Below are positions 1 to 58,068 of a stretch of DNA of 58,068 nt, piece after piece (the stretch's first letter is position 1; the number at the start of each line of letters is the position of its first letter). The translations under genes and the position numbers were made by a program. A model generated the notes under the pieces. That model was given only the letters and a program-made list of their open reading frames with translations. It did no database searches and had not been told where the DNA came from. Source of the stretch: Actinomycetes bacterium (lineage in GTDB: Bacteria > Actinomycetota > Thermoleophilia > RBG-16-64-13); NCBI GenBank assembly GCA_024637035.1, contig JAGXFW010000021.1, positions 1 through 58,068 of the forward strand, given 5' to 3'.

Positions 1-75
1 GACCACCGTCGATACGCGCCTGCCGCGACGCTCTGCGGTGGGCCGATGCGCTCGAGCCTACTGGACTACCTCAGC

Positions 76-2100
76 CTAGGGGAGGATCCCCTTCACCACC
101 GCCTGGATGCCCGCGGGCAGCCCTACGAAGTCAAGGGTGCGAATTTCGACGGCGTTGGCCACCAGAGCGTCGCGGACGGGAGCGGGCAGCGTGGTGGGCT
201 GGGTGAGAAGGAGAATCCCTCCGTCCTTGACCAGGAGCGGAGCCACGACCAGAGCATCCGGGAACTTCTCGCCGGTAGCGAGGGCCACATGCTCGAAGGA
301 GAGCCCCAAGCTCTGGCCATATGCGGCGACCATGGCACTCGTGTCATAGCGGTCTGCTCCGACCTTGATGATGACGTCTTTGACTTTCGCGGGGGGCAGG
401 GTCCGGGTGCCCACAACGAGGCCTTGGGTGACACCGAGTGTTTCAATCTCGCCCGCCGTCGCCTGCGGTAGAGGTCCGGCCTGGGGAGTGAGGAGGATGG
501 CCCAACCTTTCGCTGCAGCCAGAGGTGCGACGGAGAGGGCGTCAGGAAAAGCATCTCCCGAAACCAGGACTATCCGCTCGACGTTCCCGAGTTTCTTCCT
601 GAGTTCTTCAGCAAGGAGCGCGGCGGTCTCGTACCGATCGGATCCGCGAATTGTGGTGATCGTGGCGGCGGGGAGGGTGGCGGAGAGGCCGGGTATGACC
701 GAGTCTGGTAGGCCGATGAAGAAGACCTTGCTCGGGTTGAGGCGCTTCAGTTCCTTTGCCACGGTGGGCGTGAGGCCGGATTCGGGAGTGATGACCACGG
801 GGCCTCCGTACGACGCAGCAAGCGGAGCGGCTGCCAGTGCGTCGGGGAAGTCGTCGCCCTTCACCAAGAACACCGAAGGGGCTCCCGCCGGATAGGCCTC
901 CTTCGAGACCATGATGGCGGTCTCGTAGCGGTCGATGCCGGTGAGCTCGCGGTAGACGGTGGGGAAACGCAGTCGAGTAGGGGCGGTACGATTGGTGGTG
1001 TCCCCAGTGCCGAGCACTCCGGAGAAGTTCACACCCCAGGTCCAGAGCGAGCCGTCCGTCTTCACGGCGATGGTTCGGGAGGAGCCGGCTGTGACGCTTT
1101 GCCAGTCCATGCTTGCGTCCACCCTGGTGCGCCAGAGTGGATCGATCACCTCTCCGGTGCCGAGCTGCCCGAGCCGGTTCGCGCCCCAGATCCAAAGGGA
1201 GCCATTGGATTTGAGGGCGCAGCTGTGGTCTACACCGGCGGAGACGGCACGCCAGTCCTTGGCCGTGCCGACTCGGGTGGGGATGGATCTATCGCCCTCC
1301 CCGCCGGTGCCGAGCTTTCCGTAGGAGTTGTTGCCCCAGGCCCACAGGGAGCCGTCAGAGGCAAGCGCCATGATGTGCTGATCCCCGGCGTCCATCATCC
1401 ACCAACGCACACCCGTGTCAACGATCTTTGCGGGGGCGAAACGATTGTTCGTGTCGCCTGTTCCCAGCTGACCGAAGTAGTTGTAGCCCCAGGCCCAGAG
1501 GGTGCCGTCGGACTTGAGACCGACAGTGTGGGAGTCCGCCGCGGAGACGGCGACCCAGCCAGTGTCCGTACCGATGCGTGTTGGCGTCTTGCGATCCAGC
1601 GTGTCTCCGGTGCCCAGCTGGCCGTATCCGTTCCGACCCCAGGCCCAGAGGGTGCCGTCGGACTTGAGCGCTACGGTATGGGAGCTCCCCGCCGCCACGG
1701 CTCGCCAATCGGTATCCGTGCCGATGCGTGTCGGGCGGCTACGATCGGCGGAATCCCCGGTGCCCAGCTGGCCGAAGTAGTTGTAGCCCCAGGCCCAGAG
1801 GGAGCCGTCGGATTTGAGCGCCACGGAGCGGTAGGAGCCGGCGGCGACTGTCTTCCAGTCAGTCGCAGTGCCGATCCGCACTGGCGTAGCATGCCTCGTA
1901 GCGTCCCCAGTGCCGAGACTTCCGGCCCAATTGTCCCCCCAGGCCCAGAGGCCGCCGTCTGAATCGAGGGCCAGGGTGTGGTAGAGGCCCGCCGCGGTCC
2001 GAGAAACCGCGAAGTCGAGGGGCGAGAGGGCTGCAGCCGGTAGAGCCGCCAGAAGGACCAGAAGGACCGAGAGAAGCAGGATGGGCGAACGCTTGCGCAT
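76..2100 (-). CDS. Secreted RCC1 propeller / triple CWB2 wall-anchored protein (copy 1)
   Basis: A 674-residue exported surface protein. Residues 1-25 are a signal peptide (MRKR, then a leucine-rich core ending AALPAAALS). Residues about 35-385 hold seven RCC1 blades of 50 residues, each with the pattern SDGSLWAWGxNxxGQLGTGD. Seven blades make a closed RCC1 propeller. Residues about 390-674 hold three cell-wall-binding-repeat-2 units, each starting with a DRYET/DRYDT motif and containing FPDALxxAPL. Triple CWB2 units are known to anchor Clostridioides S-layer proteins non-covalently to a wall polymer; that this polymer exists here is an inference. The ATG has a GGAGG five bases upstream. It lies 29 bp after copy 2, so the two probably share one transcript. 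The ligand of the propeller is unknown. Confidence 0.9.
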   Translation of the reverse strand: MRKRSPILLLSVLLVLLAALPAAALSPLDFAVSRTAAGLYHTLALDSDGGLWAWGDNWAGSLGTGDATRHATPVRIGTATDWKTVAAGSYRSVALKSDGSLWAWGYNYFGQLGTGDSADRSRPTRIGTDTDWRAVAAGSSHTVALKSDGTLWAWGRNGYGQLGTGDTLDRKTPTRIGTDTGWVAVSAADSHTVGLKSDGTLWAWGYNYFGQLGTGDTNNRFAPAKIVDTGVRWWMMDAGDQHIMALASDGSLWAWGNNSYGKLGTGGEGDRSIPTRVGTAKDWRAVSAGVDHSCALKSNGSLWIWGANRLGQLGTGEVIDPLWRTRVDASMDWQSVTAGSSRTIAVKTDGSLWTWGVNFSGVLGTGDTTNRTAPTRLRFPTVYRELTGIDRYETAIMVSKEAYPAGAPSVFLVKGDDFPDALAAAPLAASYGGPVVITPESGLTPTVAKELKRLNPSKVFFIGLPDSVIPGLSATLPAATITTIRGSDRYETAALLAEELRKKLGNVERIVLVSGDAFPDALSVAPLAAAKGWAILLTPQAGPLPQATAGEIETLGVTQGLVVGTRTLPPAKVKDVIIKVGADRYDTSAMVAAYGQSLGLSFEHVALATGEKFPDALVVAPLLVKDGGILLLTQPTTLPAPVRDALVANAVEIRTLDFVGLPAGIQAVVKGILP

Positions 2101-2129
2101 GACTTCCTCCAGATGCGGGTTCCACCAGA

Positions 2130-4155
2130 CTATTCGAGAATGCCCTTCACGGCCGGATGGATGCTGGGCCCAAGACCTACGATATCCACCTTGCGCACAT
2201 CTGGCGCGTTGCCGACCAAGACATCGCGGACCCCGGTGGAGAGCACCTCCGGATGGGTGAGAAGCAGGACTCCTCCGTCCCCGACCAGGTACGGGGCCGC
2301 CACCAGGGCGTCGGGATAATTCTCGCCGGTGAGCAAGGCCACGTGCGCGAAGGAGAGACCTCTACTCGTGCCGAAGTCGGCGATGCGCAGGTTCATGTCG
2401 TAGCGGTCGACACCCGTGCGCGAGACGACGCTCGTCACCTGTGCTGGGAACTTCACCCACGTTCCCACCCGGAGGCCTTGGGTGACGCCGAGCGCGCCGA
2501 TCCCCTCCGCCGTCACCTTGGGCAGGGGACCCGTCTGCGGAGTGAGAACGATGGCCCAGCCATTCTTGGCCGCCAACGGCGCCACCGAGAGCGCGTCGGG
2601 GAACTTGTCCCCCGGCGCGAGGACGACTCTCTCGATCGTGCCGAGCTTCTTTTTCAGTTCTTCGGCCAGAAGGACCGCCGTTTCGTAGCGGTCTTGTCCG
2701 CGGATGGTGATGACTTCAGCGACGGGCAAAGCGGCCTGGATGCCGGGCATGACCGAGTCTGCCAGACCGACGAAGAACACCTTGCTCGGGTTGAGACGCT
2801 TCAGTTCCTCGGCAAGGGCCGAGGTGAGGCCACTGGACGGAGTGATGATTATGGGCCCGCCGTAGGCCGCGGCCAGAGGTGCGGCTGCCAAGGCGTCGGG
2901 GAAGTCGTCTCCCTTCACCACGAACACCGCGGGCGCACCGAAGGGATAGGCCTTCATCGACAGCAGTACGGCGGTCTCGTAGCGGTCTGAGCCGGTGAAC
3001 TCCCGGTACCCCACAGGAAAGCGCACTCGGGTGGGAGTGGGATGATCAGTGGCGTCGCCGGTGCCGAGCCTACCGCTCCAGCCGGCGCCCCATGCCCAGC
3101 AGGAACCATCGGTCTTGAAGGCCACTGTGTGAAGGTATCCAGCGTCGATGCCGCGCCAGTCCCTGGCCGCGCCGATCCGGGTGGGAGTCTTCCGATTGGT
3201 GATATCGCCGGTGCCGAGTTGCCCTTGGCCGTTCAGGCCCCAAACCCAGAGGGACCCATCGGCCCTGAAGGCGACCGTGTGACCGTATCCGGCGTCGATG
3301 CTGAGCCAATCCTTGGCCCCGCCGATCCGGGTGGGGGTGAGTGGGTTGACGGTATCCCCAGTGCCGAGTTGTCCGGCCTCGTTTCTGCCCCATGTCCACA
3401 GGGAGCCGTCCGCTCTCACCGCGACAGTGTGTTCGTATCCAGCGTCGATACTGAGCCAATCGTTGCCCGCGCCGATCCGGGTGGGGGTCATCCGGTCGGT
3501 GGTATCGCCAGTGCCGAGTTGTCCAAACTGGTTCCCTCCCCAAGCCCAGAGCGAGCCGTCTGACTTGAGGGCCACAGTATGCGCATAGCCCGTGGCTATA
3601 CTGCGCCAGTCTGTATCCGTGCCGATCCGGGCGGGGGTCAGTGGCAGGGTCGTGTCCCCGGTACCGAGTTGCCCGAACTCATTTCTGCCCCAGGCCCAGA
3701 GGGAGCCATCGGACTTCAGAGCGATCGTGTGATTGAGGCCGGCGACGATGGCCTGCCAATCGGTATCCGTGCCGATGCGCGTAGGAACGGTGCGCTCGAC
3801 GCCGTCCCCGGTGCCCAGTTGCGCGAACCAGTTCGCCCCCCAGGCCCAGAGCGAGCCGTCGGTCTTCAGGGCCAGGGCGTGGTATCCGCCAGCGACGATG
3901 GTCCGCCAGTCGCCATCCGCGCCGATCCGGGTGGGCGTCGTGCGGCTCAACATGTCTCCGGTGCCGAGCGTCCCCTTCCAGTTGTCGCCCCAGGCCCAGA
4001 GGGAGCCGTCGGAGTCAACGACGAGGGTGCACGCGTTAGCGGCGGCGGCGGTCCGCGGGGCGGGGAAAGCCGACAATCGCATCGGCGGCGGCCGTGGGCA
4101 CAGCCATGAACCACGCGATGACACACAGGAGGAGGGGGGACAGACGCATGTGCAT
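2130..4155 (-). CDS. RCC1 propeller / triple CWB2 protein (copy 2), frameshifted behind the signal peptide
   Basis: The intended start is the ATG at 4155: GGAGG precedes it by five bases, as in copy 1, and it opens a signal peptide (MHMRLSPLLLCVIAWFMAVP, then TAAAD). That frame stops at 4036-4038 after 39 codons. The seven RCC1 blades and three CWB2 repeats continue in the +1 frame. The alignment with copy 1 runs through FPAPRTAA in the second frame, so the shift lies at the C-rich tract at about 4057-4069, where one surplus base explains it. The mature part is open from about 4070 to 2130 and looks functional. This is either a sequencing or assembly error, a recent loss of secretion, or a slippage switch. 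An in-frame ATG at 4124 would give a cytoplasmic product without a signal peptide. Confidence 0.8.
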
Positions 4156-4210
4156 GAGTTCCTCCCGAGTAGGGTTCAGCATACGCCGCGAAATCCAAGA
4201 CTCGGAACGC

Positions 4211-4240
4211 AACCTATCGTGCTGCTGCCATCGGGGTCAA
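4211..4240 (-). promoter_or_regulatory. Promoter of the copy 2 - copy 1 pair
   Basis: On the minus strand TTGACC (4235-4240) is followed after 18 bases by TAGGTT (4211-4216). The start codon lies about 50 bases downstream. Its spacer does not contain the palindrome found in the promoters of copies 3 and 4. Confidence 0.55.
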
Positions 4241-4274
4241 GCGGGAGTTGGCCCGTGCCGGCGGCGGCGCCTCT

Positions 4275-6311
4275 CTACTCCACGATCCCCTTCACCACCG
4301 GCTGGATAGCCGCGGGCAGGCCCACGAAGTCGAGGGTGCGCACCTCCGCCGCGTTGGCAGCCAGAACGTCCCGGATAGGGGCGGGCACGGCGGTCGGCTG
4401 AGTGAGGAGGAGGATGCCTCCATCTGCAACCAGGTACGGGGCCACTACCAGAGCGTCGGGGTAGTTCTCGCCGGTAGCCAGCGCCACGTGCGTGAAGGTG
4501 AGTCCCATGGTCTTTGCGTAGGCGGCGATGCGGGCGCTGGTGTCGTAGCGGTCGGTGCCCACTTTGAATACGACGTTCGTGACCGACGCGGGGGGCTGCA
4601 CCCAGGTACCCACCACCACCGCTTGGGTAGCACCGAGGACTCCGATCTCATCCGCCGTCACGGTGGGGAGCGGTCCGGCTTGTGGGGTGAGGAGGATCGC
4701 CCAACCTTTCTTGGCCGCCAGGGGCGCTACCGACAGGGCGTCGGGGAACTTGTCTCCCGGCGCGAGGACTATCTTGGTGATCGTCCCTATCTTCTTGCGG
4801 AGCTCTTCCGCGAGGAGGACGGCGGTGTGGTAGCGATCGGTGCCGACGATGTCGACGATCTGGACGCCGGGGAGAGCAGCCTGCACCTGGGGCCGCACAG
4901 GGGCGGGCAAGCCGATGAAGAAGACCTTCGCCGGCTTGAGACGCTTCAGCTCCGTTGCCACCGCTGGGGTGAGGCCGTCTGAGGGGGTGATCACGACCGG
5001 GCCCCCGTAGGCGCGGGCCAGCGGCGCGGCGGCCAAGGCATCGGGGAAGTTGTCACCCTTCACCAAGAATACGACCGGTGCGGTAGTCGGGTAGGCCTTC
5101 TTGGAGATCAGGATGGAGGTCTCGTAGCGGTCGGAGCCGGTGAAGGTCTGGTAGGTGGGGGGGACGCCCGCTCCTTGTAGGACGAACGTGGGGACGACGC
5201 GGCTCTGCTTGTTGCCGATGCCCAGCTCTCCGTAACTGTTCCGTCCCCAGGCGTAGAGGGAGCCGTCGGTCTTGAGAGCCAGGTTGTGGTACACGCCTGC
5301 GGCGATGCCAGACCAGACCTTCGCCGTGCCGACGCGGGTGGGTGCGATGCGGTCGTCGGTGTCTCCGGTGCCGAGTTGACCGTAATAGTTGTTGCCCCAA
5401 GCCCAGAGCGAGCCATCGGTTTTGACGGCAAGTGTGTGGTTGCTGGCGGCGACGATGCTCTGCCAGCCCTTCGCGGTGCCGACGCGGGTGGGCGACATGT
5501 GGTCGACGGAATCTCCGGTGCCGAGTTGCCCATCACCGTTGTCCCCCCATGCCCAGAGGGAACCGTCGGTCCTGAGCGCGAGGGTGTGGTTGAGACCAGC
5601 AGCTAGGCTCTGCCAGACTTTGGCCGTGCCGACGCGGGTGGGTGCGGAACGATTGGTGACGCCCCCCGTGCCGAGCTGCCCGTAGCCATTGTAGCCCCAT
5701 GCCCATAGGGAGCCATCGGTCTTCACGGCAACAGTGTGATTGCTGCCTGCGACGACGCTCTGCCAGACCTTCGCCGTGCCGACGCGGGTGGGTGCCGAGC
5801 GGGAGATCGTGTCTCCTGTGCCGAGCTGGCCGAGGCCGTTGCTGCCCCAAGCCCAGAGGGAGCCGTCGGTCTTGATGGCCATCGTGTGGAAGGGGCCGGT
5901 GGAGACGCTCTGCCAGTCGGTGCCCAGACCGATGCGGGTGGGAGATTTGAGGTCGGTGGTGTTCCCAGTGCCGAGCTGCCCTGCGTTGTTCCAGCCCCAC
6001 GCCCAGAGGGAGCCATCAGTCTTGATGGCTAGGGTGTGGTTCCCGGTGGCGGAGACGCTCTGCCAGTCGGTGCCCAGACCGATACGGGTGGGAGCGGTGT
6101 GGCTGGTGGTGTTCCCGGTGCCGAGCTGCCCAAAGCCGTTGAAACCCCAGGCCCACAAGGACCCATCGGCCTTCACGAGAAGGGTATGAAAAGTACCCGC
6201 GGCGATGCTCTGCGGCGCGACGAGCACGCCACTCGAGAGGACGGAGGCCGGAGGTGAGACTACGAGAGCAAGGAGCGCAACGGCTAGAACGTGGACCAAA
6301 CGACCTCGCAT
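4275..6311 (-). CDS. Secreted RCC1 propeller / triple CWB2 protein (copy 3)
   Basis: A 678-residue exported surface protein with the same plan as copy 1: signal peptide MRGRLVHVLAVALLALVVSP, seven 50-residue RCC1 blades, then three CWB2 repeats (DRYETS, DRYHTA, DRYDTS). I start at the ATG at 6311 because it directly opens the signal peptide and has a GGGGG stretch upstream; a TTG at 6323 would add four residues. Several neighbouring blades are nearly identical (a GTAKVWQS block occurs in four of them), which suggests recent blade duplication or gene conversion inside the gene. It has its own promoter (6370-6398) and a strong hairpin at the predicted 5' end of its mRNA. Confidence 0.9.
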   Translation of the reverse strand: MRGRLVHVLAVALLALVVSPPASVLSSGVLVAPQSIAAGTFHTLLVKADGSLWAWGFNGFGQLGTGNTTSHTAPTRIGLGTDWQSVSATGNHTLAIKTDGSLWAWGWNNAGQLGTGNTTDLKSPTRIGLGTDWQSVSTGPFHTMAIKTDGSLWAWGSNGLGQLGTGDTISRSAPTRVGTAKVWQSVVAGSNHTVAVKTDGSLWAWGYNGYGQLGTGGVTNRSAPTRVGTAKVWQSLAAGLNHTLALRTDGSLWAWGDNGDGQLGTGDSVDHMSPTRVGTAKGWQSIVAASNHTLAVKTDGSLWAWGNNYYGQLGTGDTDDRIAPTRVGTAKVWSGIAAGVYHNLALKTDGSLYAWGRNSYGELGIGNKQSRVVPTFVLQGAGVPPTYQTFTGSDRYETSILISKKAYPTTAPVVFLVKGDNFPDALAAAPLARAYGGPVVITPSDGLTPAVATELKRLKPAKVFFIGLPAPVRPQVQAALPGVQIVDIVGTDRYHTAVLLAEELRKKIGTITKIVLAPGDKFPDALSVAPLAAKKGWAILLTPQAGPLPTVTADEIGVLGATQAVVVGTWVQPPASVTNVVFKVGTDRYDTSARIAAYAKTMGLTFTHVALATGENYPDALVVAPYLVADGGILLLTQPTAVPAPIRDVLAANAAEVRTLDFVGLPAAIQPVVKGIVE

Positions 6312-6337
6312 CGAATCCCCCAATTGCTTGAGTGTGT

Positions 6338-6362
6338 GCTGTTCACCGGGTCCGGTGACAGC
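6338..6362 (-). other. Hairpin at the predicted 5' end of the copy 3 mRNA
   Basis: On the minus strand GCTGT-CACCG, a four-base loop (GACC), then CGGTG-A-ACAGC form a ten-pair stem with one bulged A. The predicted start site, seven bases after the -10 box, is near 6363, so the stem would begin within a base or two of the transcript end. Such 5' stems are known to stabilise mRNAs; that role here is inferred. Confidence 0.5.
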
Positions 6363-6369
6363 AGTCTAA

Positions 6370-6398
6370 AGCCTAGGGAGCTTTGAAAGCACTGTCAA
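6370..6398 (-). promoter_or_regulatory. Promoter of copy 3 with a palindrome in the spacer
   Basis: TTGACA (6393-6398), a 17-base spacer and TAGGCT (6370-6375) on the minus strand. The spacer contains the perfect palindrome GCTTT-C-AAAGC. The copy 4 promoter has the same layout with GCTTC-C-GAAGC: both arms changed and symmetry was kept, as expected for an operator. The site overlaps the first codons of the divergent SnoaL-like gene. Confidence 0.75.
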
Positions 6399-7024
6399 GT
6401 CGAAGGCCGGTTGTACTTCGACCATCACGGGTAGCCATACGCGAGATCGTCGAGAACTGGGTGATCTACAGCGATTCGGGCGACTGGGACCGCTTCGCCG
6501 CCCTGTGGCACGAGGACGGGTGGATGTCGGCTACGTGGTTCCAAGCCCCAGCCGCGGAGTTCGTGCGGGCTCGACGCGAGGGGTTCGAGCGAGGTGTCAG
6601 CATCATCCACTTCCTCGGTGCCTTCACCTGCGACGTGGCCGGCGATCGGGCGATCGCCCAGACCAAGATGACCATAAGCCAACGCGCTCCGGTAGATGGG
6701 GCCCTCGCCGACGTCATGTGCACCGGCCGCTTCTACGACTTCTTCGAGCGACGCACTGGTCACTGGGGCATGGTGCGGCGCCAACCCATCTACGAGAAGG
6801 ATCGAATCGATTTCGTGGACCCGGGAGCCGCCCCCGCACTCGACCAGGAGCTACTGGCCCGCTTCCCCGAAGGGTATCGCCACCTCGGCTACCTCCAGAC
6901 CCACGTGGAGTACCCCGTGAAGGAGTCCGGCATGCCCGGTCTGAAGGGCCCCGAGGTGGAACGACTGTACGCTGAGGGCACGGCGTGGCTCGGGGGCTCG
7001 GAGAAACCCGGCCGGCCGGGCTGA
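6383..7024 (+). CDS. SnoaL-like (NTF2-fold) domain protein
   Basis: A 213-residue protein. Residues about 15-150 look like the SnoaL-like polyketide-cyclase/nuclear-transport-factor-2 fold (AIREIVENWVIYSDSGDWDR followed by FAALWHEDGW, later an FYDFFERR region). Such domains bind small hydrophobic substrates; this subgroup has no assigned reaction. The C-terminal 50 residues (PEGYRHLGYLQTHVEYPVKE) occur in uncharacterised relatives. The start is uncertain: TTG at 6383 is the only standard in-frame start before the domain, and it has only a GGGAG very close by. It lies alone on the plus strand between propeller genes, with its start inside the copy 3 promoter, and it converges on copy 4 with a 14 bp gap. 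Confidence 0.75.
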   Translation: MKALSSRRPVVLRPSRVAIREIVENWVIYSDSGDWDRFAALWHEDGWMSATWFQAPAAEFVRARREGFERGVSIIHFLGAFTCDVAGDRAIAQTKMTISQRAPVDGALADVMCTGRFYDFFERRTGHWGMVRRQPIYEKDRIDFVDPGAAPALDQELLARFPEGYRHLGYLQTHVEYPVKESGMPGLKGPEVERLYAEGTAWLGGSEKPGRPG

Positions 7025-7038
7025 GCCCCGAGCGCCCT

Positions 7039-9102
7039 CTACTTCACGATGCTCTTCACCACCGGCTGGATCGTCTGAGGAAGCCCCACGAAGTCGACGA
7101 TGCGGATATCGGCTGCGTTGGCGACCAGGACGCCCCGGATCGGTGCGGGCACCGCCGTCGGCTGGGTGAGCAGCAGGATCCCCGAGTCGGGCACAAGGTA
7201 CGGGGCTACCACCAAGGCGTCGGGGTAGTTCTCCCCGGTAGCAAGAGCCACGTGCGTGAACGAGAGACCCATGCTCTTGGCGTACGCGGCGATCTGGGCG
7301 CTGGTGTCGTAGCGGTCGCTGCCCACCAGTTTGGTGTACGGCCCCACAGGTGCGGCGGGAAGCACGTGCGTGCCCACCACCAGGGCCTGAGTGGCACCGA
7401 GCACCCCCATCTCGTCCGCCGCCACCGTGGGCAGAGGGCCCACTTGTGGGGTGAGAAGGATGGCCCACCCGTTCTTCGCCGCCAGAGGCGCCACGGAGAG
7501 CGCATCGGGGAACTTGTCTCCCGAAGCGAGCACGACCATCGTCACCTTCCCGATCTTCTTGCGGAGTTCCTCAGCGAGGAGCACGGCGGTGTTGTAGCGG
7601 TCGGCGCCCACGACGGTGACGATCTGGGCGCCGGGGAGCGCGGCTTCAACCTGGGTTCGCACCGAGAGCGGCAATCCGATGAAGAAGACCTTCTTCGGCT
7701 TGAGTCGCTGCAACTCCGCCGTCACCGCCGCGGTGAGACCGCCCGAGGGGGTGATGACCACCGGGCCGCCGTAGGCTTTCGCCAGCGGGGCGGCCGCCAG
7801 GGCGTCGGGGAAATCATCCCCTTTTACCAGACATATGGCCGGCGCGCCCGTGGGATAGGCTCTCCGGGAGATCATGATAGCCGTCTCGTAGCGGTCGGAG
7901 CCGGTGAAGGCGCTGTAGAACGCGGGGACGCGCACTCCGTTGACGTTGAGCGCGAGGGTGGGATTGCTGCGATCGATGGCGTCCCAAAGGCCAAGCTGGC
8001 GGTAGGCGTTGCCGCCCCATACCCAGAGAGAGCCGTTCGCCTTCAGAGCCAGACTGTGTGAGAAGCCGGTGGCGATTCCCTGCCGGCCCTTCCCCAGGCC
8101 GACGCGGGTGGGCACGACGCGGGTGATGGTGTCTCCGACGCCGAGCTCCCCGTAGCCGTTGCTGCCCCAGGCCCAGAGGGAGCCGTCGGACTTCAGGCCC
8201 AGGGTGTGGGCGCCGCCCGATGAGATGCTCCGCCAATCGTTCCCCGAACCGATGCGGGTGGGCGCGGTGCGGTCGTTGGTGTCGCCGGTGCCGAGCTGCC
8301 ACACCGAATTCCCACCCCAGGCCCAGAGGGAGCCGTCGACCTTGAGAGCCACCGTGTGGAAGGCGCCGGCTGCGATGCTCTGCCAATCCTTCTCCCAGCC
8401 GATAGGAGTGGGCACGATCCGGTCATTGGTATCCCACGTGCCAAGGGCCCCGTTGGCGTTGTAGCCCCAGGCCCAGAGGGAGCCGTCGGACTTCAAGGCC
8501 AGACTGTGGCTGACCCCTGCGGCGATGCTCTGCCAGTCCTTCGCCGTGCCGATGCGGGTGGGAGCTGAGCGGTTGGCTGTGTCACCGGTGCCGAGGTAGC
8601 CGGAGTAGTTCCGACCCCAGGCCCAGAGTGAGCCATCACCACGAAGGGCAAGCGTGTGATAGGCGCCCGCCGAGATGCTCCGCCAACTCATCGAAGCGCC
8701 GATGCGGGTGGGAACTAGGCGGTTGGTGGTGTCCCCCGTGCCGAGCTCTCCGTGCCCATTGTAGCCCCAGACCCAGAGTGAGCCATCGGTCTTGAGCGCC
8801 ACGATGCCGAAGCTCTGGGCGGAGACACACTGCCAATCGTTCCCCAAACCGATGCGGGCGGGAGCCCAGCGGTCGATGGTGTCCCCCGTGCCGAGCTGAC
8901 CGGAGTCGTTTCGGCCCCATCCCCACAGGGAGCCGTCGGACTTCAACACCACAGTATGGTACACGCCCGCTGCGACGCTCTGCGGTGAGCCAACGCCGTC
9001 GCTCGACGAGGCGAGGGCGGGTGCCGTGACCAGCAGTGAGCAGACGACGAGCACGACCAGGGTTGTGGCGACCTGGAGGGGGTGGAGCAGGCGCTTTCGC
9101 AT
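7039..9102 (-). CDS. Secreted RCC1 propeller / triple CWB2 protein (copy 4)
   Basis: A 687-residue exported surface protein: signal peptide (MRKRLLHPLQVATTLVVLVV, then CSLLVTAPALAS), seven 50-residue RCC1 blades, then three CWB2 repeats (DRYETA, DRYNTA, DRYDTS). The ATG has a GGAG four bases upstream. Two blades deviate from the NxxGQLG consensus (GNSVWQLG and GNAYRQLG), so the surface loops differ from the other copies while the anchor is closely conserved. It is transcribed from its own promoter at 9182-9210, which has the same palindromic spacer as copy 3. Confidence 0.9.
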   Translation of the reverse strand: MRKRLLHPLQVATTLVVLVVCSLLVTAPALASSSDGVGSPQSVAAGVYHTVVLKSDGSLWGWGRNDSGQLGTGDTIDRWAPARIGLGNDWQCVSAQSFGIVALKTDGSLWVWGYNGHGELGTGDTTNRLVPTRIGASMSWRSISAGAYHTLALRGDGSLWAWGRNYSGYLGTGDTANRSAPTRIGTAKDWQSIAAGVSHSLALKSDGSLWAWGYNANGALGTWDTNDRIVPTPIGWEKDWQSIAAGAFHTVALKVDGSLWAWGGNSVWQLGTGDTNDRTAPTRIGSGNDWRSISSGGAHTLGLKSDGSLWAWGSNGYGELGVGDTITRVVPTRVGLGKGRQGIATGFSHSLALKANGSLWVWGGNAYRQLGLWDAIDRSNPTLALNVNGVRVPAFYSAFTGSDRYETAIMISRRAYPTGAPAICLVKGDDFPDALAAAPLAKAYGGPVVITPSGGLTAAVTAELQRLKPKKVFFIGLPLSVRTQVEAALPGAQIVTVVGADRYNTAVLLAEELRKKIGKVTMVVLASGDKFPDALSVAPLAAKNGWAILLTPQVGPLPTVAADEMGVLGATQALVVGTHVLPAAPVGPYTKLVGSDRYDTSAQIAAYAKSMGLSFTHVALATGENYPDALVVAPYLVPDSGILLLTQPTAVPAPIRGVLVANAADIRIVDFVGLPQTIQPVVKSIVK

Positions 9103-9181
9103 GAGTCTCCTTCGTCACGTCGCTCGCGTGTGCGCGCCTCGGCGACGGTGGCGGTCAGGATGTCCCGGGGGAGCCGTTCAA

Positions 9182-9210
9182 AGCCTAAGGAGCTTCGGAA
9201 GCAGTGTCAA
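9182..9210 (-). promoter_or_regulatory. Promoter of copy 4 with a palindrome in the spacer
   Basis: TTGACA (9205-9210), a 17-base spacer and TAGGCT (9182-9187). The spacer contains GCTTC-C-GAAGC, matching copy 3 except for the compensated pair. The gene-free stretch 9103-9405 holds this promoter and its leader of about 73 bases; I see nothing else between 9211 and 9405. Confidence 0.75.
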
Positions 9211-9405
9211 GTCAGCGTCGGATGGTTCAGAGCCCGCGAGATGGTGCCGTGGGAGCGAGGTGAGCCGCCGAGGGGAGTACTCCCCGGACCATCGGCAGGG
9301 TGTGGAGGGGGATGCCCGAGTCGGGAAGACCTGCACGTTCCAGGGAGAGGCGGGAGAGGCTCACCGGGCGAGCGCCACCGCCGGTCCCTACGCCCCTCCC
9401 CGCGA

Positions 9406-10920
9406 CTACCGATCCACCTCGACCCGCTCCGGCCCGAGGCTGATGGTGGTTCCCACCGCGGCGGCTATGCCGCGCAACATGCCGCTGAATACCAAGTTGT
9501 GCAGCGGGGACACCGCATACCAGTAGAGTAGGCCGAGTAGGCCGCGGGGCAGGAAGCGGGCCACCTGGCGCAGCTCGGTGCGCCCGTCGTCCAGCGGAGC
9601 GAGGGAGAACGAGAGGGTCGCTTCGCCGGGGAGCTTCATCTCGGAGGAGAGGAGCAGGGTGCGGGGCCGCTCAACCGCCAGCACCCGCCAGAAATCGAGG
9701 GCGTCGCCGGGGTGGATCTCCGCCGAATCGCGGCGGCCGCGGGAGAGGCCGGGGCCTCCTACCAGCCGGTCGAGAAGACCGCGCAGGCGCCAGAGCCAGT
9801 CGGCGTAGTACCACCCGGTGCTCCCGCCTATGGACGTCAGAGTGGGCCACACCCGATCAGGCGTGGTGTCCACGATCACGCGGCGGGAGTCGTCTCGGAT
9901 AGCGCCGCCGGCCCAGGCGGCGTCGCCGGGGATGCTCCACTCAGCGGGACGGATCGACCCTGAGTCGGTCCACGAGGTCTCCACCTCCTGCTGACGCAGA
10001 CGGTCGAGCGCGAGCCGGATCGCCCGGCGACAGTCCAGGAGGTCTTGCGGGATGAGCCCACGGATGCGGTCTTCCCGACAGACCACCGGGTTGGCCAGGC
10101 CCTCGGCCAGCGGCCGGGCCAGCGCCGCGGACACCGGTGTCACCAAGTGGATCCAGTAGGAGCTCAGCCGTGGAGTCAGCACGGGCACGGGCATGATCAG
10201 GCGGCGCGGCAAACCGGCTTCCTCCGCGTAGATGCGCATCAACTCGCGGTAGGTGAGCACCTCCGGCTGGCCGATGTCGAAGGTCTCCCCCACAGTCTCG
10301 GGACACTCGAGGCAACCGATCAGGTAGTGCAGCACGTTGACCACACCGATGGGTTGACACGGGGTGTCGACCCAGCGCGGTGTCACCATCACGGGCAGAC
10401 GGTCGACCAGGTAACGAAGGATCTCGAAGGAGGCGCTCCCCGAGCCGATGATCATGGCCGCCTGCAGGATAGTCACCGGCACGGAACCTCGGCGCAGCCG
10501 GCGCCCGACCTCCCTGCGCGACTGCAAGTGGTGGCTCAAATCCGGGCCTTCCTCGCCCAGCCCGCCGAGGTAGATGATCTGCTCCACGCCGGCGTCGGCC
10601 GCCGCGTCTGCCATGGTGTCGGCCGCCAACCGGTCGGTCTGGGCGAAGTCGGCCACATCGGGGTTCATGGAGTGCACCAGGTAGTAGGCCGCCGTGCACC
10701 CTTCCAGGGCCGCGCGCACGCTCTCGGCGTCGAGCACGTCGCCGCGCACGATATCGAGCCGCGGGTGTTCGGCCCAAGGTCTGGTGCTCAGCTTGCCGGG
10801 CGAGCGGGCCAAGGCGCGCACGCGGTAGCCCGCCTCGAGCAGGCGCGGCACCAGGCGTCCACCGATGTAGCCGGTGGCCCCGGCGACAAAGATCGTTCTG
10901 CCCTGTGGGATCGCTGCCAT
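9406..10920 (-). CDS. NAD(P)-binding SDR protein with C-terminal DUF2867 domain
   Basis: 504 residues. The N-terminal half is an atypical short-chain dehydrogenase/NmrA-like Rossmann domain with the dinucleotide motif GATGYIGG near residue 13 and a later YLGGLGEEG segment. Residues about 330-500 match DUF2867, with a TTPDRVW start and an LLYWYAVSPLHNLVF segment. The same domain pair occurs in the YbjT group of predicted oxidoreductases, whose substrate is unknown. I start at the ATG at 10920 because AGGAGG lies seven bases upstream; the frame stays open further upstream without a better site. It is divergent from the YbgA-like gene, 88 bp away. Confidence 0.85.
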   Translation of the reverse strand: MAAIPQGRTIFVAGATGYIGGRLVPRLLEAGYRVRALARSPGKLSTRPWAEHPRLDIVRGDVLDAESVRAALEGCTAAYYLVHSMNPDVADFAQTDRLAADTMADAAADAGVEQIIYLGGLGEEGPDLSHHLQSRREVGRRLRRGSVPVTILQAAMIIGSGSASFEILRYLVDRLPVMVTPRWVDTPCQPIGVVNVLHYLIGCLECPETVGETFDIGQPEVLTYRELMRIYAEEAGLPRRLIMPVPVLTPRLSSYWIHLVTPVSAALARPLAEGLANPVVCREDRIRGLIPQDLLDCRRAIRLALDRLRQQEVETSWTDSGSIRPAEWSIPGDAAWAGGAIRDDSRRVIVDTTPDRVWPTLTSIGGSTGWYYADWLWRLRGLLDRLVGGPGLSRGRRDSAEIHPGDALDFWRVLAVERPRTLLLSSEMKLPGEATLSFSLAPLDDGRTELRQVARFLPRGLLGLLYWYAVSPLHNLVFSGMLRGIAAAVGTTISLGPERVEVDR

Positions 10921-11008
10921 GCTCGAACCTCCTGGATCAACCGCGATTGTGTCTGTCCGCGCCGGTACGGAAACATCTTTAGCGACCCGCACGGGGAGAA
11001 GGAGCGGT

Positions 11009-11899
11009 ATGAACGCTCAAGCGAGGAAGACGGAGATGCCCGAGAACGGCGCCAGGGCTGACGAGCACGGCGCCGGGACGCACGCGGACGAACGCATCCG
11101 CCTCGGAGTCGATCAGCGTCTCGCGCAGGGCAGCGCGGTGGGACACAGTGCGATCGGACGCCACCTGATCGAGCCGATGGGCGATCTCGTCGAGGTCGTG
11201 ACCGTCCACACGGTTGCGGCGCCCGGAGAGCCGACTCCCTCGGACGTTCGCGAGCGCATACACGCGATGGAGAAGCAGGGTCTCGACGGCTTCGTCTACT
11301 CGGCGGACCGCACCGACGAGTTCGTGCATACCTTCAGGGAGCTACTTCCACAGGTACCGACCGAGGAGGACGGCCGCCTCGACGACCCGGCGGTGCGAGA
11401 GGTCTTCATCACGAGCGTGTTCAGCCTGCGGCGCTGGCGACGGGTCCTCGCCCAGGGGTGCACCGTGGGTGGCCTGGTCGACTTCCACAGCCGTCACAAG
11501 CTGCTGATCCTCGCCCATGACGAGGCCGTCTATCGGAGGATGGGGAGGCTGGTCGCGGGCGGCGAGCGAGCGGCGGGCGATCGCCTCTTCGCCGACTATC
11601 AGATCCTACTGCTGAAGGCGCTCGCGACACCCACCACGCCCGGCAGGCACGTCAACGTGCTCCAGCATATCCTCGGCTACTTCAAGCACATCCCGGACGA
11701 AGAGAAACACGAGGCGCTGACGCTCATCGACGCCTACAAGCGGGGGCTGGCGCGGCGCGCCGGAGCCGGAGCGACTGCGGTGTGGTGGCGCCGTGGGGAG
11801 CGTCGGAGGGGGTGCGCCCGGGAGCAAGGCACCCCTCGGTCGCCTCGCGTTACTCGGACCCTCCGCCATCGCCGAACAGGTCGTCGACCAACTCGTTAG
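11009..11899 (+). CDS. YbgA/DUF1722 protein with a degenerate, cysteine-free DUF523 part
   Basis: 296 residues. The central part is a clear YbgA (DUF1722) domain: FHSRHKLLILAHDE, then YQILLLKAL, HVNVLQHILGYFKHI and EEKHEALTLIDAYKRGL. Relatives usually carry an N-terminal DUF523 domain, a TudS-like fold with conserved cysteines holding an Fe-S cluster. Here its remains are visible (RIRLG at the start, EKQGLDGFVYSADR, then EEDGRLDDPAVREVF), but the SSCLLG-type and SPSCG-type cysteine motifs are gone and the domain is shortened. The usual C-terminal segment after the YKRGL motif is also replaced by an Arg/Gly-rich tail. ATG at 11009 has an AGGAG upstream. Its 3' end overlaps the convergent Fe-S gene by 50 bp. 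Function is unknown. Confidence 0.8.
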   Translation: MNAQARKTEMPENGARADEHGAGTHADERIRLGVDQRLAQGSAVGHSAIGRHLIEPMGDLVEVVTVHTVAAPGEPTPSDVRERIHAMEKQGLDGFVYSADRTDEFVHTFRELLPQVPTEEDGRLDDPAVREVFITSVFSLRRWRRVLAQGCTVGGLVDFHSRHKLLILAHDEAVYRRMGRLVAGGERAAGDRLFADYQILLLKALATPTTPGRHVNVLQHILGYFKHIPDEEKHEALTLIDAYKRGLARRAGAGATAVWWRRGERRRGCAREQGTPRSPRVTRTLRHRRTGRRPTR

Positions 11900-13070
11900 A
11901 GCGCGGCATCTCGCCGTGCTCATGCATGTGCCGCGCGAGTAACTCGCTCTCCCGTTGGGTGTAGAGAGGCCCTACTTCGTAGGTGAAGGCGACCGCGTCG
12001 CGCGTCGCCGGATCCGATAACGCCTCGGTCAATCCCGCCCGCAGGTCCATCACACCCGAGATCCGTACGGCACGCCCATCCGCACCATACAGAAGGAAGA
12101 CGCCCTCTCGAGCGGGAACATCCGCCACCGCCTTTGTCGTCAAAGCACGGCGGTCCTGGGGTGGCAGGGCGGGCGGCCGTAGCGCGGTGCGTTCCTTGCG
12201 CTTGGCGAGCCATGCGGCACCTCTGGCGCCTTCGGCAGTGAGCGCCCCACTGGGACAGACCATGACGCACGCCCCACAGAACGTGCAGCCCGAGGCACGC
12301 AGGTTCTCCGCCTTGGGCACGGCCACGGCGCGGCCCAGGTACGATCGGGGGCTCCAATCAGTGGGGGCGCTCTCGGTGCCCTCACCCGTGATGCGCGCCG
12401 CTTCGGTCGCCAGGTATTCGGCTCCCTCCAGGTCACGGCCCACCAACGTAGCCGTCTCGACCAACTGGAGCGCCTCCCCTTCCTCCAGCGTGTCGCACGC
12501 AACCACGCACCGGCCGCAGCCGACGCACAGGTCGAGGTCATGGCGGATCTGATGATCGACGGTCGCTCCCAGAGCGCGGAACTGGTAGCCGGGCGGGTCC
12601 TCGAGCGCCCCCACGAATGCGGCCACCTTGGCGATCTCGCACCGGTCGAACTCGTCGCAACACCGCACGTGGATCGCATTCCCATACGTGCATTCGTCCC
12701 GGCTGCAGCCGTCGCGGTCGGGGCAGGTCAGGCAGACATGAGGATGGTCGCCGAGGATGGCGGCCATGGAGTTGCGCCGATAGGTCAGCGCCTCGGAGTC
12801 GGTGGTCGAGACGTTCATGCCGTTCTGGACTTCGACGGAACAGGCGCGCCGCACCTCGCCGCCGTCCGCCGAGCCGCCGTCCGCCGAGCCGCCGCCGACC
12901 GAGACTCTGACGAAGCACAAACCGCAGTCGCCCAAGGGCTTGAGTCCCGGGTAGGCACACAAGCGCGGAACGTAGGTGCCGGCCATGTCGCAGGCATCCA
13001 TGATACTGACTCCCTGCGGAGCGGAGATCGCCGTGCCGTCGATGGTGATGCCGACCGTGATCGTGTCCAC
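11850..13070 (-). CDS. NuoG-like [2Fe-2S]/[4Fe-4S] electron-transfer protein
   Basis: 406 residues. The order of iron-sulfur sites matches the N-terminal part of NuoG, HoxU and FeFe-hydrogenase subunits. A [2Fe-2S] domain has C38, C49, C52 and C76. A His-Cys [4Fe-4S] site follows (HPHVCLTCPDRDGC). Then come two CxxCxxCxxxC ferredoxin motifs (CVGCGRCVVAC and CTFCGACVMVC). There is no molybdopterin or hydrogenase domain. The last 100 residues (VFLLYGADGRAVRISGVMDL, later YTQRESELLARHMHEHGEMP) faintly resemble a GIY-YIG fold; that reading is tentative. The loop between C52 and C76 is 23 residues because of a tandem SADGG insertion. The GTG at 13070 is chosen for the GGAGG eight bases upstream. 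No partner oxidoreductase is adjacent. It is likely a relay between NAD(P)H or ferredoxin and an unseen enzyme. Confidence 0.85.
   Translation of the reverse strand: MDTITVGITIDGTAISAPQGVSIMDACDMAGTYVPRLCAYPGLKPLGDCGLCFVRVSVGGGSADGGSADGGEVRRACSVEVQNGMNVSTTDSEALTYRRNSMAAILGDHPHVCLTCPDRDGCSRDECTYGNAIHVRCCDEFDRCEIAKVAAFVGALEDPPGYQFRALGATVDHQIRHDLDLCVGCGRCVVACDTLEEGEALQLVETATLVGRDLEGAEYLATEAARITGEGTESAPTDWSPRSYLGRAVAVPKAENLRASGCTFCGACVMVCPSGALTAEGARGAAWLAKRKERTALRPPALPPQDRRALTTKAVADVPAREGVFLLYGADGRAVRISGVMDLRAGLTEALSDPATRDAVAFTYEVGPLYTQRESELLARHMHEHGEMPRSNELVDDLFGDGGGSE
12858..12893 (-). repeat. In-frame 15-bp tandem repeat in the NuoG-like gene
   Basis: Two exact copies and part of a third of a 15-base unit encode SADGG-SADGG. 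The insertion falls between the third and fourth [2Fe-2S] cysteines and lengthens that loop by ten residues. Confidence 0.9.
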
Positions 13071-13202
13071 CAAGGATCCCTCCTCTCTACCAACCGTTGC
13101 TGCGCGTGCGGGCGTACCGTCAAGCTCTTGCGACACGCCTTGAAGCTTATGCCAGATCGGGCTGCGGTGCCGGGCTTTGTTGGGTCCCGCGGCGCAAGAA
13201 GT

Positions 13203-13232
13203 TTGCCCCACCCGCCGCCCCGGGTGTACCCT
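13203..13232 (+). promoter_or_regulatory. Possible promoter of the NHL-CWB2 gene
   Basis: TTGCCC (13203-13208), 18 bases, TACCCT (13227-13232). It would give a leader of about 33 bases carrying GGGAGG. Both boxes are weak, so this is tentative. Confidence 0.3.
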
Positions 13233-13272
13233 CGAACGAGCACATACAGCTTTCGGACTACGGGAGGAAGTC

Positions 13273-15288
13273 ATGAGAGCGAGACGACGGAACGGTTCGA
13301 TGGCGCTCCGTGGGTTCCTGGTGGGGGTCTTCACGGCAGTGTGGCTGGTCGGTCTACTTGCAGGCCCGGCCTTCGGCGAGACGCGCGTGAGCACCTTCGC
13401 GGGGGCGGCCGGTGTGATTGGCTGGACCGACGCGAACCGCGGAGCCGCTCGGTTCGACTACCCGTTCGATGCTGAATTCAGCCCCAGTGGCGTGCTCTAC
13501 GTAGCCGACCGGGACAACCACACCATCCGGGCCATCAGCGCCCTCGGCACGGTCACCACGCTTGCCGGCAAGCCGGGAGTGGCCGGCTCGGCGGACGGCA
13601 CGGGATCGGCCGCGCGCTTCGACACCCCGTGGGACATCGCCGTCTCCGACTCGGGCGTCATCTTCGTGGCCGACACGAACAACCACACCATCCGCAAGAT
13701 CACGCCCGCCGGCAAGGTGACCCTGTTCGCCGGGAAGCCGGGAGTGTCCGGGTTCGCCGACGGGACGGGCACGACGGCGCGCTTCTTCCACCCCTGCGCC
13801 ATAGACGTGGACTCCAACGACAACCTCTACGTCTCTGACTACTACAACCACACCATCCGCAAGATCACGCCTGCGGGGGTGGTCACCACCATCGCAGGAA
13901 AGCCCGGCGTCTTCGGCAACACCGACGGCTTGGGTAGTACGGCCCGCTTCCTCTACCCGAAGGGGATCGCCGTTGACGGCAGCGGTATCGTGTACGTGAC
14001 AGACAGCAACAACAACACGATCCGCCAGCTGACGAATGTCGGATGGACGTGGGTTGTGACCACCATCGCGGGCACGCCGGGTGTCTACGGACATGAAGAC
14101 GGAGTGGGCGCTGCTGCCGTCTTCCGCATCCCCTGGGGCATCTCGGTGGGCGCCTCCGGCGTGCTCTACGTAAGCGAGTTCACCAACCACACGATCCGCA
14201 AGATGGTGAAACGCACCCCGGCCGAAGGCGGGGGCTGGCTCGTCACGACGCTGGCAGGGAAGCCGGCGGTTCCCAGCAGCGCCGACGGTGCCTTCAACCT
14301 CGCGCGGTTCCGCGCGCCCCGCGGCATCGCCGTGCGCCCTTCCGGCACGCTGTACGTGGCAGACACCGAGAACAACACGATCCGGCGCATCGCCACCAGG
14401 CCCACGTACGCCACGCTCGTGGGCTCAGACCGGTACGACACAGCGATCCTGGTCTCCCAGGAATCGTACCCGACCGGCGCCTCGACCGTGTTCGTGGTCA
14501 AGGGAGATGACTTTCCCGACGCCCTGGCCGCGGCGCCTCTGGCGGCGGCGTACGACGGTCCGGTCATCCTGACTCCCTCGTGGGGCCTTCCCTCCGCTGT
14601 GCGCGACGAACTCATCCGCTTGGACCCAGGGAAGGTGTTCTTCATCGGGTTGTCCGATGCGTTGAAGCCCGCCCTTCAGGCCGCGATCCCCGGCGCCTCG
14701 ATCCAGACCGTGCGCGGGGTGGACCGCTATCACACCGCCACCCTCCTAGCCGAGGAACTGCGGGCGAAGCGGGGGAGCATCCCCTGGGTGGTGCTCGCCC
14801 CGGGTGACAAGTTCCCCGACGCCCTGTCCGTGGCCCCGTTGGCAGCTAACAAAGGATGGGCCATCCTTCTGACCCCGGCAGCCGGCCCGCTTCCCGCGAT
14901 GACCGCGGCGAAGATCACATCGCTGGGCGCGACCAAGGCCCTTGTGGTCGGGACGTACGTGGATCCCCCGGCCTCCGTGACCACGGTCGTACGAAAGGTG
15001 GGGAGCGACCGCTACTCCACCAGCGCCCTCATCGCCGCCTACTCCAGGAGCAGAGGGCTCTCGTTCGCGCACACCGCCGCCGCGACGGGGGAGAACTTCC
15101 CCGACGCCCTGGTCGTCGGCGCGTACTTGGCCGACGATGGCGGCATCCTCGTGCTCACCCAGCCGACGGCGCTGCCGACCCCCATCCGCAACCAGCTCTT
15201 CGTCAACCGCGACTACATCGAGAGGATGGACTTTCCCGGGCTCCCGGCCGGGATCATCGCCGTGATCAAGGGCGTCGTGGAAAACTGA
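13273..15288 (+). CDS. Secreted NHL-repeat propeller / triple CWB2 wall-anchored protein
   Basis: 671 residues. A signal peptide (MRARRRNGS, then a hydrophobic core ending AGPAFGE) is followed by six NHL repeats, each ending in a YVADxxNHTIRKI-type strand, spanning about residues 40-380. Six copies suit a six-bladed propeller. Residues about 385-671 are three CWB2 repeats closely related to those of the four RCC1 proteins (DRYDTA, DRYHTA, DRYSTS). So one anchor carries a different head. The ATG at 13273 is preceded by GGGAGGAAGTC, nearly the same start context as copy 1; upstream in-frame starts have no such site. It is transcribed away from the Fe-S gene. The ligand is unknown. Confidence 0.9.
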   Translation: MRARRRNGSMALRGFLVGVFTAVWLVGLLAGPAFGETRVSTFAGAAGVIGWTDANRGAARFDYPFDAEFSPSGVLYVADRDNHTIRAISALGTVTTLAGKPGVAGSADGTGSAARFDTPWDIAVSDSGVIFVADTNNHTIRKITPAGKVTLFAGKPGVSGFADGTGTTARFFHPCAIDVDSNDNLYVSDYYNHTIRKITPAGVVTTIAGKPGVFGNTDGLGSTARFLYPKGIAVDGSGIVYVTDSNNNTIRQLTNVGWTWVVTTIAGTPGVYGHEDGVGAAAVFRIPWGISVGASGVLYVSEFTNHTIRKMVKRTPAEGGGWLVTTLAGKPAVPSSADGAFNLARFRAPRGIAVRPSGTLYVADTENNTIRRIATRPTYATLVGSDRYDTAILVSQESYPTGASTVFVVKGDDFPDALAAAPLAAAYDGPVILTPSWGLPSAVRDELIRLDPGKVFFIGLSDALKPALQAAIPGASIQTVRGVDRYHTATLLAEELRAKRGSIPWVVLAPGDKFPDALSVAPLAANKGWAILLTPAAGPLPAMTAAKITSLGATKALVVGTYVDPPASVTTVVRKVGSDRYSTSALIAAYSRSRGLSFAHTAAATGENFPDALVVGAYLADDGGILVLTQPTALPTPIRNQLFVNRDYIERMDFPGLPAGIIAVIKGVVEN

Positions 15289-15411
15289 TACGCGGGCGGA
15301 TCGACGAGTGGGGCATCGCGGAGAACCGGGGTGCCTCACTTGATCGACCACCGCATCCGAAGACTCCCGCTCGAACCCACGATCGATTGCGCACTCACGC
15401 CCGGGAACAGC

Positions 15412-15417
15412 TAGAAT
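15412..15417 (+). promoter_or_regulatory. -10 box placed for a leaderless yjbQ mRNA
   Basis: TAGAAT lies exactly seven bases before the ATG at 15425, so transcription would begin at or next to the start codon. A TTGCGC sits 19 bases upstream, a weak -35. There is no Shine-Dalgarno sequence. The regulator gene at 56527 has the same seven-base spacing. Confidence 0.45.
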
Positions 15418-15424
15418 GGGCGCC

Positions 15425-15835
15425 ATGATCGAGTTGACTGTGACGACCACCGCGCGCGAGGTCCTGGTGGACATCACCACGCTCGTGATCCATGCGCTTC
15501 GCGAGGCAGGAGCGCAAGGCGACGGCGTACTCTACGTCTTCAGCCCGCACACCACCGCCGGTATCACCGTGAATGAAGGTGCGGACCCCTCGGTAGCCCG
15601 CGATCTTGTCGTCGCTCTGAACGGTCTCGTGCCGCGTTCCGGCGACTACCGACACGCCGAAGGCAACTCCGACGCTCACGTGAAGACGAGTCTGGTCGGC
15701 ACGAGCGTCGCTGTGCCGCTGGCTGACGGAGCACCCCGACTCGGCACCTGGCAGAGCATCTACTTGGCCGAATTCGACGGGCCGCGGCGGCGGATCGTGT
15801 GGTTGCAGACCATCACCGACGGAGTCGCTCAGTGA
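15425..15835 (+). CDS. yjbQ: YjbQ family protein (UPF0047, secondary thiamine-phosphate synthase type)
   Basis: 136 residues, the normal length of this single-domain family. The signature VFSPHTTAGITVNEGADPSV is present, followed by the conserved HAEGNSDAHVK segment and a C-terminal GTWQSIYLAEFDGPR. Some members have been reported to make thiamine phosphate in a side reaction; the real role is unclear. The ATG at 15425 is preferred over the one at 15416 because it fits a leaderless start and the usual N-terminus. It overlaps the next gene by 4 nt. Confidence 0.9.
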   Translation: MIELTVTTTAREVLVDITTLVIHALREAGAQGDGVLYVFSPHTTAGITVNEGADPSVARDLVVALNGLVPRSGDYRHAEGNSDAHVKTSLVGTSVAVPLADGAPRLGTWQSIYLAEFDGPRRRIVWLQTITDGVAQ

Positions 15836-16530
15836 GCAGCAACACTCCTGTATTGAGGGCGGCGGGCGCCATCCTGATCGTGATCGGCGTGGTACTGGCT
15901 GGGATCGCGTGGGCGCTGGGGCCGTCATCGGCCACGACGAGCGATCCGGGCGACACCTCTACAACGGTCTCGACCGATGGAACCACCGACACCACCGGCG
16001 GCGACACCACGCAGACCACAGCGGAGCCCGGATCGACCGGCGGAACCACGGGCGACACGACCTCCAACACCACAACCGCCCGCTCCGCGCCGACGACGGA
16101 CGGAGCGGGTGCGACCTCCACGACCTCCGACGAGATCCCCACCACCACCTCCACTCCCGCAAACACCGATCTATCCTCCGAACTCGCCTCGGCCGCCCGC
16201 ACCACAGGCTTCACCGTGCTCGGCTCGAGTAGCTCCGGGTGGCGGCTTGCGAGTGTGGACTCCGGCACCACCGGTCAGGGGCCCTACGTGGCCACCTCGT
16301 ATATCCGCGGGACTGACTATTTCAGCACGAGCCAGGAGAAGGGCACCCAGTATCCGCCCATGGCCAACACAGAGTCAGTCACCGTACGGGGGCAGAAGGG
16401 CGACCTGCTCGATATGGGCCACGTCGTGGTGATCCGCTGGATCGACAACGGCACGAGCATCATCTTCTCGTCGAACCTGAAGCGCGACGACGCCCTGGTC
16501 ATGGCGGACTCCCTGGCGCCCGTGCAGTAG
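15832..16530 (+). CDS. Membrane-anchored hypothetical protein with a Thr/Ser-rich stalk
   Basis: 232 residues starting at a GTG that overlaps the yjbQ stop. One N-terminal membrane helix lies at about residues 11-28 (ILIVIGVVLAGIAWALG). A low-complexity stretch follows, very rich in Thr, Ser, Gly and Pro (about 30-125), typical of an extracellular stalk. A globular part of about 105 residues ends the protein (from SSELASAARTTGFTVLGSSS to LVMADSLAPVQ). I do not recognise this last domain. The topology suggests a small surface protein held to the membrane. It is translationally coupled to yjbQ. Confidence 0.75.
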   Translation: MSSNTPVLRAAGAILIVIGVVLAGIAWALGPSSATTSDPGDTSTTVSTDGTTDTTGGDTTQTTAEPGSTGGTTGDTTSNTTTARSAPTTDGAGATSTTSDEIPTTTSTPANTDLSSELASAARTTGFTVLGSSSSGWRLASVDSGTTGQGPYVATSYIRGTDYFSTSQEKGTQYPPMANTESVTVRGQKGDLLDMGHVVVIRWIDNGTSIIFSSNLKRDDALVMADSLAPVQ

Positions 16531-16531
16531 C

Positions 16532-16555
16532 CCTGAGGGGCAGCGGCCCCTCAGG
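16532..16555. terminator. Hairpin between convergent genes, with a duplicated arm
   Basis: CCTGAGGGGC-agcg-GCCCCTCAGG is a perfect ten-pair inverted repeat lying just after the stop at 16530 and just before the convergent stop at 16569. The right arm, within a 16-base block, is repeated at 16561-16576, so a second pairing is possible. There is no T-run, so it may act in both directions through structure or with Rho. Confidence 0.55.
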
Positions 16556-16568
16556 CGGGCGCGGCCCC

Positions 16569-18839
16569 TCAGGCGGCGCGGCGTCTGCTTGGGCGCGAGC
16601 GCACCAGCACGAAGATCACCACGAGGAACCCCAGAACGGTGAACGACTGGCCCACTATGTTGCTCGTCGTGCGACCGTAGGTGAGCGTGACCTCGCGCTG
16701 GCGTGGTATCACCATCATGAACGAAGGGGACACGACGTAGGGCCCGTCCGCACCCTCGACCTTCCAGTTCGGGAAGTACGACACCTTCACGATGTGCGGC
16801 ACGCCGATGGCCGTCGTCTGGAATGTGATGCGGTCGTTCTCGAGCTGCTCCGAGAGCACGTCGCCCGTATGCTCGATGGGCACCGCGGGCGGCGCGGTCA
16901 CCTCGGATGCGGCGATGAGGTCGAACTGAGCAAGGCCCGGCTCACCTCTATCCCACACCACCGGGATCGGCAGCGCACTCAGCTCCTTGTACCAGGGCAC
17001 GATCGTGTCACGCCAATCGTCGGTCACCACCCGCACAGGCTGGTTGCGGGCGATCTCGACGTAGCCGGAGGTGCCGGCTATCTGGAAGATGCTCACGGTA
17101 TCGATGGTGGCGAGCAACTCCGCCCGGCGATCGGCCTTCACCTCCTCCGTCACCACGGGGGAGACGGTCAGGAGGTAGGGGATATTCATGAATTGCAGAT
17201 GGGTGAGGCCGGCCGCGGTGTTCCGCGGAGGGTACGGCACACCGATGATGGCGTGGCTCGGCCGATCCGAGAGCTCGGCCTGGTTGATGAAGTGGTAGGG
17301 AGCCGTGAAGGCCGACTCCATGAGCGTGCCTTCCATCGTCGACTGCCTCGTCCAGAAAGGGATCAGCTCGAACACGCGCGGGGTGCCGAACCTGTCCAGA
17401 TCGGGCGAGTGCTCCCACATCACCCGACTGCCGGGCGGTTGCTCGTCGATCACCTTCAGGATCTGCTCGAGCGCCGGCCACGGCTCCTTGCTCTCGTAGC
17501 CCTCGTAGTTCCATCGGATCCACCCGGCTGCGGTCGTGCTGAGCACGAGGATGACCGCGGCCAGGGTCACCGCGATCACGGGCGGGTAGACGAAACGCGA
17601 CACCCAGGGTCCGGCGGCGAGCAGGTCGTCGAGCATCACCGCGAAGGGGCGCAACAACCACGAGGCACCGTAGGCGGCCCAGAGGCACGTGGCGAAGTAG
17701 AGGAAGGGCAGCAGTCGACCGTTCCAGAGCCTGCCGTCGGGCAGCACGAAGAACAGGGCCCCCATCACCACGACTATCCACAACAGCGGGATGGTCCTGG
17801 CCTCCCGCTTGGAGATGGCGAAGGCCATGCCGAGCAGACCGACTGCGGCCACCGGCCGCAACTCGGGCGGCATGAGGTCTTTCATCTCGGTCAGCTGACC
17901 CCACGACATGTGGGCCGTCCAGGCGAGTTTGTCGACGAAAGGCAGACCCCAGAAAGCGCTCAGCAGGAAGCCGAGCGCGAACACCCCGGCCAGGTAGAGG
18001 AAGGCTCGTTTCGTGCGATACACCAGCAGGAAGCTCGGCACGATCAGAACCAGGGCGATGGTGGCCACGATGTGAGAGATCACCACGGCCATCAGCAGCA
18101 GTCCGTTCACGGCGAAGAGCCAGTCGAACCTGCCGCGCTCCATGCCCCGCGCAAGCGTACCCAGGAAGAAGAAGATCAGGGCGAAGGCGAGCGAGTAGCC
18201 GAACTCTCCGGCCAAGGTACTGAGGATATTGCCACCATAGATGCTGAAGGTCTCGGTGAAGAGGAACGCCAGCGACATGACAGCCGCCAGAATGGGAAAA
18301 GGATCGCGGAAGCGCAGAAGGCGTCCGAACGTGTAGGCCGCCAATGGCAGAAGGAACACACCGAGGGCTGTGGCCAACTTGAAGGCCACCCCGTACGGCA
18401 GGAGCACGTTGAAGATCGCGATCATCAGGAACGGCAAGGGCAGGTAGAAGGTGAAGAGCGGCATTCCCGCGTACCATTCCTGGGTCCAGCCGGTCATCTG
18501 GAAGTTCGGGAGGAGCTCCTCGATGAGGTATTTCGCGGCGTAGTGATGCGCGCCCATGTCGCCACCGGATGTGGTGGTGTTCGACAGCATGAGGTCGGGT
18601 CGATAGTTCCATAGCAGAAGACCGTAGATCACGACGAACACCAGGATGGTGGAGAGGACGATCCACCGCGGCCTCGGCGTTCCGCTGGAATCCGAGAGCA
18701 CCCCCACTGGGTCGACTCCGAGGGCTCGAGGCTCGGGGGCCGGGGATGAGGCTACGGCCGGCGACTCACTCCACTCGGGAGGTCCTTCGCCGGTCCCCGA
18801 CCCATCCACTTCGCGTTCACTGCTCTCCAGGTCTGCCAC
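16569..18839 (-). CDS. Large PTPS-related membrane protein (GT-C-like)
   Basis: 756 residues. An acidic, Pro/Ser-rich cytoplasmic N-terminus of about 60 residues precedes 11-12 predicted membrane helices and a C-terminal extracytoplasmic domain, then one last helix (FTVLGFLVVIFVLVRS). The GGDMGAHHYAAKYLIEELLP and MPLFTFYLPLPF segments match the PTPS-related membrane protein family, which despite the name is not an enzyme of pterin synthesis and resembles GT-C glycosyltransferases. With GT2 and GtrA genes upstream, a role in transferring lipid-linked sugar to surface polymer or protein is likely but inferred. GGAG five bases before the GTG at 18839 decides the start; a GTG at 18845 is too close to it. 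Confidence 0.8.
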   Translation of the reverse strand: MADLESSEREVDGSGTGEGPPEWSESPAVASSPAPEPRALGVDPVGVLSDSSGTPRPRWIVLSTILVFVVIYGLLLWNYRPDLMLSNTTTSGGDMGAHHYAAKYLIEELLPNFQMTGWTQEWYAGMPLFTFYLPLPFLMIAIFNVLLPYGVAFKLATALGVFLLPLAAYTFGRLLRFRDPFPILAAVMSLAFLFTETFSIYGGNILSTLAGEFGYSLAFALIFFFLGTLARGMERGRFDWLFAVNGLLLMAVVISHIVATIALVLIVPSFLLVYRTKRAFLYLAGVFALGFLLSAFWGLPFVDKLAWTAHMSWGQLTEMKDLMPPELRPVAAVGLLGMAFAISKREARTIPLLWIVVVMGALFFVLPDGRLWNGRLLPFLYFATCLWAAYGASWLLRPFAVMLDDLLAAGPWVSRFVYPPVIAVTLAAVILVLSTTAAGWIRWNYEGYESKEPWPALEQILKVIDEQPPGSRVMWEHSPDLDRFGTPRVFELIPFWTRQSTMEGTLMESAFTAPYHFINQAELSDRPSHAIIGVPYPPRNTAAGLTHLQFMNIPYLLTVSPVVTEEVKADRRAELLATIDTVSIFQIAGTSGYVEIARNQPVRVVTDDWRDTIVPWYKELSALPIPVVWDRGEPGLAQFDLIAASEVTAPPAVPIEHTGDVLSEQLENDRITFQTTAIGVPHIVKVSYFPNWKVEGADGPYVVSPSFMMVIPRQREVTLTYGRTTSNIVGQSFTVLGFLVVIFVLVRSRPSRRRAA

Positions 18840-18872
18840 GCGCACGCTCCATTGTCGGCCGTCCCGTTGTCG

Positions 18873-18900
18873 GCCGTCTGGTCGGGGCCGTCTGGTCGGG
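18873..18900. repeat. 14-bp direct repeat before the PTPS-related gene
   Basis: Two exact adjacent copies of gccgtctggtcggg, with a partial third copy reaching the GT2 stop codon. Intergenic; it may be a slippage product. No function is apparent. Confidence 0.8.
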
Positions 18901-18905
18901 GGCGT

Positions 18906-19721
18906 CTAGTTGTCGAGGCGGCGGCGTATCTGCCGCACTTCGCGGATCAGGCGTACTCCGTGCGCCACGGTGAACGTGCTCGGGCGCAAGGCGTCGTTCA
19001 CTACCCGTAGCGGGACGCTCTCTACGACGAAACCCTCCCGCTGAGCCAGGGCCAGCATCTCCATGTCCGCCGCGAAACCATCGACGACGCACTGGGAGAA
19101 GATAGCGCGAGCCGCCTCTCGACGGAACCCCTTCAACCCAGCCTGAGTATCTTCATGTGTTATCCGGAGCGATCGTCGTACTCCCACGCGCACGACGGCG
19201 CGCGCCGCGCGGTACGACAAGCCCCGGTAGGCCCCGATCTTCCGGGCGATCGCAACATCGACCCCGGGGCGCTCGTCGAGGAGGCGGACGAGACGCTCGA
19301 TGCCGGCGGTGCCGAAGGGAAGATCCGCATCGGTGAACAGCACGATGTCGCCGCCGGCGGCGAGCATGCCCACGCGCACGGCGCGCCCCTTGCCCACATT
19401 CGACTTCTGGACCAATACTGCGGCGGCCGGTGCGAACGAGCCGGCCACCTCGACGGTATCGTCGGAACTTCCGTCATCGACAACGATGACCTCGGCCCCT
19501 GGGAAGGCGCTCACGATCTGTTCGAGCGTGCCGCCCAAGATGGCCCCCTCGTTGAACGCGGGCACGACGATCGAAAGGCGCGCGGGGGTTCGTGGTCCGC
19601 CGACCGCGGACGTGGACCCATCGTCCTCCGACACGGAGCCGCCCGCCTCAGGTGTCGAGCCGCCGGCCTCCGGCGGCGCGCCGGAATCAGCTAGACGGGT
19701 GTCAGTCAGTTCCGCCGACAT
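18906..19721 (-). CDS. Family 2 glycosyltransferase (polyprenyl-phosphate sugar transferase type)
   Basis: 271 residues. The GT-A fold starts with LSIVVPAFNEG, has VIVVDDGSSDDT and the metal-binding DAD of LFTDADLPFG, and an EDTQAGLKGFRR segment typical of dolichyl/polyprenyl-phosphate glucosyl- or mannosyltransferases. No membrane helix follows, so it acts on the cytoplasmic face. The first 45 residues are low complexity, with a doubled PEAGGS unit. It starts 20 nt inside the end of the GtrA gene, so the two are translationally coupled. A GtrA flippase next to such a transferase is a known pairing for flipping the lipid-linked sugar. Confidence 0.88.
   Translation of the reverse strand: MSAELTDTRLADSGAPPEAGGSTPEAGGSVSEDDGSTSAVGGPRTPARLSIVVPAFNEGAILGGTLEQIVSAFPGAEVIVVDDGSSDDTVEVAGSFAPAAAVLVQKSNVGKGRAVRVGMLAAGGDIVLFTDADLPFGTAGIERLVRLLDERPGVDVAIARKIGAYRGLSYRAARAVVRVGVRRSLRITHEDTQAGLKGFRREAARAIFSQCVVDGFAADMEMLALAQREGFVVESVPLRVVNDALRPSTFTVAHGVRLIREVRQIRRRLDN
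19636..19677 (-). repeat. 21-bp in-frame duplication in the GT2 gene
   Basis: Two imperfect 21-base units encode two PEAGGS-type heptads in the N-terminal linker of the glycosyltransferase. Confidence 0.7.
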
Positions 19722-20229
19722 CAGAACCCTTCTCCCGGAACGCCAGGAGTCGATAGCCGAGGAAGTTCCACGTCATCGAGGCGAAGGACGCCCCCAGTTT
19801 TTGGGCGTTCACCGCTAGCACCGATGTATCTCCGGTGATGGTGTGGAGGATGTAGATGCCCGCATCGTTGATCAGCAGACCGCCGAAGCTCACCGCGAGA
19901 AAGACGATCGCCTGGCGTCGCCAACTCCGCCACCCGCCGGCACTGAAGGTCCAATGCTTGTTCCAGAGGAAGCTGTTCGCGATGCCCGCGGTCACCGAGA
20001 GGCTGTTCGCGATGAGAAGGGGCCAGCCGACGTAGTGATAGAGCACGTTCAGCAGACCGAAGTCGACGATGGTGTTCAGGGCCCCGACAATACCGAAGCG
20101 CACCACCTGGCCGGCAAGGCGCTCCCGCCTCAGGCGGGCCGGTACGAAACGACGGCGCCACGGCTCCGCGCTTTCCTGGAGGTCTGGTCCGGCGAGCCTG
20201 GGGGGCCGCGCCTCGTGGCTATTGTGCAT
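19702..20229 (-). CDS. GtrA family membrane protein
   Basis: 175 residues with an Arg-rich N-terminus and four membrane helices (about 45-65, 70-90, 105-125 and 140-160). The GtrA signatures VRFGIVGALNTIVDFGLL, ANSFLWNKHWTF and the C-terminal MTWNFLGYRLLAF are clear. GtrA proteins are thought to flip polyprenyl-phosphate-linked sugars across the membrane. It leads the GtrA-GT2-PTPS-related group. A TACCAT about 70 bases upstream may be its -10 box, but I find no -35 element. The preceding 125 bp after the GGDEF gene show nothing else clear. Confidence 0.88.
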   Translation of the reverse strand: MHNSHEARPPRLAGPDLQESAEPWRRRFVPARLRRERLAGQVVRFGIVGALNTIVDFGLLNVLYHYVGWPLLIANSLSVTAGIANSFLWNKHWTFSAGGWRSWRRQAIVFLAVSFGGLLINDAGIYILHTITGDTSVLAVNAQKLGASFASMTWNFLGYRLLAFREKGSDVGGTD

Positions 20230-20354
20230 CGCAGTGGCGTCCCGCGTCGATCACGTGGTCCCGAGGCAGTACCGCCCCCCGGGTGGCTGGATATGGTACC
20301 ACGGCACATCTCACCACATCGCCCACCACTCCACCGGCGAACAGCGGTCGATGG

Positions 20355-21815
20355 TCAGTGGCTGGGCCACTCCACGTCGGGGCCGTGGCACGCCCCTCCC
20401 TTGCCCTCGTCTTTCGCGCGGTAGAGGCCACTGTCGGCCGCGTGGATCAGGGCGAGCCCCACGTCCTGGAAGAACGACGCCGACACGGCTGCCGATCCTT
20501 CCTCAGCGGACCTAACCGCAAGCGTGGCCGACCCGATGCTCACTCTCGGGCGCTCCGAGAGCCCCGCGGAGCCACTGCCCGGATCCCACTCGGCCAACGC
20601 CTCGAGGATCCTGCGGGCAGCGGCGGCGGCGCCCTCGGCAGCGGCGCCGGGCAGGATCACCGCGAACTCGTCGCCACCGTAGCGGGCGACCACGTCGCTG
20701 TTCCGAGCGGAGCGCCTCAGCACCCGGCCTATCTCAGCGAGCAGCCTGTCGCCGGCCAGATGGCCGAGCCCATCGTTGATCTTCTTCAGGCCGTCCACGT
20801 CGAGCATCAGCACCGACAAGGGGAGGCCGGACCGGAAGGATGCGCGGAGCTCCCGCTGCAGCCACTGCTCGAAGAACCTGCGCACATAGACCCCGGTGAG
20901 CGGGTCGAGCGTCGCCATCTCGTGGAGTTGGGCGTTCTCGATAGCCACGGCGGCCTGGTTGGCGAACACCTGGAGCAAGCCGGTGTCTTCCTCCGACAGA
21001 GGCGCCTTGTCGAGGAACACGACACCGCTGGTCTGCTCGCGCACCCGAAGTGGGACGACGGTGGCCGAATCGCCCACAAGACTCCGCCCGGAGTTCATCG
21101 CCTCAGAGATGAGTCGGGTCCTCGGAGAATCAAGCGCCGACTTCAGAGAGCCACGGTCGGAGTAGCGACCGGTGCCGACCTGGATCACCAGTTCGGTGCC
21201 GTCGTCGGACGTAGCCAGGAAGCCATCGACCTCGGGGAGCCCCGAACTGGCCGCGGTGCCGGGTGTCACGGCCACGAACGAATTCACTGCGCCCACAAGG
21301 CCGGAGACCTGCAGGAGGATACCTTGCAGCAGGTCTGACATAGGCTGGATCGCATGGAGACGCGGAGTGGCCTCGAGGATATAGCGCAGACCTTGCCGAC
21401 TCTTCGATAGGAGCTGGAGCGAGTAGGCAGCTTTCAGCCCCACGTCGACCCAGAGCAGGAGACGATCAGGGCCGTCGTTCTTGTCGTGGTAGCCCTGGAT
21501 ATCGAGGCGGCGCATCATCTCTCGCGGAGGGTATTCGCTGGCGTGGCCGGTCTGCATGATCACCTGCACCACGGTGTTGAACGAGCGCAGCCTGCCCACC
21601 AACTCCTCTCCCGACATGCCCGGCATGCGCGAGTCGACGAGAACGAGGTCGACGGAACGGCTGCCCAAGATCTCGAGGGCTTCAGCGCCGGATGACACAC
21701 CCGGCACGTCATGGCCCTCCCGCACGAGCAGGCGACAGACGACGTCGAGGTAGGAGGGATCGTCATCGACCACAAGCACGACGCGCCCGCCAGTTCCCGC
21801 GTTTTCCGAGCCCAT
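20355..21815 (-). CDS. Response regulator diguanylate cyclase (REC-GAF-GGDEF)
   Basis: 486 residues. A receiver domain (about 10-130) has the acidic pair at D17-D18 and phosphoacceptor D61 (LVLVDSRMPG). A GAF-like domain follows (about 160-310), then a GGDEF domain (about 320-475) with an intact YGGDEF active site and the product-inhibition site RNSD five residues before it. It should make c-di-GMP when phosphorylated. The receiver end has a YHDKND motif in place of the common KP. No histidine kinase is adjacent. The ATG at 21815 is chosen because GGGAGG lies seven bases upstream. It is divergent from the L,D-transpeptidase gene. Confidence 0.9.
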   Translation of the reverse strand: MGSENAGTGGRVVLVVDDDPSYLDVVCRLLVREGHDVPGVSSGAEALEILGSRSVDLVLVDSRMPGMSGEELVGRLRSFNTVVQVIMQTGHASEYPPREMMRRLDIQGYHDKNDGPDRLLLWVDVGLKAAYSLQLLSKSRQGLRYILEATPRLHAIQPMSDLLQGILLQVSGLVGAVNSFVAVTPGTAASSGLPEVDGFLATSDDGTELVIQVGTGRYSDRGSLKSALDSPRTRLISEAMNSGRSLVGDSATVVPLRVREQTSGVVFLDKAPLSEEDTGLLQVFANQAAVAIENAQLHEMATLDPLTGVYVRRFFEQWLQRELRASFRSGLPLSVLMLDVDGLKKINDGLGHLAGDRLLAEIGRVLRRSARNSDVVARYGGDEFAVILPGAAAEGAAAAARRILEALAEWDPGSGSAGLSERPRVSIGSATLAVRSAEEGSAAVSASFFQDVGLALIHAADSGLYRAKDEGKGGACHGPDVEWPSH

Positions 21816-21937
21816 CTGGATGCCTCCCATGGTCAGATCCACTCAAGCTGCGGGGTTCCCCGGGGAGTGCCACGCAGGCCCCGAGTGAAGCCTCATGGTA
21901 TCATCCAGATACTGCGCAGCATGTAGTCATCTCCCCG

Positions 21938-22939
21938 ATGGGAATCCCCATGCAGACTCCGCACAGCTCCTCTCACGGTTTCCGCAAGAGCCGACTGGTC
22001 CGGCTGCTAGCCGTCACCGGTGCGGCAGTGACGATCGCGGGGTTGGCTCTTGCTATCCTCACATCCACCTCCCTTCTGGGGCGCGCGACCAACGCCAACG
22101 GCAGCGAGAGCGAGAGTAACCCCCTCACGTCGGCCGCCGCGGGGGCGAGTTCGCAGGATCCAGGCGGGTCGGGCGGCGCGCCCAACGTAGCGTCCGAGTC
22201 GCCCCCCACTTCGCGGGCTACCACGACCACCACGGTCGTTCCCACCACCACGACCAGCGCGGCTCCTACCACAACGACCACCCCGACCACGCTCACCGCA
22301 CTCCAGAAGGCCGCCGGCGGCGCCCTGTCCATCGTCGTGAGGCCAGCCGTAGAGCCCCTCAAGATCTACAAGAGCGCCTCCACCACGGCCGAAGTGACGC
22401 ACTCGTTCCCTCTCAAGGACAAGAAGTACGGGTTCCCGGCCGTCTTCGCGGCGGTCGGCCAGAAGACCACCCCCGACGGCACCTTGTGGTACGAGGTGTA
22501 TGTGCCGAAGCGTCCGAACATGACCAAGGGTTGGGTCCTAGCCTCCGACGTCACGACCACGGTGAACCCCTACTACCTTCAGATCTATCTCGGCGCGCAC
22601 CGCCTCGAACTCTACGAGGAGGGTCAGCTGGTGCGCACCTACCCGATCGCGGTGGGTAAGGGCAGCGCCCCCACTCCCACCGGTGACTTCTTCATCTCCA
22701 ATGAGATGCAGACGGGCAACCCAGGTGGAGCGTACGGGCCGATAGCGATGGGCATCAGCGCATTCTCAGACGTGCTCACCGACTGGCCCGAGGGGGGTCA
22801 GGTGGGCATCCACGGCACAAACAGCCGGTCATCGATCGGCAACAGCGTCAGCCATGGGTGCATCCGGCTCTACAACGAGAGCATCGTCGAACTCGCCGCC
22901 ACGATCGATCCGGGCACCCCGGTCTTCATCCGCGAGTAG
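21938..22939 (+). CDS. L,D-transpeptidase (YkuD domain), membrane-anchored
   Basis: 333 residues. A membrane helix at about 20-42 is followed by a Ser/Thr-rich linker (about 50-120, with runs of four or five Thr), an SH3-like segment (about 128-200) and a C-terminal YkuD domain. The catalytic motif is complete: GIHGTNSR and then SHGCIRLYN with the nucleophile Cys. It would make 3-3 cross-links in peptidoglycan or attach proteins to it, outside the membrane. The start is uncertain between ATGs at 21938 and 21950; neither has a good ribosome site. It heads a compact seven-gene run ending at 28082. Confidence 0.9.
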   Translation: MGIPMQTPHSSSHGFRKSRLVRLLAVTGAAVTIAGLALAILTSTSLLGRATNANGSESESNPLTSAAAGASSQDPGGSGGAPNVASESPPTSRATTTTTVVPTTTTSAAPTTTTTPTTLTALQKAAGGALSIVVRPAVEPLKIYKSASTTAEVTHSFPLKDKKYGFPAVFAAVGQKTTPDGTLWYEVYVPKRPNMTKGWVLASDVTTTVNPYYLQIYLGAHRLELYEEGQLVRTYPIAVGKGSAPTPTGDFFISNEMQTGNPGGAYGPIAMGISAFSDVLTDWPEGGQVGIHGTNSRSSIGNSVSHGCIRLYNESIVELAATIDPGTPVFIRE

Positions 22940-22945
22940 GGGCCT

Positions 22946-24295
22946 GTGCCGATCACCGTCGCCTTCCGCACACTGGGGTGCAGGCTCAACCAATGCGAGA
23001 CCGCACAGATGGAGGAGTCCCTCACCGTCCGCGGTCTCACGACGATCCCCTGGGCGCACGCCGCCGACGTGCGGGTGCTGAACACGTGTACGGTCACAGG
23101 CAAGACCGATCGCTCCTGCCGCAACGAGATCCGGCGCGTCAAACGAACGGATCCCACGTGCCGCCTCATCGTCACCGGGTGTTACGCGCAGGTGGCACCG
23201 GAGCGCATAGCCGAGATCGCGGGAGTAGACCTCGTGCTGGGCAACCTCGACAAAGCGGATCTGCCCGATCACGTGGACCGGCTGCTCTCCTCGACGTCCA
23301 ACAGCCCCGAGGCCGCGCCGGGGCGCGCCCCACTCCACGTGACCGGCTACGACGACGAGACGGCCTTCCGAAGCGACTTCGTCACTCACTTCTCCGGCTA
23401 TACGCGGGCCTTCCTCAAGGTGCAGAACGGGTGCGACGCAGAGTGCACCTACTGCGTGATACCTATCGCCCGCGGTCGTTCGCGGAGCATGCCCCTCGCC
23501 GACGTGCTGCATCAGGTGCGCGTGCTGGCTGAGAAGGGGTTCCGCGAGGTGGTGCTCACCGGTATCCACCTGGGCTCGTGGGGCACGGACACCGGCGACG
23601 GCACCCTGGCCGACCTTCTCCGTACGCTGGCTACGGATACCTCGATGCGGCACTTCCGCCTCAGCTCGACAGAGCCACTCGAAGTGGACGATCGCGTGCT
23701 CTCCGTGATGGGCGGATACGGCGACCGTTTCGCGGAGCACTTCCATCTGCCGCTCCAGAGCGGTTCCGACAGCGTACTCCGCCGCATGAACCGGCCGTAT
23801 GACGCACAACGGTACGCCGAGCGCGTACATGCCGTGCGCGCCGCCTTCCCCGATGCCGCTATCGGTGCCGACGTTATCGTGGGCTTCCCCGGCGAGTCTG
23901 AGGCGGAGTTCCAGGACTCGCTGCGCCTTGTTGAGAGCCTCCCGCTCACCTACCTGCACGTGTTCCCCTATAGCGACCGGCCCGGCACGCGTGCCTCCAC
24001 CGCGACGGACAAGGTCGCCCCGAACGCGATATCGGAAAGGAGCATCCGCTTTCGCGAGGTGGGCGAGGTCAAGGACCAAGCCTTCCAGGCCCGCTTCGCC
24101 GGCCGCGAACTACGGGCGCTCCTCTTGAAGCAAAGGTCGGCGGGCGACATGATAGTCGGGATCACGGGCAACTATTTGGAGGTGCAGGTGCCAGGCGATG
24201 CGTCCCTCATGAACCGGTTCGCGCGGGTCGTGCCCCTTGAGCGCAGGTCGGACGGGCGGTGGCTTGGATCGCTCGTCGACGTGGACGAAACATGA
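22946..24295 (+). CDS. mtaB: tRNA t6A37 methylthiotransferase MtaB
   Basis: 449 residues, the usual length. The N-terminal methylthiotransferase domain has its cluster cysteines (first in [12 protein letters not shown], then NTCTVT and TGCYAQ). The radical-SAM motif is CDAECTYC, and a C-terminal TRAM domain completes the MtaB order. The enzyme converts t6A to ms2t6A at position 37 of ANN-decoding tRNAs, with two [4Fe-4S] clusters. The GTG start lies 6 bp after the transpeptidase stop. It overlaps dtd by 4 nt. Confidence 0.93.
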
Positions 24296-24753
24296 GGGTC
24301 GTGGTTCAGCGGGTGGCCGAAGCCGCGGTGCAGGTAGGCGGCGAGGAAGTCGGTCGCATCGGGAGAGGGCTCCTGCTCTTCGTCGGCGTGGGACACGAGG
24401 ACGCAGACGAACACGCTGCTCCCCTCGCCGAGAAGGTCGTGAACCTGCGTGTCTTCGAAGACAGCGCCGGCAAGACCAACCTCTCACTGCTCGACGTAGG
24501 CGGGGCGGCCTTGGTGGTGAGTCAGTTCACCCTCTTTGCCGACACCCGCAAGGGTCGGCGCCCGTCGTTCACCGCCGCCGCCGAACCCGCGGCGGCCGAG
24601 CGACTCGTGGATCTCTTTCGCCAAGAACTCGAAGTGAGGGGCGTGCATACGGCTTCCGGCCGCTTCGGAGCCGAGATGCGGGTGAGCCTGGTGAACGAGG
24701 GCCCCTTCACGCTGCATCTGGACACCGATGCGATGCCCGGAGGACGGCCATGA
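24292..24753 (+). CDS. dtd: D-aminoacyl-tRNA deacylase
   Basis: 153 residues, the standard length. [13 protein letters not shown] at the start, the [17 protein letters not shown] active-site motif, and NEGPFT standing for the Gly-cisPro motif (usually NxGPVT) identify Dtd. It removes D-amino acids and misloaded glycine from tRNA in the cytoplasm. It overlaps the genes on both sides by 4 nt, so it is translationally coupled to mtaB and the phosphatase gene. Confidence 0.95.
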
Positions 24754-25697
24754 CCACAGATGTCACCAACGTGAAGAGGGAAGCTCTGTGGGCGCGGGGT
24801 ACCGGCCTGCCCGACTACCACACGCACAACTCCCGGTGCGGACACGCCCGCGGCTCGCTGCGCGAGTACGTCGAGGCGGCCCTGGAACGCGGTCTCTCGG
24901 GCATCGGCGTGTCCGATCACCTGCCCCTCGTGCACACCCGAGACCCGGAACTCTCCATGGCGCTCTCCGAACTCGAAGCGTACGTCTGCGACGTGCGCGA
25001 CCTTCAAACCGAGTATCCCGGCTTCATCCTCCTGGGTATCGAAGCCGACTACCGCCCCGACACGTTCGATGACGTGCACGGGGTGCTCGGGTCGTACCCG
25101 TTCGACTACGTGATAGGTTCGGTGCACTACCTCGACGAATGGCCTTTCGATGACCCACGCCAACGGCATACGTGGGAAGGTCGGGATGTAGACGACGTGT
25201 GGCGCAGGTACTTCGACATGGTGGGCGAAGCCGCCGAGACAGGGGCCTTCACCCTCATCGGCCATCTCGATCTGGTGAAGAAGTGGGGCCACCGGCCGCT
25301 TCGGCCGATCGAGGACGCGGCACGCACCCTCGCGGAGAGGATCGGCCGCACAGACGCCGTGGTCGAAGTGAACACCTCAGGACTTCGGAAGCCCGTGGCG
25401 GAACTGTATCCCGATCTCGATCTGCTCCGCCTCCTGCGCGAGCACGGGGCCGCGGTGACCTTCGGGTCCGACGCCCACAGCCCCGATGACGTCGGCCGCG
25501 ACTTCGCCGCCGCGCTGGCAGCGGTGCGCGAGGCCGGATTCGACTCCTACGCCGCACTCGAGTACCCTCCAACGAGCATCGAGTCCCCGGATCACCACCC
25601 CGCCGGCTGCGTGGGCCGCACGCCGAGAGCCATACCGGCTCTGCGCCCATTGCCCACCCCCCCACAGACGAAGGCGGGGGCGAAGGGCAGCCGGTGA
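24750..25697 (+). CDS. PHP-domain phosphatase, histidinol-phosphatase (HisJ/HisK) type
   Basis: 315 residues. The PHP metal-binding motifs are present in order: [54 protein letters not shown] and [12 protein letters not shown]. This pattern fits the histidinol-phosphatase group, which completes histidine synthesis, but the wider PHP family also holds other phosphoesterases and no his gene is nearby. The last 35 residues are a Pro-rich tail. It overlaps dtd and the lipid kinase by 4 nt. Confidence 0.82.
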
Positions 25698-26656
25698 CGG
25701 ACACCGCACCCCCTACGAGGGTCGGCCTGATATTCAACCCGTCGGCGGGGGGCGGCAGGGCTGCGGACGTAGGCCGAGAAGTACAGCGGCGTCTCGAGTG
25801 GAGCGGAGCACTGGTGGTCGTGCGCACCACGAGCGCCCCGACGGAGGCCTCCTTCATCGCTGCCGAATTGGCTGGTCAGGTCGACGTGGTGGTCGTCGTG
25901 GGCGGCGACGGCACTGTGAACGAAGTGGTGAATGGCTTGGCCAACGGCGACGTGCCCCTTGGCATCGTCCCCGCCGGCACAGTGAACGTGCTCGCGCTGG
26001 AATTGGGGCTGCCCTTCGATGTGGGGCAGGCGTGCGATGTGATCCTTCGGGGCAACACCACCACGCTCGACCTCGGGCGCGCGGACGGCAGACGGTTCAC
26101 TCTCATGGTGGGAGCCGGCATCGACGCGCTCACCGTGCGCGAACTCGATCCGCGGGCGAAGCGTCGTTTTCGCGAGCTCGCCTTTCTCTGGACCGGCCTG
26201 CGAGGCTACCTCCGCTCCCCGCCTGTGAGTTTCGGTGTTGTGGTGGATGGCCGACGGTATCGGGCCAACTACGTCGTGGTAGGCAACTGTCGCTTCTATG
26301 GCGGCCGCTTCGGCCTGACCACACAAGCCGATCCCACCGACGGCGAACTCGACGTGCTCATGTACGATGGCACGGGACTCGCTCGCGCTCTGACGTTCGT
26401 CGCGGGGATCCCGTTCGGCTTGCACGTGCGGCATCCCGGAGTCACCTACATTCGCGGCTGTCACGTGGTCTTGGAAGCCCCGGACCACGGCGTCGTGTGG
26501 TTCCAAACAGATGGAGAGCTGGCCGGTCGGCTTCCGGCGGTCGTCGAGATCGAGAGGCACGCCCTGCGGGTGTTCGCTCCAGACCGAGCCCGGCCGGCAT
26601 GGAAGATGCCGACTCCGATCTGGGCACGATCGCGCCTGGACAAGGACGTGGCATGA
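25694..26656 (+). CDS. Diacylglycerol/lipid kinase family protein (YegS/BmrU type)
   Basis: 320 residues. The nucleotide-binding motif VGGDGTVNEVVNGL is at about 69-82, after FNPSAGGG near residue 14, and the C-terminal domain has the family's YGGRFGLTTQADPTDGELDV strand. The family phosphorylates diacylglycerol or related lipids at the membrane surface; the exact lipid is unknown. GTG start overlapping the previous stop by 4 nt. Confidence 0.88.
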   Translation: MTDTAPPTRVGLIFNPSAGGGRAADVGREVQRRLEWSGALVVVRTTSAPTEASFIAAELAGQVDVVVVVGGDGTVNEVVNGLANGDVPLGIVPAGTVNVLALELGLPFDVGQACDVILRGNTTTLDLGRADGRRFTLMVGAGIDALTVRELDPRAKRRFRELAFLWTGLRGYLRSPPVSFGVVVDGRRYRANYVVVGNCRFYGGRFGLTTQADPTDGELDVLMYDGTGLARALTFVAGIPFGLHVRHPGVTYIRGCHVVLEAPDHGVVWFQTDGELAGRLPAVVEIERHALRVFAPDRARPAWKMPTPIWARSRLDKDVA

Positions 26657-27342
26657 GGGAACGAGGGGAGCTGACTGCCTCATCCCGTCATGGAGTAGTC
26701 CGGGCCGTGGCGGCCGCGGTCCCCACGTGTCTGGTCGCCGTGCTGTTGTTACTCGCACTCTCGGCCTCTGCCGCTGGGTGTGCGGGAGGCAATGATCCCA
26801 GCGCCGCGACCACACTCGTGGGCCCCCCACCGGAGACGACCTCACCGAGCGGCACGACGCCCACCACGGCCGGCACCGCCTCCAACACCACGTCCGACCC
26901 CATACCCGCCGGAACATCCGACCCCGGTGCCACCGACGGCGCCCCCGGCGGCACTTCCAGCACGGAAGGAGACGGCACCGTCTCCGGGGACCTCGAGACA
27001 CTCAGGCGACTCGCGATCTCGCAGTATCAAGCGCAGGACCTCGCGGCAGCCGCCCGCACCTACCAAGCGATGCTGGCACTCGACGACACCGACCCGCTCA
27101 TACATAACAACTACGCCAACGTGCTTCGCGACCTCGGCCGTTCCGCCGACGCAGAGAGGGAGTACGAGCGGGCGCTCTCTCTCGACGCCGCGTTGGTCAC
27201 CACCTATCTCAATCTTGCCGCGCTTCACCTGCGCGAACAGGACAGAGAGAAGGCTCTCTCCGTGCTGGATCGCGGAATCGCCGCGACTACGGGCGCGGAC
27301 AGGTCGCGCCTCCAGGATATGAAGAACCAGATCGCGGGATAG
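26653..27342 (+). CDS. Probable TPR lipoprotein
   Basis: 229 residues. A hydrophobic segment (about 18-42) ends in ASAAGC, a weak lipobox with Cys43 as possible lipid site. A Thr/Gly/Pro-rich linker (about 48-110) leads to three tetratricopeptide repeats (about 115-225; for instance ALDDTDPLIHNNYANVLRDL and ALSLDAALVTTYLNLAALHL). It is likely an extracytoplasmic scaffold for protein contacts. It is followed 5 bp later by a second TPR protein of similar plan, which suggests an old duplication. Confidence 0.8.
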   Translation: MRERGELTASSRHGVVRAVAAAVPTCLVAVLLLLALSASAAGCAGGNDPSAATTLVGPPPETTSPSGTTPTTAGTASNTTSDPIPAGTSDPGATDGAPGGTSSTEGDGTVSGDLETLRRLAISQYQAQDLAAAARTYQAMLALDDTDPLIHNNYANVLRDLGRSADAEREYERALSLDAALVTTYLNLAALHLREQDREKALSVLDRGIAATTGADRSRLQDMKNQIAG

Positions 27343-27347
27343 GCCGA

Positions 27348-28082
27348 GTGCGGTCGCTCCTAGCCTCGTTCCTGGTCTTGGCGGCCGTACTCGTGGCGGC
27401 GAATCTGCTCTGGAACCCTCCCGACCCCGGCCCGAGCGGCGCTCGGGAGCTGGGCCGTATCGACCCGATCACGGGCGATCTGATCGACGGCGCTGGGGCA
27501 GCGGACGACGAATTGAGCGGAGACGTGGCGGGCGGGGACGTGGCGGGCGGGGATGCGCCGGGCGGAGCCGGCGGCGCAGGCACTGGGTCGACGATGGACC
27601 CTGTTCGGCGAGAGCATCCCAAGCCCGAGGTCTGGGAGGAACTCCTTCCGCGGGTAGAGCAAGACGCCGCGGCGCACCCCGAAGACCCCGCGCGACGCCT
27701 TCACCTGGCTCTCGTGCTGTACAACCTCGACCGCTACGAGGAAGCGGAGACCATCTATCGGGAGATGCTCGCCACCAGGGAAGACGCGGTCATCCGAAAA
27801 CGGCTTGGCAATGTGCTGCGCGACAAGGGGGACTACGCGGGAGCCAGGGCGGCGTACCTCGAGGCCTTGGCCACCGACCCCGCCGCCCCCTCGCTCTACA
27901 TCAACCTGGCCGACCTCCTCTGGAGGTGGCAACGCACCGACGAGGCGCTGCAAGTACTCGCCGACGGCATGGAGAAGGTGCCGCCAGATCGTCGCCCCGC
28001 CCTCGAGGGCGCAGCCGCCGCGATCCGCGCGGCCGGTGAGGTCGGAACGTCGGGCCCGGCTCCCCCGGTCAGCGCGCCGTAG
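27348..28082 (+). CDS. Membrane-anchored TPR protein
   Basis: 244 residues from a GTG. An N-terminal helix (LLASFLVLAAVLVAANLLW) is followed by a Gly/Ala/Asp-rich linker with three DVAGG-like repeats, then about three TPR units (about 105-225; RLHLALVLYNLDRYEEAETI, then RLGNVLRDKGDYAGARAAYL). It shares the NVLRD-type repeat with the preceding gene. The last gene of the run, it overlaps the convergent methyltransferase by 14 bp. Confidence 0.78.
   Translation: MRSLLASFLVLAAVLVAANLLWNPPDPGPSGARELGRIDPITGDLIDGAGAADDELSGDVAGGDVAGGDAPGGAGGAGTGSTMDPVRREHPKPEVWEELLPRVEQDAAAHPEDPARRLHLALVLYNLDRYEEAETIYREMLATREDAVIRKRLGNVLRDKGDYAGARAAYLEALATDPAAPSLYINLADLLWRWQRTDEALQVLADGMEKVPPDRRPALEGAAAAIRAAGEVGTSGPAPPVSAP
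27522..27566 (+). repeat. 15-bp tandem repeat in the second TPR gene
   Basis: Three units of 15 bases, the first two identical, encode DVAGG-DVAGG-DAPGG in the linker. Confidence 0.9.
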
Positions 28083-28833
28083 CCAGGAGCGTACCGAGCG
28101 GGTAGGTGAACGAGATGCGCCCATCCGCGAGCGCGAGATCAAGCCGTTCCTGGAATCGCGGACTCAGCGAGAGGAACATGCGTCGGCACGCCTGCACCCG
28201 GGCGTCCTTCACCCCACCGACTCTCGCTCCGCCTGCGGCCCCGCCGGCGGCCCCGCCCGCAGCTCCCCCCGATCCCGCCCAGTAAGCGAAGTCCTGCGTG
28301 AGATCGGACATCTCCTCCGCATCGACCCCGAGCCCGGCCGCATCGGCAAGAGCATGCAGCTCCTCCAGCGAGTAGAACAACAGGTGGCGGGGTGATAGCA
28401 GACGCTCGGCCTCCCACACGCGCAGGTCGAGAGCAGGCTCGCCGAACGCCAGGATCTCCTGCAGCACGAGCCGGCCGGTAGGTCTGAGCACCCGCCGCAC
28501 CTCGGCCAGAGCGGCCAAAGGACGCGGTTCGCGGGCAAGACCTAGGGAGAGCAGCGCCACGTCGAACTGGCCCGCGTCGAAGGGCAGATCGTCGAGGGTC
28601 GCCGTACTGAAGAACACGTTGTCGTGACCCATCGCGGTCGCGAGACGCCTTCCTTCCTCGGCGAGTTCCGGCTCGGACTGCACCGTCTCCACCGTACCGG
28701 CCGACGCCGCCACCTGCAGGGCCACGTTGCCCGCGCGGCCGCTGAGGTCGAGCACGGTCTCACCAGGTCGTACCGAAGCCATCGATACAACGAGCTCCAT
28801 TGGGCCCCGCCCGGAGTGTTCGATCCGGTTCAC
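28069..28833 (-). CDS. Class I SAM-dependent methyltransferase
   Basis: 254 residues. A Rossmann methyltransferase of the UbiE/Methyltransf_11 type: VLDLSGRAGNVALQVA is the SAM-binding motif I (usually DxGxGxG, here D-L-S-G-R-A-G), DLPFDAGQFDVALLSLGL is motif II, and VLRPTGRLVLQEI is the post-II strand. The substrate is unknown. A four-unit GGAA repeat (28226-28273) forms a loop near residue 195. GTG at 28833 has an AGGAG seven bases upstream and lies 16 bp after the ileS stop, so it is probably co-transcribed with ileS. Confidence 0.85.
   Translation of the reverse strand: MNRIEHSGRGPMELVVSMASVRPGETVLDLSGRAGNVALQVAASAGTVETVQSEPELAEEGRRLATAMGHDNVFFSTATLDDLPFDAGQFDVALLSLGLAREPRPLAALAEVRRVLRPTGRLVLQEILAFGEPALDLRVWEAERLLSPRHLLFYSLEELHALADAAGLGVDAEEMSDLTQDFAYWAGSGGAAGGAAGGAAGGARVGGVKDARVQACRRMFLSLSPRFQERLDLALADGRISFTYPLGTLLATAR
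28226..28273 (-). repeat. 12-bp tandem repeat in the methyltransferase gene
   Basis: Four imperfect 12-base units encode a run of Gly-Gly-Ala-Ala tetrapeptides. Confidence 0.85.
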
Positions 28834-28849
28834 CGTGCCGCTCCTCTCG

Positions 28850-31800
28850 TCAGGCTTCAACACGGCGCACGGAGACCACCACCGGCACCCCGTTGACCTT
28901 GAGCTCTTCTCGATGCCAGCCGGTCTCCGCCTCGCCGGGGGCCGCGGATCCCGCGAGGCCCACCGCCAAAGTCTCCTTCTTGATCAACTCGCCCATCTCC
29001 TCGAGCACGGCCGCGATCTCCTCCGGACCTTCCACCGTGAGGTGGATGCGGTCCTCGATGCGTAGGCCCGCGGCTTTGCGGGTGTTCTGGACGTGGTGCA
29101 CAAGTTCGCGGGCAAGACCCTCCTGGCGCAATGCGGGAGTCAGCTCGGTCGAGAGCGCCACCACCAGATCCGCTTCCCGTTCGATGGCAAACCCCGCCCG
29201 CTCCTCGGTTTCCACGAGAAGATCTTCGGCGGTCAGTTCATGAAGCGCACCCAGAGCCTGCACGGGAACCGGCTCGCCGGCCTCGAGCAGGCGGGCGACT
29301 TCGGCGGGGTCGAGTTCGGCGACTGCCGCCGCCACCTCAGGCATCGCCTTGCCGAACCGGGGGCCGAGCGTGCGGTAGTTCGGCTTCACCAGGTAGTTCA
29401 CCAGTTCGCCCGCGGTCGCCACGGTCTGGAGTGTCTTGACGTTGAGCTCCTCGCACACCACATCAGTGAGAGTGAGGAGGGCGGCCGCCTGCTTCTCATC
29501 GAGCGCCACTATGGCGGTGGCCAGCGGCTGGCGGGTCTTCAGTTGAGACGCGTTGCGCGCCGCACGACCCATGTTGACCACGCGACGGGCGATGCCCATG
29601 CGGAACGAAAGCTCCTCGTCGATGAGGGCCGTGTCGGCCTCAGGCCAGTCGCACAGATGCACCGACTCAGGCACGTCGGCGTACCGCTCCGCCGTGAGGT
29701 TGCGGTAGAGCTCCTCGGCCAGGAAGGGCATGAAGGGAGCACAGAGCTTGGAGAGCATCTCCAGGCACTCGTACAGCGTGAGGTAGGCGGCGACCTTGTC
29801 GGCGTCTTCCTCACTCTTCCAGAAGCGGCGGCGGGAACGGCGCACGTACCAGTTGGAGAGCTCATCGACGAATTCGCTGATGGCGCGGCCAGTGGTGAAG
29901 GCGTCGTAGTTCTCGAGGCCATCGGTGACCTTGGCCACGAGTTGGTGCAACTCGGAGAGGATCCAACGATCGAGCAACGTGCGCTCGGAGGCGGGCACGT
30001 CGTGGGCGCGCGAATCGAAGCCGTCGATGTTGGCGTACAGGGTGAAGAACGAGTACGTGTTCCAGAGGGTGAGTGTGAACTTGCGCAGCACCTCGTCGAT
30101 GTGATCGGGGCTGAAGCGGCGCGCGTACCACGGCGAACTCACCGTGAAGAGATACCAGCGGAGCGCGTCGGCGCCCTGCTCGTTCAGCACCGCCCAGGGG
30201 TCCACGACGTTGCCGAGGCGCTTCGACATCTTGCGCCCTTCGCCGTCGAGGATGTGCCCCAGACACACGACGTTCTTGTAGCTCGAATGTCCGTAGAGCA
30301 GCGCACTGATGGCGATGAGGCTGTAGAACCAGCCTCTGGTCTGATCGATGGCCTCGCAGATGAAATCGGCTGGGAAGCGGTCGTTCCAGTGCTCTTGGTT
30401 CTCGAAGGGATAGTGCCATTGGGCGATGGGCATCGACCCGGAGTCGAACCAGGCGTCGATCACCTCGGGCACCCGGCGCGCCTCGGCGCCGCACTCGCGG
30501 CAGGAGAAGGTGATGTCGTCCACGTAGGGCCGGTGCAACTCGAGGGCGGAAAGGTCGCGGCCGGCCAACTCTCCCAGTTCGGCCCGGGAGGCCACGGCGA
30601 GGTCGTGCCCGTTCGAACACCGCCAGAGGGGCAGAGGAGTGCCCCAATAGCGCTCGCGGCTGAGCGACCAATCGATGTTGTTCTCGAGCCAGTCGCCGAA
30701 TCGACCATGCTTGATGTGCTCCGGATACCAGTTCACGCCCTCGTTCGCGGCCAGCAGCGCGTCCTTGCGCTTGGTCGTACGCACGTACCAGGAGGCCTTG
30801 GCGTAGTAGATCAGGGCCGTGTCGCAGCGCCAGCAATGAGGGTAGTTGTGATTGTAGGGGCGGCTCGAGAAGAGCAGGCCCACGTCGTCGAGGTCGCGCA
30901 TGATGGCCTTGTCGGCGTCTTTCACGAACATGCCGGCGTAGGGCGGCACCTCTTCCGTGAACCGCACCTCTTCGTCCACCGGCATGACCACCGGCAGATC
31001 GTTGGCGCGCCCCACCAGCATGTCGTCAGCGCCGAAGGCCGGCGCGATATGCACGATGCCGGAGCCCTCGTCGGTGCTCACGAAGTCACCCGTGACCACG
31101 CGCCAGGCGGGCTTGTCTGGCGTGACGAACTCGAAGGGCGGGCGGTACCGCCGGCCTACCAGGGCGGATCCGGGGAAGGTCTCTTCCACCACCGCCTCCG
31201 GACCGAGCACGGTCTCCACCAGGTCGGCGCCGAGGATCAGGTGCTCGTCACCCAGGCGAGCCCGGGCGTAGACCACCTTCTCGCCCACGGCCGCCGCGAC
31301 GTTCGAGATCAACGTCCAGGGCGTGGTGGTCCAGACTAGGAGACTCGTGCCGTCCTCTTGGTGACCTTCCGCGTCGAGAAGAGGGAAGCGCACGAAGATG
31401 GAGGGATCGGTGACCTCTTTGTAGCCCATGGCCAACTCGTGTGACGAAAGGGCCGTGCCGCACCGCGGGCAGTAGGGCACCACCTTGTGATCTTGCTCGA
31501 GCAATCCTTGCTTCCACATCTCGGCGAGGATCCACCAGACCGACTCGATGTAGTCGTCGTTCATGGTCCAGTAGGCCTCATCGAGGTCCATCCAGAAGCC
31601 GATGCGCTCGGTCATCTTCTTCCAGTCATCGACGTTCTCGGCGACCGACTCCTTGCACAGCCGGTTGAACTCGGCGATGCCGAACGTCTCGATCTCGTCC
31701 TTCTTGGTGATGCCGAGGCGCTTCTCTATCTCAAGTTCCACCGGGAGGCCGTGGCAGTCCCAACCGGCCTTGCGGGGCACGAAGTGCCCGCGCATCGTGC

Positions 31801-32167
31801 GGAACCGCGGGTAGATGTCCTTGAAGATGCGGGCCAGCACGTGGTGAGCGCCGGGCTTGCCGTTCGCGGTAGGCGGGCCCTCGTAGAACACCCACTCGGG
31901 GCCGCCGCGACGCAACTCGACGCTCTTCTCGAAGATGCGGTTCGCCCGCCACCATTCGAGGATGCCCTCTTCGAGGGCCGGGAAGCGCTGGCTGGTGTCC
32001 ACCGGCCGGAACACATGCGTCTCGTCGTGGCGGCACAGGCCGCCCGCGCACGCGTCACCGTGCGTGTGGGCGCCGGCTTGGGCGCCGGCGAGGGCCGCGA
32101 CATCGCCGCCGCCCGCGCCACTCCCGCCGGGCGCACTCCCGCCGGGCGCGGATCTCTCTTCGCTCAT
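28850..32167 (-). CDS. ileS: Isoleucyl-tRNA synthetase, eukaryote-like (type 2)
   Basis: 1105 residues, including the editing domain and C-terminal anticodon-binding region. The HIGH-type signature is PTANGKPGAHH (about 98-108) and the second signature is GRKMSKRLGN (about 646). This PxANGKPGxHH form and the GWDCHGLPVELEIEKRLGI segment mark the type 2, eukaryote-like IleRS group, whose members are known for natural mupirocin tolerance. The first 50 residues are an unusual extension: SAPGG repeats, then a His/Cys cluster with H34, H36, C40, C45 and H47, which could bind metal. ATG at 32167 has GGAGG six bases upstream. Expression is controlled by the T-box at 32253-32622. Confidence 0.96.
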   Translation of the reverse strand: MSEERSAPGGSAPGGSGAGGGDVAALAGAQAGAHTHGDACAGGLCRHDETHVFRPVDTSQRFPALEEGILEWWRANRIFEKSVELRRGGPEWVFYEGPPTANGKPGAHHVLARIFKDIYPRFRTMRGHFVPRKAGWDCHGLPVELEIEKRLGITKKDEIETFGIAEFNRLCKESVAENVDDWKKMTERIGFWMDLDEAYWTMNDDYIESVWWILAEMWKQGLLEQDHKVVPYCPRCGTALSSHELAMGYKEVTDPSIFVRFPLLDAEGHQEDGTSLLVWTTTPWTLISNVAAAVGEKVVYARARLGDEHLILGADLVETVLGPEAVVEETFPGSALVGRRYRPPFEFVTPDKPAWRVVTGDFVSTDEGSGIVHIAPAFGADDMLVGRANDLPVVMPVDEEVRFTEEVPPYAGMFVKDADKAIMRDLDDVGLLFSSRPYNHNYPHCWRCDTALIYYAKASWYVRTTKRKDALLAANEGVNWYPEHIKHGRFGDWLENNIDWSLSRERYWGTPLPLWRCSNGHDLAVASRAELGELAGRDLSALELHRPYVDDITFSCRECGAEARRVPEVIDAWFDSGSMPIAQWHYPFENQEHWNDRFPADFICEAIDQTRGWFYSLIAISALLYGHSSYKNVVCLGHILDGEGRKMSKRLGNVVDPWAVLNEQGADALRWYLFTVSSPWYARRFSPDHIDEVLRKFTLTLWNTYSFFTLYANIDGFDSRAHDVPASERTLLDRWILSELHQLVAKVTDGLENYDAFTTGRAISEFVDELSNWYVRRSRRRFWKSEEDADKVAAYLTLYECLEMLSKLCAPFMPFLAEELYRNLTAERYADVPESVHLCDWPEADTALIDEELSFRMGIARRVVNMGRAARNASQLKTRQPLATAIVALDEKQAAALLTLTDVVCEELNVKTLQTVATAGELVNYLVKPNYRTLGPRFGKAMPEVAAAVAELDPAEVARLLEAGEPVPVQALGALHELTAEDLLVETEERAGFAIEREADLVVALSTELTPALRQEGLARELVHHVQNTRKAAGLRIEDRIHLTVEGPEEIAAVLEEMGELIKKETLAVGLAGSAAPGEAETGWHREELKVNGVPVVVSVRRVEA
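32119..32148 (-). repeat. 15-bp tandem repeat at the ileS start
   Basis: Two exact 15-base units encode SAPGG-SAPGG in the N-terminal extension of IleRS. Confidence 0.9.
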
Positions 32168-32239
32168 GCTATACCTCCGCGGGAAAGCCTCTCTCCCGCA
32201 CCCGGCGCCTGCACTCGCAGCCGCCGTTCGTACGCCGCC

Positions 32240-32289
32240 CAAGAAGCACGAAACCCCATCCCAGCGGGATTCCGCTGTAGGGACGGGGT
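32240..32289 (-). terminator. T-box terminator of ileS
   Basis: The stem ACCCCGTCCC pairs with GGGATGGGGT, extended by CAGCGG/CCGCTG, and is followed by TTTCGTGCTTCTT. Its 5' half uses the same bases as the 3' half of the antiterminator, so the two structures exclude each other. The T-run is broken, so termination may be moderate. The ileS start lies about 85 bases downstream. Confidence 0.7.
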
Positions 32290-32622
32290 CTACTCCCGCG
32301 GTACCACCCTACTTGGTCACTCGAAGGCGACCCACTCACCGGATGCCACATCGCCCGCCGTCCGCCCGCTTCAGCACGCGGCTCGAATCGACACCCTCCT
32401 TCTGTAACGGGAAGGACCCGGCCAGGTCTACTGAGCCGCTCTGGCGCCTGCTCCACCGCTGCAGTAAGCTACGAAGCGCATGGCCGGCCGGGCGTCGTAT
32501 TCACCCGATTCGGCGGCTGTTCGGCTGGCGGCTCGGGGATGATGTTCACCGTCCGTTCCGGCCGGGCTCACACCGTCCCCGGCTCGCTGGGCGGATGAGA
32601 GACGACTACTCGTTCCCGTCAC
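32253..32622 (-). promoter_or_regulatory. T-box riboswitch (Ile specifier) upstream of ileS
   Basis: All main T-box parts can be read on the minus strand. Stem I begins with GAACGAGTAG. The distal AG-bulge/loop pair is seen as CAGCGAGCCGG and GGTGTGA. The specifier region is GAAC-ATC-ATC (Ile codon AUC at 32541-32543). The T-box itself is AGGGTGGTACCGCG at about 32297-32310. The antiterminator can form fully: GTAGGG (32307-32312) pairs with CCCTAC (32277-32282), a TGGTACC bulge is exposed, and GCGGG pairs with CCCGT. The bulge TGGT fits a tRNA-Ile end with discriminator A. Uncharged tRNA-Ile would favour read-through. Regulation by transcription attenuation is inferred from the terminator. 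Confidence 0.92.
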
Positions 32623-32638
32623 AGCCTTTGAACGCAGT

Positions 32639-32667
32639 AGTCTAGTGCGCAGGGGACACGACTTCAA
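32639..32667 (-). promoter_or_regulatory. Promoter of ileS
   Basis: TTGAAG (32662-32667), 17 bases, TAGACT (32639-32644). The predicted transcript would begin just upstream of T-box stem I, which supports the call. The gene-free stretch 32168-32723 holds this promoter, the T-box and its terminator. Confidence 0.7.
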
Positions 32668-32723
32668 GTAGTGCGCCCATGCCGTGCGACAGTGCGAAGA
32701 TGACCACCGACAGGAGATGAGAC

Positions 32724-33218
32724 GTGAGGCGCACGTGGATGGTGGCAATCGGCGTCGCAGCCGTCTTGGTGCTGGCGATCGGCGGCTGGTGGCTCATGCG
32801 GGACGATACCGACCCGACGAGCACCACCTCCACCGTCTCGAGCAGCCCCGTCGTGACCTCCCCGTACGACCTCGTCGAGGCGGATGCCGCTGTCGACCTC
32901 GGCACCCTCACCGATGCCAAGTTCGCCAGCCTGCTCCTCGACGGCGGTGAGGGGCTCACCTCATACATGATCGCAGCCGGCCAACCCTCGTTCCTGGCTT
33001 TGGCCGAAGCTGTCGCGTCGGCGGAGAAGGTCGACGGACCGACACCCGCTACCGGTTCGACCCTGACCTTCGTCATGGAAGACCGCGTGACGGTGACCTT
33101 CGACCTCGACGTCGGAGCCGGAGTCGTGGGCCGGGAGGGCGCGGTCTGGCGACCGAACGACGACCTGGCCGCGCTGGTGGGCGCCATCACGGCCAGAGCC
33201 GACGACTCCTCCCAATAA
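32724..33218 (+). CDS. Small membrane-anchored hypothetical protein
   Basis: 164 residues from a GTG with AGGAGATGA upstream. An N-terminal membrane helix (VAIGVAAVLVLAIGGWWL) is followed by a short Ser/Thr-rich linker and a globular domain of about 115 residues (from SPYDLVEADAAVDLGTLTDA to AALVGAITARADD). I do not recognise the domain. The layout resembles the protein at 15832. It lies 21 bp before the cysteine desulfurase gene and may be co-transcribed with it. Confidence 0.7.
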   Translation: MRRTWMVAIGVAAVLVLAIGGWWLMRDDTDPTSTTSTVSSSPVVTSPYDLVEADAAVDLGTLTDAKFASLLLDGGEGLTSYMIAAGQPSFLALAEAVASAEKVDGPTPATGSTLTFVMEDRVTVTFDLDVGAGVVGREGAVWRPNDDLAALVGAITARADDSSQ

Positions 33219-33239
33219 GGTCTTCAGGATCGAGGCACG

Positions 33240-34394
33240 TTGATCTACCTGGATAACGCAGCCACGTCGTGCCCCAAGCCGCCCGAGGTCATCGAGGCGG
33301 TCGAGCGCACGCTCCGCGAGGTGTGCGCGAATCCGGGTCGCGGTGCCTACGACGAGGCGCTCGAGGCCGGCAGGATACTCCTTCGGACACGCCGCAGCCT
33401 CTGTCGACTCTGCAACATCAGTGATGACTCACGTGTGGTGTTCACGCTGAACGCCACCCACGGCCTGAACCTCGCACTCAAGGGGCTGCTCCGCGAGGGA
33501 GACCATGTTGTCACCTCTTCGATCGAACACAACGCCGTGGTGCGGCCGCTCGCCACGTTGACCAGGCAGGGGGTCACCGTGACCCGGGCGCCGTGCGGCG
33601 CAGACGGGATCACGGACCCCGACGACATCCTGGCCTCGATCACGCCCGCCACCCGTCTTGTGGCCCTCACCACAGCCTCCAACGTGCTGGGCACCCTGCT
33701 TCCCGTGGCCGAATTGGGGCCGGCGCTGCGCGAGAGGGGTGTGCTCCTGCTCGTCGATGCCGCGCAGACGGCCGGATCGCGACCTCTCGACGTGGATGCG
33801 ATGTGCATCGACCTTCTCGCCCTGCCCGGCCACAAGGGCCTCCTCGGTCCACAGGGCGTCGGGGCGCTGTTCATCGGTACGGACATCCGCCTCGAGACCC
33901 TGGTAGAAGGGGGCGCGGGCCACGATTCGGCGTCGGAGGACCCGCCGGAGGCTCTTCCCGAGCGCTACGAAGCGGGCACGCCCAACACCCCGGGCATCGC
34001 CGGCCTCGGCGCCGGGGTGGATGTGGTGCTCGCGCGGGGGGTCGAGGCCATAGGTATGGAGGAGGCCCGCCTCGCAGACCGACTCAGGACGGCGCTGCGC
34101 GACACCGAGGGCGTCACGGTGTACGGCCCGGGTCCAGGGGTGGTGGCGGCTCCCGTGGTGTCCATTGCTTTCGCCGGGCTCCCCTCAGCTGAAGCAGCCT
34201 TCGTGCTCGACCGGGCGTTCGGCATCGCCGTGCGGGCAGGCCTGCACTGCGCGCCTGAGGCCCACCGCGCCGCCGGCACGCAGGGCGAAGGACTGGTTCG
34301 GTTCAGCGTGGGGCACAAGACAGTGGATGCGGACATCGACTCGGCCATCGATGCCTGCCGCGAGGTGGCGGCCAAAGCGACCGCCCGCTCCTGA
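33240..34394 (+). CDS. Cysteine desulfurase-like class V aminotransferase
   Basis: 384 residues from a TTG start. The N-terminus IYLDNAATSCPKPPEVIEA, the PLP-binding Lys199 in LPGHKGLLGPQG, and the catalytic Cys337 in RAGLHCAPEAHR mark the cysteine desulfurase group, closest to the subfamily of stand-alone enzymes that lack an adjacent IscU. It would release sulfur from cysteine as an enzyme persulfide for Fe-S or thio-tRNA building; the acceptor is unknown. No isc or suf scaffold gene is in the window. Confidence 0.88.
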   Translation: MIYLDNAATSCPKPPEVIEAVERTLREVCANPGRGAYDEALEAGRILLRTRRSLCRLCNISDDSRVVFTLNATHGLNLALKGLLREGDHVVTSSIEHNAVVRPLATLTRQGVTVTRAPCGADGITDPDDILASITPATRLVALTTASNVLGTLLPVAELGPALRERGVLLLVDAAQTAGSRPLDVDAMCIDLLALPGHKGLLGPQGVGALFIGTDIRLETLVEGGAGHDSASEDPPEALPERYEAGTPNTPGIAGLGAGVDVVLARGVEAIGMEEARLADRLRTALRDTEGVTVYGPGPGVVAAPVVSIAFAGLPSAEAAFVLDRAFGIAVRAGLHCAPEAHRAAGTQGEGLVRFSVGHKTVDADIDSAIDACREVAAKATARS

Positions 34395-34469
34395 CGGTCA
34401 CGTCGCGGCAGCTGAGCGATCGCCCGCTCCTGACTCCAGGACTGCGGGGCGGTCTACCAGGAGGATGAA

Positions 34470-35483
34470 GTGGAACGTATGACCACGGATGCCGCTCCTC
34501 TGAACGAGGCCTCTGCTCGATCCAGTGGTCTTTCTGCGCGCGAAGTCGAGGAGGCCGGGCGGCTCGGCGCCGCCCTCGTTGCCAATGTGGGCACGGTCAT
34601 ACGGGGGAAGCACGATGTTGCCCGCGCTTGTGTCGTGGCGCTGCTCGCCGGCGGACACGTGATCCTCGAGGACTTCCCGGGCGTAGGCAAGACCATGCTG
34701 GCCAAGGCCCTAGCGTTGTCGATCGACTGCCGCTTCTCACGTATCCAATTCACCCCGGACCTGCTGCCGAGCGATGTCACCGGCGTCAACATCTTCAATC
34801 AGAAGACGGGGGAGTTCGAATTCCGCCCCGGGCCCATCTTCGCCAACGTGGTGTTGGCTGACGAGATCAACCGCGCTTCGCCCAAGACGCAGTCGGCGCT
34901 CCTCGAGTGTATGCAGGAGCGTCAGGCGACCATCGACTCCGTTACGCACCCGATCGCCGCCCCGTTCATGGTGATCGCGACGCAGAACCCCATCGAATAC
35001 GAGGGCACCTTCCCCCTGCCGGAGGCGCAACTCGACCGCTTCATGATCCGCCTCTCGGTGGGGTACCCGTCACCCAGCGAAGAGGCCGCGATGCTCCTCG
35101 ACCAGACCTCCCGCGACCCCCTCGCCGAGCTACGCCCCGTCATCGACGCCGCCAGCCTCCTCGACCTCGTCGAGGTGACGCGCCGCGTTCACTCCACCCC
35201 GGCGATCAGGGCCTACGTGGTGTCTCTCGTCGAAGCCAGTCGCACCGACTCCGACCTCTACCTGGGAGCGAGTCCACGAGCCGGGATAGCCCTTCTGCGT
35301 GCGGCACAGGCTTCGGCACTCCTTGACGGTAGAGACTACGTGACGCCTCAGGACGTCAAGAACTTGGCCACGCGGGTGCTCTCGCACCGGATCATCCTTT
35401 CGCCCGACGGTCGTGCCCACGGCCGTTCCAGGGCGGATGTGGTCAGGCGGCTCTTGGAGAGCGTCCCGGTTCCGACCGGGTAG
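34470..35483 (+). CDS. MoxR family AAA+ ATPase
   Basis: 337 residues. Walker A is EDFPGVGKTMLAKAL, Walker B VVLADEINRAS, and sensor 1 lies in IATQNPIEYEGTFPLPEAQL, all typical of MoxR chaperone-like ATPases. The GTG start has AGGAGG five bases upstream. It heads the MoxR-DUF58-transglutaminase order that recurs in many bacteria; the group is thought to mature or assemble membrane or surface complexes, but its client is unknown. The next gene starts 10 bp downstream. Confidence 0.93.
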   Translation: MERMTTDAAPLNEASARSSGLSAREVEEAGRLGAALVANVGTVIRGKHDVARACVVALLAGGHVILEDFPGVGKTMLAKALALSIDCRFSRIQFTPDLLPSDVTGVNIFNQKTGEFEFRPGPIFANVVLADEINRASPKTQSALLECMQERQATIDSVTHPIAAPFMVIATQNPIEYEGTFPLPEAQLDRFMIRLSVGYPSPSEEAAMLLDQTSRDPLAELRPVIDAASLLDLVEVTRRVHSTPAIRAYVVSLVEASRTDSDLYLGASPRAGIALLRAAQASALLDGRDYVTPQDVKNLATRVLSHRIILSPDGRAHGRSRADVVRRLLESVPVPTG

Positions 35484-35493
35484 GGGGACGAGC

Positions 35494-36744
35494 GTGACCG
35501 GGCGCGGGTACGGTCTGGTTCTCTTCGCCCTTGCGACCTACTTGGCCGGTCGATTGCTCGGGACGGAGGAGTTGTACCTGGTGGCGCTCGCCCTCGTGGC
35601 GATGATCGTGATCACCCAGGTGCTCGCCCTCCTGGCGCGGGGTGCGCTCACGGTGGATCGGACGCTTGATCCCACCGTCCCAGTCGCGCATGAACCGCTG
35701 CAGATACATCTGCGAGTGGCCAACAGAGGCCTGCTGCCTGTCATGCCGTCGGAACTCACGATGAGCCTGGCCGGGGCGGCCGACATCGAGCTGAGTTCGA
35801 GCCTCGGTGCGATCGGACCTCGGCGCACGTCCCGATTCAGTGTCCCCGTCCCGGGGCTGCTGCGAGGCATATACACGCTGCCGGCCCCCAGCGTCGCCAC
35901 GGAAGACCCTCTGGGGATCGCGCGCCGCACGCGAAGCCCGGGCCGCGAGACCGCGATGACCGTGCTGCCGGCCCACGTCATCCTGGGATCGTGCGTGTTC
36001 TTCGGGGGGAAGAACCGCGGCCAGGACCCGCGCACGCGCGCCACCTCCGCTCACAGCACATACGACCTCCGGGGGGTCCGCCCCCACCAACCGGGCGAAC
36101 CGCTCAGCCGTATCGACTGGAAGAGCACCGCCAAGACCGGGATCCTCATGCTGCGCGAGACCGAGGAGCACACCCGCTCCGCGGTGATCCTATTGCTTGA
36201 TGGAACGGAAGCCGCGGTCGCCGGCCGTCGAGGGGACGACACGTTCGAACTCGCGGTGTCAGCCCTGGCGAGTGTCGGCATCCACGCGCTGCGCACAGGG
36301 CTTTCGCTGAAGCTCATCCTTCACGCAGACCACCCCGGTGAGGTGTTCGCCGATCCCGGCGAGCGTGGCGAGCGCGTGCTGCTCACCGGTCTGGCGAAGG
36401 CGGAGCCCGACGCCCGACGCCCACTGTCCATGACCATCGAGACCTTCGCATCCTCCGTGGCCGGCGGGATCTCGCTCGTGGTGGCAACCTCCAACGTCGA
36501 TCGCGCCCTATTGACGGATCTATCTTCGCTTCGCGAGCGAGGCACGCCGAGCTACGTGGTGCACGTGGATTCTGGGGCGTATCGGAGGGAACACGATGTG
36601 ATCGCGCAAGAGAGGCGATCGGTCCTGCACGAACTCTCCCTCAGGGGCATTCCGTCCGTGACCCTGCGCTCCGCCGACGACCTCGAACCCGCGCTCTCGC
36701 TGTCGCCCGAGATCGAGCGGCGCTGGCAAGGCCTCCGACCATGA
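35494..36744 (+). CDS. DUF58 domain membrane protein
   Basis: 416 residues. Two N-terminal membrane helices (about 5-50) are followed by a beta-rich region and the DUF58 signature LRGVRPHQPGEPLSRIDWKS at about 195-215. The C-terminal part is vWA-like (SAVILLLDGTEAAV). GTG at 35494, 10 bp after the moxR stop, is chosen because the frame upstream lies inside moxR. It overlaps the transglutaminase gene by 4 nt. It is the expected middle member of the MoxR set. Confidence 0.9.
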   Translation: MTGRGYGLVLFALATYLAGRLLGTEELYLVALALVAMIVITQVLALLARGALTVDRTLDPTVPVAHEPLQIHLRVANRGLLPVMPSELTMSLAGAADIELSSSLGAIGPRRTSRFSVPVPGLLRGIYTLPAPSVATEDPLGIARRTRSPGRETAMTVLPAHVILGSCVFFGGKNRGQDPRTRATSAHSTYDLRGVRPHQPGEPLSRIDWKSTAKTGILMLRETEEHTRSAVILLLDGTEAAVAGRRGDDTFELAVSALASVGIHALRTGLSLKLILHADHPGEVFADPGERGERVLLTGLAKAEPDARRPLSMTIETFASSVAGGISLVVATSNVDRALLTDLSSLRERGTPSYVVHVDSGAYRREHDVIAQERRSVLHELSLRGIPSVTLRSADDLEPALSLSPEIERRWQGLRP

Positions 36745-39050
36745 GGTCCACGGAAAGGACCCTCCACCTCTTGGCGTTCGCCGGACTCGCTGCGGTCATC
36801 GCGCTCACGGTAGATCGGGTGGTCCAGCCGCCCATGACCCGAACGCTCATCGTCGCGCTGGCGCTCGCGTTGGTGGCCGCCCTCCCCGGCTACCTGCACG
36901 ACTACCTGCTCCCCTTGTCGCTCATATTGATCCCTGGCGCCCTGTACGTGTTGGTGCGAGTCGTACTTCCGCTCCCACCGACGGTCGAGGGGTTCGAGGA
37001 GCAGACGGTCTTCTACTTCGCCGAACTCCAGAGCGGGCTGCAGGCCTACAGCGTGGATGTGTTCCCGCTTTCACTGGACGCGGTCCAAGGGCTGTCCCTC
37101 CTCGTAGCCCTGTGGGTGTACCTCCTGGCGGTCGCGGCGGGGGTGATAGTCCTCGGGGGTCGGCGACCCCTCCTCGGCGCGGCAGTGCTCTTCATACTGA
37201 TGGGATTCACTGCTACGGTCGCCGCCGACCCGCTCACCCGGGGCGCGGGGCTCTCGGTGATCCTCTTGTCGCTCCTGCTCGGCACGACCCCCTGGTCGCG
37301 ACCAGCACGGTCGCTCGGCCGTAGCATCGGCGCGGTGGGCATCGGCGGGGTGTCGGTGCTGCTGGCCTCGGCATTCCTGGCGTTCTTCCCCGGCTTCGCG
37401 CGCCCCGGATGGACCGACTGGCGCGGCTTCGACCCCTTCGGCGCGGGTGGCAAGGCGGGTCTCGTGTTCAGCTGGAAGATGGACTACCCCGAACTGCTCG
37501 ATCCCGGTGCCCGCAAGCCCCTCATGCGCGTCACCTCGCCCCTACCTTCGTACTGGCGGGCCACCACCCTGGAGTTCTTCAGCGGTGACACCTGGCTCAG
37601 TGACGGTGCGTTCCGCAACACCCTGCCGCCGGGGCCTGGGCCCCGGGCCGTCGCCGTCACCGAGCCGGAGACGATAGGCACCACCGTCGAGCAGGAGTTC
37701 CTCGTCACAGGAGCCGTCACGAACTACCTCTTCACGGGCGGCCGCCCATCGGCGGTCACACTCGGCGACGACGTGGCCCTCTACAGTTCCTCATCGGGAG
37801 CCGTGCGCTCCGCGACCATGTTGGCTCCGCCGCTGACGTACACCGCGACGGCGGTGATTCCCCGCGTGCCGCCCGAGATGCTCGTGGGAACGTCGGTGGA
37901 CTACCCTCCCGGACTGAGCGAGGTCTACCTGCAACTGCCCTTCCCCGACGCCGCCACGGCCGGAGAACTAGCGCAGGCATCCGACGGCGAGTTACTCCAA
38001 GCCGGCGGCTCGGCGCGAGCCGCGGAGTTCGCTGATGTGTACGCCCTCAACGAGCGGATCGTGGGCGACGCGACCGACCCGTACGACGTCACCCTGCGCA
38101 TAGAGCGCTACCTGCGCAACGGCTACTCGTACACGCTCGATGTGCCCGCGTCGGACTACGCATCGCCGATCTCGGCGTTCCTCTTCGACACGCGTGCGGG
38201 GTACTGCCAGCACTTCGCGGGCGCGATGGCTCTCCTCCTGCGCCTCAACGGCGTGCCGGCGCGCGTGGCCGTGGGCTTCGTCACCGGCGAGGAGGTCAGC
38301 ACCTGGACCTACCAGGTGAGCACGAACGAGGCCCACGCCTGGGTGGAGGCGTACTTCACCGACATCGGGTGGCTGCCCTTCGACCCGACCCCGGGGCGCG
38401 CACTACCGCTGGCCGGCCCATCGTCCACTACCCCGGGGTTCGTCGACCCCTTCACGCGAGAAGCCGATCCGTCCACGAACCCGCCCTCCACCCTTCCTCC
38501 CGACGTGACGGACCGACTCCCCGAAGAGGGGGGCACGCCCTCCGGCCCCGGCGGACAGGGGAGCATCACCACGCGCACCACCACTCTGGGCCCGCTCGCG
38601 TTGCTCATCGCGCTGGTGGCGTGGCCGTTCGCCTACCAGCGGGTCCGGGAACGGGGGGTGCGGCGCGGCACCCCCGACGATCGATTCCGCGCATCGATGA
38701 AGCTCCTGAGAGGCGACCTCGCGATCGCCGGCGTTCAGGTGCGACCGTCGTCGACACTCGAACAACTCGCACACTCGACGCGAGACAGGCTCGGCATCGA
38801 CCTCGACCCGGTTGCGCACCGCGCACAGGAAGTGATCTTCGGCGGGAGCCCCGCCACAACGAGCGACGTTCGGCTCGCCGAGCGACTTCGCGCACGAACA
38901 AGACGGCTGGCCTGGCGATCCCGCCGGATGCGCTACATCGCGTCATGGTACGGTTTGACCTCCATGCTCGATGCGTGGCGCAGATACACACGAGGAGATG
39001 CGGCGCAGGCGCCCGAGCGCCGAGGGACGTCTTGGAGGCTGGACCCGTGA
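36741..39050 (+). CDS. TgpA-like transglutaminase-domain membrane protein
   Basis: 769 residues. About six N-terminal membrane helices (10-230) precede a large extracytoplasmic region with a transglutaminase-like domain. The Cys-His-Asp triad is visible as GYCQHFAGAM, NEAHAWVEAYF and LPFDPTPGR. One more membrane helix (GPLALLIALVAWPFAYQRV) precedes a C-terminal cytoplasmic DUF4129-like tail. The triad is intact, so it is probably an active thiol protease or transglutaminase on the outer face. It overlaps both neighbours by 4 nt. Confidence 0.9.
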   Translation: MRSTERTLHLLAFAGLAAVIALTVDRVVQPPMTRTLIVALALALVAALPGYLHDYLLPLSLILIPGALYVLVRVVLPLPPTVEGFEEQTVFYFAELQSGLQAYSVDVFPLSLDAVQGLSLLVALWVYLLAVAAGVIVLGGRRPLLGAAVLFILMGFTATVAADPLTRGAGLSVILLSLLLGTTPWSRPARSLGRSIGAVGIGGVSVLLASAFLAFFPGFARPGWTDWRGFDPFGAGGKAGLVFSWKMDYPELLDPGARKPLMRVTSPLPSYWRATTLEFFSGDTWLSDGAFRNTLPPGPGPRAVAVTEPETIGTTVEQEFLVTGAVTNYLFTGGRPSAVTLGDDVALYSSSSGAVRSATMLAPPLTYTATAVIPRVPPEMLVGTSVDYPPGLSEVYLQLPFPDAATAGELAQASDGELLQAGGSARAAEFADVYALNERIVGDATDPYDVTLRIERYLRNGYSYTLDVPASDYASPISAFLFDTRAGYCQHFAGAMALLLRLNGVPARVAVGFVTGEEVSTWTYQVSTNEAHAWVEAYFTDIGWLPFDPTPGRALPLAGPSSTTPGFVDPFTREADPSTNPPSTLPPDVTDRLPEEGGTPSGPGGQGSITTRTTTLGPLALLIALVAWPFAYQRVRERGVRRGTPDDRFRASMKLLRGDLAIAGVQVRPSSTLEQLAHSTRDRLGIDLDPVAHRAQEVIFGGSPATTSDVRLAERLRARTRRLAWRSRRMRYIASWYGLTSMLDAWRRYTRGDAAQAPERRGTSWRLDP

Positions 39051-40132
39051 CGAACACCATTCAGAACCGCGGAACACACAAAGCCACTCTGACCGCGGAA
39101 GTGGCCGCTCCCCGCTGCGCGGCGATGGCCGTGGGATCGGTGCCGCACACCGACCCGGCCGCGGCCGTGGATCTGGTCATGCGCACCACCCCGGATATCC
39201 CGGCATGGCCCCAACTCCCCCGACGGACCTTCCGCGAGAACATGTACGTGCAGTTCACCGAGGGGTTCCCCGGGCTGTGCCTCGATGAGGCCCGGGAGAG
39301 AGTCTACGTGCTCAACGAGCCGCCCACCGACGAAGTGGTGGCGTTCATAGAAGCCCTGGAGTCAGACGATCCCGCTCGCTTCGCCGTCTCGCCCGGCTAC
39401 GCCGCGGCGCTGCCGTTGCTGGGGGAAGCGCTCGCTGGCGCTCCCGCGCCACCGTTCGTGAAGGGCCAGGTCACGGGGCCGATCTCCCTCGGTCTCAGCC
39501 TCCCGAGGGAGGACCGCCGCGCGCTGCTCTACGACGACACGTTTCGCGATATCGCCGTGAGCCTGCTGGTGATGAAGGCCCGCTGGCAGGCCGACGTCTT
39601 GAGCTCCTGGGCGCCCAGCGCCACCGCTCTGATCATGGTGGACGAGCCCAGTCTCACGCAGATGGGCTCAGCCTTCGTGTCGATACCGGAGATGATCGCG
39701 TTCCCGGCACTCGAACGGTGCTTGGCGTCGCTCGACTGCCTTACCGGGCTCCACGTGTGCGGGGCCACCGATTGGAGCTCCCTGATCGAACTGCCCGTGG
39801 ACGTGCTCGATTTCGATGCCGCGGACCACCTGGATGCGTTCCTCGCCCATCGAGATGCCGTCGGAGCCTTTCTCGCGGCGGGAGGCCTTCTGGCCTGGGG
39901 CGTAGTGCCCAATGACGAGCGCGCCATGACCCTCGGCGCCGAGGAGACGGGGGCCACTGTGCTGGCGGGAGCGGCGCACCTCGCCGCCGGAGGCCTCGTC
40001 GATGTGGACCAGATACTCCAGGCTTCGTTCGTATGCCCCGCCTGCGGCACCGGCACCTTGAGTATGCCGCTGGCCGAACGGTGCTTCGAACTCGCCGCGG
40101 AAACCAGCTCCTGGCTGCGCGAGCGCATGTGA
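39047..40132 (+). CDS. MetE-like (cobalamin-independent methionine synthase C-domain) protein
   Basis: 361 residues with a UROD/MetE-type TIM barrel only; true MetE is about 750 residues. Probable zinc ligands are LHVCG near residue 241 and a C-terminal CPACGTGTLS. The VGSVPHTDPAAAV start and the FVKGQVTGPISLG segment are typical of short stand-alone relatives, some of which move methyl groups between corrinoid proteins and thiols. The substrate cannot be told from sequence. GTG start overlaps the transglutaminase gene by 4 nt, an unusual appendage to a MoxR cluster. Confidence 0.8.
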   Translation: MTNTIQNRGTHKATLTAEVAAPRCAAMAVGSVPHTDPAAAVDLVMRTTPDIPAWPQLPRRTFRENMYVQFTEGFPGLCLDEARERVYVLNEPPTDEVVAFIEALESDDPARFAVSPGYAAALPLLGEALAGAPAPPFVKGQVTGPISLGLSLPREDRRALLYDDTFRDIAVSLLVMKARWQADVLSSWAPSATALIMVDEPSLTQMGSAFVSIPEMIAFPALERCLASLDCLTGLHVCGATDWSSLIELPVDVLDFDAADHLDAFLAHRDAVGAFLAAGGLLAWGVVPNDERAMTLGAEETGATVLAGAAHLAAGGLVDVDQILQASFVCPACGTGTLSMPLAERCFELAAETSSWLRERM

Positions 40133-40136
40133 CCCG

Positions 40137-41168
40137 TCAGTACCCCGCTTGGCCCACGTGTTCCGCACTATCCTCGGTCGCGATCCGTCCTCTGAAGACG
40201 CGATATACCAGAACGGTGTAGGCCACCACGACGGGCACCCCGATGAGCGCCACCACCAGCATCACGGTGAGGCTGAGGGCGGAGGAACTCTCCTTGTACG
40301 CATTGAGACCAGGACCGCCGTCCAGGCCCGGGACCAGATAGGGGAAGCTCCCGACCGCCCACAGACCCACGAGCCCGGCGATACCGAGTGCCGAGCCCAG
40401 GAATGCGCCCCGATCTCCACCACGGAGCATAGCGACCCGAGCGACCACGATACCGCCCAGCACGATCGCGAGTGCCACCCACCCCAGGGGCTCCGCAAGG
40501 TTCGAGCGGATGCGGTCTGGAGCTACGATCCACGTGGCCACGGTCACTGCCGCCAGCAGCGCCACGAACAACCAGTGGGTAGCCGAGCGCACCCGGGCGG
40601 CTCTCGCTCGTAGCGCTCCCTCGCTCTTCAGTGTCACCCATGCCGCGCCGTGGGCCACGAACATCACCAGCCCGAACACGCCCACGAGCAGCCCGAAAGG
40701 GTTGAGAAGCGTCAAGAAGGTGCCGGCGAACTCGCCATCGTCGGAGAGCGGCAACCCACGCACCAGGTTGCCCGCCGCGACGCCGAGCAACAGCGCCGGC
40801 AACGCGCTCCCTCCGGCGAAAGCCGCATCCCAGACCTTGGCCCACGCCGGGTCGTGCGACCGGAACTCCAGCGAGACCGCCCGGAAGATGAGGCCCATCA
40901 ACACCAGGATCAGGGCGAGATAGAAGCCGCTGAAGACGGTGGCGTAGACGGGGGGGAAGGCCGCGAACAGCGCGCCTGCGGCGGTGAGCAGCCAGACCTC
41001 GTTGCCGTCCCACACGGGCCCGATAGAGCGGCGAAGCACACGACGCTCGGCCTCGTCGCGAGGAAGGAAGGGGTAGAGAGCGCCCACCCCAAGGTCGAAG
41101 CCATCGAGGACGGCATAGCCGGCGATGAGCACCCCGATCAGTGCATACCAGATCAGCTGCAGGTCCAT
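40137..41168 (-). CDS. cydB: Cytochrome bd quinol oxidase subunit II
   Basis: 343 residues, eight or nine membrane helices. MDLQLIWYALIGVLIAGYAV and LDGFDLGVGALYPFL at the start and GPVWDGNEVWLLTAAGALFA identify CydB. It pairs with CydA in the membrane to reduce O2 to water with quinol. The ATG overlaps the cydA stop by one base (TGATG). No cydDC assembly genes are in the window. It converges on the MetE-like gene with a 4 bp gap. Confidence 0.95.
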   Translation of the reverse strand: MDLQLIWYALIGVLIAGYAVLDGFDLGVGALYPFLPRDEAERRVLRRSIGPVWDGNEVWLLTAAGALFAAFPPVYATVFSGFYLALILVLMGLIFRAVSLEFRSHDPAWAKVWDAAFAGGSALPALLLGVAAGNLVRGLPLSDDGEFAGTFLTLLNPFGLLVGVFGLVMFVAHGAAWVTLKSEGALRARAARVRSATHWLFVALLAAVTVATWIVAPDRIRSNLAEPLGWVALAIVLGGIVVARVAMLRGGDRGAFLGSALGIAGLVGLWAVGSFPYLVPGLDGGPGLNAYKESSSALSLTVMLVVALIGVPVVVAYTVLVYRVFRGRIATEDSAEHVGQAGY

Positions 41169-42565
41169 CAGGCCCCCTCGGCCCGTGCGTCGAGCGTGTC
41201 GTGGACGGGGTCCGCGGAACCTCCCGCCGTGGCTGCCACGTGACCCTCGGCGTCGTGCCCCGGTTCCTCCGGACCACGGCGTACGAGCGATATCACGATG
41301 CGCAACCACGCCACGAAGAGCAGGGCGTACACCGCGCCGAACAGGGCCAGAGAGGTGGCCACCTGGCTGGCGGGAACCACGGCCGACACCGCATCGACCG
41401 TGCGGAGCTCGCCGTAGACTATCCAGGGTTGGCGGCCCACTTCGGCGGCGGCCCACCCCACCTGGATGGCGAGGATGGGTAGCGGTGCGCTCCACACCAC
41501 GACCTTCTGGAACACACGGTGCCCATCGAGGGTCCCCCTTCTCCAGAGGATCAGCCCCAAGAGCATCAGAGCCACGAAGTAGACCCCCAAAGAGACCATG
41601 AGATGGTAGGTCTGGAATGTGAGCTGCACCGGCGGCCGGTCGGCCGGGGCGAAGTCGCGCAACCCCACCACTTCTGCATCGGGGCTGCCGCCGATCAATA
41701 GACTCAGAAGCGAAGGCACCACGAGACCACGCACCTCCTCGGCCTCCGTGTCGACCCAACCGACCAGCGCCATACCGGCATTGCCACCCGTGGAGTAGAT
41801 GCCCTCGAACGCCGCCATCTTGGCCGGCTGAGTCTCGGCCACCTGTACAGCGTGCCAGTGACCCACCACGGGCATGGAGAGCGCGGCACCCAGCCCCACG
41901 ACCAGTGCGACCCGTAGCCAGCGGCGAGCAAACTCGACGTGACGCCCCTTGAGCAGATACCAGGCACTGAGTCCGGCGACGAAGAAGGCTCCCGCCACCC
42001 AGGTGCCCAGCACCGTGTGGAAGTAGCGGGGAAGGACGGAGGGGTTGAGGAAGGCGGCCGCCACATCGGTGATCACGGCCCGGCCGTCGATCACCTCGTA
42101 GCCGGCCGGCGTGTGCATCCACGAGCCCGCGATGATAATCCAGAGCGCCGAAAGGTGTGCGCCCAGCGCGACCAACCAGGTCGAGACGTAGTAGAAGCGC
42201 CCCGAGACCCGCGACCGCCCAAAGAGCAAGACGCCCAGGAAGGTCGATTCCAGGAAGAACGAGAAGAGTGCTTCAGCGGCAAGAGGCGCCCCGAAGATGT
42301 CTCCCACGAAACGCGAGTACGTGGCCCAGTTCGTACCGAACGCGAACTCGAGCGTGAGGCCGGTGGCAACGCCGATAGCGAAGGTAGTGGTGAAGAGGCG
42401 GATCCAGAAGTCAGCGGCGGCACGGTCGCCGGGAAGACCGGTGCGACGGTATCTACGTTCGGCGGCGACGATGAACAGCGAGGTGCCGAGACTCAGCGGC
42501 ACGAAGAGAAAATGATAGCCGACCGTGAAGGCGAACTGGATACGCGAAAGGACTACTGCGTCCAT
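41168..42565 (-). CDS. cydA: Cytochrome bd quinol oxidase subunit I
   Basis: 465 residues. The N-terminal LSRIQFAFTVGYHFLFVPLS holds the haem ligand His18. GRQPWIVYGELRT is the conserved motif near the quinol site, and the Q-loop is of the short type. I start at the ATG at 42565 (GGAGG nine bases upstream); the frame is open further upstream but not cydA-like. It forms an operon with cydB. A -10-like TACACT (42674-42679 region) precedes it without a clear -35. Confidence 0.95.
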   Translation of the reverse strand: MDAVVLSRIQFAFTVGYHFLFVPLSLGTSLFIVAAERRYRRTGLPGDRAAADFWIRLFTTTFAIGVATGLTLEFAFGTNWATYSRFVGDIFGAPLAAEALFSFFLESTFLGVLLFGRSRVSGRFYYVSTWLVALGAHLSALWIIIAGSWMHTPAGYEVIDGRAVITDVAAAFLNPSVLPRYFHTVLGTWVAGAFFVAGLSAWYLLKGRHVEFARRWLRVALVVGLGAALSMPVVGHWHAVQVAETQPAKMAAFEGIYSTGGNAGMALVGWVDTEAEEVRGLVVPSLLSLLIGGSPDAEVVGLRDFAPADRPPVQLTFQTYHLMVSLGVYFVALMLLGLILWRRGTLDGHRVFQKVVVWSAPLPILAIQVGWAAAEVGRQPWIVYGELRTVDAVSAVVPASQVATSLALFGAVYALLFVAWLRIVISLVRRGPEEPGHDAEGHVAATAGGSADPVHDTLDARAEGA

Positions 42566-42667
42566 GAATTTGGGCCTCCGAGCGAGGGACGCGCAACGTT
42601 CCGAGGCGTACCCCCCGCTCCCGACGCGCGAAACCACCAGTACCGGGAGGGCAGCACGCACGAGTAG

Positions 42668-42695
42668 TTCACAAAGTGTATCCGGGTGGTACCAT
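42668..42695 (+). promoter_or_regulatory. Possible promoter in the cydA-PAP2 interval
   Basis: TTCACA (42668-42673), 16 bases, TACCAT (42690-42695) on the plus strand. The interval 42566-42954 holds this, a small reading frame at 42729 and a strong hairpin at 42837. Confidence 0.3.
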
Positions 42696-42728
42696 ACGAC
42701 TAGACAATCGACCCGAGGGAGGTACACC

Positions 42729-42803
42729 GTGACGCGTTTCATGGTCCCACGGGTGGCCCACTGTAGCGAGGGCTGCCGACCACCGTCCCAAGTACGACGC
42801 TAA
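42729..42803 (+). CDS. Possible 24-residue micro-protein
   Basis: A GTG start with GGGAGG six bases upstream opens a 24-codon frame (MTRFMVPRVAHCSEGCRPPS, then QVRR) ending in TAA. It lies between a candidate promoter and a strong hairpin 33 bp downstream, so promoter, ribosome site, frame and terminator occur in the right order. Two cysteines flank an SEG core. No homologue is known to me, and chance cannot be excluded in such GC-rich DNA. Confidence 0.25.
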   Translation: MTRFMVPRVAHCSEGCRPPSQVRR

Positions 42804-42836
42804 ACTGCTTGCTTCACACTCGAACGATGTCTGAGG

Positions 42837-42861
42837 GAACAGGCGCCATTGGCGCCTGTTC
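42837..42861. terminator. Perfect 11-bp inverted repeat
   Basis: GAACAGGCGCC-att-GGCGCCTGTTC, perfectly symmetric with a three-base loop and no T-run. It is placed downstream of the micro-frame and 94 bp before the PAP2-like gene. It may be a terminator or a protein-binding site. Confidence 0.55.
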
Positions 42862-42954
42862 TGCGCCACGAGAGATGCGACAGCGGCCGAACACGGGGCC
42901 TCCCAGGGCTCGCTCCGTCGCCTCGCAATCGCTCGGCTACACTCCCGGGGCACC

Positions 42955-43536
42955 ATGATCGCCGCCGCCCGCTTCCTTTCAACGGTGTTCCAACCCGCGC
43001 TCACGGGCACCTACGTCTTGGTCGCGCTCGGCCTGGGCGCCAGCAAGGGGGCACTCACTGGGCTTCTCTGGGCGCTAGGTCTCGCGGCGCTCTCCGCCGG
43101 CGTGCCGGCGCTCGACATCCTCAGGCGCATGCGCGCCCGCACCGTCACCGACTTCCACATCGTGCTCCGCGAACAGCGCTCCGGCCCCTTGCTGGCGGCG
43201 CTCGCTGCCACGGTTCTCGCCCTCGCTCTCGCCTGGGGCTTCGGTGCCCCCCACTCCCTCCGACTCGGCCTGCTGACGGCCCTCGTGACCGGTGGCGCTC
43301 TTACCGGCGTCACGACCGTGTGGAAGATCAGCTTCCACGCAGCCATCGTGTCGAGTGGGGTCGTCTTGTTGGCCTGGCTGCTAGGGGTCCCAGCACTCGC
43401 GCTCGCTCCGCTCGTCCCGGCTGTCGGCTGGTCTCGCGTGGCCCTCGGCCGCCACACTCCCAGCCAAGTGTTGGCGGGGGCGGGAGCGGGGATCGGCCTC
43501 ACCCTGGCCGTACTCGCGCTCGCCGGCGCGGCGTGA
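42955..43536 (+). CDS. PAP2-like integral membrane phosphatase
   Basis: 193 residues with about five membrane helices. The three PAP2 regions can be traced: REQRSGPLLAAL, WKISFHAAIVSSG with the usual SxH histidine, and GWSRVALGRHTPSQVLAGA, where Gln stands in for the usual Asp. This variant is common in a subgroup of phosphatidic-acid-phosphatase relatives. It probably acts on a lipid phosphate; the substrate is unknown. TACACT lies 11 bases before the ATG, so the leader would be only about five bases. Confidence 0.75.
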   Translation: MIAAARFLSTVFQPALTGTYVLVALGLGASKGALTGLLWALGLAALSAGVPALDILRRMRARTVTDFHIVLREQRSGPLLAALAATVLALALAWGFGAPHSLRLGLLTALVTGGALTGVTTVWKISFHAAIVSSGVVLLAWLLGVPALALAPLVPAVGWSRVALGRHTPSQVLAGAGAGIGLTLAVLALAGAA

Positions 43537-43603
43537 GTCGCGACCGCGAGGCGCACGTTACCCGTCGAAGCGGGTACAATCTGCCATAGAGGTGAAGGAA
43601 CCC

Positions 43604-43897
43604 ATGCCGGAGAGCACAGAGAAGAGAGCTGACAAGACGACGAAGAGCCTTCCCGTCTTCGATCGTGACCGCTGCAAGCAGTGCGGCATCTGCGCGCATT
43701 TCTGCCCGAAGGGCGTCATGGACATCGAAAAGGACGGCTTTCCGCGCATCGTCGACCCGGACGCCTGCAACGAGTGCAGGCTGTGCGAGCACCTGTGTCC
43801 CGACTTCGGCATCGAGATAGGCGTGCCTGGGAACAGCGAGCCCCGAGAGGCCACGCCCGAGACGAGGGCCAACGGGAGCCGGTCCGACCTCGACTAG
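43604..43897 (+). CDS. 2[4Fe-4S] ferredoxin, KorD-like
   Basis: 97 residues. Two clusters are seen: CKQCGICAHFCP and CNECRLCEHLCP, with FDRDRCK before the first. The spacing and short length resemble the delta subunit of 2-oxoacid:ferredoxin oxidoreductases, but no alpha, beta or gamma subunit gene follows, so it may be a free ferredoxin. The last 25 residues are hydrophilic. A TACAAT (43575-43580) is its likely -10 box. ATG at 43604 has AAGGA upstream; a GTG at 43592 is the alternative. It overlaps the convergent cyclase gene by 4 nt. Confidence 0.85.
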   Translation: MPESTEKRADKTTKSLPVFDRDRCKQCGICAHFCPKGVMDIEKDGFPRIVDPDACNECRLCEHLCPDFGIEIGVPGNSEPREATPETRANGSRSDLD

Positions 43898-45429
43898 TCC
43901 TCCGAGCGGTACACCCTGATCTGGCTCCGACCGTTCTCTTTGGCCACATAGAGTGCCTGGTCGGCGCGGTCGAACAGCTCCTTGGGCACCTGGCATTCGG
44001 CCTCCAGGGTGGCGACCCCCACACTCACCGTACGGCCGGCCACGACTCCATCGGGCACGTCGATCGTGATCTCGCGCACCGCATCGAAGATCTTCCGCGC
44101 CACCACCTCGGCTCCGCCGAGCGCGGTGCCCGGCAGAACGAGCGCAAACTCGTCGCCACCATAGCGAGCAGGAATATCGGATTCGCGCACCGCCGCTCGG
44201 ATCGCCTCGCCTACCCGACGCAGGAACATGTCGCCAAGTAGGTGGCCATAGGTGTCGTTGAGTTCCTTGAAGTAGTCGAGATCGATCATCACCATCGACA
44301 TGCGAGCCTTCGTGTTGCGCGCGCGGAGGAACTCCTGCTCAAGTACCTGCTGGAAGAACCTATGGTTGTAGAGGCCGGTGAGCTGATCGGTTATCGCGCG
44401 CTTCTCGATCTCCTCGTGCAACAAGACGTTCTGCAGCGATAGCCCCGCCATCCCTGCGACGCTCAGGAAACGCTCGAGCTCCAGCGGACCGTAGGCGATG
44501 TCCTCAGACGTCACGATCAATAGGCCGAGCAGATCGTCCTTCCGAAAGAGCACGGCGCCCAGGCCTGGGTTGTCGCCGAACATCTCTCTGAAGACATCCG
44601 GCCGCACGAGAGGAGTGAAGTTCCCGTCGGTGGACCGAAGATGCAGGTCGATCCAATCGGGATCCGTCGGCAGCGTCTCGGCGTATATCTCCAGGTTCTG
44701 ACCTTGTGAGCCATACAAGCCTAGGGTCCGCGGGTCGTCGTCGGCCCTGATGTAGAGGGCGCAGCTCTCCGCGCCCATGATGCCCAGAGTGCCGTCCACG
44801 ACCATCCCCGCGACGCTTCGCAGGGGCTCGTACACGGTGAGCGCCTTGAAGAACTCGTGGGTGAAGAACGTCTCGGCGAGTCGACGCTCCACGTCGTGGT
44901 ATGCACGGCGCAGTTCGTCCAGGCGTAGAGCCAGACGCTGCTCCCGCTTCTGCGCCTCACTGAAGAACGAGAACAGCTCGAACAGCGCGTCTGTAGCCGA
45001 GTCGGTAGCGATGCGCTGGCTCAGGAAGTAGCCGAGGAGCTGGCAGCCGGCGCTCCCTACCACGAGAACGCCTGACGAAGGAATCGGTGCGTCGAGAACG
45101 TCCAGCAGATCGAAGAACACCGAGACCTCGTCGATGGGCTCCAGCACGTCCGGCAGTTCGCCGGTCACCCTGACATCAGTCAGATCGGGACTCGACGTTT
45201 CGGCGCCGGCGTCATCCTCCCCGGCATCGCCTTCCATCAGGTCGGTCAGGACATCGACCTTGTCGGGGGCGCCACCAACAACGAGATGGAGGCCACTCAC
45301 TCGGACGATCCCGATACCACTCAACTTCCCGGCGAACCACTGGGCCGGCCCATCGGGGCCCACCACTGAGCACCGGAGGCCCACGTCAGCCTGCGTCTTC
45401 AGATTCTCGATCTGGTCGGCGATATTCAT
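43894..45429 (-). CDS. Diguanylate cyclase, last gene of the chemotaxis operon
   Basis: 511 residues. The N-terminal 100 residues include an acidic linker and a region I do not recognise. A coiled segment (about 170-205) and a GAF-like domain (about 215-345) follow. The GGDEF domain (about 350-505) has an intact ARYGGDEF site and a product-inhibition site RESD upstream. It should make c-di-GMP. The ATG at 45429 overlaps the cheD stop by 4 nt, so it is coupled to the che genes and may link chemosensory input to c-di-GMP. Confidence 0.9.
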   Translation of the reverse strand: MNIADQIENLKTQADVGLRCSVVGPDGPAQWFAGKLSGIGIVRVSGLHLVVGGAPDKVDVLTDLMEGDAGEDDAGAETSSPDLTDVRVTGELPDVLEPIDEVSVFFDLLDVLDAPIPSSGVLVVGSAGCQLLGYFLSQRIATDSATDALFELFSFFSEAQKREQRLALRLDELRRAYHDVERRLAETFFTHEFFKALTVYEPLRSVAGMVVDGTLGIMGAESCALYIRADDDPRTLGLYGSQGQNLEIYAETLPTDPDWIDLHLRSTDGNFTPLVRPDVFREMFGDNPGLGAVLFRKDDLLGLLIVTSEDIAYGPLELERFLSVAGMAGLSLQNVLLHEEIEKRAITDQLTGLYNHRFFQQVLEQEFLRARNTKARMSMVMIDLDYFKELNDTYGHLLGDMFLRRVGEAIRAAVRESDIPARYGGDEFALVLPGTALGGAEVVARKIFDAVREITIDVPDGVVAGRTVSVGVATLEAECQVPKELFDRADQALYVAKENGRSQIRVYRSED

Positions 45430-45911
45430 AGCTCGACGACCCCTCCTTTGTAGGATGTCACCTTCACCAGACCGGTGGAGATGTCGTATTCCGCGGTGCG
45501 AGCCCACGATCCGCCCACGTCCTTCCCGGCGATGGGCACGTGCAACTCACGCAGCACCTTGAGTGCGAGTTCGATGTTGCGGTCACCCACGTTCTTGCCA
45601 GCGGCGACACGGCCGAACATGTTCGCGCCGCCCACCAGCTTTGCCCTGAGTCTCGGCTTCTGTTGCGAGGCGCTCTCGAGCTTCCTGATCAGAGCGGGGA
45701 TCGCCGCCACGACGAACTTGCCTGAGGGCAGGGGGTTGCCGCTGAGTGGCGCCGGCAGCAAGCAGTGTGCCATGCCCCCTACGCGGAGCCGTTGATCGAA
45801 CAGCACGATGCCCACGCACGAACCTAGCGCTTGAGCAACCAGGACATCCCCAGCGAACCCCATCTTCACTTGTGCTATGCCTACCTGGAGGATCATTGTC
45901 GCGACCCCCAC
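45426..45911 (-). CDS. cheD: Chemoreceptor glutamine deamidase CheD
   Basis: 161 residues. The catalytic Cys lies in ALGSCVGIVLFD and the catalytic His in GGMAHCLLP, both classic CheD features. CheD deamidates receptor glutamines and in many species is controlled by CheC. GTG at 45911 has GGAG six bases upstream; the ATG at 45896 is the alternative. It follows cheC by 37 bp. Confidence 0.93.
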   Translation of the reverse strand: MGVATMILQVGIAQVKMGFAGDVLVAQALGSCVGIVLFDQRLRVGGMAHCLLPAPLSGNPLPSGKFVVAAIPALIRKLESASQQKPRLRAKLVGGANMFGRVAAGKNVGDRNIELALKVLRELHVPIAGKDVGGSWARTAEYDISTGLVKVTSYKGGVVEL

Positions 45912-45948
45912 GCTTCTCTCCGAATGACCCGGGGCGAGAGCACAACAA

Positions 45949-46512
45949 CTAGCCGGCCATCTCGTCGATCAAGCGATAGAAGTCCGCGTCGGCAAGGAAG
46001 AACAGCCGGCCGAGGACGCTGGTGTGGTCGGTGACGAAGTCCACCTCGACCATCCACAGATACTCCACCTCATACTCCAGCTCACCCATCAAAGACGGCA
46101 CCAGCGATCCCGCCATGTCGCGCAGGTAGCGAGCGAGTTCCGGCTTTAGATCCGACATGAGGAACATGCCGATCGCCTCGACGAAGGAAGTCAACACGTT
46201 CCCGAGCGGCTTCTCAAGGCCGAGCTCGTCGTCCTCGGCCACTCCGAGCGCCGCGCGCAGCGCCCTACCGTCCTCCTCCGGCAACGCGAGCAGCAGCCCC
46301 GCCTGGAAGGCTCCCTCCACCAAGACAAGAGCCGCTTCGACCGGCTCGGTGGGTGGGCCGAAGACCGTGGCCGCCTCCTCCAACTCCATCTCCCGCAGCA
46401 TGGGGACTGTGATGCGGACCGCATGGCCCATCTGCTCGGCCAGAGCACCCGAACTCTGAGACGCACCGATACTCACTATCTCGCGGAGCAGGTCCGCGGC
46501 TTCAGGCCTCAG
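45949..46512 (-). CDS. cheC: CheC-like protein with altered active sites and a probable CTG start
   Basis: 187 residues if started at the CTG at 46512. CheC dephosphorylates CheY-P using two D/S-x3-E-x2-N motifs. Here the first reads DLLREIVS (Asn to Ser) and the second TSFVEAIG (Asn to Gly), so both Asn are lost. The fold is otherwise CheC-like (IGASQSSGALAEQMGHAVRI and a pseudo-repeat near residue 115). The only ordinary start, GTG at 46476, would remove the first half of helix 1. The CTG at 46512 has GGGAG six bases upstream, inside the end of cheA, and restores the helix. It may act only as a CheD partner. Confidence 0.8.
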   Translation of the reverse strand: MRPEAADLLREIVSIGASQSSGALAEQMGHAVRITVPMLREMELEEAATVFGPPTEPVEAALVLVEGAFQAGLLLALPEEDGRALRAALGVAEDDELGLEKPLGNVLTSFVEAIGMFLMSDLKPELARYLRDMAGSLVPSLMGELEYEVEYLWMVEVDFVTDHTSVLGRLFFLADADFYRLIDEMAG

Positions 46513-48535
46513 CTTTCACTCCCTTCTGCAGAAGAAGCATGCGCAGGTCCACGAACAGAGACAGCCGCCCGTCGCTGATCACACATGTTCCCACCAGTCC
46601 CGGAGCCCTGCCCAGTGACCGCGCGATGGGCTTGATGACGAGCTCTTGGTCACCTACAAGCGAATCCACGACCAGCGCTTCGGTGCGCGACGATAGTTTT
46701 ACGAGCAGCGCCAACCGGGCGCCATCGACATCGAGAACATCACCTCGCTCGAGGAGGCCCAGGAGGGAGCGGATAGCCACCGGCTGATCGTCCACGATGA
46801 TCATGGGCGTCCCTCTGACCCACGAGACCTCGCCCGGCTCGATCTTGATGATGCGGTACACCTGGTTCCTCGGCACACCCACTGTCATGTGCCCCGAGCG
46901 AAGCACGAGCGACCGTAGGAGCGAGAGAGTGGGCGGGAATTCGAGTATCACCTTCGTGCCGGCACCGAGCGTGGAGATCATGTTGATGTCGCCGCCCACC
47001 TCTACTACCTTCTTGCGTACTATGTCGAGCCCGACTCCCCGGCCCGAGACATCGGTGACCGTCTCGGCAGTGGAGAAGCCTGCCTGGAACAGCAGAGCGA
47101 ACACCTGGGCCCGGGTGAACTCGTCGCCGGAGTCCTTTGAGATGACGCCCTTCTTGCGTGCCGACGCGAGCACCTTGGCCGGATCGATGCCCCGCCCATC
47201 GTCCTCGATCTTGAGCGCGACGTTGCCGTGCTCCGCGGCGGCCGTCACGGTCAGACGGCCTCGTCTCGGCTTCCCGGCAGCTTCTCTCTCCTCGGGCGTC
47301 TCCAGGCCGTGGTCGAGGCAGTTCCTGATGATGTGCACCAGCGGTTCTTGCACGCGGTCGAGAAGGGCTCGATCGATCTCGGTCTCACCGCCGACGAATT
47401 CCGCGTCTACCTCCTTGCCCAACTGCACGGACAACTCCCTCACCAACCGCTGGAAGCGCTGGAAGACGGAGCCGATAGGCACCATGCGCGCAGACAGCAC
47501 CTCACGCTCGAGATCATGACTGGTGCGCTCGATCAGCTCGAGGATCTCTTGAAGTTCGGGATCGTCGCTGGCACCCACCACGGCTCGTAGCCTTCGCCGC
47601 AGCATCAGGATCTCGCCCACCATGTTGGTGATACGGTCGAGCTTCCTACGCTCCACCCGGATGCCCGTCTGCTGAAAACTCTGCACGGTGCCACCCACGG
47701 CACCGCTCGCTCTTTCTCGCGCGGGGGACGGAGCGTCCACAGACTGCGGGGCGTCGTCGGAGGGCGCGACCGCGGCGGGTGCCCCGTCGGAAGGAGTCGC
47801 TTCGCCCTCCGCACACTCGGCGGCAGGCATGAGCAGGGGCGGCCCGGCCTCGAGGGGGATAACCAGAGAGACCTCTCCCACCGACGCTGCCGTCTGCACG
47901 AGCAGCCCCTCCTCGACGACACCGCCCAGGATGAAAGCGACCGCGCCACCCGGCTCGAGAGCCTCCCACTCCTCTGGAGACGGCACGGCACGCACCGAGG
48001 GGCCAAGTTTCTCCAGGCGGCTCAGTACCATCTTGAAGCGGAGCCTCGGATACGCGACCTCGTCCTCCAGGGTCACCGCTACACCGGACTCGCCCTCTGT
48101 CAGGCCGACCCAACCGCCCTGAGAACCGATCCGCGGGGTCGACCGTGGCGCGCGCGGCGCACGAGGCTCGTCGGCGAACATGACCAGCGCACTTTGGTGC
48201 GAAGAGACGTCGTCAGCGTTGGCGGTCATGTCACGGAGCACCGATTCGACCTGGAACATGAACTCGAGGTCCGTGGGGTCGATGGGCTGCTTGTCGTGGC
48301 GCCACCGATCGAGGTGGTTCTCAGCCCGATGACAGAACTCGGCGATGGCGCTGAAGCCCATAGCTCCCGCCATCCCTTTGAGCGTATGGGCCACGCGGAA
48401 GATCTCATCCACCGGTGTGAGGTCGTCTGGCACGGCCTCTAGTCGGAAGAGGCAGTCGAGGAAGCCGTCAAGGAGCTCCTGCGACTCCTCGAGGAAGAGA
48501 GCCCTGTAACGAGCCTCGTCGGAGATGGAGTTCAC
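46502..48535 (-). CDS. cheA: Chemotaxis histidine kinase CheA
   Basis: 677 residues with the full domain order. An HPt domain (about 1-110) has phospho-accepting His50 in RVAHTLKGMAGAMGF. A P2-like region (about 160-240) and a Pro/Ala linker follow. The dimerisation helices lie at about 290-355, the ATPase domain at about 360-540 (N-box HIIRNCLDHGLE, DDGRGI, GRGVGLD), and the CheW-like P5 domain at about 545-675. It autophosphorylates and passes phosphate to CheY and CheB in receptor arrays. GTG start overlaps the cheB stop by 4 nt. Confidence 0.95.
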   Translation of the reverse strand: MNSISDEARYRALFLEESQELLDGFLDCLFRLEAVPDDLTPVDEIFRVAHTLKGMAGAMGFSAIAEFCHRAENHLDRWRHDKQPIDPTDLEFMFQVESVLRDMTANADDVSSHQSALVMFADEPRAPRAPRSTPRIGSQGGWVGLTEGESGVAVTLEDEVAYPRLRFKMVLSRLEKLGPSVRAVPSPEEWEALEPGGAVAFILGGVVEEGLLVQTAASVGEVSLVIPLEAGPPLLMPAAECAEGEATPSDGAPAAVAPSDDAPQSVDAPSPARERASGAVGGTVQSFQQTGIRVERRKLDRITNMVGEILMLRRRLRAVVGASDDPELQEILELIERTSHDLEREVLSARMVPIGSVFQRFQRLVRELSVQLGKEVDAEFVGGETEIDRALLDRVQEPLVHIIRNCLDHGLETPEEREAAGKPRRGRLTVTAAAEHGNVALKIEDDGRGIDPAKVLASARKKGVISKDSGDEFTRAQVFALLFQAGFSTAETVTDVSGRGVGLDIVRKKVVEVGGDINMISTLGAGTKVILEFPPTLSLLRSLVLRSGHMTVGVPRNQVYRIIKIEPGEVSWVRGTPMIIVDDQPVAIRSLLGLLERGDVLDVDGARLALLVKLSSRTEALVVDSLVGDQELVIKPIARSLGRAPGLVGTCVISDGRLSLFVDLRMLLLQKGVKAEA

Positions 48536-49581
48536 CTCCGCCGCCTCCGGGCTTCGGAGGTGATCAGTTCGACGAGCCGAGGAGCGATGCGATGGAGGGG
48601 CAGCACCTCAGAAGCGACGCCCGCGTCGACGCAGGCCTTCGGCATGCCGTACACCACCGAGGTCTCTCTATCCTGCACTATGGTCGTGGCTTTCTTCTCG
48701 GTGAGCTTGGTCATGCCCTCGCGCCCGTCGGCGCCCATGCCGGTGAGCACCACCCCGATGCCCCGCGGCCCGAACACCTCGGCCAAGGAGGAGAGGGTCA
48801 CGTCGGCGGAAGGCTTGAAGCGGCCGTAGCCCTTCTCGTCGCTGAGTTCGATGGCCCGGCTTGAGCCGTTCTTCCCGAACCTCAGCTGGCTGCCCGGGGG
48901 AGCCAGATACGCGTGACCTGCACGGATCACCTGACCATCCACAGCCTCGACCACCTCGAGCTCCGACACACGGTCCAACCGTTGGGCCAACGATCGCGAG
49001 AATCCCACAGGTAGATGCTGCACGATGACGAAGGCGGCATCGAGACCTCCCGGCAACCCTGCCAGCAACACGTCGAGAGCCATGGGACCGCCCGTCGACG
49101 CCGCCACCGCGACCACGGGCATGAGCGGACGCGTCCCTGGCTGCGGCCTGCCGGGAGGAGCCTGATGCTGCGTCACCGGAGCGACCACCGCGGCCGCCGC
49201 TCTTACCTTGTCGCGCAGGTCTTCTCCCAGCTCGTCGATGTTCACCGAGATGGTGCCGGAGGGTTTGAGCACAAAGTCGATCGCGCCGAGTTCGAGGGCC
49301 TCGTAGGCCACGTGCGGGTCGGTGACCCCGCTCAGCATTATCACCTGCGGCCTCGGCCGGCCCTGAAGCTCCATCAAGACTTCGAGGCCGTTCATGCGCG
49401 GCATCTCGACGTCGAGGGTGATCACGTCCGGATCGAGAGCGGCGATCTTCTTGAGCGCGTCCTCGCCGTCTCGCGCGGTGTCGATCACGTCGATGTCGTC
49501 GGCCTTGGAGAGGACGTCGGAGATCAGAGTCCTCATGAGGGCCGAGTCATCGACGACGATGACTCGGGCCGCGCTAGCCAC
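48532..49581 (-). CDS. cheB: Protein-glutamate methylesterase CheB
   Basis: 349 residues. A receiver domain with phosphoacceptor D57 (TLDVEMPRMNG) is joined to the methylesterase domain with catalytic Ser in AASTGGP, His in IVQHLPVGFS, and Asp in TGMGADGREG. It removes methyl groups from receptors. GTG at 49581 is chosen because GGAG lies ten bases upstream, inside the cheY end; the two genes overlap by 8 nt. Confidence 0.95.
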   Translation of the reverse strand: MASAARVIVVDDSALMRTLISDVLSKADDIDVIDTARDGEDALKKIAALDPDVITLDVEMPRMNGLEVLMELQGRPRPQVIMLSGVTDPHVAYEALELGAIDFVLKPSGTISVNIDELGEDLRDKVRAAAAVVAPVTQHQAPPGRPQPGTRPLMPVVAVAASTGGPMALDVLLAGLPGGLDAAFVIVQHLPVGFSRSLAQRLDRVSELEVVEAVDGQVIRAGHAYLAPPGSQLRFGKNGSSRAIELSDEKGYGRFKPSADVTLSSLAEVFGPRGIGVVLTGMGADGREGMTKLTEKKATTIVQDRETSVVYGMPKACVDAGVASEVLPLHRIAPRLVELITSEARRRRR

Positions 49582-49933
49582 GGCTAACACGCTCCAGGGT
49601 GTCCAGCACCTTCTGTGGTTGGAAGGGCTTGACGATGAAATCCTTGGCGCCCAGCGAGAGGGATCGCTCGATGAACTCCTCTTGGCCGAGGGCACTCACC
49701 ATCACCACGTTGGCCTCAGGATCGAACTCCATGATCCTCGCGAGGGCCTCGATGCCGTCGGCGACAGGCATGGTGATGTCCATCGTCACCATCTCCGGCC
49801 GCACTTCCTGGTACACGCGGACTGCCGCCTCTCCGTCGGCGGCCTCCCCCACTATGGAGTAGCCATTCTTCTCCAAGATGTCTCGGAGCATCCTACGGAT
49901 GAAGCCGGAGTCGTCGACGATCAATACGTTCAT
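49574..49933 (-). CDS. cheY: Chemotaxis response regulator CheY
   Basis: 119 residues, a single receiver domain: D7-D8 acidic pair, phosphoacceptor D52 (VTMDITMPVADG), Ser84-type switch residue in MVSALGQ and the Lys of IVKPFQP. Phosphorylated by CheA. It overlaps cheW by 4 nt and cheB by 8 nt. Confidence 0.95.
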   Translation of the reverse strand: MNVLIVDDSGFIRRMLRDILEKNGYSIVGEAADGEAAVRVYQEVRPEMVTMDITMPVADGIEALARIMEFDPEANVVMVSALGQEEFIERSLSLGAKDFIVKPFQPQKVLDTLERVSRG

Positions 49934-50424
49934 CCGACAGGCACCTCCTTGAGCTCCCTCAAGCGCGCCAGCTGCTCTGGAGGCAGCAGCTCATGGGCGT
50001 GAACCAGTAGAAGCACATGATCATCTCGCTTCACGATCCCCCGGACGGCGGCCCTGATCTCGCCGTCGACGACGAGGTCCTCGGGGGCTTCCATGATGTC
50101 GTCGGATGCGATCTCTTCCACCGAATAGCAGGAATCCACCAGTGCAGCCATGTTCTCATCGGCAACGTCGAGCAGCAGGACGAACTCTTCGCGACCGTCT
50201 TGGGTGACGCTGCCGTCAGCATCGCCCAGACCGAAACGCCTACGCAAGTTGACCACAGCATGGATCTCGCCGCGAAGGTTGAAGATGCCCTCGATCGAGG
50301 CGGGAGCGCCGGGCATGTCCACGACCTCGGGTCGACGCAGGATGCTCCTCACGTCGGTGATGGGCAGGCCATACCGTCCCCTGCCCAGGCGGAACAGCAG
50401 ATACTTCTCAGATTCACCTGGCAT
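49930..50424 (-). CDS. cheW: Chemotaxis adaptor CheW
   Basis: 164 residues. A CheW fold with [20 protein letters not shown] at the start and the conserved [16 protein letters not shown] segment that contacts receptor and CheA. It couples the receptor at 50414 to CheA. It overlaps the receptor gene by 11 nt. Confidence 0.94.
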
Positions 50425-51781
50425 GGGTCTCCTCTAGCACAGCGGCTCGCCCATTGCCGTTCGCGGAGACAGTGAACCGCGCTACCAAGGCTTCCAGATG
50501 GCCGGCCATGTCGGCGAGCTCGTGGCTCGATGACGTGATCTCCTCCATGAACGCGGCTTGCTGCTCGGTTGCGGCGGCAGTCTCCTGCGCGCCCGCGGCG
50601 TTCTCTTCGACGACGGCGGCGATGTCGCTGGACGCCTTCTCCACACGCTCGACGGCGCTCAACTGAGCGGCGAGCACGTCGACGATCTCATCGTTCAGCC
50701 GAGCCGTCTCTTCTACTCCTCGGAACAGTCGCTGCAGTACCTGGCTCGTCTGCTCGACATCCGCGTGGCCCTCTTCGATCAGCATGCGCTCGCGCTGCAT
50801 GACACCCACGGCCACGTCGGTGCCTCCCCGCACTTCGGTGATCAGGGCGGCGATCTGTTCGGCGGCGGTGCTCGATTGCTCGGCCAGTTTGCGCACGTGG
50901 TCGGCCACGACCGCGAACCCACGCCCGGCTTCGCCGGCGCGACCCGCTTCGATGGCGGCATTCAACGAGAGAAGATGGGTCTGATCGGCAATATCGTTGA
51001 TCAGATCGTTGATGCGTTCGATCTCGCGAGATTGCTTGGCGAGCTGTTCGACCACCCGTACCGAGCTCTCGATGCCGTCCTGGAGACTGGTGATCTTCTT
51101 GATCAGCCGACCGGAGGCTTCGCCTCCATCCTTGGTGAACTGCTGGGCTTCGTGCGACGTGTCTGCCGCCGCCTTGGCTTGGCGCGAAGCTCCCTCCATG
51201 GCGCGCGTGATCTGGGAGACGGCCGTGGAGATCTCCTCGATCTTCCGCGCCTGAAGCTCCGCACCTTGGGCGATCTGTTGAACCGACGTAGACACCTCGA
51301 TCGTGGAGTTCGTGATGTCGTTCGCCGAATCGCTGAGTTGCTCGGCGGCGTTCGACACGCTCTTGGACGAGTCTTTCACACCTCCAACGATCCCCGAGAG
51401 GCTCTCGAGGAGGTAGTTGACCTGGCTGGCCAGAACGCCGATCTCGTCGGAGCGCTCGACCTCGCACCGGTGGCTGAGGTCGCCCTGCGCGCTCCGGCTG
51501 AGCGAACCACCGACCTCGCGAACCGGGCGCAGCACGTACCGATAGAAGCCGATGATCCAAAGCGGGCTACCGATAAGGAGGGTCGCCAGGGTCAGCTCCA
51601 AAGCCAACGGCAGGAGCAGGTCGAGAAAGCTCACGCCCGGCGCCAAGGATCCGCGAAGGTTCACGAAGTAGAAGAACGTGAGCGCCACGATCGTGGTGGG
51701 CCCGATGGTGATCAACGTGGCCATGTAGTACACGAATGCAAGGCTCCTGAAGAACCCGACTTCGTGGAACTCCCGTTTCAT
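50414..51781 (-). CDS. Methyl-accepting chemotaxis protein without a periplasmic sensor domain
   Basis: 455 residues. Two membrane helices (about 18-42 and 52-78) are separated by only about ten residues, so there is no extracytoplasmic ligand domain. A HAMP domain (about 80-135) and a signalling domain with the hairpin tip [20 protein letters not shown] follow, then [19 protein letters not shown]. It may sense membrane state, proton motive force or an internal partner, or depend on other receptors. It overlaps cheR by 4 nt. Confidence 0.93.
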
Positions 51782-52632
51782 GACGCCTCCTCAGGCATTC
51801 TCTTCCTGTACACACGCTCCGGCAGGCTCACATGGACGAACTGGTCGTAGAGTTCTGTCTTCAGCTTCTCGCTCTTGCCAAGTATCAGGTAACCACCCGG
51901 GTTGAGCGCCCCGGCCAGCTGCTTGAGCACCAAGATCTGCTGCTCCTGAGTGAAGTACATCAACACGTTGCGGCACAGGATCATGTCCATCATCCGCTGC
52001 CCAAGATGAGAGAACAGGTCGAGCTGCAGGAAGCGCACCATAGATCGGAGCTCTCTCGACATGCGTACACCATCGGGCTCGGGGCGCGTGAAGCGCGCAA
52101 GTTGCCCGCGCGACAACCCTGACATCTCACTCTCCGCATAGAGTCCCGCCTTGGCCTTTGCCAAGCAGTCGCGGTCGTAGTCGGTGGCCGTGATGCGTAC
52201 CGCCGAGGCGCTCCTTGGGTCGCTGCCGGCGAGCTCCGAGAAGAGCATGGCCAGACTGTATGGTTCTTGACCGGAGGAACATCCGGCGCTCCACAGGCGT
52301 ACGAACGACTGCCCCCGACGCTGCTTCCTTTCGAGAAGCTGCGGACCGATCTCCCGGCGCAAGAACTCCCACATGCCACGGTCGCGGAAGAACTCCGTGA
52401 CGTTCACCGTGAGCGCAGCGATCAGTCTGGTCCACTCGCCCTCTGTGCTGTCGAGGATCCGGATGTATGACCCCAAGTCGCTCGCGCCGCTCGCCCGAAG
52501 TCGGGATGTCACTCGCCGGCGGAAGTACGATTGCCTGAACTGACCGCAATCGAAATCGCGCTCGCGTTCTATCTTCTGCGCAAGAGCACCGAGTTCCTTG
52601 TCGGAAAGTATGAAAGAAGACTCCACCAACAT
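51778..52632 (-). CDS. cheR: Chemotaxis methyltransferase CheR
   Basis: 284 residues. The N-terminal helical domain ([18 protein letters not shown]) and the SAM-binding domain with [18 protein letters not shown], then [10 protein letters not shown], identify CheR. It methylates receptor glutamates. It is the first gene of the nine-gene operon. The interval 52633-52856 upstream shows no convincing promoter, although TTGAAT occurs near 52675; a weak GC-rich stem lies after the DUF4388 stop. Confidence 0.95.
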
Positions 52633-52856
52633 CGACCGCCACCTTCGAGTCCATACTGTTCGCCGTCCCGTGTCCTATTCAAGCACTGAGGTCAGGCTCC
52701 TTGGAGCGCTGCCCCACGCATCTTAGATTCGACAGTTCGCCGCCTGGGCTTTAGGAATCGGCCACACCGGGGCCCGACTACTGCCGCTTGCCGTGCCGCC
52801 ACGACGCCACCCACCTTCGGCGGTGGCCCCAGTGGCACCACGAGCACCGTCGCTTT

Positions 52857-53417
52857 CTAGCTCCGGCGAGAGGCGGCATCGACCCGGGCGCCCGCGACGG
52901 GGTCGAACGTACGATCCTGACGGATCTCGTCGGCGATGCGGAACGCTTCGAGAAGGGCGAACTGGAAGTTGATGAAGGCTCGGAACTTGGTCGGATGGAT
53001 CACATCCAACCGCGCAAAACTGAAGTACGGCGAGGGTAACTCGAGCGACAGACAGATCGTTTCGATGATCTGATCGAACACGCAATCCTCGAGGTCCTTC
53101 TGCTGCACCATCTTCTGGTGCACGAGGATACGCCCGATCGGGAGGTGCTTGCCGCGCGACTCGGCGAGTTGCTGAAGCTCGAGGGCTCGGTCGAGCTGGC
53201 GTGCCGTCACCCGCCCTTTGTTCAACAGCTTCACGCCGAGCGGCTCCTGCTCCGGAGCCGATGCCGACACCATGTAGCCTCGGTCGAGATAGATGGTGAA
53301 CGTCAAGCCGAGCTCGTATACACGGAACGCCCCCGTCAACGACGCGTTGCAGAGCAACTGGATCGTGTTGAGCAGCCCGAATGGCTTGAGCTCCCCCTGG
53401 ATGATCACCCTGGACAT
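52857..53417 (-). CDS. DUF4388 (PATAN-like) protein
   Basis: 186 residues. The N-terminal 100 residues match DUF4388: GELKPFGLLNTIQLLCNASL, then TGAFRVYE, with IYLDRGYMVSASA. Such domains occur in signalling proteins of gliding, pilus and chemotaxis systems and in response regulators. The C-terminal half is helical and contains a second DUF4388-associated segment (LVHQKMVQQKDLEDCVFDQI). Its ATG overlaps the stop of the haem cyclase gene by one base, so they work together; its exact role is unknown. Confidence 0.8.
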   Translation of the reverse strand: MSRVIIQGELKPFGLLNTIQLLCNASLTGAFRVYELGLTFTIYLDRGYMVSASAPEQEPLGVKLLNKGRVTARQLDRALELQQLAESRGKHLPIGRILVHQKMVQQKDLEDCVFDQIIETICLSLELPSPYFSFARLDVIHPTKFRAFINFQFALLEAFRIADEIRQDRTFDPVAGARVDAASRRS

Positions 53418-55240
53418 CAGGTTCCGTCTGCCGGGCCGCCCGGGCCTCCCGCCACCGTACCCGCGCCGGTCTCGTCGGCCGACACGGTCCTGTTCCGTCC
53501 GCGCGCCTTCGCCAGATACATGGCTCGGTCAGCCGCTTCGACGAGTTCCTCGGCAGAGCCGCCATGTTCGGGTCGTGTGGACACGCCTAGAGAGATGGTA
53601 AGACGGCCCCCAGGCTGTCCCTCACCTTCGAAGAAGGGCTCCTTCTGCACGACCTCCCGGAGTCTGTCGGCGAACGCCACGGCCTCGCGATGCGTGGTAT
53701 GCGGCAGTATCGCCGCGAACTCTTCGCCGCCGTAGCGAGCCACGAAGTCCGTGCCGCGCGCGTGCTCGCGCAGTATCTCACCAAGCCGTCGCAAGACCTG
53801 ATCGCCTCCCCGGTGACCGACACGATCATTGTACTTCTTGAAGTAGTCCACATCGAGCAGCACGAGGCTCAGAGACAAACCGTACCGTGCCGCGCGCACC
53901 ACCTCGCTGCCAAGGGCTTCATAGAAATGGCGGTGGTCGAACAGTCCGGTCAGACCGTCGGTGATGGCCATCTCGCGCGCCAACTCGTGCAGTCGCGTGT
54001 GGGCCACGGCGCGCGCTCCCTGCACCGCCAAGAACTCCAACGCCCTGCGGTCGGGTTGGGTCAGTTCCACATGTCCTTCTGCCACGAGCATGAGGTGACC
54101 CACCAACTCTCCTTCGGAGGCCATCGACAAGAGGATTGCGGTCTCGTACCGCTCGGGAAGACCGACCGCTTCAAGACCCACGTCGGCCGACCGGTACAAC
54201 ACTCTTGCCGCACCCACACCGGTCATCAGACTGGAGACCTGGCGCAGAGCCGACTCGACATCACTCGGTCTTGAGTCCGCCCCGTCCTCAGATGAGGCGT
54301 CCCCACCGCGCGGGAGCGAGGCGGGGTCCACCGCGAACGAAGTGCCGTCGTCGAGGACAACGGCTCCGGCCACGAACTTCCCGACCCCGATCGCCTCACC
54401 GATCATCACGTGCATGATGCTGTCGATGTCGAGCGCCGAACTCAGCGCCTCGGCAACCCGGTGCATCGAAGTCTCCAGGCGATCCTTGACCTCCTCGAGA
54501 TCGCCGATGCGGCCGGTCAATTCCGAGGTCATGGCATTGAAGCTGATGGCCAAGTCGCCGATCTCGTCTTCCTGCGGGAAGTCGACACGCTGAGTAAGGT
54601 CTCCTTGGGCGATCTGTCGCGCGCGCCTCGCGAAGATCTTGAGGGGCCGCACCACGGTGCGCGAGAGCATCACCCACAGCGCCACGACGAGTGCGGCGGT
54701 CAGTACCACCGTCTGTAACACGAACCTGTCCCGGTGACCGCGAAGGACATCGTAGTCGTCACGCAAGGAGACGCTCACGCGGATGACCCCCGCGATGGGG
54801 TCCGATTGTTCGTGGCACGCGAAGCAGGCGGGGCTGATCTCGATGGGTGTGAACGCGATGTAGGCCGGGTCGTCCGCGTCGGTGGTCACCATGCCCCTTG
54901 GCCGTCTATCGCCGAGCGTCTCGGCCCCCAGTTCGCCTATTGGCAGAAGACCCGTGGTGAAGGCCGGCTTGCCCACGGCGTCGAAGATAGTCACTTCGAG
55001 CACCTTGCTTGACTTTTCGACGCCCTCGACAACCTGCCCTACCAGGTCGGGGGAGCGCGACCTCATCGCAGCCGTAAGCGCTCCTTCGGTGGTCCGCCCG
55101 ACGTCGCGGGCGTTCTCGTAGGCAGTAGCTAGCACTTCCGAGCGCTCCGCCCGGTAGAAGAGTGTGCTGAGACCTGCCGTGATGAGCACCACGACGATCA
55201 AGACGACCATGAGGATCTTGGAGTTCAGAGAAGCCCGCAT
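53417..55240 (-). CDS. Transmembrane diguanylate cyclase with periplasmic c-type haem motif
   Basis: 607 residues. TM1 (7-29), an extracytoplasmic domain (30-172), TM2 (173-194), HAMP (195-250), a GAF-like region (260-420) and a GGDEF domain (425-600) with active site RYGGEEF (504-508) and inhibition site RGTD (495-498). The extracytoplasmic part contains CFACH at 139-143, a complete c-type haem attachment motif. So haem redox or gas binding outside the cell may set c-di-GMP inside. Haem c sensor domains of this general kind are known in receptors of metal-reducing bacteria. The ATG at 55240 directly precedes TM1. Confidence 0.88.
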   Translation of the reverse strand: MRASLNSKILMVVLIVVVLITAGLSTLFYRAERSEVLATAYENARDVGRTTEGALTAAMRSRSPDLVGQVVEGVEKSSKVLEVTIFDAVGKPAFTTGLLPIGELGAETLGDRRPRGMVTTDADDPAYIAFTPIEISPACFACHEQSDPIAGVIRVSVSLRDDYDVLRGHRDRFVLQTVVLTAALVVALWVMLSRTVVRPLKIFARRARQIAQGDLTQRVDFPQEDEIGDLAISFNAMTSELTGRIGDLEEVKDRLETSMHRVAEALSSALDIDSIMHVMIGEAIGVGKFVAGAVVLDDGTSFAVDPASLPRGGDASSEDGADSRPSDVESALRQVSSLMTGVGAARVLYRSADVGLEAVGLPERYETAILLSMASEGELVGHLMLVAEGHVELTQPDRRALEFLAVQGARAVAHTRLHELAREMAITDGLTGLFDHRHFYEALGSEVVRAARYGLSLSLVLLDVDYFKKYNDRVGHRGGDQVLRRLGEILREHARGTDFVARYGGEEFAAILPHTTHREAVAFADRLREVVQKEPFFEGEGQPGGRLTISLGVSTRPEHGGSAEELVEAADRAMYLAKARGRNRTVSADETGAGTVAGGPGGPADGT

Positions 55241-55350
55241 ATGCGCGACCCCGATCTTGCTTCGTGTTGGACGCAGAACCGGCCCGACCTCAGGATGGGC
55301 TCGATCAACACATATATCGCGCTTCTCGGGGTTTCGCTTTAGGGGCGGCT

Positions 55351-56409
55351 CTAGCCGCGGCCCGCGGTGCACACCGCCGGGTCGGCCTCGGCGGGTACGC
55401 TCTCGGCCTCCGGGCGTGCAGTCTCGGCCTCAGCAGGTGCTGTCCTGGCTTCGGTGGGCATCGATCGAGCGAGCTCTGCCATGCGCTGCTCGGCGAGCGG
55501 GTTTGGCACGCTCGACTGCTCGCCGAACTCGGCAATACGTCGCATGAGCACGTACTGCTCCGGGTCTTCGCCTCGGGCGACCGCCTCCGCCTTGAGTGCG
55601 GCCTCTTCCTTGATCGCGTCGTCCACCGCTTGATAGTGCAGCCATCCACCCTTATGCAGGATGCTGTCACCGAGCTCTGGGTCGGTCTGCATCGAGCCTA
55701 CACAGGGAAAGCTGTGCCAGTACTTGGATACGACTCTCTCGTTGAGATCGGAGTCTATCTGCTGTCCCGCCAGATTGTAGGCGACGTAGTAGGTGTTCCC
55801 GCACGGGGCGCTCTGCACGACGCGTGCCTCACGGATCACGCCATCACGGCTCTGGATCACGATCTTTGGCTTTCCGATCCGGTACCTCTCCTGGAACTCC
55901 CTGATGACCGCTTGGTCAGCCCGGGCGTCCAGAGCACATGCCGGCTTCGGAAACGCGCACTCGAGTCCGAGTTCGTCGCAGATGCGCTGGGTCTGACGCC
56001 GGACTCCAGCACTCAGCCAGCCGGTGTCGTCTTGCGGCACGATGAGCGCCCGGCTCCCCGAGGCGACCGCCAGGGCGGGCAGGCTCAAAAGAAGGTCTTC
56101 GTGGACGTTGATGGCGAGGGTCACATCGTGGGGTTCGAGCTCGTCCGGGAAGTAGTCAGCCGGATCGTCCACATACACCGGGATGCGGGCGGGCAGCTGA
56201 AGGAGACCGACCACATCCTCAGCGAATTGGATCGGATATTGATCGCGACAGTGTTCGCAGAAGCTGGCGCAACCGGTGCACAGTTCGGCGTCGTTGGTGA
56301 GGTGCATGATCACGCGTTGGGCGAAGGCGTCGTCGAAGGATTTCAGGAACGACGACGGCAGGTCGCACTCCTGGGAATCGTCGCCCGAGAATACGAAAAA
56401 CAGCCTCAC
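55351..56409 (-). CDS. DUF166 family protein
   Basis: 352 residues. VRLFFVFSGDD at the start, the cysteine cluster CTGCASFCEHC (C-x2-C-x3-C-x2-C), and the later SAPCGNTYYVAYNLAGQQID match DUF166, a family best known from methanogens and without a proven function. Fe-S binding is likely from the cysteines. The last 70 residues are an Ala/Glu/Pro-rich tail absent from the archaeal proteins I recall. GTG at 56409 has GGGAGGGG upstream; the upstream frame to 56475 runs into the promoter. It is divergent from an HTH regulator and has a near-consensus promoter covered by palindromes. Confidence 0.82.
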   Translation of the reverse strand: MRLFFVFSGDDSQECDLPSSFLKSFDDAFAQRVIMHLTNDAELCTGCASFCEHCRDQYPIQFAEDVVGLLQLPARIPVYVDDPADYFPDELEPHDVTLAINVHEDLLLSLPALAVASGSRALIVPQDDTGWLSAGVRRQTQRICDELGLECAFPKPACALDARADQAVIREFQERYRIGKPKIVIQSRDGVIREARVVQSAPCGNTYYVAYNLAGQQIDSDLNERVVSKYWHSFPCVGSMQTDPELGDSILHKGGWLHYQAVDDAIKEEAALKAEAVARGEDPEQYVLMRRIAEFGEQSSVPNPLAEQRMAELARSMPTEARTAPAEAETARPEAESVPAEADPAVCTAGRG

Positions 56410-56439
56410 TAACCCCTCCCCGTCCCACTGACCCCGCAG

Positions 56440-56465
56440 GTTTACACTGCCCAAACAGTATAAAC
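56440..56465. promoter_or_regulatory. Palindrome over the DUF166 -10 region
   Basis: GTTTACACTG-cccaaa-CAGTATAAAC, nine of ten positions symmetric. It covers the -10 box and start region of the DUF166 promoter. It is a likely operator, probably for the adjacent regulator. Confidence 0.6.
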
Positions 56466-56485
56466 CACGGTACACACTGTGTCAA
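56457..56485 (-). promoter_or_regulatory. Promoter of the DUF166 gene
   Basis: TTGACA (56480-56485), 17 bases, TATACT (56457-56462): the best match to a housekeeping promoter in the window. The leader is about 40 bases. Confidence 0.8.
56472..56482. promoter_or_regulatory. Second palindrome in the DUF166/regulator interval
   Basis: ACACA-C-TGTGT, perfect, lying over the spacer and -35 box of the DUF166 promoter. It shares the ACACTG core with the first palindrome; a further GTGTTTA half-site follows at about 56488. Confidence 0.55.
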
Positions 56486-56513
56486 CGGTGTTTAGTTTCC
56501 CCGAACTTTCCGC

Positions 56514-56519
56514 TACTAT
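56514..56519 (+). promoter_or_regulatory. -10 box placed for a leaderless regulator mRNA
   Basis: TACTAT is seven bases before the ATG at 56527 and there is no ribosome site, so the message is probably leaderless. The -35 region (TTTAGT) is poor. Confidence 0.45.
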
Positions 56520-56526
56520 AGTTCTA

Positions 56527-57339
56527 ATGGATACACGAACCGAAATGTCCCACTCGAACATCCTCTCCCCAGAAGAGACACTCGACATAACAGGCGCCCT
56601 CGGGGATCCTACCCGCTATTCCATCTATAGGTTCATTGTGGAAGCGGCCGGAGAGCCGGTCACGGTGGCCGAGGTGGCCTCTCAGTTCTCTCTGCATCCG
56701 AACGTGGCCCGCATGCACCTTCAGAAGTTGGTCGAGGCACGGCTGCTGCTGGCCGACACGCGGCGCTCGAAGGCCGGTGGGCGACCGGCTCGCATCTACA
56801 AAGTCAGCCCCCAGGTGGCCAACCTGCAGTTCCCCCCGCGCGACTACCAGATGCTCGCGGAGATCGCGCTGAGAGTGGTCGAGGAGTTCGCCGGCGATGA
56901 CCCCGAAGCGCTCGACCGTGTGGGAACTGAACTTGGGCGAGAAGAGGCTCGGCGCGCGCTGAAGCGCGACGGTCTGGACCCGCGGCACCACGATCTGGAC
57001 GTCCTCCTCGAGAGCCTATCGGCCACCGCGGCGGGTCTCGGTCTTCACCCGCGGGTCGAGCGGAACGACGACGGCACCGTTGATTTCGAGATCCGCAATT
57101 GTATCTTCCGCGAGCTCTCCACTCAGCACCCGGAACTGGTCTGCAGTCTTCACACCGCGATGCTGACGGGATTCGTGCAGGAGTACGTCTCGGCCTCCGG
57201 GCTTGAGGGCACTCCGGCAATCTCGTCCGGGGAAGCGGTGTGCCTCTTCAAGGTGCGCCTGCAGCCCCAGACTTCCGCCGACGACGTGGAGACTTCGGCC
57301 GACGCGGCCGTAGGACCCCCGCCAACGCGGGCAGACTGA
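56527..57339 (+). CDS. ArsR/SufR-like HTH regulator with a C-terminal Cys/His cluster
   Basis: 270 residues. A winged-helix domain (about 18-95) has the ArsR/DeoR-like ALGDPTRYSIYRFIVEA and a recognition helix near HPNVARMHLQKLVEA. The C-terminal domain contains NCIFRELSTQHPELVCSLHT: C192, H201, C206, H209, with C238 later. This spacing resembles Fe-S-binding regulators of the SufR type. Binding of an Fe-S cluster or metal is inferred. It probably represses the divergent DUF166 promoter, whose elements are covered by two palindromes. ATG at 56527 fits a leaderless start; an ATG at 56545 is the alternative. Confidence 0.82.
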   Translation: MDTRTEMSHSNILSPEETLDITGALGDPTRYSIYRFIVEAAGEPVTVAEVASQFSLHPNVARMHLQKLVEARLLLADTRRSKAGGRPARIYKVSPQVANLQFPPRDYQMLAEIALRVVEEFAGDDPEALDRVGTELGREEARRALKRDGLDPRHHDLDVLLESLSATAAGLGLHPRVERNDDGTVDFEIRNCIFRELSTQHPELVCSLHTAMLTGFVQEYVSASGLEGTPAISSGEAVCLFKVRLQPQTSADDVETSADAAVGPPPTRAD

Positions 57340-57374
57340 GTCCGACAGGACACCGAGTCCGACCGCACCGAGTA

Positions 57375-57935
57375 CTACAGGTTCCGGGCGAACCGGTCGA
57401 TCAGGAACCCTCCCACCAAGCCGACCAAGATCGTGACTGCGGCCACCACCACTCCGACCGTCCGGCCGGTGCTTGCAGCCACGTCCACACCTTCGCGGGG
57501 TTCGCCGCCGCCCTCCAGCTTCTCCGGGGAAAGCCCCCCGTAGAACCACGAGGACACACCGGCCCGCAGGTGTACGTTCGAGGTGTGGCAGTCCATACAG
57601 CGGCCGGCGCTGGTCTCAGCTGTGAAGTCGGGATGGATCGAGTCCACATCGTGGCATCCCATGCAGATGCCCACGTTGGGAGACGGCGTGAAATCGCCCC
57701 CGTCGTGCGTCGAGTGGCACACCTCGCACGTCACCCCGTTGCGGCCGTGGTTCTGCGTGCGCCACGTGTCGACGATCTCCTTGCTCACCCCGCTGTGGCA
57801 GGTCACGCAGATCGGATCTCCCGGCAACGTCGTGGGAGGGGTGGCTGACGTTACGGCCGCAGCCGACCCCGCGGTGCCCATCAGCAGGAGGGCCGCAGCG
57901 CACAGCACCAGGGCAACGAGTTTGAGACGCCCCAT
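57375..57935 (-). CDS. Membrane-anchored tetrahaem cytochrome c
   Basis: 186 residues. A signal peptide (MGRLKLVALVLCAAALLLMG) is followed by four CxxCH motifs: CVTCH, CEVCH, CMGCH and CMDCH, with extra His that can act as second ligands (HGRNG, HPDFT, HLRAG). A C-terminal membrane helix (VGVVVAAVTILVGLVGGFLI) anchors it. The haem spacing is of the NapC/NrfH or cytochrome c3 type. It would carry electrons on the outer face of the membrane. Its ATG overlaps the stop of the gene before it by one base; a GTG three bases earlier is possible. Confidence 0.88.
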   Translation of the reverse strand: MGRLKLVALVLCAAALLLMGTAGSAAAVTSATPPTTLPGDPICVTCHSGVSKEIVDTWRTQNHGRNGVTCEVCHSTHDGGDFTPSPNVGICMGCHDVDSIHPDFTAETSAGRCMDCHTSNVHLRAGVSSWFYGGLSPEKLEGGGEPREGVDVAASTGRTVGVVVAAVTILVGLVGGFLIDRFARNL

Positions 57936-58068
57936 CACTCGAACCCCAAGAACCCAAGAAGGGTGAGGGTGAGGGCGGCGATTGCTCCAAGACCCACGAC
58001 GGTGTTCAGGATGGCGCGACCCCAGCGGTAGCGGGTGATGCGACCCCAGAAGAAGGGCACGGTGATCA
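57935..58068 (-). CDS. C-terminal end of a membrane protein (partial, runs off the window)
   Basis: The last 43 codons read ITVPFFWGRITRYRWGRAIL, then a final membrane helix (NTVVGLGAIAALTLTLLGFL) and GFE-stop. The 5' part lies beyond base 58068. Coupling to the tetrahaem cytochrome suggests a membrane redox partner such as a cytochrome b-type or quinol-oxidising subunit, but no diagnostic residue is visible. Confidence 0.65.
   Translation of the reverse strand, partial: ITVPFFWGRITRYRWGRAILNTVVGLGAIAALTLTLLGFLGFE

Follow-up and report, generated by a model that had tools for sequence, protein, structure and literature searches.

Families of surface proteins with the CWB2 domain (PF04122) are large and paralogous, and their members combine three C-terminal CWB2 domains with an N-terminal repeat domain. 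We know of no regulation for RCC1-CWB2-type surface-protein genes. LexA (SOS) boxes are inverted repeats that can be centred in the spacer between the -35 and -10 boxes of a promoter; LexA-type boxes are found ahead of many genes and fit a fixed consensus. In Actinobacteria such as Streptomyces, promoters usually consist of TANNNT/NTGACC boxes (PMC4895711).

The locus described here consists of four tandem minus-strand genes at positions 76-9102 of the window (the whole stretch of DNA that was analysed, 58,068 nucleotides), whose products are wall proteins that combine RCC1 repeats with three CWB2 domains (Pfam). It shares the C-terminal organisation and the large paralogous family of the CWB2 proteins, the N-terminal part here being made of RCC1 repeats. 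The promoters of copies 3 and 4 resemble those of the HrdB/SigA type (TTGAC-N16-19-TANNNT) in their -35 box TTGACA, 17-bp spacing and -10 box TAGGCT, but their spacers add an 11-bp palindrome, at about chance frequency for this promoter class. From the boxes we infer that both promoters would be used by a housekeeping sigma factor (sigma-70/HrdB-type). As with LexA boxes, the inverted repeat is centred between the two boxes; unlike them, GCTTYCRAAGC is found before two paralogues only, without a known or linked regulator.

The tandem genes and their surroundings

Copies 3 (4275-6311, 678 aa) and 4 (7039-9102, 687 aa) each encode RCC1 repeats followed by three CWB2 domains, and RCC1 and CWB2 domains were also found by Pfam in copies 1 (76-2100) and 2 (2130-4124; start codon uncertain, possibly upstream of 4124). 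Between copies 3 and 4, the ORF list and Pfam place a plus-strand gene with a SnoaL_4 domain (6383-7024) that diverges from copy 3. The open frame of this gene starts within the copy 3 promoter, and the true start may be downstream. Only 29 bp separate copy 2 from copy 1, and a search for a promoter of copy 1's own found none; copy 1 is probably co-transcribed with copy 2.

Elsewhere in the window, a response regulator-DUF3369-GGDEF protein (20355-21842) adjoins glycosyltransferase and GtrA-like genes, and a group of chemotaxis genes (CheD, CheB, CheW, CheR; 45426-52632) is followed just beyond by a DUF4388 protein (52857-53417). The only small HTH protein detected by Pfam among the ORFs scanned is an HTH_20 protein at 56479-57339. 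An Rfam search of the window matched no riboswitch or other known RNA.

Promoters and palindromes of copies 3 and 4

By direct reading and pattern searches we located the copy 3 promoter at 6370-6398 on the minus strand (-35 box TTGACA 6393-6398, -10 box TAGGCT 6370-6375) and that of copy 4 at 9182-9210 on the same strand (TTGACA 9205-9210, TAGGCT 9182-9187). Their 17-bp spacers, GTGCTTTCAAAGCTCCC in copy 3 and CTGCTTCCGAAGCTCCT in copy 4, contain the 11-bp palindromes GCTTTCAAAGC (GCTTT-C-AAAGC, 6380-6390) and GCTTCCGAAGC (GCTTC-C-GAAGC, 9192-9202), so that the palindrome carried by the two copies is GCTTNCNAAGC. An inverted repeat overlapping the promoter, which is a trait of operators, is therefore present in both. 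The original prediction of TTGACA-N17-TAGGCT with this palindrome in both spacers proved exact. It had also stated that the two sites differ at one symmetric pair with both arms altered, and the sequence agrees: they are unlike only in the pair on either side of the central base, which is T:A in copy 3 and C:G in copy 4. The copy 2 promoter, said to lack the palindrome, indeed shows none; pattern searches place it at 4211-4240 on the minus strand as TTGACC-N18-TAGGTT, with a spacer unrelated to those of copies 3 and 4. From the promoter sequences, it is possible that the copies are regulated differently.

The symmetry of these spacers was also followed beyond the 11-bp sites. The next pair outward that could match, at +/-7, reads G..C in copy 3 and C..C in copy 4, a one-sided change. 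Copy 3 carries a further inverted repeat, AAAGC-N7-GCTTT, which extends into the -10 box, and the A-to-G change responsible for the "compensation" of the 11-bp site also shortens this repeat in copy 4. Reading of the copy 3 leader revealed a palindrome stronger than the 11-bp site, TCACCGGACCCGGTGA (6343-6358, 16 bp, 7-bp arms TCACCGG and CCGGTGA around AC), just 3' of the presumed copy 3 start. This leader repeat is absent in copy 4.

Descent of copies 3 and 4

A tree of six full-length RCC1-CWB2 proteins, from this genome and one congener (G001), paired copy 3 with copy 4 (support 97/97), copy 1 with copy 2 (95/96), and a further gene of this genome, on contig C9, with the congener's gene on contig C77 (100/100). 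The C77 gene, the nearest full-length relative, was considered as an orthologue of copy 3 or 4 and rejected, since it is orthologous to the C9 gene. Copies 3 and 4 arose by duplication; their proteins are 66% identical, and 43% of their shared fourfold sites have changed (saturation is at 61%). The protein distance between them exceeds that between C9 and C77 across two species, so the duplication probably predates the species split, and the congener has then probably lost its copies, or its assembly lacks them.

Alignment of the upstream regions delimited a conserved promoter core of 42 bp at 6360-6401 (copy 3) and 9172-9213 (copy 4), both on the minus strand. Within it 34/42 positions are identical (P ~0.001 against the fourfold sites, whose rate is a rough neutral yardstick only), and the flanks are unalignable. 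This contrast between core and flanks indicates that both promoters derive from a single ancestral one and have been kept under constraint. Taken alone, the 17-bp spacer (13/17 identical) is not clearly conserved (P 0.08). When it was split, the palindrome had kept 9/11 positions and the rest 4/6, with neither value distinct from the rate at fourfold sites (P 0.08 and 0.48, respectively).

Promoter boxes shared across the family

The 3.57-Mb genome contains TTGAC-N17-19-TAGGNT at ten places, four of which are promoters of RCC1-CWB2 genes: copies 2, 3 and 4 and the C9 gene (G000:C9:6471-6500). In the congener the same boxes precede the C77 gene (RCC1-CWB2) and a gene on contig C71 that joins another repeat domain to CWB2. 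All family promoters found have TTGAC[AC] and TAGG[CT]T in common. Searches of both genomes for this promoter at other CWB2 genes found none beyond copies 2-4, C9, C77 and C71. With four of the ten genomic occurrences at RCC1-CWB2 genes, the boxes are inherited across the family and the palindrome is confined to the branch of copies 3 and 4; the evidence for a promoter common to the family is stronger than that for the palindrome. The CWB2 family itself is expanded in this genome (78 domain hits in ~26 genes on 10 contigs, with varied N-terminal domains such as RCC1, NHL and others), and it is similar in the congener. The same boxes also stand before other genes of the genome, e.g. those for a GntR-type regulator and a CxxCH-containing exported protein.

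Frequency of the palindrome

We found GCTTN3AAGC twice in the window against 0.33 expected, a count reached by 6/100 shuffles, and the full promoter-plus-palindrome pattern never appeared in window shuffles. Copies 3 and 4 are paralogous, so these are not two independent matches. Genome-wide, the palindrome is not enriched (36 places, against 104 for the reversed pattern, a crude control since it differs in dinucleotides), and within TTGACA promoters only the sites of copies 3 and 4 were found. A genome-wide palindrome regulon was rejected: among the 35/36 sites fetched there was no good promoter-like spacer besides those of copies 3 and 4. Neither 60 relatives nor 398 other genomes of the class, sets that overlap, contained the promoter with the palindrome. 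A GTDB genome scan for orthologues of copies 3 and 4 gave distant RCC1 proteins only, which lack such a spacer palindrome. The congener has no close counterpart of the two copies, and its related promoters carry other spacers.

As a null set we used 135 promoter-like TTGAC-N17-19-TAGGNT sites in 41 genomes, among the matches listed. Spacer inverted repeats with arms of at least 5 bp were found at 6/133 of the other sites (4.5%), compared with 3-4% in random spacers; judging from reversed controls, many of the sites are chance matches, and the set is therefore a mixed background. The expectation that the palindrome would be commoner in promoter spacers than chance largely did not hold, with two sites genome-wide and arms of at least 5 bp at the background rate among the 135 sites of the matches listed. 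Apparently orthologous promoters of the two congeners keep their spacers at 17/18 (C9/C77), 15/17, 15/18 and 12/18 positions, without a long palindrome. Set against 13/17 in copies 3 and 4, this means that spacer conservation alone needs no operator.

Spacer operators do probably occur in the class, with a recognisable longer site. One of the six other spacer repeats, in the promoter TTGACACGAACGGACGTTCGCGTAGGAT of genome G020, is CGAAC-N4-GTTCG, which has the form of a LexA box and stands directly before a DnaQ/UvrC-like repair gene (recognised by eye in the sequence). In this promoter spacer (L230, 1501-1528) the LexA-like sequence reads CGAACGGACGTTCG.

The compensated pair

Two changes in the arms would compensate each other by chance in 4-6% of cases at moderate transition bias and in 9% at extreme bias. 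In simulations with a random ancestral spacer and four substitutions, a palindrome appeared at the same place in both copies in 0.12% of runs, and in 0.07% when a compensated change was also required; this chance of ~0.1% applies to one pre-chosen promoter pair, before correction for looking elsewhere. Because paralogues share a spacer by descent, the single compensated pair alone counts as evidence. The hint is genuine, yet it comes from a single event, noticed after the whole window had been read, and it is weakened by the one-sided +/-7 pair and by the shortening of AAAGC-N7-GCTTT through the same A-to-G change.

Explanations for the shared palindrome

On balance we lean, with moderate confidence, towards an inherited pair of ordinary promoters in which the palindrome is incidental. 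A wall-protein gene of the RCC1-CWB2 type, preceded by a TTGAC-N-TAGGNT promoter, was duplicated; both boxes and a large part of the spacer were conserved, in this view because the promoter must work. The common ancestor of the two copies would already have carried the palindrome in its spacer and passed it on to both; the symmetric difference, made by two of the four spacer substitutions, would be a coincidence and no proof that a protein reads the site. Transcription would start ~7 bp past TAGGCT, giving predicted leaders of ~50 nt for copy 3 and ~70 nt for copy 4. Against this stand the joint chance of ~0.1% and the slightly better retention of the palindrome compared with the rest of the spacer. 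As it stands, the locus shows how a duplicated promoter can mimic two independent operator sites. The similarity of the core could also have arisen by gene conversion, had it moved this short stretch between copies 3 and 4 after the duplication, and would then be silent on constraint. The core edges are indeed sharp against the unalignable flanks, but 8/42 core sites differ, both spacer ends included, so any conversion must be old, and the C9/C77 pair shows the same conserved-core pattern in two species, where conversion is not expected. We consider this very improbable.

The main competitor of the inherited promoter is an operator, which we regard as possible though rather doubtful. A homodimeric repressor would bind GCTTYCRAAGC between the -35 and -10 boxes of copies 3 and 4 and block RNA polymerase; the inner pair would be tolerant as long as the half-sites stay equal, and copies 1 and 2 would escape control. 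The palindrome is centred in a spacer of optimal 17-bp length, its difference is symmetric and compensated, the joint chance for a pre-chosen pair is ~0.1%, and the LexA-like box of G020 suggests that spacer operators of like geometry exist in the class. However, there are two sites only, both paralogous, with short half-sites of 5 bp (4 invariant), and the symmetry does not extend past +/-6, the +/-7 pair of copy 4 being unmatched. Nor is there a linked regulator: none had been evident in the window, and Pfam on the ORFs scanned bears this out, giving one small HTH protein, 47 kb away. Operators often, though not necessarily, have their regulator encoded close by, and an unlinked one may exist. 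In the open literature, the palindrome letters gave no matching operator among the hits inspected, which were primer sequences. The more specific proposal, a dedicated unlinked repressor for the branch of copies 3 and 4, whose operator drifted by a compensating pair and under which neighbouring paralogues that make similar proteins are expressed in different conditions, seems unlikely to us. A functional symmetry would mean that members of a tandem wall-protein family are controlled differently, which would be a cheap means of varying the cell surface. The inverted repeats (the 11-bp site, AAAGC-N7-GCTTT at the -10 box and the 16-bp repeat of the copy 3 leader) might instead act as DNA or RNA structure and not as a protein site, and copy 3 does have several that overlap or adjoin. 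We give this hardly any credence: the spacer, being upstream of the start, is untranscribed from its own promoter, copy 4 retains only one of the three repeats, and stable cruciforms need arms longer than 5 bp.

Repeats in the promoter of a regulator gene

The promoter of a GntR/FadR-type regulator was found with the spacers TCTGAGGTCTGACGA (G000:C3:77117-77146) and TCTGACGTCTGAGGA (G001:C97:118668-118697). In the two spacers G and C are exchanged reciprocally at corresponding positions of two TCTGA repeats, which are perhaps an autoregulatory site.

Follow-up and report, generated by a model that had tools for sequence, protein, structure and literature searches.

A conserved promoter region with a predicted operator between divergent genes for DUF166 and a putative Fe-S-type winged-helix regulator in Actinomycetota

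DUF166 (PF02593) is an orphan family: the parts of the literature covered by our search report no function for it and name it only as a selenoprotein family. In a stretch of 58,068 nucleotides from an Actinomycetes bacterium (contig JAGXFW010000021.1, the window hereafter), a DUF166 gene and a gene for a winged-helix regulator form a divergent pair around one strong promoter (Table 1). This arrangement raises the questions of whether the regulator controls DUF166, what signal it may respond to, and what DUF166 does. An earlier note on this DNA had suggested an Fe-S or metal-responsive switch acting on DUF166, and we analyzed this possibility by comparing the locus with those of related genomes and with known regulators.

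The divergent gene pair and its promoter region

The DUF166 promoter, TTGACA-N17-TATACT on the minus strand, matches 11 of the 12 consensus positions and tops a consensus scan of the whole window, in which the next-best promoter matches 10 of 12; its description in the earlier note as the best of the window was thus borne out. The leaderless start proposed for the regulator also agrees with the sequence, because no Shine-Dalgarno sequence is seen before its ATG and a TACTAT hexamer lies 7 nt upstream of it, a distance that is also found in genomes G006 and G009. The palindrome reported over the DUF166 -10 region is present as a dyad with 11-nt arms (56439-56449 and 56456-56466) that are 91% complementary and separated by a 6-nt loop. 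A dyad of this quality is not by itself exceptional in the window, where five dyads with 10-nt arms, a 6-nt spacer and at least 9 matches were counted. The 11-bp palindrome reported over the spacer and -35 region (ACACACTGTGT, 56472-56482, read from the sequence) is there too, but makes more sense as a portion of a second operator copy. The predicted operator is a 24-bp element, TTTnCACT-N8-AGTATAAA, which occurs as O1 and again, in register, as O2: the CACT of the 2 copies is found at 56445 and 56475, exactly 30 bp apart, which corresponds to approximately three helical turns. The O2 copy fits CACT-N9-GTGTTTA.

Table 1. Features of the DUF166-regulator region (window coordinates) and the additional palindrome found in the same genome.
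Feature	Position	Strand	Basis or remark
DUF166 (PF02593), GTG start at 56409, 352 aa	55351..56409	-	Pfam, 159.7 bits (cut-off 24.4)
Shine-Dalgarno GGAGG of DUF166, 5 nt from start codon	56415..56419	-	read from sequence
Operator O1 (predicted), TTTACACT-GCCCAAAC-AGTATAAA, over DUF166 -10	56441..56464		cross-genome conservation
-10 hexamer TATACT of DUF166 promoter	56457..56462	-	consensus scan; kept in 6/6 genomes
Operator O2 (predicted), TACACACT-GTGTCAAC-GGTGTTTA, over DUF166 -35 and beside the regulator's -35 region	56471..56494		
-35 hexamer TTGACA of DUF166 promoter	56480..56485	-	consensus scan and conservation
Likely regulator -10, TACTAT, 7 nt before ATG (leaderless)	56514..56519	+	read from sequence
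Winged-helix regulator (HTH_20 and V4R/MetOD1-like domain), 270 aa	56527..57339	+	Pfam, alignment, Foldseek
Additional palindrome	G000 contig 32, 18171-18194 (L193, L194)		before the gene for a 2[4Fe-4S] ferredoxin-domain protein of ~275 aa

DUF166 is encoded in 6 of the 18 genomes of the order, and the same 6 are the only carriers among the 399 genomes of the class. An orthologue of the regulator (at least 54% identity) is present in exactly these 6 genomes of the order. When the pattern TTNACACT-N8-AGTATAAA was searched at 0-1 mismatch, it was found in all 6 genomes with the gene pair and was absent from the other 12, which show 2-mismatch matches at best. Each of the 6 genomes has a single match, located in every case between the regulator gene and the DUF166 operon. 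At the G+C of the window (0.66), approximately 0.01 matches of this quality are expected per genome, and a backward control pattern, searched with up to 2 mismatches allowed, gave 0-1 matches on each strand of a genome. In this check on relatives the palindrome is therefore kept where the gene pair is, and at the level of sequence its conservation, unlike the palindromes alone, exceeds chance.

The conservation is concentrated on the operator. Across the 6 genomes, 15 of the 16 columns of the O1 arms are identical and the TTGACA-N17/18-TATACT promoter is intact. When one genome per genus was compared (four genera), 15 of the 24 operator columns were identical, whereas identical columns were few in the flanks: 1 of 55 on the upstream side, and 2 of 31 and 1 of 40 on the downstream side. 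O2 is recognisable in the genome of the window (G000) and in G006 and G009, and is absent or degraded in G007, G016, and G017. Because the right arm of O1, AGTATAAA, contains the -10 hexamer, its conservation could reflect constraint on the promoter, and only the left arm TTTnCACT and O2 are independent of it. Altogether, comparison of these genomes, which are related and do not count as separate samples, shows that the gene pair, the promoter, and the predicted operator are co-conserved across genera and, within the order, exactly co-distributed.

The surroundings of the pair vary among the 6 genomes. A protein with NIR_SIR and ferredoxin domains is encoded between the regulator and DUF166 in G009 and G007. 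The nifS and nifU genes follow the regulator in G016 and G017 and are near it in G009, and are not adjacent to it in the stretches examined of G000, G006, and G007. In the window, a multihaem c-type cytochrome gene (57375-58068) is convergent with the regulator gene and the window stops at the contig end; in G009, cytochrome b-like and NapC-like genes come next and are followed by nifS/nifU. Beside DUF166, genes for a DUF4388 protein and a HAMP-GGDEF protein lie next to chemotaxis-like genes (49574-55240; CheW, MCP, and CheR, assigned by eye), and a similar order is found in G006 and G007.

The regulator and the proposed switch

The winged-helix assignment of the regulator in Table 1 comes from an ArsR-like HTH_20 domain (49.8 bits, cut-off 27). 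The second domain scored 20.8 bits with MetOD1, which is below the cut-off of 23.8, and 26.9 bits, above it, in the orthologue L007, whereas V4R scored 29.6 bits against a cut-off of 31 in the paralogue L028. An AlphaFold2 model of the regulator (mean pLDDT 77.6, pTM 0.52) was compared with known structures by Foldseek, which returned ArsR-type winged helices, including CzrA, SmtB, CadC, and ArsR, and TRAPP subunits at an E of about 2e-3; V4R and TRAPP subunits have a common fold. A sequence search of the PDB returned four sequences with E values of 0.04 to 0.8.

The candidate ligands, numbered from the ATG at 56527, are C192, C206, H209, and C239. The first three had been named in the earlier note, and the fourth, given there as C238, was off by one. 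All 18 regulator homologues compared have C192, C206, and C239, and H209 is kept in the six orthologues and replaced by Asp in metV-linked paralogues. The genome of the window encodes paralogues of the regulator on contig 7 (L027, 3094-3906) and contig 32 (L028, 7279-8058). One adjoins metV (tested with PF12225) with flavodiiron-like and rubrerythrin-like genes nearby, and the other adjoins the gene of a large NuoF-like oxidoreductase with an aldehyde:ferredoxin oxidoreductase-like gene nearby (by eye). No clear shared palindrome was seen by eye in six stretches upstream of paralogous regulators.

The available parts of PMC12343034 describe ArnR of Corynebacteria, a [4Fe-4S] repressor of narKGHJI and hmp that binds its cluster via Cys179, Cys193, and Cys223; a conserved His is found close to these. 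The regulator resembles ArnR in its MarR/ArsR-like winged helix, in three conserved C-terminal Cys, and in the C-x13-C spacing accompanied by a conserved His (here C192-x13-C206-x2-H209), a likeness drawn from the published residue positions. It differs in the distance to the third Cys, which lies 30 residues further on in ArnR and 33 in the regulator, and in its targets. From this resemblance we infer that the regulator probably carries a [4Fe-4S] cluster on C192, C206, and C239, and H209 is the likely fourth ligand; these residues could instead hold Zn, Ni, or nothing.

SufR, known from cyanobacteria, Mycobacterium, and Streptomyces, provides a second comparison. According to the parts available of PMC6034842, PMC11995493, PMC8593673, and PMC13421787, SufR also combines a winged helix with a C-terminal cluster site, binds an operator that overlaps the -10 and regulates its own gene, and a leaderless start has been reported for Rv1460. 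However, the SufR operator is CAAC-N6-GTTG (PMC8593673) and not CACT-N8-AGTG as here, and the Cys spacing of SufR, C-X12-C-X13-C-X14-C in these sources, is unlike that of the regulator. Together with a TIGR02702 score of 19.7 bits against a cut-off of 178.8, these differences rule out that the regulator is SufR; no suf genes were recognised in the DNA stretches examined around it. We found no description of the regulator or its operator in the literature searched, outside of which most subscription papers lie, and a term search of the available parts of PMC6344411 and PMC7325909 found neither DUF166 nor such a regulator.

We propose that the regulator would act as a dimer that combines a winged helix with a V4R-like sensor domain. 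When loaded with its ligand, it would bind the two operator copies (CACT-N8-rGTr half-sites) 30 bp apart and cover the -10 and -35 of DUF166, which would repress this gene, and its position on O2 beside its own -35 region could provide autoregulation. Loss or change of the cluster upon iron shortage or exposure to an oxidant or NO would derepress DUF166 and, in some relatives, also the sulfite-reductase-like Fe-S protein or nifSU. The simplest reading, drawn from the analogy with SufR and ArnR, is repression that ends when the cofactor is lost or altered; the sign of the regulation, the signal, the cluster, and the role of DUF166 are inferred. An autoregulated divergent Fe-S-type switch on DUF166, with DUF166 as an accessory of the Wood-Ljungdahl pathway, is as a whole the explanation that we consider reasonably probable. 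The proposal made in the earlier note is thus supported in part, by the co-conserved gene pair, promoter, and operator and by the three-Cys-plus-His signature, whereas the Fe-S sensing in it comes from analogy.

The same switch could respond to another signal if, instead of holding a [4Fe-4S] cluster, the three Cys and one His bound Zn or Ni or acted as a thiol or CO sensor. We consider this unlikely, although several observations fit it: metal sensing is common among ArsR-type winged helices, and CzrA, SmtB, CadC, and ArsR are among the Foldseek matches, the regulator subfamily of family f6 adjoins cooS, the gene of a Ni enzyme, and the position of H209 is taken by Asp in the metV-linked paralogues. 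The C-x13-C plus His arrangement nevertheless resembles that of ArnR, in which three Cys hold a [4Fe-4S] cluster (PMC12343034, in its available parts), and the genes beside the sites include nifSU, NIR_SIR-like, ferredoxin, and cooS genes, all of them for Fe-S proteins or their assembly. If the Fe-S switch is correct, the few known ArsR-like Fe-S regulators are joined by one with a distinct operator, and with a link to the anaerobic metabolism of CO and C1 compounds in Actinomycetota that are rarely grown in culture.

The DUF166 protein and acetyl-CoA synthase

DUF166 contains the C-x2-C-x3-C-x2-C cluster that had been noticed before (C44, C47, C51, and C54) and also C144, C158, C203, and C236. 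All eight Cys are invariant in 23 aligned sequences, which suggests that DUF166 is an Fe-S protein; the first four are lost in the homologue of Thermosediminibacter. DfsP (NF041372, DUF166 family (seleno)protein) belongs to the same Pfam family, PF02593, and DUF166 scored 49.8 bits with NF041372 against a cut-off of 200 and is thus not identified as DfsP. None of six DUF166 family members has a stop codon inside the frame, so these proteins show no sign of selenocysteine. The PDB gave no match for DUF166 in a sequence search at E up to 1 and none under E 0.001 with Foldseek, and the best fold match (VIA Z 7.9) is generic Rossmann-like and therefore uninformative. The C-terminal tail of the protein (55351-55500) is acidic and repetitive, rich in EA/PA and ending in VCTAGRG; it is long in the genus of the window and short or absent in most aligned homologues. 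Designation of the family as archaeal-type in the earlier note understates its spread, because PF02593-type loci come from contigs whose titles name Actinomycetota, Nitrospirae, Spirochaetes, Fibrobacteria, and others.

We analyzed the co-occurrence of DUF166 with the acetyl-CoA synthase beta subunit (PF03598) in a sample of 396 genomes of the phylum, 40 of which encode DUF166 and 92 the synthase. The synthase is present in 38 of the 40 DUF166 genomes and in 54 of the 356 others (Fisher p = 4e-25), and in 36 of 40 and 50 of 356 (p = 6e-23) when six weak PF03598 matches were dropped. Counted by genus, the co-occurrence is 24 of 26 (p = 1e-14), and by family 12 of 14 (p = 5e-6, assuming some 80 families); because the genomes, genera, and families are related, all these p values overstate the case. 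Within the order of the window, the synthase is found in all 6 DUF166 genomes and in 6 of the 12 others. Among 14 control genomes, PF03598 scored above the cut-off in M. jannaschii and M. acetivorans, and PF02593 matched M. jannaschii, M. acetivorans, and B. subtilis, above the cut-off in two of these three. This comparison shows that DUF166 and acetyl-CoA synthase are linked and, judged by gene content, that the DUF166 family tracks with an ancient carbon-fixing pathway.

DUF166 neighbourhoods were inspected in 51 loci, with genes counted from protein clusters of which one representative each was checked with Pfam (a MetE-like cluster had no Pfam match). Ribonucleotide reductase was found in 15 loci, Wood-Ljungdahl genes (cooC-like and cdhD-like) in 8, osmC in 7, nifS in 5, and nifU in 4. 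The ribonucleotide reductase has an ATP cone and is encoded directly upstream of DUF166 (L097, L100-L104, L106, L108, L110, L112, L113, L115, L121, L122, and L129). In L135 and L132 the gene order is acsB, acsC, activator, cooC, acsD, acsE, and DUF166, and in Thermosediminibacter DUF166 is located between the formate-tetrahydrofolate ligase and the fchA/folD genes (acs and folate names were given by eye, and cdhD, pterin-binding, and CbiA domains were tested on representatives).

The reductase genes directly upstream in 15 of 51 loci are the main competing hint, namely that DUF166 serves ribonucleotide reduction or another radical or corrinoid enzyme and that its link with acetyl-CoA synthase reflects shared anaerobic ancestry. 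The pathway does not need DUF166, since a strong synthase match was obtained in 50 of the 356 genomes without it. However, the synthase is present in 36-38 of the 40 DUF166 genomes, runs of acs/folate genes in distant phyla include DUF166, and both families are above the cut-off in two of the 14 control genomes, which together make this alternative rather improbable. DUF166 probably assists the Wood-Ljungdahl pathway of acetyl-CoA synthase/CO dehydrogenase as an Fe-S accessory protein, and having both a defined operator and a named pathway partner makes it a testable gene.

The operator and the regulator beyond the order

The 51 DUF166 loci were obtained by scanning GTDB 220 with the alignment of 23 DUF166 sequences. 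A regulator profile matched 5 of them, all from the family of the window, and these 5 all carry the operator. In the 46 loci without a regulator match, some of which are short so that a distant regulator could be missed, the operator was not found at up to 2 mismatches. The ACACTG-type palindrome expected before DUF166 genes is thus there when the regulator is present and not in the other 46 loci, and a general DUF166 operator is ruled out.

Regulator homologues with 39-48% identity are also encoded in other families of the class. In family f6 the homologue is divergent from the CO dehydrogenase gene cooS in the 6 loci examined, including L169 (two loci assigned with TIGR01702 at 735.6 and 721.2 bits, cut-off 478; the others by eye). 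In family f3 the homologues are near osmC, uppP (by eye), and tldD/pmbA genes. The stretches upstream of these homologues carry the same element as the window, an example being the perfect ATAAACACT-GTGTCAAT-AGTGTTTAT in L147. The CACT-N9-GTGTTTA motif was searched in 43 genomes, 14 picked as lacking a regulator homologue and 29 representing the strongest regulator matches among the 64 of 399 genomes that match at E 1e-20. In 21 of the 29 genomes, distributed over three families (2 of 6 in f1, 12 of 15 in f3, and 7 of 8 in f6), the exact motif precedes the regulator homologue by 33-106 bp, and it occurs in 1 of the 14 genomes picked as lacking a homologue. It is missing at the regulator in G006 (one mismatch at O2), G007, G016, G017, G049, G044, G103, and G064. 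The conserved form of the operator is CACT-N8-AGTG/AGTA; the consensus from an alignment of 31 sites, which had been selected with the motif or taken from the six DUF166 regions, is no independent test. Because DUF166 loci without the regulator lack the operator and regulators beside cooS or osmC/tldD have it, comparison across these loci shows that the palindrome belongs to the regulator.

It is very improbable that the conserved block is merely a strong promoter with an incidental dyad and a regulator acting elsewhere. In favour of this reading, TATACT and TTGACA are among the conserved columns, and the window contains five dyads of this strength. Against it, 6 of 6 genomes keep the left arm TTTnCACT, which overlaps no sigma-70 element, and in f3 and f6 the half-site motif accompanies regulator genes that have other partners. 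Extending the operator-based switch to the class, we tentatively suggest, as a possibility that may or may not hold, that a subfamily of V4R-type repressors found across the class, sensing Fe-S (or CO/Ni) and having TnnnCACT-N8-nGTGTTTA as its own operator, could govern CO dehydrogenase-linked genes, namely cooS in one family and DUF166 in another, and that DUF166, an orphan shared with methanogens, would be an accessory Fe-S protein of CO dehydrogenase/acetyl-CoA synthase.

A regulon spread over the genome of the window was ruled out: the O1 pattern has no second match there with fewer than 2 mismatches, and a broader motif adds one exact site. No operator was found in front of the acetyl-CoA synthase cluster of this genome. 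The additional site is a perfect palindrome, TAAACACT-N8-AGTGTTTA (AAACACT-N8-AGTGTTT), and its placement is identical in the sister species G006 (contig 12; L189, L195), which makes the ferredoxin-domain gene behind it a second likely target of the regulator. A related site is found in G087 before a ferredoxin gene, behind which lies a CO dehydrogenase gene.
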